The translations under genes and the position numbers were made by a program. The notes under the pieces are model-generated. The model saw only the letters and a program-made list of their open reading frames with translations, was not told the DNA's origin and ran no database searches. Positions 1 to 33,715 of a stretch of 33,715 nucleotides of DNA are shown here, piece by piece. The stretch lies in assembly GCA_023475025.1 (NCBI GenBank), contig JAMCWB010000057.1, positions 1 through 33,715 on the forward strand. The letters are read 5' to 3'. Position 1 is the stretch's first letter. Every line of letters starts with the position of its first letter. The DNA comes from Gammaproteobacteria bacterium (lineage in GTDB: Bacteria > Pseudomonadota > Gammaproteobacteria > Pseudomonadales > Pseudomonadaceae).

Positions 1-247
1 GCAGTTCCCGGTTCTCGCGTTCCAGAGCCTTGATGCGTTCTCGTTCCTCGGTCGTCTGGCCGGGGCGGTGGCCAATATCAGTCTGGTGTTTGCGTATCCA
101 GCCATGCAGCGTCTGGGGGACACAGCCAATCTTGGGCGCAATGGATTCGATCGCTGCCCATTCGGATGGGTAGTCGTTCACGTTCTCCAGAACCATGCGC
201 ACGGCACGTTCACGGACTTCAGGGGAATAGCTATTAGATTTCTTCAT
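1..247 (-). CDS. IS3-family transposase OrfA (partial, N-terminus)
   Basis: The translation from the ATG at 245-247 starts [19 protein letters not shown] and continues with a helix-turn-helix region (about residues 5-60, including TLHGWIRKH). A leucine-rich, charged start of a coiled coil ([15 protein letters not shown]) follows before the window ends. This is the typical N-terminal half of IS3-family OrfA, which binds the terminal repeats. In intact elements it is fused by programmed -1 frameshifting to the DDE integrase encoded by orfB. The gene is cut by the window edge after about 82 codons. Whether the element is active cannot be seen. Confidence 0.85.
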
Positions 248-267
248 GCCTCATTCTCTCAAGAGTT

Positions 268-296
268 GAGGCCTCCACGAAACCCGGTGCGATTCA
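268..296 (-). repeat. Terminal inverted repeat of the IS3-family element
   Basis: The 29 bp lie between the transposase start and flanking DNA. Read on the minus strand they start TGAATCGCACCGGG and end in GGAGGCCTC, which fits the IS3-group terminal repeat. The partner repeat is outside the window. Confidence 0.6.
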
Positions 297-467
297 CTTT
301 TTCTTGTGCCCAGATCGATGGACACAGAACAAAAACCCTCATCTTTTACTTTCTACTAGAACAGACCTCATGACACTTGCCTTTGGTTGATTGCACAGAA
401 AGCGTTCAATCGTCGTTTATCATTGACCATGCCGCACTCGACTGGGCTAATTCAGCAGGAGCTGCCC

Positions 468-1032
468 ATGCCAGACACTGATTCACCCATTATTGTGGTT
501 GACCTTGAAGCCATCTGCTGGGATGCCTGCACGCCAGAGGGTGCGGCGCAAAGCATTCACACGATGGAAATTATCGAGATTGGCTGCGCGCTGAGCAACC
601 GGCATGGCACTGTGCTGGATACACGCTCCTTCATGGTGCGCCCCCAACGCCAACCCGTACTCAGCAAGTTCTGCATCGAACTGACGCATATCACGCAAGC
701 CATGGTTGATAACGCACCACCCTTTGCAGATGCTATTGTCCAGATGAACGCCTGGCTGAACGACGTCGCAGCAGATGCACTCTGGTGCAGCTGGGGTAAC
801 TACGACCTTAACCAGCTAACCGCACAATGCGCCCTCGACAGGGTCGATTCACAGCTGTTGCAACGTCCGCATCTGAATGCAAAAAAACTCTGGCGACGCC
901 TGGAATATCGCACGCTTACTGCCATTTCTGGACTGGTCGCTAGTGGATGAAGTGCTCAGCCAACCGACCGATTCTGCGACTCACAACCCACCAATAGTGC
1001 TGGATCTGACGAGTCGCCTATTCGGTGTATAG
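468..1032 (+). pseudogene. Broken 3'-5' exonuclease (DEDDh, KapD/ERI-1-like)
   Basis: The ATG at 468 has an AGGAG seven bases upstream. The protein begins with the Exo I motif (VDLEAICWD), continues with EIIEIGCAL, a LSKFC..LTHIT segment and the Exo II motif (WGNYDLNQL), as in pseudomonad DEDDh exonucleases. At LNAKKLW (about 890) homology stops in this frame, and a stop follows at 948-950. From 895 the next frame carries the expected C-terminal part (DAWNIARLLPFL) and stays open to TAG at 1030-1032. About 30 residues that normally lie between them, including the Exo III histidine (HRAL.DA), are missing. An internal deletion that also shifted the frame is the simplest reading. The gene lies 171 bp from the IS end. 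It is very probably inactive. Confidence 0.75.
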
Positions 1033-1151
1033 CCCAGCTGATGGTAAACTGCCGCCGCCATCACCACAGCCAAAGCCATCCAATGAAGCCGATTACCTTG
1101 TCCAAAACCGCGCACCAGAACAAGCAAATGATCACCCACCAGAAGGGCCTT

Positions 1152-3245
1152 ATGGCCAAGTTGAGCCTGGCTTGCCTGCTGGCGTCACCGGCATTACACG
1201 CAGAGGATACAGTTCAACTGGATGCCATGACCGTCTCGGCCGGTGATTATGATGCGGTTGCGAGCGCGCGCGCAGCGCTGAACGAGGTGCCGGGCGGCAC
1301 CAATGTGGTGGATATGCGGCAGGTTGAACAGGGGCGGGTGGCCGGGGTGGCCGACGTGCTGGCCTATCAGCCGGGTGTGTACGCCCAGTCGCCGGGTAAC
1401 GAAGGCGTGAAGATCAGTATCCGTGGCTCGGGTATCAACCGTGGCCCCGGGGCACATGCGTCAGGCAATCATATCCTGCTCGATGGTCTGCCGCTGACCG
1501 GCTCGGGCGGTACGCCCTATGAGTTGCTGGAGCCGCTATGGCTCAGTCGTGTCGAGGTGCTGCGTGGTGCCAACGGCTTTGCGCGCGGCGCACTGGCGTT
1601 GGGTGGGGCGGTGGATTACATCACCCGCAGCGGCTTTGATGCGCCGCGCCTGCAGGTGCGCATGGAGGCGGGCAGCGATGGCTATCTCAAGCGCCATCTG
1701 GCGTCCGGCCAGGTCATTGGTGATCTGGATTATTACCTTGCCGTCACCGATCTGAACTACGACGGTCAGCAGGATCATGCCGCCGGCAGTGCCAAGGGCA
1801 TGCTTGCCAATGTCGGCCTGCAGCTTACAGCAGACCTGGAAACCCGTTTCTACCTGCGTTACCGCGAGACCAAGCACCAGACGCCGGGCCGCCTGACCCA
1901 ATCGCAGATCGATGACGACCCGACCCAGGCCAATGCCGGGAATGTTGCACGCAATGCCAAGCGAGAGCAGCCAGGGAGCACCTGGCTGGCCAACAAGACC
2001 ACACTGCGGCTGGACGACGTCAGCTCGCTGGAGTTGGGGCTGGCCTATCACCACTACCCGATGGACCTGATGGAAAGCCCGTTTCGCATTCGGGTGGATT
2101 ACAGCGACATCAGCGCAACCCTGAACTACCGACGCGAACACAGGCTCTTCGGTCTCAATTCAAACACCGTGATTGGCTGGCGCACGACCACCAATCTGCC
2201 CAGCAGTGATTCGAAGGAGTCTGTCTACCAGCCGCTGAACGCCAGCGGTACCATCTATCCGGTCGGCACTGTGACGCGCAAGTACAGCCATCAGGGTTCG
2301 GATAACGTGCTGCACCTGAGCAACGAGCTGCAGCTGACCCCCAGCCTGTGGCTGACCAGCGGACTGGCGCTGATCTACACCCAGCGCGAGGTCGAGGTCA
2401 CCTGGCCTGAGACCAATGAGAAGCTGAACGAAGGCACCTGGGATTACGCCCCACGACTGGGCCTGTGTTACCGGTTGGAGACCGGCACCGAGGTCTACGG
2501 CAACCTGTCCCGTTCGGTCGAGCCACCGCACGCCTGGTCGATGATCTGGGGGTCGCCGACGCGCTTCCCGGTCAGCAATCAGCCCTGGAGCAACCGTCAA
2601 AGCACGCCGATCAGCCTGGATAACCAGACCGCCACTACCCTTGAACTGGGCGCACGGGGCGATTCTGTGCTGGGGCAGTGGGATCTGGCGTGGTATTACT
2701 CACGGGTCAACAACGAGCTGCTGACTATCGAAATCGAGCCGGCTATCTTTGCCGAATCCAACGCCAGTGCCACCGTGCATCAGGGTGTCGAGGCCGGGCT
2801 TGCCAGCACCCTCTGGCAGGGTGACAAACTGGGTGCACTGACGCTGCGTCAGGCCTATACCTTCAGTGATTTCCAATACCGTGATGACGACGTCTTTGGC
2901 AGCAATGCACTGCCAGGTTTGCCGCGTCATTACTATCAGGGCGAGCTGCGTTATCAGCACCCGGCAGGCGTTTACCTTGGGCTGAACACCCAACATGCGT
3001 CAAAGGTGCCGGTGGATTACGCCAACTCCTGGCATGCCGACGCTTACACCACCTTTGGCGCGATTCTCGGTTATGACGCGCCGAAGCAGGATTGGCAGGC
3101 GTGGCTGGAGCTACGCAACCTCACCGATGAGCGCTACGCCGCGACAGTGACCCCCGGGTTCAACGATAACGGTGTAGAAGCGCCGCGTTTGACGCCCGGT
3201 GAAGGCTTTGGTGTATACACGGGCTTTTCCTGGAGCTGGTTGTAA
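1152..3245 (+). CDS. TonB-dependent outer-membrane receptor
   Basis: This encodes an outer-membrane beta-barrel that takes up a siderophore, metal chelate or similar ligand using TonB energy. A signal peptide (MAKLSLACLLASPALHA, cut before EDT) is followed by a TonB-box-like stretch (LDAMTVSA). The plug domain comes next (DVLAYQPGVYAQ, ISIRGSG, ILLDGLPL, VEVLRGANGF). The rest is a long barrel with alternating aromatic strands, ending in an LTDERYAATVTPGF segment and a C-terminal aromatic strand (FSWSWL). The chosen start has AGAAGG five bases upstream. In-frame ATGs at 1041, 1083 and 1128 lack a comparable site but would give a longer leader. The ligand is not predictable. No clear Fur box was recognised upstream. 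The gene converges with the cytochrome b561 gene. Confidence 0.9.
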   Translation: MAKLSLACLLASPALHAEDTVQLDAMTVSAGDYDAVASARAALNEVPGGTNVVDMRQVEQGRVAGVADVLAYQPGVYAQSPGNEGVKISIRGSGINRGPGAHASGNHILLDGLPLTGSGGTPYELLEPLWLSRVEVLRGANGFARGALALGGAVDYITRSGFDAPRLQVRMEAGSDGYLKRHLASGQVIGDLDYYLAVTDLNYDGQQDHAAGSAKGMLANVGLQLTADLETRFYLRYRETKHQTPGRLTQSQIDDDPTQANAGNVARNAKREQPGSTWLANKTTLRLDDVSSLELGLAYHHYPMDLMESPFRIRVDYSDISATLNYRREHRLFGLNSNTVIGWRTTTNLPSSDSKESVYQPLNASGTIYPVGTVTRKYSHQGSDNVLHLSNELQLTPSLWLTSGLALIYTQREVEVTWPETNEKLNEGTWDYAPRLGLCYRLETGTEVYGNLSRSVEPPHAWSMIWGSPTRFPVSNQPWSNRQSTPISLDNQTATTLELGARGDSVLGQWDLAWYYSRVNNELLTIEIEPAIFAESNASATVHQGVEAGLASTLWQGDKLGALTLRQAYTFSDFQYRDDDVFGSNALPGLPRHYYQGELRYQHPAGVYLGLNTQHASKVPVDYANSWHADAYTTFGAILGYDAPKQDWQAWLELRNLTDERYAATVTPGFNDNGVEAPRLTPGEGFGVYTGFSWSWL

Positions 3246-3263
3246 GGGCAACTAACCGAGAGG

Positions 3264-3294
3264 CCGCCCGCATCAGAGAAATGTCTGCGGGCGG
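3264..3294. terminator. Hairpin between convergent genes
   Basis: A perfect 9-bp GC-rich stem (CCGCCCGCA with TGCGGGCGG) with a 13-base loop lies between the TonB receptor and the cytochrome b561 gene. There is no T-run on either side, so it may be a weak bidirectional terminator or a 3'-end protecting hairpin. Confidence 0.5.
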
Positions 3295-3321
3295 TAAGCG
3301 GACTCAGCAAAACTGCCTGAC

Positions 3322-3867
3322 TCAATCACGCTCACTGTTCTTGCCACCCAGCAACATAGAACCCAGCACCCCGTCTTGCCTGACCCAGCCATGGTAAAGC
3401 GCGCCGCCAATATGCATGAGCAGCAGCAGGATAAAGCCATAGGCCACATAGGCGTGCATTTCCCGGAGCAGCGCAAAGCGGGTCAGGCTTTCACCGCCCA
3501 GTGCCGGCAGGTAAAACCAGCCGAAGACATCAATGGCCTGGCCACTGGCGCTGACCATCAGGTAGCCGCTGATCGGCATCAGTAGCATGGCCGCATAGAG
3601 CAATACCTGGGTCGCTTTTGCGGCAAATACCTGGGTGGCAGGCAAGTCGGCGGGCAGCGCTGGGGCTTTGCTGCGCAAGCGGTTCAGTAGCCGTGCGATG
3701 ACGCCGATCAAGGCCAGCACACCAAACACCTTGTGCGCGGCCAGGATAGGGGTATGCCAGGGCGCCAGCGTCTGCACCATCGTCAGGCCGGCAAACAGCA
3801 TCGACAGGATCAAGGCCGCCATCGCCCAATGAAAAACACGCATGCTGATTGGATAGGAGTGCTGCAT
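3322..3867 (-). CDS. Cytochrome b561
   Basis: The 181-residue integral membrane b-type cytochrome has four hydrophobic helices (about residues 10-30, 43-60, 84-106 and 138-160). Histidines are placed as in the family: H13 in RVFHWAM, H45 in AAHKVFG, and H138, H151 and H158 in the last helix region. Such proteins pass electrons from the quinone pool to a periplasmic acceptor. The start lies 3 nt after the stop of the upstream catalase-like gene, with a GGAG site inside that gene's last codons, so the two are co-transcribed and likely work together. It is the last gene of the pair and faces the TonB receptor. Confidence 0.9.
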   Translation of the reverse strand: MQHSYPISMRVFHWAMAALILSMLFAGLTMVQTLAPWHTPILAAHKVFGVLALIGVIARLLNRLRSKAPALPADLPATQVFAAKATQVLLYAAMLLMPISGYLMVSASGQAIDVFGWFYLPALGGESLTRFALLREMHAYVAYGFILLLLMHIGGALYHGWVRQDGVLGSMLLGGKNSERD

Positions 3868-3870
3868 GGC

Positions 3871-4914
3871 TTATTGCTCCACCTGATAGACATTACCGGC
3901 CAGCACTTCACGTGCCCGGCGGCGATAGGATTCCGCGTAAGCGGCTGAACGGGCACGCAGAATGCGGTCACCGCTGGCTTCGATGCCGCGCGGCAGAATA
4001 AGCGGGTCGAAGTTGATCTGATCACAGACGCCCTGGTCGTCATGTACCGCCTGCAGCACAATCTCGCCGGCAACAACTTGCTGGCGGTCGGATGGCCACT
4101 CCACCGTAGGATCATCTGGATCATCGGTTGCATTGGCAAGGGTAAATACCAGCTCAAAGCGCACCGGATCTTCCGCCAGGCGACTGGCTATTTCCTCTTG
4201 CAGGGCATTGGCAGATTCACTGAACGGGTTCTCCCCAGAGTCCTGTGTTGGCATGGCATGCCAGCGCACGGCCTGGCGCTCACCCTCCGCATTGATCAGG
4301 TAGAAAGCATTGATACTGTTATAGCGCTCCGCGGCGAAGCTGCTGCTCGGTTGATAAGCACCCATCCACTCACGGAAACTTTGTGTTTCCGGATGGGCCG
4401 CAAAGAAGGCCTGGATCTTGCCCATGTCACGCTCACCGGTTGCCGGGTCGGGTGCCAGTGCAGCCAGCTGCTGATAAAAGGCATCCGGTGTGGCGACAGC
4501 CATGACCGGCGGGGTATTCATTGCGGTACGCCACAACTGCTGGTTACCCAGCTCAAAACTGAGCGCCAGGCTTCGCACGGGTGAGGACATTTCCGGTGCT
4601 GTCGGGTTGTTGCCACCGGTGGAGAAGCGACCCAGTACAGGTGTGCTGCCCGCCCTGAAGACCGGCGCTACCGAATAGCTGGCCAGATTGCCGTTACTGA
4701 CAAACTCGCCAGCCACGCATAACCCCTTGGCATGGGCACGGCGGAAGCCGGCAAAGGGCGTGCCGCCCTGTTGCAAGTCGACAAATTGCTGCGCGGTGAC
4801 GCCCCGGCTGCCGGTGTCGGTAGCCGCCACATAGAAAGCGGCTGCCAGCAAACCGGTGACGGCGCCAACGGCAGCAAGTCGCAGGGTTTTTGATGTACTG
4901 CCTGAATTGGACAT
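3871..4914 (-). CDS. Catalase-family (SrpA-like) haem peroxidase
   Basis: The 347-residue mini-catalase of the SrpA group lacks the C-terminal extensions of classical catalases. It has an N-terminal hydrophobic segment (about residues 11-30) that should export or anchor it, so a periplasmic location is likely. Family marks are the distal histidine in RRAHAKGLC, RFSTGGNNP with the distal Asn, PVRSLALSF, and the proximal haem Tyr region (RARSAAYAESYRRR). The last two fix it as a catalase fold. Its partner cytochrome b561 begins 3 nt downstream. This suggests peroxide reduction fed by quinol rather than simple dismutation, an inference from the pairing. No OxyR site was recognised. Confidence 0.85.
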   Translation of the reverse strand: MSNSGSTSKTLRLAAVGAVTGLLAAAFYVAATDTGSRGVTAQQFVDLQQGGTPFAGFRRAHAKGLCVAGEFVSNGNLASYSVAPVFRAGSTPVLGRFSTGGNNPTAPEMSSPVRSLALSFELGNQQLWRTAMNTPPVMAVATPDAFYQQLAALAPDPATGERDMGKIQAFFAAHPETQSFREWMGAYQPSSSFAAERYNSINAFYLINAEGERQAVRWHAMPTQDSGENPFSESANALQEEIASRLAEDPVRFELVFTLANATDDPDDPTVEWPSDRQQVVAGEIVLQAVHDDQGVCDQINFDPLILPRGIEASGDRILRARSAAYAESYRRRAREVLAGNVYQVEQ

Positions 4915-5033
4915 AAGATCGCTTAACCCTTTGTTTGCAGCCGATGGTTACTGAATTTTGCGCATTGTTATGCCAGCGCACGCATAACACAATCGCACTG
5001 ACACAAGCAGCTACATATAGATGCAGGCCCAGT

Positions 5034-5318
5034 TCAGGCCTGCGGACGACTGAGTGCCTGCAAACGCTGATAGCCACGCTGTGTCAGCAACAGCAAGTGC
5101 TGACTGCTGGCGTACATGTGCCCCTTGGCTTTCAGCTGACTGATCAAGGCAGCATGCTCTGTGGCCGGGAGATAGTGGTAGTCGCGCCCAAGCTCCAGCT
5201 GTTGTTCAAAACGCTTGAACAAGCGGAAGGTGGTGCCTTTGCTGAAGTTGTTGAGGCTATCCAGCTGACGCAGGCTGAGGGTTGGTTCGCCCAGGTAATC
5301 AATGGGTTGTATCTTCAT
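5034..5318 (-). CDS. Small protein resembling an ORF6N/KilA-N-type DNA-binding domain
   Basis: This is a 94-residue protein of unknown function. The arrangement of an opening strand-helix (TLSLRQLDSLNNFSKGTTFRL), a basic helix and GRDYHYLP recalls the phage ORF6N/KilA-N regulatory domain (pattern of G-x-x-R-x-x-F then E/G-x-D-Y). The match is by eye and weak. It has no signal peptide or membrane segment. It stands alone between the catalase gene and the tenA operon. Its ATG has no strong Shine-Dalgarno. A tail rich in leucine and basic residues (LLLLTQRGYQRLQ) looks like a further helix. Confidence 0.6.
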   Translation of the reverse strand: MKIQPIDYLGEPTLSLRQLDSLNNFSKGTTFRLFKRFEQQLELGRDYHYLPATEHAALISQLKAKGHMYASSQHLLLLTQRGYQRLQALSRPQA

Positions 5319-5482
5319 GGTGCTCAGCGATATCCAGCGGGGTGTGACTCGGGCTGCTCAGTTTACGCCAACCATAGCGGACCACCCACTCTCGGCAAAC
5401 CGCAAATACCTGACCATTTTAATCGGGTAATATTCCACGTATGCTATTGAGTCACTTAACACCCAACCAGCAGGAGTTCACG

Positions 5483-5695
5483 ATGGCCGACTCTGACACC
5501 CTCGACGCCCTGAAAGTCGCCTTTACCTATATGCCTCAACCCATCGAGGTCAATCGTTTTACCCACGGCGACGATGCCGCGCGCATTCATGAGCACATCA
5601 CTTTTGTCCGTGAGACCTTGCTAAGCCTGGGCATTGATCCGGATGAGGTTGCCGGAGAAATCAACCCTGATAGCTCACCGAATTCCTGCTACTGA
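5483..5695 (+). CDS. Small conserved-looking protein upstream of tenA
   Basis: The 70-residue soluble protein is not recognised. The start at 5483 has CAGGAG seven bases upstream and is preferred over an in-frame ATG at 5441. The sequence is acidic, with a helical core (residues 30-50, HITFVRETLLSLGI) and an odd C-terminus NSCY. The stop is 25 nt before tenA, so the two form an operon. No TPP riboswitch motif is visible upstream. A role linked to thiamin salvage is suggested only by position. Confidence 0.65.
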   Translation: MADSDTLDALKVAFTYMPQPIEVNRFTHGDDAARIHEHITFVRETLLSLGIDPDEVAGEINPDSSPNSCY

Positions 5696-5720
5696 CAACC
5701 TGCACAACCAAGGAAGCATA

Positions 5721-6389
5721 ATGCCTTATCAGTTCAACGATCTCACTGAAGCCTGCCATGGCGAATGGCGCACCTACATCGAGCACAGCTTTGTCCGCCA
5801 GCTTGGCGATGGCTCGCTGGAGCCTGCGGCCTTCAAACATTACCTGAAGCAGGATTATCTGTTTCTGATCCAGTTCGCCCGCGCCTTTGCGCTGGCAGCC
5901 TACAAAAGTTCGACCCTTGCGGACCTCAGACAAGCAAAGGACGGCCTGTTAGCCATTCTCGATACCGAGCTGGCGCTGCACATCAGTTACTGCGAAGCCT
6001 GGGGTATCTCGGAACAGGAACTGAACGAGCTGCCGGAAGCGCGGGCGACTCTGGCTTATACCCGTTATGTGCTGGACACCGGTAACCGTGGCGACCTGCT
6101 GGACCTGCATGTAGCGCTCTCACCGTGCATGGTTGGCTATGGCGAAATCGCCAATTGGCTTAACAGCCGAGCTGAAACAATGCGCGGCACAGACAACCCC
6201 TACGATGCCTGGATTGCCATGTATGAAAGCGATGAATTCCAGCAGGCCATGCAGGCGGAAATCGACTGGCTGAACCAGCGTCTGGCCGATGTTTCACCCG
6301 CACGTTTTCAGCAACTGTGCCGGACTTTTAGTGATGCGACGCGTCTTGAGATCGATTTTTGGGAGATGGGCCTGCAGTTGAGCAACTAG
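5721..6389 (+). CDS. tenA: TenA, aminopyrimidine aminohydrolase (thiaminase II)
   Basis: The 222-residue cytosolic helical protein hydrolyses 4-amino-5-aminomethyl-2-methylpyrimidine (a thiamin breakdown product) to the HMP moiety for thiamin salvage. Visible family residues are D45 in LKQDYLFL, the catalytic cysteine C136 in SPCMVGYGEI, and the glutamate of RLEIDFWEM (E210). Length is normal for TenA. The start ATG follows AAGGAAG at a good distance. It is co-transcribed with the 70-residue gene in front. It converges with ilvD. Confidence 0.93.
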   Translation: MPYQFNDLTEACHGEWRTYIEHSFVRQLGDGSLEPAAFKHYLKQDYLFLIQFARAFALAAYKSSTLADLRQAKDGLLAILDTELALHISYCEAWGISEQELNELPEARATLAYTRYVLDTGNRGDLLDLHVALSPCMVGYGEIANWLNSRAETMRGTDNPYDAWIAMYESDEFQQAMQAEIDWLNQRLADVSPARFQQLCRTFSDATRLEIDFWEMGLQLSN

Positions 6390-6435
6390 GGCGCCAAAGT
6401 CGCTTGCTCTTGCACTCTGGTGCCCTTGCTGGAGG

Positions 6436-8133
6436 CTATGACTGCTGAGGCTGGATCGGCATCAGATCCGTTACCGCTCCCTCGGATGCCGAGCCTACGG
6501 TGCGCGCAAACTTGGCCAGTACACCCCGCGTATAGCGGGGTGCCGGGGCCTGCCAAGTGCGTTTACGGCGCTCTAGCTCCTGCTCGGAAACATCCAGCTC
6601 AATGCGATTGGCCACTGCATCAATGGTGATGGTGTCGCCGTCTTCCACCAGGGCAATCGGGCCGCCCTCGGCAGCTTCGGGGGTAATATGCCCGACCACA
6701 AAGCCGTGGCTGCCGCCAGAAAAACGCCCGTCGGTGATCAGCGCCACCTCACTACCCAGGCCCTTGCCCATGATGGCCGAAGTAGGGGTGAGCATTTCGC
6801 GCATGCCGGGGCCGCCCTTGGGGCCTTCATAACGAATGACCAGCACATCACCGGCAACCACCGAACCGTCCATAATCCGCTCCTGGGCTTCTTCTTCGGA
6901 ATGAAACACCCGCGCCCGGCCGACAAAATGGGTGCCTTCCTTACCGGTAATTTTGGCGACCGCACCGGTCGGGGCGAGGTTGCCGTACAGAATACGCAGA
7001 TGGCTGTCGGCTTTGATCGGGTTGTCGAAGGCATGAATGATGTCCTGACCTTCGGGGTAGGGGGCAACGTCGGCCAGGTTCTCGGCCAGCGTCTTGCCGG
7101 TTACCGTCAGGCAATCGCCATGCACCAGCCCGCGCTCCAGCAGCATCTTGATCAGCGGCTGAATGCCGCCAATGGCAACCAGTTCCGACATCATGTAATG
7201 ACCACTGGGGCGCAGATCCGCGAGCACCGGGACGCGCTTGCCGATCTCGGCAAAATCTTCCAGCGCCAGCTTGACGCCGACAGTGCTGGCCATACCCAAC
7301 AGGTGCAGCACGGCATTGGTCGAACCGCCGAGAGCGATAACCACAGTAATCGCGTTCTCGAAGGCTTTACGGGTCATGATGTCGGAGGGCTTGATGTCAC
7401 GCTCCAACAGATGCATCACGGCGGCACCAGCGGCCCTGCAATCCGCTACTTTGGTATCGGATACCGCATTCTGTGCCGAGCTTCCCGGCAGGCTCATGCC
7501 CATTGCCTCAATCGCCGACGCCATGGTGTTGGCGGTATACATGCCGCCGCAGGAACCTGGGCCGGGGATGGCGGTTTCTTCGATCTGCTTGAGCTCGATC
7601 AGGTCCATCTTGCCCTGGGCATGGGCACCGACGGCTTCGAACACGGAAATGATGTCGGTGTGGTTGTCACCCGGCATGATGGTGCCGCCATAGACGAATA
7701 CCGCCGGACGGTTGAGCCGCGCCAGCCCCATCAGACAGCCGGGCATGTTCTTGTCGCAGCCACCAATGGCTACCAGGCCGTCAAAGCCCTCGCAGCCGGC
7801 AACGGTTTCAATCGAGTCGGCAATCACCTCGCGGGAGACCAGCGAATATTTCATCCCCTCAGTGCCATTGGCAATGCCATCCGATACGGTGATGGTATTG
7901 AAAATCAGCGATTTGCCACCGGCCTCATCAGCACCAGCCGCCGATTCTTCTGCCAGCCGGTTGATATGCATATTGCAGGGCGTCAGGTTGCTCCAGGTGG
8001 AGGCAATGCCCACCTGGGGTTTGCGAAAATCCTCGTCGGTAAAACCCACAGCGCGCAACATGGCGCGGCTGGCCGATTTGCCGAGCCCATCTACAACCGG
8101 GGATGAGTGCCGGCGGCGTTTGTCGTCTGACAT
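6436..8133 (-). CDS. ilvD: Dihydroxy-acid dehydratase
   Basis: IlvD dehydrates 2,3-dihydroxy-isovalerate and 2,3-dihydroxy-3-methylvalerate to the 2-oxo acids, the third common step of valine and isoleucine synthesis and the source of the leucine skeleton. The 565-residue cytosolic protein has the three iron-sulfur cysteines: C53 in TPCNMH, C126 in [10 protein letters not shown] and C195 in [14 protein letters not shown]. It also has the Mg-binding lysine next to C126 and the C-terminal GRFSGGSHG loop. This shorter form belongs to the [2Fe-2S] branch typified by alpha-proteobacterial and mycobacterial enzymes, rather than the about 615-residue E. coli type. AGAGAGG precedes the ATG. It is divergent from the GGDEF gene across 127 bp. 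Confidence 0.96.
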
Positions 8134-8260
8134 GGATGCCTCTCTGCTGGGTCTGAATGCAATGGATAGTGATCAGACTCACAGACTAGCAGAGACAGGC
8201 AGTATTCGACGGCGATGAAACACTGCTCAACTGCTTTGAGTTGCTATACTCAGTCGATAA

Positions 8261-9577
8261 ATGAACCTTTCTATTCAGCACCTCCGCTATTCTCAATACA
8301 AGGCTCTCGCTTGCATGCTCGCCCCTGCTGAAAAAGACCGGCTGATTCGTATAGCGGCCGAACAGGCCTATAACGCAATCCTGGTTACCGACGCCGGAAC
8401 CAATGGGCAAGGTCCGCTAGTCCTGTACTGCAATCCCGCTTTTTGCCGCATGACGGGTTACTCCGAGGAAGAATTGCTGGACCAATCACCGCGAATGCTG
8501 CAAGGCCCTGAAACCGACCCGGCAGTTATCCAGTCATTGCGCGAAGCGCTGGTGCAAGGCAGCTACTGGGAAGGACGCACCGTCAACTACCGCAAGGATG
8601 GCCAGGCCTATGTCGTCAACTGGAACATTTCTCCGGTCAGGGACGATCATGGCGTTGTTAGCCATTTCGTCTCCGTACAACAGGATGTGACCGAACAGGA
8701 AAGGTCAGCCCGCGAGCGCGATATGCTGACTCAAGCCTTGAATCAGGCCCATGATCCGATTCTGATCACGGATCTCGATGCCAAAGTCGTGTTTGTTAAT
8801 AATGCTTTCGAAGAACTGACCGGGTACAGCGCTGACGAAATCCTCGGCAACACGCCAAAACTGCTCAGTTCGGGCAAGCACAGCGAAGAATTCTACCGGC
8901 ATATGTGGCAAACCCTGCGCGCCAACCAGCCGTTTCAGGCTCGCTTTATCAACCAGCGCAAAAACGGCAGTCGCTATTATGTCGAGCAAAGTATTGCGCC
9001 GGTGCTGGACAGCGCCGGGCACTGCAGCCATTACATCAGCACCTCCTGGAATGTGGATGATCTGGTTGAGCGTGAAAAAGCGCTGCATGCCATGGCCATG
9101 GAAGACAAACTGACCGGCCTGCTGTCCCGCCGTGCCGGCGATGACCAACTGCAAGAAGCCTTTCACGCCTGGCGTTCTGAACAGCAACCCATGAGCCTGA
9201 TCATCTGCGATATTGATCACTTCAAGGCAGTCAATGATCGCTTTGGTCACCCCACCGGAGACCGCGTCATCCAGCATATAGCGGCCACACTGGCCAAGCA
9301 GCTCCGCAGCTCGGACACAGCTATTCGCTGGGGCGGGGAGGAGTTCATGATCATTGCTCAGACCCAGCTGACCGAAGCCAGTCAGCTGGCAGAGCGATTA
9401 CGTGCAGCCATCGCCGAACTGGAGGATGACGAAGTGGGCACTGTCACCATGTCATTCGGCGTCGCGGAAGCGTGCAGCGACTCACTGCAGCAGCTGATCA
9501 GCCGGGCCGACAAGGCGCTTTATCAGGCCAAGCGCAACGGGCGTGATCAGGTCTGTTGTGACCGTCCGGCAACCTGA
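8261..9577 (+). CDS. PAS-PAS-GGDEF diguanylate cyclase
   Basis: The cytosolic 438-residue protein has PAS 1 at about residues 30-145, PAS 2 at about 155-265 and GGDEF at about 275-432. The GGEEF signature (358-362) is intact, with D317/D319 in ICDIDHFK, so cyclic-di-GMP synthesis is expected. RSSD (349-352) lies five residues before it and is the product-inhibition I-site. There is no transmembrane segment and no EAL domain. PAS 1 looks like a LOV domain (NPAFCRMTGYS, LQGPETDP), but the flavin-adduct cysteine of the GRNCRFLQ motif is replaced (DQSPRMLQ), so blue-light adduct chemistry is not expected. Start is uncertain: a TATACT hexamer at 8245-8250 would put transcription start almost on the ATG at 8261, and ATG at 8315 is an alternative. 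Confidence 0.9.
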   Translation: MNLSIQHLRYSQYKALACMLAPAEKDRLIRIAAEQAYNAILVTDAGTNGQGPLVLYCNPAFCRMTGYSEEELLDQSPRMLQGPETDPAVIQSLREALVQGSYWEGRTVNYRKDGQAYVVNWNISPVRDDHGVVSHFVSVQQDVTEQERSARERDMLTQALNQAHDPILITDLDAKVVFVNNAFEELTGYSADEILGNTPKLLSSGKHSEEFYRHMWQTLRANQPFQARFINQRKNGSRYYVEQSIAPVLDSAGHCSHYISTSWNVDDLVEREKALHAMAMEDKLTGLLSRRAGDDQLQEAFHAWRSEQQPMSLIICDIDHFKAVNDRFGHPTGDRVIQHIAATLAKQLRSSDTAIRWGGEEFMIIAQTQLTEASQLAERLRAAIAELEDDEVGTVTMSFGVAEACSDSLQQLISRADKALYQAKRNGRDQVCCDRPAT

Positions 9578-9585
9578 ATATGAAC

Positions 9586-9621
9586 CTGTAGCACCTGTAG
9601 CACCTGTAGCACCTGTAGCAC
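9586..9621. repeat. Four tandem copies of a 9-bp repeat
   Basis: CTGTAGCAC is repeated four times without a mismatch, between the stop of the GGDEF gene and the lipoprotein start. It is non-coding and has slippage-type structure. Copy number probably varies between strains. Confidence 0.95.
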
Positions 9622-9649
9622 CCACCCAAACCATCTCAAGGAAGCAATA

Positions 9650-9985
9650 ATGAAAAAGCAACTCTATGGAGCACTACTGATCGCCTCAACCCTGGTTATC
9701 AGCGCTTGTTCCAGCGGCCCTTCGGAAAGTGATATCAAGGCTTTGCTGGAGTCAGAGGTAGACAAAATGACCGCCATGGTCGGCGAACTGGGCGGTAGTA
9801 GCATGTCCGAGATGCTCAAGGTCGACATCCACAAGGTCACCATTCATAGCTGCGAAGAAGAGCGCAGTGACGTTTACCGTTGCGATGTCGAAGTCGATGC
9901 CACGGCGCCGATAACCGGACGCTCGGTCGAGCGCTCGGAAATCGTATTAGCCAAGTCTGATAACGGCTGGATACAGGCGCGCTGA
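9650..9985 (+). CDS. Small lipoprotein
   Basis: This is a 111-residue lipoprotein of unknown function. The signal peptide ends in a clear lipobox (VISAC, Cys20 as lipidation site), followed by SSGPSES. No Asp at position +2, so outer-membrane sorting is likely. The mature part has two cysteines (HSCEEE and YRCDV) that could form a disulfide, and a C-terminal beta-rich half. AAGGAAG precedes the ATG. A strong terminator follows. It may be read through from the GGDEF gene 72 bp upstream, across the tandem repeat. Confidence 0.85.
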   Translation: MKKQLYGALLIASTLVISACSSGPSESDIKALLESEVDKMTAMVGELGGSSMSEMLKVDIHKVTIHSCEEERSDVYRCDVEVDATAPITGRSVERSEIVLAKSDNGWIQAR

Positions 9986-10008
9986 GATTATCAGCGGCTT
10001 ACAGACAC

Positions 10009-10042
10009 AAAAAAGGCCGATCATTGCTGATCGGCCTTTTTT
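10009..10042. terminator. Bidirectional rho-independent terminator
   Basis: A 9-bp perfect stem (GGCCGATCA with TGATCGGCC) and a TTGC loop are flanked by six A and six T. It therefore works for both the lipoprotein gene and the convergent cold-shock gene. Confidence 0.93.
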
Positions 10043-10080
10043 CGTTGCCATGCCGGGCACCCTTAGGGGTGCCAGCGACA

Positions 10081-10290
10081 TCAGATGGCGACGATGTTCT
10101 CTGCTTGCGGGCCTTTCTGGCCTTGAGTCAGACGGAACTCAACCTGCTGGCCTTCAGCCAGGGTCTTGAAGCCGTTGCCCATGATGGCGCTGAAGTGAGC
10201 GAACACGTCAGGACCAGAAGCTTGTTGAATGAAACCAAAGCCTTTAGCTTCGTTGAACCATTTTACGGTACCAGTAACTGTATCGGACAT
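10081..10290 (-). CDS. CspA-family cold-shock protein
   Basis: The 69-residue single cold-shock domain binds single-stranded RNA/DNA as an RNA chaperone. RNP1 (KGFGFI) and RNP2 (DVFAHF) are both present, as is the usual [12 protein letters not shown] start and [10 protein letters not shown] end. Residue 2 of the RNP2 core is alanine rather than the common valine (VFVHF). AGGAA precedes the ATG. The gene has a long upstream region of its own and ends at the bidirectional terminator. Cold or stationary-phase induction is possible but cannot be told from the sequence. Confidence 0.95.
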
Positions 10291-10470
10291 AATCGTAATT
10301 CCTGAATAAATATAGAGTTTTGGCCATTGCTGACCGGTAATGCCTAAGAGTGGAGACTGTAACTTAGAAACTTCAGGACGATTTGTATGCGAACGATACT
10401 AACGAAGTGGAGATCTGAACTAAAGACTAACTTTCAAGCTGTGCACCACCATACAGGGCTTTTAGTTTAT
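10291..10470 (-). promoter_or_regulatory. Promoter and long 5' leader of the cold-shock gene (candidate)
   Basis: The 188 bp upstream of the cold-shock gene hold no gene. On the minus strand, an extended -10-like TGCTATAAA lies near 10457-10465, just after the lrp stop, which would give a leader of about 160 nt. Long structured leaders are known for cspA-type mRNAs. The -35 match is poor, so the exact start is a guess. Confidence 0.4.
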
Positions 10471-10478
10471 AGCAAGCA

Positions 10479-10997
10479 CTATTTTACTCCAGTACCTGCC
10501 AGCTCCTCTGGATCGCTCAACGCCAAAGCCAGAGTTTCTTTCAATTCCTCCATCACGATATAACTCTTGGACTCGCGCACCCCGGGCAACTTGAGCAGGA
10601 TATCGCCGAGCAACTGGCGGTAAGCAGTCATTTCCGAGATCCGCGCCTTGATCAGGTAATCAAAATCACCCGATACCAGATGGCATTCCAGCACTTGCGG
10701 CAAACGCGTGGCCGCACGGCGAAACTCATCAAAGATATCCGCTGACTTGGACGCCAGGCTGATTTCGACAAACACCAGCAAGCTGGCCTGCAACTTCTGC
10801 GGGTTGAGCCGGGCGTGATAGCCGAGGATGTATTTCTCCCGCTCCAGCCGCCGCACCCGTTCCATGCATGGCGTAGTCGACAGACCGACCCGCTCACCGA
10901 GTTCGACATAGGTCAGGCGGGCATCAGCCTGCAACAGGCGCAGGATATGCCGATCAATCTTGTCCAGCTCACGACTGGCGGCGCGGCGAATTTTCAT
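10479..10997 (-). CDS. Lrp/AsnC-family transcriptional regulator (DadR/Lrp-like)
   Basis: The 172-residue protein has an N-terminal winged helix-turn-helix (about residues 10-60, [18 protein letters not shown] then [13 protein letters not shown]) and a C-terminal RAM ligand-binding domain (about 75-155, [13 protein letters not shown]). The start at 10997 has GGAGG five bases upstream and is preferred over the ATG five codons further out. It is divergent from dadA, the usual arrangement where an Lrp-type protein activates D-amino acid dehydrogenase in response to alanine. That role is inferred from position. Confidence 0.9.
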
Positions 10998-11129
10998 CAA
11001 AACCTCCGGCAAAGACGCTGCTTTTCAGCAAGATTAGCTGCAAACCACGATTTAAACGAGAAATACAGCGCACCTGAGCGGACTAGAATGGTGGCATCGC
11101 CCAAGGGCTGTCAGTTGCAGGAGTCTGTC
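10998..11129. promoter_or_regulatory. Shared lrp/dadA control region
   Basis: The 132-bp divergent intergenic region must carry both promoters. A TAGAAT hexamer at 11084-11089 could be the dadA -10, without a good -35, as expected of an activator-dependent promoter. No Lrp box could be fixed by eye. Confidence 0.35.
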
Positions 11130-12419
11130 ATGCGTATTCTGATTCTAGGTAGTGGCGTCATCGGTATGACCAGCGCCTGGTACCTGGCCCGCGCCGGGCA
11201 TGAAGTCACCGTCGTCGACCGTCAGCCCGGCCCGGCACTGGAAACCAGTTATGCCAATGCCGGCATGCTGTCGACCGGCTATTCCTCACCCTGGGCCGCA
11301 CCCGGTGTGCCGCGCAAGGCCATCGGCTGGCTGTTGGCCAAACACGCGCCCCTGGCCATTCGCCTGACCAGCGACCCGGCCCAGTACCGCTGGATGCTGC
11401 AACTGCTGCGTAACTGCAGCCAAGCCCGCTACCAGCTCAACAAGGCGCGCATGCTGCGCCTGTCCAGCCACAGCCGCGACTGTCTGGCTGACCTGCGCGC
11501 CACCACCGGCATCGATTATGAAGGCCGTCAGGGCGGCACTTTGCAGGTTTTCCGCAAACAGCAGCAACTGGATGCCGCAGCCAAGGATATGGCCGTGCTG
11601 GCAGACTGTGGCATCGACTACACACTGCTTGATCCTGCTGGCTGTAAAGCCGTCGAACCGGGGCTGGACAGCCAGAGGCTGGTGGGCGGTCTGCGCCTGC
11701 CCGGCGATGAAACCGGTGACTGCCAGCTGTTTACCCGACAACTGACGAATGTCTGCCGCGAACTGAGCGTTCGCCTGCTGTTCAACACTCCAATCCGTGG
11801 GCTGGATGTTCAGGCTGGCGCGGTACAAGGCGTGCATACCCAGGCCGGCTACCTGCAGGCGGATCGCTACGTGGTGGCCCTGGGCAGTTACAGTCCGGCC
11901 CTGCTGCAGCCCCACGGTGTGCGCTTGCCGGTTTATCCGGTCAAAGGCTACTCCCTGACCCTGCCGGTTACCGATGAGGCTGCCGCACCACAATCCACCC
12001 TGATGGACGAAACCTATAAGGTAGCAGTAACCCGCTTTGCCCAGCGCATCCGCGTTGGCGGCATGGCCGAGCTGACCGGCTTTGACGCCCGCTTGCCGGC
12101 CCGGCGCCAGGCCACCCTGAACATGGTGCTGGCGCAACTCTTCCCCGGCGCCAGCGATCACCAGAATGCCGAGTTCTGGTGTGGCTTCCGCCCGATGACG
12201 CCAGACGGCACCCCCATCATTGGCCGCGGACCGCTGGACAATCTATGGCTGAATACCGGGCACGGCACGCTCGGCTGGACCATGGCCTGCGGCTCAGCCC
12301 AGCTGCTCTCGGACCTGATCACTGACCGCGCCGGCGCCTTGAATGCCGCCGATTACGCCTTGGAGCGATCAGCGCCGACTGCTGCCAGCGCTGCCTGGCA
12401 ACTACTGCGGGGTCACTGA
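11130..12419 (+). CDS. dadA: D-amino acid dehydrogenase small subunit
   Basis: This membrane-associated FAD enzyme oxidises D-alanine and other D-amino acids to 2-oxo acids and ammonia, passing electrons to the respiratory chain. The 429-residue protein starts with the FAD Rossmann motif ([16 protein letters not shown]). It has [17 protein letters not shown] and the family mark [10 protein letters not shown], and ends with [12 protein letters not shown] and [21 protein letters not shown] stands six bases before the ATG. It is divergent from the Lrp-type regulator. The catabolic alanine racemase gene dadX, which often follows dadA, is not here; liuR follows instead. Confidence 0.95.
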
Positions 12420-12442
12420 GGGCCAAGGCGTCGGTTACCCGC

Positions 12443-12485
12443 TTGACAGCAGCGACAGATGAATTACCTTTACGTAAACGTAAAG
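12443..12485 (+). promoter_or_regulatory. liu operon promoter region with LiuR-type operator
   Basis: A perfect -35 hexamer TTGACA (12443-12448) is followed by a perfect inverted repeat CTTTACGT-AA-ACGTAAAG (12468-12485), 14 bp before the liuR start. Short dyads of this kind are MerR-family operators, and its place next to liuR suggests autoregulation of liuRABCD. The -10 element overlapping the dyad is not clear. Confidence 0.6.
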
Positions 12486-12499
12486 CAAAGAGCCCTGTC

Positions 12500-12913
12500 A
12501 TGCCGCGCACCTACAGCATCAGCGAACTCTCCCGTGAACTCGACGTCACTGCGCGGGCCATTCGCTTCTATGAAGAACAAGGCATGCTGCATCCGCAACG
12601 CCGCGGACAGGAACGTATCTACGCCCCGCGTGACCGCGTCGCGCTGACCCTGATCCTGCGCGGCAAACGGCTGGGCTTCTCCCTCGCCGAATGTCGCGAA
12701 CTGATCGAGCTGTACGATCCCAGTGAAGGCAACCGCACCCAGCTGCACAGCTTCATGGTCAAGATCCAGGCCCGGCGGGCGCAGCTGGAACAGCAATTAC
12801 TCGATATCCAGGCAATGCAGATCGAGCTGGATACCGCCGAGGCGCGCTGCCGCGCCGCCCTGGCAGACAGCTCACAGAATAAAAACGCGCATGGAGTACC
12901 TGAAAATGGCTGA
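12500..12913 (+). CDS. liuR: MerR-family regulator of leucine/isovalerate catabolism
   Basis: The 137-residue protein has a MerR helix-turn-helix at about residues 3-70 ([26 protein letters not shown]) and a dimerising coiled coil (about 80-120). It lacks the cysteine cluster of metal-sensing MerR proteins apart from single cysteines. As the first gene of the cluster ahead of liuA, it is the LiuR-type regulator that senses a leucine-pathway CoA intermediate in related bacteria. It overlaps liuA by 8 bp. The chosen ATG gives the usual N-terminus of the family; the Shine-Dalgarno is weak. Confidence 0.88.
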
Positions 12914-14087
12914 GTTACCCGGCTTGAATTTCTTCCTTGGCCAGGATGTGGATATGTTGCGTGATTCAGTGGCCGCCTTTGCCGCCGCTGAAATTGCCCC
13001 GCTCGCCCAGGCCGCCGACCGCGACGACCAGTTTCCCGCTGGCCTCTGGCGCAAATTGGGTGACCTGGGCCTGCTCGGGCTGACCGTGCCTGAGACCTAT
13101 GGCGGTGCCGGCATGGGCTACCTGGCGCATATGGTAGCCATGGAAGAGATTTCCCGTGCCGCTGGCGGCATTGGCCTGTCCTACGGCGCGCACTCCAATC
13201 TCTGCGTCAACCAGATCAACCGCAACGGAAGTGAAGAGCAGAAGCGCCGCTTTCTGCCCCGGCTGATCAGTGGCGAGCATATCGGTGCGCTGGCCATGAG
13301 CGAGGCCGAAGCCGGCTCGGATGTGGTCAGCATGCGCCTGCGCGCCGAGCGCCAGGGTGATCACTATGTGCTCAACGGCAGCAAGATGTGGATCACCAAC
13401 GGCCCCGACTGCGACATTCTGGTGGTCTACGCCAAGACCGATCCCGGCGCCGGCGCGCGTGGCATGACCGCCTTTATCCTGGAGACCGACAGCCCCGGTT
13501 TCAGCGTGGCCCAGCGGCTCGATAAACTGGGCATGCGCGGCTCGCCGACCGGTGAGCTGGTGTTCGACAACGTCCGCGTGCCCGTCGATCAGGTGCTCGG
13601 CGGCAAGGGCGAGGGGGCCCGGGTGTTGATGAGCGGCCTGGATTACGAGCGCGCCGTGCTCAGCGGCGGCCCGCTGGGGCTGATGCAGGCAGCCATGGAT
13701 ATCGTGCTGCCCTATGTCCACGAGCGCAAACAGTTCGGTCAGAGTATCGGCGAATTCCAGTTGATCCAGGGCAAGCTGGCCGACATGTACACCACCCTGC
13801 AGGCCTGCCGCGCCTACCTCTACGCCGTCGGCCGGCAACTGGATGAACTGGGTGACCAGCACCTGCGCCAGGTACGCAAGGACTGCGCCGGGGTGATCCT
13901 GTATACCGCGGAAAAAGCCACCTGGCTGACCGGCGAGGCGATCCAGATTCTCGGGGGCAACGGCTATATCAATGACTACCCGACCGGCCGCCTGTGGCGC
14001 GATGCCAAGCTGTACGAGATCGGTGCCGGTACCAGCGAGATCCGGCGCATGCTGATTGGCCGCGAACTCTTTGCCGAAACGCATTGA
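12906..14087 (+). CDS. liuA: Isovaleryl-CoA dehydrogenase
   Basis: LiuA oxidises isovaleryl-CoA to 3-methylcrotonyl-CoA in leucine breakdown, passing electrons to ETF. The 393-residue acyl-CoA dehydrogenase has the FAD/substrate motifs [10 protein letters not shown] and [10 protein letters not shown]. The catalytic glutamate is in the isovaleryl-type place (E248 in [15 protein letters not shown]) rather than the short-chain position, which supports the assignment. C-terminal marks are [13 protein letters not shown] and [10 protein letters not shown]. It begins inside the end of liuR, so translation is coupled. LiuB follows after 24 bp. Confidence 0.95.
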
Positions 14088-14111
14088 TCCCCGGGCCATG
14101 ATGGAGCGTCT

Positions 14112-15719
14112 ATGAGTCACCTGCACAGCAGTATCAACCCCGACAGCGCCGAGTTTCAGGCCAATGCCCGCGCCCTGCAGACGCAGGTAGCAGCGCTGCG
14201 CGACCAGCTCAGCCAGATCGCCGCAGGCGGCGGCCACAAGGCCCAGCAACGCCATCTGGCCAAGGGCAAGCTGTTGCCACGCCAGCGTATTCAAGCCCTG
14301 CTCGACCCCGGTTCACCCTTTCTAGAAATGGGCCAACTGGCAGCCTGGCAGGTGTATGACGAAGCCGTGCCCGCCGCCGGGCTGATCGCCGGGGTTGGTC
14401 GGGTCAGCGGCGTCGAGTGCATGATCGTGGCCAACGATGCCACGGTCAAAGGCGGCAGCTATTACCCGTTGACGGTAAAAAAGCACCTGCGCGCCCAGCA
14501 GATCGCGCAGGACAACCGCCTGCCCTGCATTTATCTGGTCGACTCCGGTGGTGCCAACCTGCCACGCCAGGATGAGGTCTTCCCCGACCGCGAGCACTTC
14601 GGGCGGATTTTCTTCAACCAGGCCAACCTCAGCGCCGCGGGGATTCCGCAGATTGCCGTGGTCATGGGCTCGTGCACCGCCGGTGGCGCCTATGTACCGG
14701 CCATGAGTGACGAAACCATCATGGTCGCCAATCAGGCCACCATCTTCCTCGCCGGCCCGCCGCTCGTGCGCGCCGCCACCGGCGAGGTGGTCACCGCCGA
14801 GGAACTGGGCGGCGCCGAACTGCATTGCCAGACCTCGGGGGTCGCCGACTACTTTGCCGCCGATGACCACGAATCCCTGGCCATGGCGCGGCGCTGTGTG
14901 GCCAATCTGAACTGGCGCAAACAGGGCCAGCTGCACTGCCAGCCGCCGAAGCCACCGCGGTACGCCGCCGAAGAGCTGTACGGCATCATCCCTGCCGACA
15001 GCAAGCAGCCCTATGATGTGCGCGAGGTGATTGCCCGGCTGGTGGATGACAGCCAGTTCGATGAATTCAAGGCGCGCTTCGGCAGCACCCTGGTCTGCGG
15101 CTTTGCCCATCTGCATGGCTACCCGGTGGCCATTCTGGCCAACAATGGCGTGCTGTTCAGCGAATCGGCGCAGAAGGGCGCGCACTTTGTCGAGCTGGCC
15201 TGCCAGCGCGGCATTCCGCTGCTGTTTTTGCAGAACATTACCGGCTTTATGGTCGGCAAAAAGGCCGAGGAAGGCGGTATTGCCAAGCACGGTGCCAAGC
15301 TGGTGACTGCCGTAGCCTGCGCCAAGGTTCCCAAGTTCACCGTGATCATCGGCGGCAGCTTTGGTGCCGGCAATTACGGCATGTGTGGCCGCGCCTATGA
15401 TCCGCGCTGGCTGTGGATGTGGCCGAATGCGCGGATTGGCGTCATGGGCGCGCAACAGGCGGCCGATGTGCTGGTGCAGGTCAAGCGCGAGCAGGCCGAA
15501 CGCAGTGGGCAGGCCTTCAGTGAAGCCGATGCCGCCGCCCTGAAAGCGCCCATTGTCGAGCAGTATGAGGCCCAGGCCGCTGCCAGCTATGCGTCGGCCC
15601 GGCTCTGGGATGACGGCATTATCGATCCGGCACAGACCCGTGACACCCTGGGCCTGGCCATTTCCGCTGCGCTGAATGCCCCCATTGAAGCCACCCGCTT
15701 TGGTGTCTTCCGTATGTAA
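14112..15719 (+). CDS. liuB: Methylcrotonyl-CoA carboxylase, carboxyltransferase (beta) subunit
   Basis: LiuB transfers carboxyl from carboxybiotin to 3-methylcrotonyl-CoA, giving 3-methylglutaconyl-CoA. The 535-residue two-crotonase-fold protein has the N-terminal [18 protein letters not shown], the CoA-site region [33 protein letters not shown], and the C-terminal half [11 protein letters not shown] and [19 protein letters not shown]. These are typical of MCC beta rather than propionyl-CoA carboxylase. It works with the biotin subunit LiuD encoded two genes later. Confidence 0.95.
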
Positions 15720-15762
15720 CCCACGGCAGCACACAACCCAAGGCCTTGACTCGAGCCTGACC

Positions 15763-16587
15763 ATGAACGAGCACAGCATGACCGACTTCAGCACCCTGGA
15801 ACTCACCGTCAGTCAGACCGGCGTGGCCACCCTGTGGCTGAACCGGCCAGACAAGAACAACGCCTTCAACGCTGCCATGATTGCCGAGCTGCTGGCGGCA
15901 CTGGATGCGGTCAAGGCTAACCCGGCAGTGCGTTTTCTGTTGCTGCGCGGACATGGCCGGCACTTCTCCGCCGGGGCCGATCTGGAATGGATGCGCGCCG
16001 CCGCCGAGCTGGACTATAACGCCAACCTGCAGGATGCCCGCGAGCTGGCCGAGGTCATGGTCAGCCTCTATCAACTGCCGGTACCCACCCTGGCGGTGGT
16101 ACAGGGGGCGGCCTATGGCGGTGCGCTGGGCCTGATCAGTTGCTGTGATATGGCGATTGGCAGCCTCGACAGCCAGTTCTGCCTGTCGGAAGTGCGCATC
16201 GGCCTGACCCCGGCGGTGATCAGCCCCTTTGTGGTCAAGGCCTTGGGTGAACGTCAGGCGCGGCGCTATGCACTGACTGCCGAAGCCTTCAGTGGTGAGC
16301 AGGCGGCGGCCATGGGCTTGCTGCATGCCGCTTACCCGGCCAGCGAACTGGATCAGGCCGTGGAAAACTGGTGCGCCCGCTTGCTGGGCAACAGCCCAGC
16401 CGCCATGCGCGCGACCAAGGGCCTGCTGCAGGAGGTCAAACATGGCGAACTCAGCCCCGCCCTGCGCCGTTATACCGAGGCCGCCATTGCCCGCATCCGC
16501 GTCAGTCCCGAAGGACAGGAAGGGTTGAACGCCTTCCTGGCCAAGCGCGACCCGAACTGGCGCAACCTGCCAACAGATACAGACTGA
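15763..16587 (+). CDS. liuC: Methylglutaconyl-CoA hydratase (enoyl-CoA hydratase family)
   Basis: LiuC hydrates 3-methylglutaconyl-CoA to HMG-CoA. The 274-residue crotonase-fold protein has an oxyanion-hole motif (HFSAGADLEWM), a second one (QGAAYGGALGLISCCDMAI) and FCLSEVRIGLTPAVISPFV. This last is characteristic of the methylglutaconyl-CoA hydratase group. Two near-equal starts, 15763 and 15778, both have weak Shine-Dalgarno sites. It sits between liuB and liuD, as in other pseudomonads. Confidence 0.92.
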   Translation: MNEHSMTDFSTLELTVSQTGVATLWLNRPDKNNAFNAAMIAELLAALDAVKANPAVRFLLLRGHGRHFSAGADLEWMRAAAELDYNANLQDARELAEVMVSLYQLPVPTLAVVQGAAYGGALGLISCCDMAIGSLDSQFCLSEVRIGLTPAVISPFVVKALGERQARRYALTAEAFSGEQAAAMGLLHAAYPASELDQAVENWCARLLGNSPAAMRATKGLLQEVKHGELSPALRRYTEAAIARIRVSPEGQEGLNAFLAKRDPNWRNLPTDTD

Positions 16588-16622
16588 CCCATGCCCCGCC
16601 CATACCACCCGAGGACAGCCCG

Positions 16623-18542
16623 ATGTCCCAGACGCTACTGATTGCCAACCGGGGTGAAATTGCCTGCCGTATCATCCGCAGCGCCCGCGCATTGGGCATC
16701 CATACGGTGGCGGTCTACAGCGACAGTGACCGCAACGCGCCCCATGTGCAACTGGCTGACCGCGCCATTGCGCTGGGCGGCAGTCGCCCGGCCGACAGCT
16801 ACCTGAGCATCGACAAGCTGATTGCCGCAGCCAGGGCCAGTGGGGCCGAAGCGGTGCACCCGGGTTATGGCTTTCTGGCCGAAAATGCTGCCTTTGCCGA
16901 GGCCTGCAGCGCGGCTGGGCTGTGTTTTGTCGGCCCCTCGGCTGCAGCGATCAGCGCCATGGGCAGTAAATCTGCGGCCAAGGCGCTGATGGCCGAGGCC
17001 GGCGTGCCGCTGGTGCCCGGCTATCACGCCAAGGATCAGAGTCTGCCGGCCCTGCGCGCGGCAGCTGAGCAGATTGGCTACCCGTTGCTGCTCAAGGCCA
17101 GTGCCGGCGGCGGTGGCAAGGGCATGAAAGTCGTGCGCGCCGACAGCGAACTGGACGACGCCCTGGCCTCGGCCCAGCGCGAAGCACAGAGCGCCTTTGG
17201 CGACCCGCAACTGCTGCTGGAAAAATACCTGGAGCACACCCGGCATATCGAAGTGCAGATGCTTGCCGACCAGCAGGGCCATTGCGTCTACCTGCACGAC
17301 CGTGACTGCTCGATCCAGCGCCGGCACCAGAAGGTGCTGGAGGAAGCCCCCGCGCCGGGGCTGTCCGCTGAGCTGCGGCGGCAGATGGGCGAGGCGGCGG
17401 TGCGCGCGGCCCAGGCGATCGATTATGTCGGCGCCGGGACCATCGAGTTTCTGCTGGACCCGGACGGGCAGTTCTACTTCATGGAAATGAACACCCGGCT
17501 GCAGGTCGAGCACCCGGTCACCGAAGCCATCACCGGGCTGGACCTGGTGGCCTGGCAGCTGCGCATCGCCGCCGGTGAAGCCTTCCCACTGCAACAGGCC
17601 GAGATCCCCTGCCAGGGCCATGCCCTGGAAGTGCGCCTGTATGCCGAAGACCCGCAGCAGGATTTTTTACCCGCCAGTGGCAGCCTGACCCTGTACCGCG
17701 AGCCTGCGCCCGGCCCGGGGCGGCGGGTCGACAGCGGCGTGCATGAGGGCGAGCTGATTTCACCCTGGTACGACCCCATGCTGGCCAAGCTGATTGCCTG
17801 GGGCGATAACCGCGAACAGGCGCGCATGCGCCTGCTGGCAATGCTCGACGAGACCGCGGTTGGCGGCCTGAAAAGCAACTTGCGGCTGCTCAAACAGCTA
17901 CTCAAACACCCGGCCTTTACCGCCGGCACACTGGATACCGGCTTTATTCCTGAGCACCAGGCGGCCCTGCTGACACCCCTGGCACCGCTGGATGAGCGCT
18001 TCTGGGCCCAGGCTGCCAGCGCCTGGTTGCACAGCCTGCCCGATAGCCCGCGCGCAGATGACCCGCACTCGCCCTGGGCGCAGCTCAGCGGCTGGCAACT
18101 GGGCCTGCCGACAGCAATCAGCCTGACCCTGCAACAGGGCGAGCAGCAGGAGCAAGGCTGCTTTAGACTAAGCGACCTGCCCAGCAGCGGGCGCTATTAT
18201 CGCCGTGGCGACCAGGTATTTCTGCCCTGGGACGGCGACTGGTTGGCGGTGCAACAGCGTGATCCGCTGGCCAGTCGCACCCAGGCGGTGCCGGAAGGTG
18301 ACCTGAGCGCCCCGATGAACGGCAGCGTCGTACGCTTGTTGGTCCAGGCTGGCGACAGGGTAAGCGCCGGCCAGACCCTGCTGGTACTGGAAGCGATGAA
18401 AATGGAACACAGCCTGCGCGCTCCCGTCGATGGAATGGTCAGCGCGGTACTCTGCCAGGAAGGCGCCATGATCACCGAAGGTCAGACCCTGATCAGCCTG
18501 GACGAGGACAGTCATGCCCAGCCACAGCCCGCAACTGATTGA
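16623..18542 (+). CDS. liuD: Methylcrotonyl-CoA carboxylase, biotin-containing (alpha) subunit
   Basis: LiuD carboxylates its bound biotin with bicarbonate and ATP. The 639-residue protein has the biotin carboxylase N-domain (LIANRGEIACRIIRSA), the ATP-grasp glycine loop (KASAGGGGKGMKVV), HDRDCSIQRRHQKVLEEAPAP and EMNTRLQVEHPVTE. The C-terminal biotinyl domain carries the biotin lysine K593 in EAMKMEH. GAGGA precedes the ATG. The last 29 bp overlap the start of the MFS gene, so the latter is translated with it. The pathway's last enzyme, HMG-CoA lyase (liuE), is not next to it. Confidence 0.95.
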   Translation: MSQTLLIANRGEIACRIIRSARALGIHTVAVYSDSDRNAPHVQLADRAIALGGSRPADSYLSIDKLIAAARASGAEAVHPGYGFLAENAAFAEACSAAGLCFVGPSAAAISAMGSKSAAKALMAEAGVPLVPGYHAKDQSLPALRAAAEQIGYPLLLKASAGGGGKGMKVVRADSELDDALASAQREAQSAFGDPQLLLEKYLEHTRHIEVQMLADQQGHCVYLHDRDCSIQRRHQKVLEEAPAPGLSAELRRQMGEAAVRAAQAIDYVGAGTIEFLLDPDGQFYFMEMNTRLQVEHPVTEAITGLDLVAWQLRIAAGEAFPLQQAEIPCQGHALEVRLYAEDPQQDFLPASGSLTLYREPAPGPGRRVDSGVHEGELISPWYDPMLAKLIAWGDNREQARMRLLAMLDETAVGGLKSNLRLLKQLLKHPAFTAGTLDTGFIPEHQAALLTPLAPLDERFWAQAASAWLHSLPDSPRADDPHSPWAQLSGWQLGLPTAISLTLQQGEQQEQGCFRLSDLPSSGRYYRRGDQVFLPWDGDWLAVQQRDPLASRTQAVPEGDLSAPMNGSVVRLLVQAGDRVSAGQTLLVLEAMKMEHSLRAPVDGMVSAVLCQEGAMITEGQTLISLDEDSHAQPQPATD

Positions 18543-19719
18543 CGCCGGCACGCCCGCCTACCGGCGGGTGTGCCTGGCGCTGTTGCTGGCGTCGCTGGTG
18601 ATCTTTGCCAACCTCTATGCCATCCATCCGCTGCTGCCGCTGATTGCCGAGCACTACCAGGTCTCGGTGCTGCAGGCGGCCAATGCCTTCAACCTGACCA
18701 GCCTGACCCTGGGCCTGTCACTGCTGGTGCTCGGCCCGCTGTCGGATGCCTGGGGGCGGCGCAATCTGTTGCTCTGCGGCCTGACCGCCACCGCGGTGCT
18801 GACCCTGGCCATGGCCTGGACCAGCCACTATCACAGTCTGCTGGTCTTGCGTGCCCTGCTCGGTGTAGCCCTGGCGGTATTGCCCGCCACCGCCGTGGCC
18901 TACCTGGGTGATACCGTCAGCCGCAGCGCGCTGATTGGCGCCGTGGGCCTGTATATCAGCGGCAATACCCTGGGCGGCGCCGGTGGCCGGGTAGTCGGCG
19001 GCGCGCTGGCCGATCAGCTGGGGCTGCATGGCATGTTTCTGCTGGTTGGCGGTGCCAGCCTGCTCGGCGTCATGCTGATTGCCTGGCTATTGCCGGCACC
19101 GGGCAACTTCCAGCCGCAGGCGCTGAAGCTGCGCAGCGTGCTTGGCAACTTTGCCCGTCACCTGCGCCACCCCCTGCTATGGCCAGCCATGCTGCTCGGC
19201 GGGCTGAATTTCCTGGTGTTCGTCAACCTGTATACCTTCCTGACCTTTCGCCTCAGTGGCGCGCCCTGGCAGCTGGGCGCCACCGCCCTCGGACTGCTGT
19301 TTCTGACCTATCTCGGCGGCACCCTGTCGGCTGCGCTCTCGGCGCGTTTCTCGGCGCGCAGTCAGACCGGCGGCATGGCTCTGGGCGTGGCCATTTTCAT
19401 GCTCGGCTGCTTGCTGACCCTGAGCGGCCATTTGCTGCTGATCCTGCTCGGTCTGGTGGTCAATTCCTTCGGCTTCTTTCTCACCCACTCACTGGCCAAT
19501 GCCTGGGTCAACCAGCATGCCGAGGGTGCCAAGGCCAGCGCCACCTCGCTGTATTCGGTGTGTTACTACCTCGGCGCGGCGGTCGGTATCTATTATCTGC
19601 AGCCCTTCTGGCAATGGGCCGGCTGGCCGGCGGTGATCAGCGCGGCTTTTTTGTTACTGCTGACGAATCTGGGCCTGATTTACCGACTGCAACGGCAAAC
19701 TGCCAACTATACTCAATGA
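18514..19719 (+). CDS. MFS transporter (YnfM-like)
   Basis: The 401-residue major facilitator protein has about 12 hydrophobic helices. The conserved loop between helices 2 and 3 is GPLSDAWGRRNLL (family pattern G-x-x-x-D-x-x-G-R-R). Its helix organisation and N-terminal ANLYAIHPLLPLIAEHYQVS resemble YnfM-type efflux or uptake carriers, whose substrates are mostly unknown. The start codon lies inside the liuD end (29-bp overlap), so it belongs to the liu operon and may move leucine-pathway acids or a toxic by-product. That role is inference from position only. Confidence 0.88.
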   Translation: MPSHSPQLIDAGTPAYRRVCLALLLASLVIFANLYAIHPLLPLIAEHYQVSVLQAANAFNLTSLTLGLSLLVLGPLSDAWGRRNLLLCGLTATAVLTLAMAWTSHYHSLLVLRALLGVALAVLPATAVAYLGDTVSRSALIGAVGLYISGNTLGGAGGRVVGGALADQLGLHGMFLLVGGASLLGVMLIAWLLPAPGNFQPQALKLRSVLGNFARHLRHPLLWPAMLLGGLNFLVFVNLYTFLTFRLSGAPWQLGATALGLLFLTYLGGTLSAALSARFSARSQTGGMALGVAIFMLGCLLTLSGHLLLILLGLVVNSFGFFLTHSLANAWVNQHAEGAKASATSLYSVCYYLGAAVGIYYLQPFWQWAGWPAVISAAFLLLLTNLGLIYRLQRQTANYTQ

Positions 19720-19746
19720 CTGGATTCAAACCGGAGACTACCTATC

Positions 19747-20580
19747 TTGATCCGTCAGAGAGCATGCTGGTGCCTGCTGTTGCTCACAGGGTTACTTATA
19801 GCTGCCGGCTCCACGTCAGCGACTCCAGCACCGACAGCCACTGAACCCCCTTTGCAGGCTCTGGTCGCCGATGTCTGGCCCTGGGGGTATATGGATGATC
19901 AGGAACAACCGCAAGGCATCATTGTTGACCTGTTCCGGGAACTGGAAAGCCGCAGCGGCAAGCCCATAGAGCTGCGCCTGCTACCTCATCAACGGGTGTT
20001 GCTGGAGCTGGAACAGGGCCAGGGTGATCTGAGTGTGCTGTTTGCCAACCCGGCCGCTGACCGTTTCGCCGAGCGCAGTGCTCCGGTGCTGCAATCGCGC
20101 TTTTTCCTTATGGCACCACGCGAGCGGACAGGTGACCTCAACCTGGCCAGCCTGGCCGGTGAACCGGTTGGCTTTATCCGCGGCACCTATTACGGCCGGG
20201 CATTCGAAGCCGACCAAGCCATCAACAAGATAGCGGTGAGTAGCCTGGAGCAGGGCGTGATGATGCTGCAAGCCGGACGCTTGCAGGCCATGATCAGTAG
20301 TGAGCAAACCCTGTATCACACCTTCCAGAAGCTGGCATTACTGAGCGATGACTGGCGTCTGGCACTGCACTCCGAACAACAGACAGCCTACCTCTATCGC
20401 CAGCGTCAGGTCTTGCCGGCCCACCGAGCCGCCCCGCTGGTGGAGGCCATAGAACAGTTGCGCGCTAGCGGTGAACTGCAGCATCTGGTGGGTGTGCCGG
20501 CGCTTGATCAGCCGCCTGCAGCGCATTCTGCAGCAGACAGGCAATCGTCATCGGCCCCACCCCGCCCGGTACCGGAGTGA
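19747..20580 (+). CDS. Periplasmic solute-binding protein (SBP_bac_3 type)
   Basis: The 277-residue protein has a signal peptide ([21 protein letters not shown], cut near TSA). It then has a family-3 solute-binding fold ([61 protein letters not shown]). Such proteins bind amino acids or act as sensory receptors. No ABC permease genes are nearby. The start is a TTG with GGAG ten bases upstream; no ATG would keep the signal peptide. The fold should end near GELQHLVG, but reading continues about 28 residues (Pro/Ala/Ser rich) antisense into folD. This suggests an ancestral stop was lost. Confidence 0.8.
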
Positions 20581-21370
20581 TCCAGGCTGCACGCTGACTG
20601 GCAGCAGCAAAGTCCACATCACCCACCAACCGGCCATCGGCCAGCCGGTTGATGCCAACATCCAGCACCACGGCACCCGGCTTGATCCACTCCCCCCGGA
20701 CCAGCCCCGGCACCCCGGTGGCCACCACCAGAATATCCGCCTGCGCGACCAGTGCCGGCAAATCCCGCGTTGCCTTGTGCGCAATAGTGACCGTGGCTTC
20801 GGCGCGCAGTAATTCCAGCGCCATCGGGCGGCCCACAATGGTCGAGGCACCAATCACCAGCGCCTGCTGCCCCCTACAGTCGACACCCGCCTGCGCCAGC
20901 AAACGCATGCAACCCTTGGGCGTACAGGGGCGCAGGCCGGGCAGACCCGCCGCCAGCAAGCCCAGGTTCTGCGGGTGAAAGCCATCCACATCCTTGTGCG
21001 GGGCAATTTCCTGTAGCAGTGCCCGGCTGTCCAGACCAACCGGCAGCGGCAACTGCAGCAAGATACCGTGTACTGCCGGATCAGCATTCAATTGCCGAAT
21101 CAGCGCCAGCAGCTCGGCCTGAGTAGTCGCGGCAGATAGGCTGCGACTGAAGGACTGCACCCCGACCTCGGCGCAGGCACGGATCTTGTGCTGCACATAG
21201 ATCTGGGACGCCGGATCATCACCGACCAGAATTACCGCCAGGCCAGGCGGCGCCAAGCCGGCGGCCTGGCGCTGGCGGATGCGGGCAGCCAGTTCACTGC
21301 GCAACTGCGCGGCCAGGGCACGGCCATCCAGCAACCGGGCAGTGACCTGCGGTTCGGCAAGCTCAGCCAT
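20465..21370 (-). CDS. folD: Methylenetetrahydrofolate dehydrogenase/cyclohydrolase
   Basis: FolD converts 5,10-methylene-THF to 10-formyl-THF with NADP. The 301-residue protein has [21 protein letters not shown], the QLPLPVG motif, [11 protein letters not shown], the Rossmann segment [16 protein letters not shown], and the signature [11 protein letters not shown]. The catalytic lysine of the YVxxK motif is present (YVQHK). It starts 3 nt after the stop of the FMN-binding synthase gene and is the last gene of the gmaS-mgsABC-folD operon. Here it should process the methyl group taken from N-methylated amines, perhaps as a second copy beside a housekeeping folD. Its end overlaps the solute-binding gene by 116 bp. 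Confidence 0.95.
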
Positions 21371-21373
21371 GGC

Positions 21374-22699
21374 TCAATACCCGTGTTGCCCGGGCACCCA
21401 CTGGGTCCCGGCCAGCGGTACCCGCGCCATGGCGGCGGATTCCACCGTCAAGGCCACCAGATCTTCCGGGTCCAGATTGAGCAGGTGCGACTTGCCGCAA
21501 GCGCGCGCCATGGTCTGTGCTTCCAGCACCATCACCCGCAGGTAGTTGGCCAGACGACGACCGCCGTCGACCGGGTCCAGACGCTTGGCCAGCTCCGGAT
21601 CCTGGGTGGTGATACCCGCCGGGTCCTGGCCGTTCTGCCAGTCATCGTAATAGCCCGCCGCCGAACCCAACTCACGCAACTCCGCATCCCAGCGCGGGTG
21701 GTTGTCACCCAGGGCGATCAAGGCTGCGGTGCCAATGGCAACCGCATCGGCGCCCAGCGCCATGGCCTTGGCCACATCGGCGCCACTGCGGATGCCGCCG
21801 GAGACAATCAACTGCACCTCGCGGTGCATATCCATTTCCTGCAAGGCCTGCACTGCCTGCGGGATGGCGCTGAGAATCGGGATGCCGACATGCTCGATGA
21901 ATACATCCTGGGTCGCTGCCGTACCGCCCTGCATGCCATCGAGCACGATCACGTCGGCCCCGGCCTTGACCGCCAGTTTGACGTCGTAATAGGGCCGGCT
22001 GGCACCGATCTTGACGTAGATCGGCTTTTCCCAGTCGGTAATCTCGCGCAGCTCGGCAATCTTGATTGCCAGATCATCCGGGCCGGTCCAGTCCGGATGC
22101 CGGCAGGCACTGCGCTGATCAACGCCGATCGGCAGGGTGCGCATACCCGCCACCCGCTCGGTCACCTTCATGCCCAGCAGCATGCCGCCGCCACCCGGTT
22201 TGGCACCCTGGCCCAGCACCACCTCGATGGCATCGGCCTTGCGCAGGTCATCCGGGTTCATGCCGTAGCGCGAGGGCAGGTACTGATAAACCAGATGCTT
22301 CGACTGGCCGCGTTCTTCCGGGGTCATGCCGCCGTCACCCGTGGTGGTGCTGGTACCCACCATGCTGGCACCACGCCCGAGGGCTTCCTTGGCCTGGGCC
22401 GAGAGGGCACCGAAGCTCATGCCGGCAATGGTGACCGGTATGTCGAGATGAATGGGTTTCCTGGCAAAGCGGGTACCGAGCACCACGTTGGTACCGCATT
22501 TTTCCCGGTAGCCTTCCAGCGGGTAGCGCGACATGCTGGCGCCGAGCAGCAGCAGGTCATCAAAATGCGGCACCTTGCGCTTGGTGCCACCACCGCGAAT
22601 ATCATAGATGCCGGTTTCGGCGGCGCGCTGGATTTCCTGGATGGTCAGGCGATCAAAAGTGGCCGACTCACGCAGCACCGGTGGGTATTTGTCTGTCAT
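21374..22699 (-). CDS. mgsC: N-methylglutamate synthase subunit C (FMN-binding glutamate synthase-type domain)
   Basis: The 441-residue protein corresponds to the FMN/synthase domain of glutamate synthase, as a separate polypeptide. Marks are PVTIAGMSFGALSAQAKEAL, STTTGDGGMTPEERG, GQGAKPGGGGML, VIVLDGMQGGTAA and VSGGIRSGADVAKAMALGADAVAIGTAAL, the last being the phosphate-binding barrel end. With MgsA and MgsB it should join methylamine to the glutamate skeleton, giving N-methylglutamate. The same three-piece set is also called GlxD (with GlxB, GlxC) in rhizobia. Naming follows the gmaS and mgd context. It begins 23 nt after mgsB. Confidence 0.85.
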   Translation of the reverse strand: MTDKYPPVLRESATFDRLTIQEIQRAAETGIYDIRGGGTKRKVPHFDDLLLLGASMSRYPLEGYREKCGTNVVLGTRFARKPIHLDIPVTIAGMSFGALSAQAKEALGRGASMVGTSTTTGDGGMTPEERGQSKHLVYQYLPSRYGMNPDDLRKADAIEVVLGQGAKPGGGGMLLGMKVTERVAGMRTLPIGVDQRSACRHPDWTGPDDLAIKIAELREITDWEKPIYVKIGASRPYYDVKLAVKAGADVIVLDGMQGGTAATQDVFIEHVGIPILSAIPQAVQALQEMDMHREVQLIVSGGIRSGADVAKAMALGADAVAIGTAALIALGDNHPRWDAELRELGSAAGYYDDWQNGQDPAGITTQDPELAKRLDPVDGGRRLANYLRVMVLEAQTMARACGKSHLLNLDPEDLVALTVESAAMARVPLAGTQWVPGQHGY

Positions 22700-22722
22700 C
22701 GTGTGTTCCTCACTGCGGGCGC

Positions 22723-23406
22723 TCAGTAGGCCGCCGCGTTGTCGACCTTGAAGTTGTAGAGTTCACGTGCCGAGCCATAGCGCTTGAAGCTGGCCGGATC
22801 GGCGTCATAACCGGCGCGGTGCAGCAGTTCGGCCAGCTCTTCCAGATGCTCGGCACGCATGGGCTTCTCGACACAATCCGAGCCCAGCGACTTCACCGTG
22901 CCGCGCACATAGATACGGGTTTCATACAGCGAATCACCCAGCGCATCGCCGGCATCGCCGAGTACCACCACGCGTCCGGCCTGGGCCATGAAACAGCTCA
23001 TATGGCCAATGCTGCCACCGACCACAATATCCGCGCCCTTGAGCGAGATACCGCAACGCGCGCCGGCATCGCCGTCGATGATCAACAGGCCGCCATGGGC
23101 GGTGGCACCGGCGGATTGCGAGGCATTGCCCTTGATATGCACGCGGCCAGACATCATGTTTTCCGCCACACCGACGCCGACATTGCCATTTACCGTGACG
23201 CTGGCTTTCTGGTTCATGCCGGCACAGTAGTAGCCGGTATGGCCCTGAATCTCGATCGCCAGCCCTTCGCTCAGGCCAACCGCCAGGTTGTGCTTGCCGG
23301 CGGGGTTCTTGACCACCCACTCACGCTCGCTGACCTGCCCGGCCTGAGCGTGCAATTGCTGGTTGAGTTCGCGCACCGTGCTGTGCGCCAGATCGATATG
23401 TTGCAT
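22723..23406 (-). CDS. mgsB: N-methylglutamate synthase subunit B (GXGXG-domain protein)
   Basis: The 227-residue protein is built of the glycine-rich right-handed beta-helix of the glutamate synthase C-terminal domain. Repeats run from about residue 50 to 180 (VNGNVGVGVAENMMSG, HIKGNASQSAG, GGLLIIDGDAGARCG, VVGGSIGHMS, VVVLGDAGDALG). It is a structural subunit holding the amidotransferase and synthase parts together. GAGGAG precedes the ATG at 23406. An upstream in-frame start would overlap mgsA and is not needed. It sits between mgsA (10 nt) and mgsC (23 nt). Confidence 0.88.
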   Translation of the reverse strand: MQHIDLAHSTVRELNQQLHAQAGQVSEREWVVKNPAGKHNLAVGLSEGLAIEIQGHTGYYCAGMNQKASVTVNGNVGVGVAENMMSGRVHIKGNASQSAGATAHGGLLIIDGDAGARCGISLKGADIVVGGSIGHMSCFMAQAGRVVVLGDAGDALGDSLYETRIYVRGTVKSLGSDCVEKPMRAEHLEELAELLHRAGYDADPASFKRYGSARELYNFKVDNAAAY

Positions 23407-23416
23407 GCTGCTCTCC

Positions 23417-24322
23417 TCAGGCCGCTGGCCGTTCCCAGATGTACAGGGTGGCCGGTTCCGGCTCCCAGACCCGGGCGCTGTCAATGCCAGGCAAGCCGGC
23501 CAGCGCCTGATACTCCGATGCCATGGCGACGTAATCTTCGGTTTCCGCCAACACGGCCGGCTTGCAGGCAATCGGGTCGCGGATCACCGCAAAGCCCTGC
23601 CGGGTGCCGATGGCAAAGGTAAAAAAACCGTCCAGATCCTGCAGCGCATGGTCCAACGCCTGTTGCAGGGTGTCGCCCTGGCGCAGGCGCCAGGTCAGAT
23701 AGCCAGCAGCCACTTCGCTGTCATTCTCGGTCTCGAACACCAGACCCTGACGTTGCAGGCGCTGACGCAGGCGGCTGTGGTTGGACAGCGAACCGTTGTG
23801 CACCAGGCAGAGGTCATTGCCGGTGGAGAAGGGGTGGCTGCCCTCCATGGTCACAGCGCTTTCGGTAGCCATGCGGGTATGCCCGATGATATGGCTGCCG
23901 CGCATGCCCGGCAGGTTGAAGCGCGCACTGATCTCCTGTGGCAGACCCATCCCCTTGAGAATCTCGATACTCTGGCCGCAGCTCATGATGCGGATATCCG
24001 GGGCCAGCTCGGCCAGTGCTGCACGCACGGCAGCTTCCTCGGCATCGGTCTTGAGCACCACCGCATCGGCATTGCGAAACCAGTCCAGCGCACAGCCCAG
24101 CCGACTTTCCAGTTCGCCCAGCAGTACCGGCCAGGCGTAGCCCGGCTCGGCGCTCTGCAGGGTCAGCTTGACCCAGCTGTCTGCCACCTCATCGCCGTAG
24201 ATGGCAAAGCCCGCACTGTCCGGCCCGCGGTCGGTCATCGCCAGCAACATGGGCGCAAAGAGTGCACCCAACTGGTCTTCCAGGGCTGGTTTTTTCAGAT
24301 ACAACCCGACAATTCCACACAT
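23417..24322 (-). CDS. mgsA: N-methylglutamate synthase subunit A (class II glutamine amidotransferase)
   Basis: The 301-residue Ntn-type amidotransferase has the catalytic Cys2 exposed after Met removal (MCGIVGLYL). RGPDSAGFAI, GHTRMATESAV, HNGSLSNH and DSEVAAGYL form the glutamine site. In N-methylglutamate synthase this subunit is thought to process gamma-glutamylmethylamide or glutamine and release the amine for the synthase part. It is 25 nt downstream of the glutamine synthetase-like gene and 10 nt ahead of mgsB, in one operon. It is also known as GlxB in rhizobia. Confidence 0.88.
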   Translation of the reverse strand: MCGIVGLYLKKPALEDQLGALFAPMLLAMTDRGPDSAGFAIYGDEVADSWVKLTLQSAEPGYAWPVLLGELESRLGCALDWFRNADAVVLKTDAEEAAVRAALAELAPDIRIMSCGQSIEILKGMGLPQEISARFNLPGMRGSHIIGHTRMATESAVTMEGSHPFSTGNDLCLVHNGSLSNHSRLRQRLQRQGLVFETENDSEVAAGYLTWRLRQGDTLQQALDHALQDLDGFFTFAIGTRQGFAVIRDPIACKPAVLAETEDYVAMASEYQALAGLPGIDSARVWEPEPATLYIWERPAA

Positions 24323-24347
24323 AGTCTGTCCTCACGCCTCATCGGCT

Positions 24348-25682
24348 TCAGAAAAATTCGGTATAGCGCTGCACTTCCCAGTCGCTGACATGCCGGCTGT
24401 ACTCGACCCACTCGGCCCGCTTGAGGGCGATAAACTCATCAACAATTTCATGCCCCAGGGTGTCGCGGAACAAAGGGTCGTCTTCCAGCGCCTGGCAGGC
24501 CTCGTTGAGATTCTGCGGCAGGGTGGCGATACCCCGTGCGGCAATGTCTTCCAGGCTCATGCTGTAGAGGTTTTCATTGCACGGCTCGCCGGGGTCCAGC
24601 TCGCGCTCGATGCCATCCAGCCCGGCGGCAATGATTGCAGCAGTGACCAGATAGGGGTTGCAGCCGGCATCCGGCAGGCGGTACTCGATACGTCCGTAGG
24701 GTATGCGCACCATGGCGGAACGGTTGTTGTCGCCATAGGCAACAAAGGCCGGCGCCCAGGTCGCCCCGGACAACGAACGCCCCACCACCAGGCGCTTGTA
24801 GGAATTCACCGTGGGTGCGGAAAAGGCGCACAGGGCCGGTGCGTGGGCCAGGAGGCCGGCGGCAAAGTGGTAGCCCAGTTTGGACAGGCCCATACCGCGC
24901 GGATCACTGTCATCCTGGAACAGGTTGGGCTTATTGGCATCGGCAATCGAGACATGAAAGTGCATGCCGTTGCCGGTGCGTGTGGCATCCGGCTTGGGCA
25001 TAAAGGAGCAGATAATGCCGAGCTCGTTGGCAATCTCACCGGCGGCCATGCGGAAGAAGGTAAAGCGGTCCGCCGAGGTCATGGCGTCGCTGTAGGTGTA
25101 ATTGATCTCGAACTGGCCGTTGGCGTCTTCATGGTCGATCTGATAGATGTCATAGCCGACCTGCTGCAAGGACTCGGTGAGCTTCTCGAGAAACTCACGC
25201 GAACGCGACAGCCCCTTGTAGTCATAGCAGGGCTTGTCCAGGTTATCGCTGCTGTCGACCAGCTGCAGCTGGCCCTGACCATCACGGCGAAACAGGCTGA
25301 ACTCCGGCTCAACACCCGTATTCATGGTCCAGCCGCGGGCACTCAGACGGGCGATCTGTCGCTGCAGCACATAGCGGGTATCGTAGGGGTGCGGCTCGCC
25401 ATTGACGTGCCCGATGCACAACACCCGGCCATAGCCCGGCTGCCAGGGCACCGGGGTCAGGGTCGACAGATCACCCTTGGCCATAAAGTCGGGACCGTGG
25501 GGCTCCATACCCATGCCGCAGACAGCAAAACCGGCAAAACCGGCGCCCGCCTCGGCGACGGCGGCCAACCCACTGACGGGGACGGATTTGGTTTTTGCCG
25601 AGCCATGAATGTCGACAAACTGGGCCAGCACGTATTTGATGCCGTGCTGCTCGATAAGCTGCTGCGTTTCAGTGGGCAACAT
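24348..25682 (-). CDS. gmaS: Gamma-glutamylmethylamide synthetase (GlnT-type glutamine synthetase)
   Basis: The 444-residue glutamine synthetase-fold enzyme is expected to make gamma-glutamylmethylamide from glutamate, methylamine and ATP. It has the beta-grasp N-domain ([19 protein letters not shown]), the metal/glutamate site ([24 protein letters not shown]), NGMHFHVS, the ATP site (NSYKRLVVG) and [26 protein letters not shown]. No adenylylation-loop motif is obvious. It belongs to the GlnT/GMAS branch, and the context with mgsABC and mgd decides between GMAS and ordinary glutamine synthetase. The start at 25682 has AGGAG upstream. It is the first gene of the operon, behind a sigma-54 promoter. 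Confidence 0.87.
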
Positions 25683-25739
25683 GGGTAAGGCGCTCCTGCT
25701 GGTTATTCCGCTTGAGAATTTATATTTCACCAGAGGAAA

Positions 25740-25755
25740 TGCAATTGCCTTGCCA
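25740..25755 (-). promoter_or_regulatory. Sigma-54 promoter of the gmaS-mgsABC-folD operon
   Basis: Read on the minus strand, TGGCAA-N5-TTGCA has the invariant GG and GC at -24 and -12 and exact 5-base spacing. It differs from TGGCAC-N5-TTGCW in one base. The predicted start near 25729 is about 47 nt before the gmaS ATG. This implies RpoN dependence and nitrogen control of methylamine use. Confidence 0.75.
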
Positions 25756-25873
25756 GAATGGCTGATCACAGCAAAAAAGTAGCCAATGGCACGAAAGCTG
25801 CCGGGCCAAGGGGTTATCGCAGCCACGACAGCCGGAATGACGCTGTTCGCGCTTGCATTGGGCAGGCGCCTGA

Positions 25874-25890
25874 TGCACATTCTCAGTGCG
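25874..25890. promoter_or_regulatory. NtrC-like enhancer site
   Basis: TGCAC-N7-GTGCG matches the NtrC dyad TGCAC-N7-GTGCA except for the last base. It lies about 150 bp upstream of the predicted gmaS start of transcription, a normal enhancer distance. It also lies 35 bp upstream of the divergent XRE-cupin gene, which it could block or assist. A single site, so moderate confidence. Confidence 0.6.
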
Positions 25891-25924
25891 AAAATTAAAT
25901 TACTGAACAGAAAACGTGCAACCC

Positions 25925-26524
25925 ATGAGCAAAACTGCTGACGCGCCACCCAAACTCAAGCTGGAACAATATCTCGGCCTGCAGATCCGCCGCCAACGCC
26001 AGGCCCAGGGCCTGAAGATTACCGACGTGGCGCGCATCGCCGGCATCAGCCAGGGCATGCTGAGCAAGATCGAGAACGCCCAGGTCTCCACCAGCCTGGA
26101 TACCCTGACCCGGCTCTGTGATGTGCTCGGCCTGCCGATGTCCAAACTGTTCAGCCAGTATGACCAGCAGGGTGGTGGCGCCTTGCTGGTAACCAGTGGT
26201 GAAGGTCTGGAGGTGGTGCGCCGGGGCACCGAGAAAGGCCATACCTATCAGTTGCTCAACCATACCCGCGGGCCGAAGAAAAGCTTCGAGGCCTACCTGA
26301 TCACCATGGACGATGCCGCCGAGGAATTCCCCACCTTCTCGCATCCGGGTACCGAATTCATACATCTATTGGATGGTCGCTTGATCTACCGCCATGGCAA
26401 CCAGCTGTATCCGATGGGGCCCGGTGACAGCCTGACCTTTGATGCCGAGGTACCCCACGGGCCGGAAACCCTGATCGAAGTACCGCTGCGTCTGTTGTCG
26501 ATCATGAACTACGATCAGCACTGA
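25925..26524 (+). CDS. XRE-family regulator with C-terminal cupin domain
   Basis: The 199-residue regulator has an HTH_XRE domain at about residues 18-75 ([42 protein letters not shown]) and a cupin domain at about 115-190 ([36 protein letters not shown]). The PuuR-like architecture is common beside amine and amino acid catabolism genes, where the cupin binds a small ligand. It is divergent from gmaS across 242 bp and is the likely local regulator of the amine locus. The ATG at 25925 is preferred over a GTG three codons earlier. No good Shine-Dalgarno for either. Confidence 0.88.
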
Positions 26525-26536
26525 CTATTATATGCA

Positions 26537-26559
26537 CGCCAGACTGCCCCAGTCTGGCG
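26537..26559 (+). terminator. Hairpin after the XRE-cupin gene
   Basis: A perfect 9-bp stem (CGCCAGACT with AGTCTGGCG) and a 5-base loop begin 13 bp after the stop. There is no T-run. It is probably a terminator or mRNA-end hairpin. Confidence 0.5.
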
Positions 26560-26639
26560 CCATGCTGAAACCCGCGCCCCGAAATCAGCCATCCCCAGCC
26601 CACGACTGCGGCCCTTGTTATCTGTCGCACGGCGGAAAA

Positions 26640-26680
26640 GTGTGACCCGCTTGGCATTCAAGTCCGCTCACACCTTTTTT
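26640..26680 (+). terminator. Terminator-like inverted repeat upstream of the sigma-54 promoter
   Basis: GTGTGA and TCACAC arms, with an inner CTTG/CAAG pairing, are followed by a run of six T (26675-26680). It could end transcription from the XRE gene. Because the arms lie about 50-80 bp upstream of the sigma-54 promoter, it could instead be an enhancer-binding site. The rest of this 306-bp gene-free stretch shows nothing else. Confidence 0.4.
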
Positions 26681-26720
26681 ACCCTTGATACAGCACCTTC
26701 GGTCACCCCTTGGCATTAGC

Positions 26721-26736
26721 TGGCACAGGCCTTGCT
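26721..26736 (+). promoter_or_regulatory. Sigma-54 promoter of the B3/B4-chemoreceptor operon
   Basis: TGGCAC-N5-TTGCT is an exact match to the sigma-54 consensus, with GG at -24 and GC at -12. The predicted start near 26747 gives a leader of about 85 nt before the B3/B4 gene. No close NtrC dyad was found upstream, so the activator is unknown. Confidence 0.8.
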
Positions 26737-26830
26737 ATACCCCCTGTAGCACTCACCGAAATTCAGCTGGGGCACCTGCCCGTGTCCGTAGCCACTGCAA
26801 TCGAGCGCCTGGGCGCTCAAGGATGTCACC

Positions 26831-27499
26831 ATGATGAACCCGATTTTCCGTTTGCTGACGCCCGACAGTCTGGGCCTTAAAGTTATCGCCTTTTCTGTCC
26901 ATGGGCTGTGCAATCGCCACTTTACCCGCTGCCTGAACGAGCGTCTGATTGAACTGGTTGAGCAACTGGATCTGGCCAAAAGCCGACTGCATATGGCCGG
27001 CTTTGATGACCTGCGCTTGCAGGTCGGACGCTCAACGCGTCGCTACCCCGCCTCGCCCCAGGCCCTGCTGCAACAGTTTCTGCGTGACGGGCAGCTGCGC
27101 AGCCTGGCGCCGGTGGTTGACCTGTATAACCACTGGTCACTGGTATCCGGACTCTCGATTGGCGCGCATGACCTGCGCTATCTGTCCCTGCCAGTCAGCC
27201 TGACCCTGGCACAAGGACATGAAGAATTTATCGGCCTGGGTAGCGGGCAGGTGCAACAGGTACCATCCGGCGAGTACCTGTACCTGGATGCTGACCAGCA
27301 GGTGATCTGTCGTATGGACTACCGCCAGTGCGCAGCGACTGCCTTGCAGGACGATAGTCGTGAAGCGCTAGTCATCGTGCAGGGCCATGCTGATACCCCG
27401 CTGGGCCATTTGCGCGCCACCGCCGAAGCGCTGCAAGCCGATCTCAACCGCTACTGCACCGGCCCTGATCAGACCAACCAATTGCGCCAATCGGCCTGA
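26831..27499 (+). CDS. B3/B4-domain protein (PheRS beta-like tRNA-editing fold)
   Basis: The 222-residue soluble protein resembles the B3/B4 domain of phenylalanyl-tRNA synthetase beta, found in stand-alone proteins of mostly unknown function. The conserved core is LRSLAPVVDLYNHWSLVSGLSIGAHDL, spanning about residues 91-118, followed by EEFIGLGSG, GEYLYLDADQQVICRMDYRQC and the C-terminal REALVIVQGHA. AAGGA precedes the ATG. The chemoreceptor gene starts 9 nt after its stop, so both are one operon behind the sigma-54 promoter. A role in editing a mischarged amino acid or in binding a small amino acid-like ligand is possible but not shown by the sequence. Confidence 0.8.
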   Translation: MMNPIFRLLTPDSLGLKVIAFSVHGLCNRHFTRCLNERLIELVEQLDLAKSRLHMAGFDDLRLQVGRSTRRYPASPQALLQQFLRDGQLRSLAPVVDLYNHWSLVSGLSIGAHDLRYLSLPVSLTLAQGHEEFIGLGSGQVQQVPSGEYLYLDADQQVICRMDYRQCAATALQDDSREALVIVQGHADTPLGHLRATAEALQADLNRYCTGPDQTNQLRQSA

Positions 27500-27508
27500 G
27501 GAGCTGCC

Positions 27509-29326
27509 ATGAGCTGGTTTTCCCGCCCTGCACGCCCGCAACCCGACCAAGCCAGGCTGGACGACTGGCAACAGGCCTTGCTGGCTGGAGACTGGACCAG
27601 CGCGCTGCAACTGGAACAGGGCCGTATGCCAGCCAGTCTGCGCGAGCGTCTGGACAAGCCACAGCACAGCACGGATCAGGATGCCGGTGTTGCGCTTCTG
27701 CTGGGCCGGGTCCAGGCGCTGCAACGGCACGCTCGCCAGGCCATCGAACAGGTCGAAGGCACCTTTGCTGAAATTGCCGCACGCAGCAGCGAGCAGCTGT
27801 CCTTCCTGGCCCAGACCCGGGACAACCTCGGCGGCAGCAGTCGCGGCGCCGAACAATTGCGCACCGAGATGGACCTTGAATTGCGCGGCACCCAGGCATT
27901 TTTCAGCAGCGAATTTGCCGAGCTGGCCGGCACCCTGGCAGAACGTAGCCAGTCTTCACGCCGGGTGATTGATGCTATCGACCAGATTGGCCGTACCGTG
28001 CAGTTACTCTCGATCAATGCCGCGATTGAAGCAGCCCATGCCGGCGAACAAGGCCGCGGCTTTGCCGTGGTCGCCCAGGAAATTCGCGAGCTGGCACAAA
28101 GCACCCAGGACAATGCCCAGCAAGCCTATACCCAGATTGACCTGACGCCGGTGAGCGAGCAGCTGCAAACCCTGTTGCAGGATGCGGATACCCGCCTGGA
28201 ACTGCTCGGTCAGCGGGTCAGCGAATCCCTGCAGACCCTGCATCGCCAGCTGGACCACATGGCCGACCACCTGAATGAGATTGAAGCCAACAACAAGGTC
28301 ATGGCCGCCGGCGTTGCCCTGGGCGAAGCCGCCGATCAACACCTGCTGGCACGCAACAACTGGAGCCTGGATCTTTTGCACGACTTGCATTCACTGCACA
28401 GTGAACTGCCAGCGGCGCAGCGACCCCAGGCTCTGCAACGCTTGCTGGCGGAAGAAAAACTGCTGGGCGGCAATCAGGCTGATCGCCTCGCGGATATCCA
28501 GCAACGCGGCGTGCTGCGCATTGCCATCGAGCCCCATTTCAAGGGCCTGTCCTTCCGCCAGCACCCTGGTGACCCGCTGCAGGGCATGGACGCCGAACTG
28601 GCTCGCGCCTTTGCCCGCTGGCTGGGGGTAAGCTGCGAGTTTGTTGAATACCCCTGGGATCGTTGCCTGCAATTGCTGGAGGCAGGCGTACGGCGTCGTG
28701 AACCCGAGGCGGATCTGGTCTGGAGCGCCATGCCACCGGTGCCCGACTATGACCAGGTGGCCTTTTCCGACCCCTACGTCTTTCTTCCCTATGTCTTGGC
28801 CAAGCGCAGCGGAGACAGCCGCATTCAGCGCCTGGAGGACCTGCAGGGCAAAACCCTCGGTTGCATCAATGACCCGGCAGCCCTGGAGGTGCTTGAGCAG
28901 GCCGGGCTGCGCTGGGAAAGCAATCGCCATACCCCGGGCGGGCGAATCGAACTGGCCAATCTGCTGGCCTACAACGATCAGAGCCTGATCCATGATTGCC
29001 TGGCCAACGGCACTGTGGACGCGTTCGCCGTCGACCTGCCGATTTATCACTGGGCCTGTACCGGCAGCGACAGCCCCTGGTCAGGCCAGCTGGAAATCAT
29101 CCCCGGCAACCTGAGTAAAGATCTCTGGTTCTACTGTGCTGCCGTGGCAAATCAGCCCGGCAATGCCGGGCTACTCAAGGCCATCAATCAGTTTCTGTCT
29201 GAATTCCTGCCCGGCAAGGAATACCGCCAACTGGTCGAACGCTGGCAAGGCAAGGTCTATAGCGCTGACCGCTGGGCCTTTCAGCCTGGCGTGCATAACC
29301 TGAAAAGCCTCGAGACCAAGTGCTGA
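27509..29326 (+). CDS. Soluble chemoreceptor fused to a solute-binding-protein domain
   Basis: The 605-residue protein has no signal peptide and no transmembrane helix. Residues about 60-300 form an antiparallel chemoreceptor coiled coil, whose hairpin tip is conserved at about 164-200 (LLSINAAIEAAHAGEQGRGF, then AVVAQEIRELAQST). This is the region that contacts CheA and CheW. Residues about 333-580 form a family-3 periplasmic-binding-type domain (QQRGVLRIAIEPHFKGLSFR, MDAELARAFARWLGV, DLVWSAMPPVPDYDQVAFSDPY, LANGTVDAFAVDL). That domain normally works outside the cytoplasm. The likely role is chemotaxis or related signalling in response to a cytoplasmic amino acid-like ligand. There is no C-terminal CheR-binding pentapeptide. 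GGAG precedes the ATG, 9 nt after the B3/B4 gene. Confidence 0.85.
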   Translation: MSWFSRPARPQPDQARLDDWQQALLAGDWTSALQLEQGRMPASLRERLDKPQHSTDQDAGVALLLGRVQALQRHARQAIEQVEGTFAEIAARSSEQLSFLAQTRDNLGGSSRGAEQLRTEMDLELRGTQAFFSSEFAELAGTLAERSQSSRRVIDAIDQIGRTVQLLSINAAIEAAHAGEQGRGFAVVAQEIRELAQSTQDNAQQAYTQIDLTPVSEQLQTLLQDADTRLELLGQRVSESLQTLHRQLDHMADHLNEIEANNKVMAAGVALGEAADQHLLARNNWSLDLLHDLHSLHSELPAAQRPQALQRLLAEEKLLGGNQADRLADIQQRGVLRIAIEPHFKGLSFRQHPGDPLQGMDAELARAFARWLGVSCEFVEYPWDRCLQLLEAGVRRREPEADLVWSAMPPVPDYDQVAFSDPYVFLPYVLAKRSGDSRIQRLEDLQGKTLGCINDPAALEVLEQAGLRWESNRHTPGGRIELANLLAYNDQSLIHDCLANGTVDAFAVDLPIYHWACTGSDSPWSGQLEIIPGNLSKDLWFYCAAVANQPGNAGLLKAINQFLSEFLPGKEYRQLVERWQGKVYSADRWAFQPGVHNLKSLETKC

Positions 29327-29344
29327 CAAGGCCAAACCTCCTCA

Positions 29345-30826
29345 TCACACCTCGACGCGGAAGCTCTCCAGCATCGGGGGTACGCCGGGGAACATGCCAA
29401 TTGCTGCCATCACGCCACACAGGATGCCAAACACCAGGCCGGGGATGATCCAGCGGCCGATATGGCCCAGGCTCTTGCCACGCTCCTTGCAGCCGATCAA
29501 CCCGAGGTTGTCCAGCAGCACGGTCAGCGACCAGCCGAACACCGGATTGACCAGTGCCGAAGAGACAATCACGATCGCAGCCGATTCGGTGGTCTTGCCT
29601 TCGCGGGTCATCTGCATACCGGCTTCCATCAGCGGCAGGAACACACCAACGATCAGCGCCACACTGAGCACCGGTGGCCAGATCGCCAGATCCATCGGAT
29701 AACCAAGCAGAGCGGTGATAATGCAGAGCACACCGGTCAACACTGCACCGGCTGCAATCGGCCGCTTGGCAATCGCCGCCGGCACGATATAGGTACCCCA
29801 GGACGACGCAATATTGCCGCCCCCGAGCAGACTGCCGACCACTTGCCGGGTGCCGGCGGTGCACATGGTGTCATCAATGTTCATCAACACTTTCTGCGCC
29901 TTGGGCGGGAAGTTGAGCTGCTGGAACACCCGGTGACCGAGGAAATCCGGTGACCACATGGCCACCGCCAGTACCGCAAACGGCGCTACCGCCAGAAAAT
30001 GATGAAATTCGGGCAGGCCCAGTTGCCAGCCGGTGTCCTCACCCCACCAATAGGCCGGGTTCATATTGGGAATGCCCGGCGTGGTGGTGAACTCAAAGGG
30101 CGCGCCCATGGCAAAGGCGATACTGGCAGCCATCACCGAACCGAGCGGAATCGCCAGCCAGCGCATCTTGATATGCTCCAGCCAGGCATACATGACGATG
30201 GTCGCAATCAGGATGACAAAGGCAATATGCCCGCCCTCGAAACCTTCAGCCCAGCTGAACAGCTTGGCGATCTGCGAGGTAATACCGATAAAGCCCAGAT
30301 ACAGCAACAAACCGCCACAGACCCCGTTACTGGTCAGCCGCGCCAGCAGGCTGCCGCCTTTGGTGATACCCAGGATGAAACCCAGCACCCCGATCATGAT
30401 GCCGAGCGCCATCGGGTGGCCGCCAGAGGCAACAATCAGGGGGATCATCGGAATCAGCGGACCATGGGTGCCTGGCAGGTTGCTGTTGGGGTTGATAAAG
30501 CCGGAAACCAGAATCACGAAGAGCACGGCAGCGATGAGCATTTCAAAGCGCACGTTCTCGGTGACAAACTCAGCTGACAGGCCAAGCTGAGCCGCAAAGG
30601 TACTGACAATGGCGGCCACCATGACCACCTTGCCGATAGTTGCCGCCATGGCCGGCACCCAGTCCTCGAACTCGAAGCGGTAATCACGGCCGGGCAGGTT
30701 GATACGCCAGCGTCTGGGAGCCATGACCTCAAGCTCGTGCTCCAGGTATTCGCGCCGGCTCTTGAACGCGGAACGGGGCTTACGCTGGCTTTGATAGTCG
30801 CTATTGTTGTGCATTGTGGCGCTCAT
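29345..30826 (-). CDS. DUF3360-family putative membrane transporter
   Basis: The 493-residue polytopic protein has about 11-13 hydrophobic segments after a charged N-terminus (SRREYLEHELEVMAPRRWR, YRFEFEDWVPAMAATIGKV). Conserved stretches GTHGPLIPMIPLIVASGGHPMA, WWGEDTGWQLGLP, WSPDFLGHRVFQQ and SSWGTYIVPAAIAKRP recall the DUF3360 family, distantly like SulP/NCS2 carriers. The substrate is unknown. It lies between the two halves of the methylamine locus, converging with the chemoreceptor gene at 18 bp. Uptake of an amine or amino acid is an inference from position. ATG at 30814 is a possible second start; both have weak ribosome sites. Confidence 0.82.
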   Translation of the reverse strand: MSATMHNNSDYQSQRKPRSAFKSRREYLEHELEVMAPRRWRINLPGRDYRFEFEDWVPAMAATIGKVVMVAAIVSTFAAQLGLSAEFVTENVRFEMLIAAVLFVILVSGFINPNSNLPGTHGPLIPMIPLIVASGGHPMALGIMIGVLGFILGITKGGSLLARLTSNGVCGGLLLYLGFIGITSQIAKLFSWAEGFEGGHIAFVILIATIVMYAWLEHIKMRWLAIPLGSVMAASIAFAMGAPFEFTTTPGIPNMNPAYWWGEDTGWQLGLPEFHHFLAVAPFAVLAVAMWSPDFLGHRVFQQLNFPPKAQKVLMNIDDTMCTAGTRQVVGSLLGGGNIASSWGTYIVPAAIAKRPIAAGAVLTGVLCIITALLGYPMDLAIWPPVLSVALIVGVFLPLMEAGMQMTREGKTTESAAIVIVSSALVNPVFGWSLTVLLDNLGLIGCKERGKSLGHIGRWIIPGLVFGILCGVMAAIGMFPGVPPMLESFRVEV

Positions 30827-31005
30827 ATCTCGGACATTGAGCGCTTGATGCTAGGGACTAGGGGGGAACAAGACTATTAGGCCTTAGGCTAATGAACCAC
30901 TGGCAAGCTACCTGAGTTACCGCCTGAGTTTTCACCGGCTCCTTCTCAATTAAACAACTGTGGACTCCTACAAAAGAAACGCTGAATTACAACGCAGAGC
31001 TCTGT

Positions 31006-31117
31006 TAAGGGTATTGCCTGCCAGCTATCCCAGACCGTCGATGCACAGGGATGTGCATCGACGAGCCCCAGGGACGGCTCGTTGCGTGTCTGGGATAGCT
31101 GGCAGGCAATGTCCTTA
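31006..31117. repeat. Fold-back element with three-way-junction structure
   Basis: A perfect 23-bp inverted repeat (31013-31035 with 31088-31110) is extended by TAAGG/CCTTA across a two-base mismatch. It encloses two hairpins: a perfect 12-bp stem with a GGGA tetraloop (31036-31063) and a 7-bp stem (31061-31067 with 31076-31082). There is no T-run and no ORF. It could be a MITE-like mobile palindrome or a structured RNA. The rest of the 494-bp gap 30827-31320 holds only promoter sequence. Confidence 0.85.
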
Positions 31118-31198
31118 CGCGCATATCTGATTAACAGGCCAACAACAGTGAACCGCCGATAAAAAATTCCCCTCAGGATATTTATTTTCCTCTCAGTA

Positions 31199-31227
31199 TT
31201 GACCGCCGCACTCCATTCGCCTATAAA
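31199..31227 (+). promoter_or_regulatory. Sigma-70 promoter of the purU-mgd operon
   Basis: TTGACC (31199-31204), a 17-bp spacer and TATAAA (31222-31227) lie in an AT-rich stretch. The predicted start near 31234 gives a leader of about 87 nt. No riboswitch was recognised in it. Confidence 0.65.
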
Positions 31228-31320
31228 AAAACATGTCGCGAATATTTTATTCCTGAGCGTAATTTTTCTTTATATATGAATTGATTTATCAGATATGAAA
31301 TCTGAGCACGAGGAGTCCGG

Positions 31321-32178
31321 ATGTCCACTTCCTACACCATGACCATCAGCTGCCCGGCCAACTCCGGCATTGTTGCCGCCGTCACCACCTATCTGTCCAA
31401 CTGCGGCTGCTACATCAGCGAAATGGCCCAGTTTGATGACGAGTTCCATGACCGCTTCTTCATGCGCGCGGTGTTTCGTTTCAATACCGACAGCCCGTCC
31501 AATGCCGATAGCCTGAGCGAGGGCTTTGGCAGGGTAGCTGCCGAGTTCGACATGCAATGGGCCCTGCATGACAACAGCACGCCGATGAAAGTGATACTCA
31601 TGGTCAGCAAATACGACCATTGCCTGACCGATCTGCTGTATCGCTACCACAAGGGCGAGATGAAGATGCAGGTCAGCGCCATCGTCTCCAACCACCTGGA
31701 CCTGCGGCCGATGGCAGAGCGCGAGGGCATCCGCTTTGTCTATCTGCCGGTCAATGCCGACACCAAGGCAGACCAGGAAGCCGAGCTGCGCAAGCTGATC
31801 GAAGAGACGGGCACCCAACTGGTGGTGCTGGCGCGCTATATGCAAATTCTGTCTGACACCATGTGCCAGTACCTGGCCGGCCGGGCGATCAATATCCACC
31901 ACTCCTTTCTGCCCGGCTTCAAGGGCGCCAAGCCCTACCACCAGGCCTGGGAACGTGGCGTAAAACTCATCGGCGCCACCGCCCACTACGTCACCTCGGA
32001 TCTGGACGAAGGGCCGATCATCGAGCAGGAAGTGGAACGCGTCGATCACGGCCTGCGCCCGGACGACCTGGTCGCCATCGGCCGCGATATCGAAACCCTG
32101 ACGCTGTCGCGGGCAGTGAAATACCACCTTGAACACCGGGTATTTCTCAACGGCGAACGCACCGTGATCTTCCGCTAA
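31321..32178 (+). CDS. purU: Formyltetrahydrofolate deformylase
   Basis: PurU hydrolyses 10-formyl-THF to THF and formate. The 285-residue protein has an N-terminal ACT domain (about 1-80, PANSGIVAAVTTYLSNCGCYI) and a C-terminal formyltransferase fold. Catalytic residues of the latter are visible (N191 and H193 in NIHHSFLPGFKGAKPYHQA; D229 in TSDLDEGPII). GAGGAG precedes the ATG. It heads the operon with mgdA and mgdB. Together with FolD of the opposite arm it would drain the methyl carbon as formate and recycle THF. Its place by sarcosine-oxidase-type genes is common in pseudomonads. Confidence 0.95.
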   Translation: MSTSYTMTISCPANSGIVAAVTTYLSNCGCYISEMAQFDDEFHDRFFMRAVFRFNTDSPSNADSLSEGFGRVAAEFDMQWALHDNSTPMKVILMVSKYDHCLTDLLYRYHKGEMKMQVSAIVSNHLDLRPMAEREGIRFVYLPVNADTKADQEAELRKLIEETGTQLVVLARYMQILSDTMCQYLAGRAINIHHSFLPGFKGAKPYHQAWERGVKLIGATAHYVTSDLDEGPIIEQEVERVDHGLRPDDLVAIGRDIETLTLSRAVKYHLEHRVFLNGERTVIFR

Positions 32179-32217
32179 GCCGACGCCCATAAGCCCGCAT
32201 TCAGCCCCGGAGGCCCC

Positions 32218-33462
32218 ATGCCTTTCAATCTGCTCAAATATGGTCTGTCCGCCGACTACCCGGCCGAGGTCGACCTGCCACCACCGGTAGAGCTCAAGCC
32301 CCGCTATGACGTGGTGATCATCGGTGCCGGCGGCCACGGCCTGGCCATTGCCTACTACCTCGCCCGCTATCACGGCATCACCAAGGTAGCGGTGCTGGAC
32401 AAGGGCTACCTCGGTGGCGGCAACACCGCACGCAACACCGCAGTGATCCGCTCCAATTACCTGACTCCGGAAGGGGTACGCTTCTATTCCGAATCGGTAC
32501 GCCTGTTCAAGAACCTGGCCAACGAGTTCGACTTCAACATCATGTATTCCGAGCGCGGGCAACTGACCCTGGCGCACACCGATGCCACCGTGCGTGCCTT
32601 CCGCCAGCGTGCCGAAGTGAACACCCACTTTGGCGGGCGCACCGAGATGCTTGACCGTCAGCAGGTTGCCGAGCTGGTGCCGACACTGAATATGGACCCC
32701 GGTCATTTACCGGTGCTGGCCGGCCTCTGGCACAAGGACGGCGCCACTGCGCGCCATGACGCCGTGGCCTGGGGCTATGCCAAACAGGCGGCCAAGCACG
32801 GGGTGGAAATCCACCAGCTGACGGACGTGCAGGATCTGGTGATCGAGCAAGGCCGGCTGACCGGGGTGAAAACCAACCGTGGCACCGTGCAATGCGGCTG
32901 CGCCGTGCAGGCAGTGGCCGGGCACAGCTCGCGATTGCTGGATATGGCCGGCATTCGAGCGCCGATTCTCAGCTACCCCTTGCAGGCCATGGTCACCCAG
33001 CCGTTCAAGCCCTTTCTCGACCCCCTGGTCAGCTCCTCGGCACTGCACTGCTATGTGCAGCAGACCAGTCGCGGCGAAGTGGTGTTCGGTGGTGGTTCCG
33101 ACCCCTACCCGCTTTACCACACCCGCTCCACCCTGGAATTGAAGGAAAGTCTGATGGCCGCCGCCCTGGAGATGTTCCCCTTTCTCGCCCAGGCCCGCCT
33201 GATGCGCCAGTGGAGCGGGACCACCGATATGACCCCGGATTACAGCCCGATCATGGGCTGCTCACCGGTGGATAACTATTACCTGGACGCCGGCTGGGGC
33301 ACCTGGGGCTTCAAGGCCACGCCGATCTGCGGCCAGACCATGGCCGCACTGATTGCCAGTGACGGCAAAACAGTCCCGGAGGTGATCCAGCCCTTTGCCC
33401 TCGAACGTTTCAGCCGCTTCCAGCAAGTCAACGAAATGGGCGCCACCGCCGCCAGCCATTGA
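32218..33462 (+). CDS. mgdA: Sarcosine oxidase beta-type flavoprotein, likely N-methylglutamate dehydrogenase subunit A
   Basis: The 414-residue SoxB-like flavoprotein oxidises an N-methyl group. It has the FAD Rossmann motif at residues 32-50 (DVVIIGAGGHGLAIAYYLA) and RNTAVIRSNYL. The ARHDAVAWG motif contains the histidine (H180) that binds FMN covalently in heterotetrameric sarcosine oxidase. DMTPDYSPIMG and the C-terminal GWGTWGFKATP follow. Gene order purU-soxB-soxD with gmaS and mgsABC nearby favours N-methylglutamate dehydrogenase (MgdA) over sarcosine oxidase, though homology alone cannot separate them. GGAGG precedes the ATG, 39 nt after purU. Confidence 0.85.
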   Translation: MPFNLLKYGLSADYPAEVDLPPPVELKPRYDVVIIGAGGHGLAIAYYLARYHGITKVAVLDKGYLGGGNTARNTAVIRSNYLTPEGVRFYSESVRLFKNLANEFDFNIMYSERGQLTLAHTDATVRAFRQRAEVNTHFGGRTEMLDRQQVAELVPTLNMDPGHLPVLAGLWHKDGATARHDAVAWGYAKQAAKHGVEIHQLTDVQDLVIEQGRLTGVKTNRGTVQCGCAVQAVAGHSSRLLDMAGIRAPILSYPLQAMVTQPFKPFLDPLVSSSALHCYVQQTSRGEVVFGGGSDPYPLYHTRSTLELKESLMAAALEMFPFLAQARLMRQWSGTTDMTPDYSPIMGCSPVDNYYLDAGWGTWGFKATPICGQTMAALIASDGKTVPEVIQPFALERFSRFQQVNEMGATAASH

Positions 33463-33472
33463 GGATGCAACC

Positions 33473-33715
33473 ATGAAGATCATGCCTTGCCCGCTCAACG
33501 GGCCGCGCAATATCAGCGAATTCGTCTACGGCGGCGAGTTCAAGACCATGCCCGACCCGGACACCTGCAGCGATGTGGAATGGGCCGACTATGTGTTCAA
33601 CAGCAGCAACTCCGCCGGCATCGTCACCGAATGGTGGCTGCACAGCGCCAGCAGCTACTGGTTTCTGGCCGAACGCAACACCCTGAGCGATGAAATCCTG
33701 CGCACCTTTGATCCC
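33473..33715 (+). CDS. mgdB: Sarcosine oxidase delta-type subunit, likely MgdB (partial)
   Basis: The first 81 codons are present; the window ends in the gene. The small subunit matches the SoxD family (MKIMPCPLNGPRNISEF, YGGEF, WADYVF, WFLAERNT). In structurally known sarcosine oxidase, Cys6, Cys9, His59 and Cys63 bind zinc. Here Cys6 and the histidine (H57) are kept, but position 9 is Asn and the fourth place is Ser (S61), so a zinc site is unlikely. That divergence fits an N-methylglutamate or dimethylglycine-type complex. GAGGA precedes the ATG, 10 bp after mgdA. Subunits C and D should follow outside the window. Confidence 0.85.
   Translation, partial: MKIMPCPLNGPRNISEFVYGGEFKTMPDPDTCSDVEWADYVFNSSNSAGIVTEWWLHSASSYWFLAERNTLSDEILRTFDP

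Follow-up and report, generated by a model that had tools for sequence, protein, structure and literature searches.

A rare family of chemoreceptors with a C-terminal solute-binding domain, predicted to be cytoplasmic, is associated with the N-methylglutamate pathway

One gene in the 33,715-nucleotide stretch of DNA analysed here (the window) encodes a single continuous protein in which a chemoreceptor signalling hairpin is followed by a C-terminal family-3 solute-binding domain. Its predicted location is the cytoplasm, and it belongs to a genuine family that is small and rare. Its gene lies inside a cluster that, judged from its mgsABC-, gmaS- and mgdA-like genes, serves methylamine use by the N-methylglutamate (NMG) pathway, and the link between receptor and pathway holds beyond this adjacency, across genomes in which the genes are unlinked. 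From this link and from the pocket, we put slightly below an even chance the proposal that methylamine (methylammonium) is the ligand of the receptor, whose signal would go to the chemotaxis kinase. The broader proposal, that in this family an amino acid-binding domain was moved inside the cell and its pocket re-tooled for methylamine, so that NMG bacteria would steer by internal methylamine, is plausible, although we hold it with somewhat less confidence than an even chance would imply.

Both domains score above their cut-offs within a single frame (Pfam scan and open reading frame list; Table 1). The MCPsignal match covers residues 141-269 and reaches 82.5 bits against a curated cut-off of 34.6, and the C-terminal part of the protein carries both the SBP_bac_3 profile match and a predicted two-lobed fold; the solute-binding domain, residues 325-585, is thus part of a 605-residue protein and not a free one. 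The first-pass annotation had described a full hairpin joined to a complete family-3 domain, with the sensor behind the signalling bundle, no signal peptide and no membrane helix. This description stands: the order of the domains, the AlphaFold2 model, in which helices 55-177 and 179-299 form the hairpin (with low confidence at the tip), and hydropathy all agree with a predicted cytoplasmic location. The N-terminus is free of hydrophobic stretches and lacks the export signal of a periplasmic ABC amino acid-binding protein, and hydropathy finds no membrane segment in the receptor (maximum 0.84), which rules out a missed membrane helix there. Across 120 family sequences, two (P0094 and P0052) reach 1.65-1.68, and these stretches were not judged to be membrane helices. 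A Pfam scan of the receptor at E 0.1 gave no match to CZB, PAS or Cache domains, a methylation consensus has no match in the protein, and no aromatic C-terminal tether for CheR occurs among the 120 family sequences. Each of the PDB matches listed (59 and 43) covers one domain or the other, and none of these solved proteins contains both. The nearest solved relatives of the solute-binding domain are mostly amino acid-binding proteins; entries with D11A, Y14A, S70A, S72A and D161A mutants occur among the fold matches, and ancestors of cyclohexadienyl dehydratase, an enzyme, are among the nearest sequence matches.

A search of 5.8 billion protein sequences (E 1e-20, 7997 candidates scored) returned 192 proteins, and both domains are present in all of the best 120 of these 192 matches, the query included. 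An assembly join or a frameshift is ruled out as the source of the fusion by the 119 other listed relatives with both domains and by five further genomes of the same genus that carry it. Named hosts include Halopseudomonas salegens, Pseudomonas, Stutzerimonas, Aquisalimonas, Marinomonas, Nitrincola, Marinobacterium, Methylophaga, Thalassospira and Rhodospirillaceae. An 84% match suggests that the own genus is probably Halopseudomonas. The receptor was found in 6 of 37 genomes of its own genus, in at least 7 of 398 genomes sampled across the phylum, in at least 1 of 321 Gammaproteobacteria (the own genome), in at least 5 of 289 Alphaproteobacteria and in at least 1 of 199 genomes from the genus of one Pseudomonas-type carrier; these counts are lower bounds because full scoring in the large samples was limited to about 3 to 6 candidates for each genome. 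Among 72,556 plasmid records there was no match at E 1e-50. One TGA is flagged inside the genomic match in G245, and one of the matches in G416 is flagged as well; the open reading frame list gives an intact 597-residue frame in G245 and a 595-residue frame in G416. One alphaproteobacterial genome carries a tandem pair of family receptor genes (G416:C3:466722-470534, L109).

In the window, the receptor gene sits between two groups of NMG-type genes, in the order FolD, MgsC, MgsB, MgsA and GmaS (minus strand), regulator, B3/4-domain protein and receptor (plus), DUF3360 protein (minus), PurU and MgdA (plus). The identity of the cluster follows from this order and from the mix of families, most profile matches being below their equivalog cut-offs; the Mgs and Mgd names are those that we take to apply from the NMG pathway, and we likewise assume the name GmaS for the glutamine synthetase-like product. 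The window ends after mgdA, and MgdB-D-like open reading frames come next in sister genomes, where we recognized by eye an MgdB-like (L117), MgdC-like (L105, L117, L118) and MgdD-like (L105, L118) product. All five receptor-carrying sister genomes show this order within the limits of their contigs, two of them without DUF3360. The DUF3360 gene possibly encodes a transporter for a pathway substrate; of the 6 same-genus clusters, 4 have it (one of them cut at a contig end) and 2 lack it. Only 9 bases separate the B3/4-domain gene from the receptor gene downstream, the two adjoin in all 6 same-genus carriers, and they probably form one operon. B3/4 is a domain of the phenylalanine-tRNA ligase beta subunit and here stands alone in an NMG cluster. 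Of 7 other carriers whose mgs regions were read, 6 have a relative of the HTH and cupin regulator close to these genes. Elsewhere in the window, a PAS-PAS-GGDEF protein (8261-9577, plus strand) has a GGDEF match above cut-off and matches to blue-light (LOV) families below theirs, and a terpene/leucine-type degradation cluster (12723-18542, plus strand) comprises acyl-CoA dehydrogenase, carboxylase and enoyl-CoA hydratase genes, with gamma-carboxygeranoyl-CoA hydratase above its cut-off.

Table 1. Features of the receptor gene and its neighbourhood, in window coordinates
Feature	Position	Strand	Basis
FolD	20465..21370	-	Above cut-off
Glutamate synthase-like, probable MgsC, pathway marker here	21374..22699	-	Match below cut-off; name from the NMG pathway
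FwdC-like, probable MgsB, start uncertain, overlaps MgsA	22723..23571	-	Matches below cut-offs; name from the NMG pathway
Glutamine amidotransferase-like, probable N-methylglutamate synthase MgsA	23417..24322	-	Matches below cut-offs; name from the NMG pathway
Type III glutamine synthetase-like, probable gamma-glutamylmethylamide synthetase GmaS, start uncertain	24348..25826	-	TIGR03105, 679 bits (cut-off 470)
HTH and cupin regulator, PuuR-like (below that model's cut-off)	25916..26524	+	Profile scans
B3/4-domain protein	26831..27499	+	Pfam PF03483, E 4e-16
Predicted soluble chemoreceptor with C-terminal solute-binding domain, 605 aa	27509..29326	+	Open frame; MCPsignal and SBP_bac_3
Signalling hairpin, residues 55-299, antiparallel helices in model	27671..28405	+	AlphaFold2; MCPsignal 141-269
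Hairpin tip, residues 164-200, conserved	27998..28108	+	Alignment; comparison with the genome's other receptors
Family-3 solute-binding domain, residues 325-585, best-conserved part of family	28481..29263	+
Residues 406-413, S-A-M-P-P-V-P-D, in place of relatives' Ser...Arg carboxylate clamp	28724..28747	+	Sequence alignments
D509, counterpart of presumed amine-binding Asp D161 (LAO-binding protein), invariant in 119	29033..29035	+	Alignments
DUF3360 membrane protein, between receptor and purU	29345..30826	-	Pfam; same-genus clusters
PurU, formyltetrahydrofolate deformylase	31321..32178	+	Above cut-off
Sarcosine oxidase beta-like, probable N-methylglutamate dehydrogenase subunit MgdA	32218..33462	+	454 bits (cut-off 529); name from the NMG pathway

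The association with the pathway extends to every carrier tested (15 of 15, in and outside the genus), with mgsC as the marker. Within the genus, mgsC at 94-100% identity is present in 6 of 6 receptor carriers and in none of 31 non-carriers; receptor and mgsC are linked there and so count as one joint inheritance unit. At the threshold of that search (E 1e-60), matches of 36-37% identity also pass in two genomes of the same order without the receptor (G053 and G045) and as a second copy in G029, and these are taken for mgsC paralogues. All 9 carriers outside the genus, Methylophaga aminisulfidivorans included, have mgsC at 76-93% identity (a second copy in three of them, 52% identical, was left out of the count). 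When 19 kb around mgsC was read in 7 of these 9, mgsA, mgsB and a gmaS-like gene lay beside it in 7 of 7 and mgdA-C near it in 4 of 7. In the phylum sample, with the mgsC background counted at E 1e-150, mgsC occurs in 44 of 398 genomes; all 7 receptor carriers are among these 44, and 37 of 391 non-carriers also have the gene. With the own genome left out, a one-sided Fisher test gives P = 1e-6 by genome and P = 4e-5 by genus (5/5 genera versus 25/207), the latter being the fairer figure since genomes are not independent. The single carrier in the Pseudomonas-type genus is uninformative because mgsC occurs in 46 of the 199 genomes sampled there. The connection to methylamine genes, for which the first-pass annotation had cited adjacency, is therefore stronger than adjacency.

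The pocket of the solute-binding domain was compared by alignment with solved relatives and with one exported solute-binding protein of the same genome. In such proteins we take Ser, Arg and Thr to hold the ligand's carboxylate, and D161 of the LAO-binding protein, here D509, to hold its amine. On this assignment the carboxylate clamp is absent from the receptor. In lobe 1, M-T-I-T-E-E-R of an arginine-binding ancestor becomes M-P-P-V-P-D, and the exported protein has S-M-S-I-T-E-E-R; the lost Arg falls opposite a gap, Tyr414 or, from the exported protein, Asp413, a placement that varies with the sequence alignment used. P409 and P410 do not vary in the 119 sequences, and a substitute for the lost Arg is not conserved (Arg occurs anywhere in 411-416 in 27 of 119). 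In lobe 2, the ancestor's Ser-Thr pair is replaced by P456, invariant in 119, and Ala, Gly or Val at 457. The other side of the pocket is retained: D509 in 119 of 119, E341 in 117 (Asp in 2), F344 in 117 and W383 in 119. These counts refer to an alignment (A2) of 119 of the 120 proteins, from which P0041, a 451-residue piece, was dropped; a second alignment (A1) holds 44 of the 120, and the query is in both. Mean column entropy is 1.21 bits in the solute-binding domain, 1.55 in the tip region and about 2.5 in the hairpin arms. In ordinary chemoreceptors the sensor is the most variable part, whereas here it is the best conserved, which suggests one shared ligand.

Loss of the clamp together with retention of D509, E341 and W383 favours methylamine or a close amine; of the ligands that would suit pocket and genome association alike, cytoplasmic methylamine is the simplest. 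The first-pass annotation had proposed a sensor for an internal amino acid or amine. The amine half of that proposal is favoured; glutamate, N-methylglutamate and gamma-glutamylmethylamide are disfavoured, the clamp being missing in all 119 sequences. A remodelled pocket that binds one of these three pathway amino acids in the cytoplasm is nevertheless conceivable, if unlikely. It would fit the mgsC association equally and would agree with the mostly amino acid-binding character of the nearest solved relatives, and four arginines (R337 and R468, invariant, and R350 and R433, nearly so, in 119 sequences) could form an alternative anion site that might hold a carboxylate another way. Against it stand the replaced or missing Ser and Arg of lobe 1, with two invariant prolines in their place, the loss of the Ser/Thr of lobe 2, and the S-I-T-E-E-R retained at the lobe-1 site by a typical exported solute-binding protein from this genome.

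Ammonium, di- or trimethylamine, ethanolamine or the general nitrogen state, instead of methylamine, is a rather improbable signal. Assimilation of ammonium is almost universal; the receptor, by contrast, came with the NMG pathway in each of the 15 carriers tested. Such a signal would, on the other side, be consistent with the Amt-type ammonium transporter gene that lies upstream of the receptor, with a 59-residue open reading frame between, in the Pseudomonas-type genome; in another carrier, a 59% identical Amt is encoded at a distance of about 5 kb from the NMG cluster. Both transporter genes also count in favour of methylamine as the ligand. Amine-binding sensors can also take several amines, according to the available text of PMC10104139. 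Near the receptor in the Pseudomonas-type genome, beside the transporter gene, a 328-residue PAS-MCP protein is encoded (L107:12898-13884, minus strand), whose MCPsignal match ends near its C-terminus.

Receptor and mgsC are adjacent only in the own genus; outside it the nearest pair, in the Pseudomonas-type carrier, is about 15.5 kb apart, and in the other eight carriers the two genes lie on other contigs or far apart. The neighbours of the receptor outside the genus, named by eye from open reading frames (ten were scanned with Pfam), are mostly housekeeping-like (such as parB/atp, aroQ/accBC and rsfS/rlmH) or unrelated, and operon neighbours were dropped as a clue to the ligand there. Because the genes are unlinked and the neighbours housekeeping-like, the association could reflect shared habitat: motile proteobacteria of sea and soil might often have both receptor and pathway, with a ligand that has nothing to do with methylamine. 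The presence of the receptor in only 7 of 44 pathway carriers is in keeping with this, and it means that the receptor is accessory and not needed for the NMG pathway. We consider such an indirect link improbable, given the association inside one genus (6/6 versus 0/31, the genes being linked there), its recurrence in the phylum sample, where five more genera show it, and the position of the receptor within the NMG cluster in its own genus.

The tip of the hairpin is conserved and divergent at once. None of the 119 aligned sequences departs from N170, A171, I173, A178, G182 or F185. Besides the fused receptor, 14 receptors were found in the genome; they have the signalling domain in common with it and differ in their QTN tips and in the membrane or PAS parts that, judged by eye from the first 60 residues, precede the hairpin. 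Residues 162-165, where these 14 have the QTN motif, read RTVQ in the fused receptor, and residue 177, an Arg in 13 of the 14, is His (His in 76 and Arg in 32 of the 119 family sequences). The positions that depart from the QTN...AAR pattern are, we assume, part of the trimer contacts in E. coli. With such a tip, the receptor need not couple to the common array, and it may form clusters of its own or serve another Che system; the departure from the pattern of the genome's other receptors is perhaps a sign of separate arrays. The genome has 8 matches to CheW-type domains. That the protein is no taxis receptor, its tip lying outside CheA arrays or its domain having turned enzyme or scaffold, is very improbable, for although the missing QTN motif, the replaced Arg177, the failure to find a methylation consensus match or a CheR tether and the cyclohexadienyl dehydratase ancestors among the nearest matches would suit it, the invariant tip residues and an MCPsignal score well above cut-off speak against it.

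If methylamine is the ligand, it would enter the cell, perhaps through an Amt-type carrier, and close the two lobes of the solute-binding domain; closure would move helix 302-315 and the C-terminal hairpin helix, and the change would run to the tip, which would contact CheW and CheA. The cell would thus track its own internal methylamine pool and not the outside concentration. Methylamine is a widespread source of nitrogen and carbon, and to our knowledge the ligand has been identified for few chemoreceptors of the cytoplasm. For the fused receptor, whose sensor domain is predicted soluble, the association across genomes leaves a few likely ligands, all cheap and on sale. If the methylamine proposal is true, it would provide a methylamine receptor that reads an internal pool, a second fold in which losing the carboxylate clamp turned an amino acid sensor into one for amines, and an intracellular methylamine sensor module.

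Among known systems, other receptors likewise mediate taxis to small one- or two-carbon compounds, namely HemAT and McpB for ethanol, whose sensing is described as cytoplasmic, and the methanol receptor MtpA (PMC7542364 and PMC12202990); they have other sensor parts and ligands. Among the papers listed by our literature searches, none dealt with chemotaxis to methylamine through a cytoplasmic receptor. A parallel in working is offered by the dCache_1AM amine sensors, which, according to PMC10104139, arose when an amino acid sensor lost its carboxylate-binding Arg and kept the Asp, a pattern that sets them apart from amino acid-binding dCache domains; a Methanosarcina member of the group has been found to bind methylamine at 35 uM. 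In both cases the carboxylate side is lost and the amine side kept, a resemblance of working only: the dCache_1AM fold is unrelated and normally extracytoplasmic, and the fused receptor has no Cache match. From family-3 proteins such as the LAO-binding protein, AncQR and Thermotoga ArgBP, the fused receptor differs in having no signal peptide, a hairpin ahead of the domain and no clamp.

Nor did any of the papers listed describe a hairpin fused to a C-terminal solute-binding domain. The general idea is already in print, in that solute-binding Pfam profiles also match sensor domains of cytosolic signalling systems (PMC9602780, in the text available). For the layout, TlpD of Helicobacter pylori, a soluble receptor with a C-terminal sensor, provides a precedent (PMC12871147, as far as its available text describes the protein). 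Both receptors have no membrane part and place the sensor behind the signalling hairpin, and canonical methylation sites are lacking in TlpD and were not found by consensus in the fused receptor. TlpD, by the same text, has PAS at its N-terminus and senses zinc through CZB, a small domain of helices, whereas the fused receptor has a 260-residue two-lobed solute-binding sensor and no CZB or PAS match. A cytoplasmic chemoreceptor with a C-terminal sensor is already known; a solute-binding domain as that sensor appears to be new.
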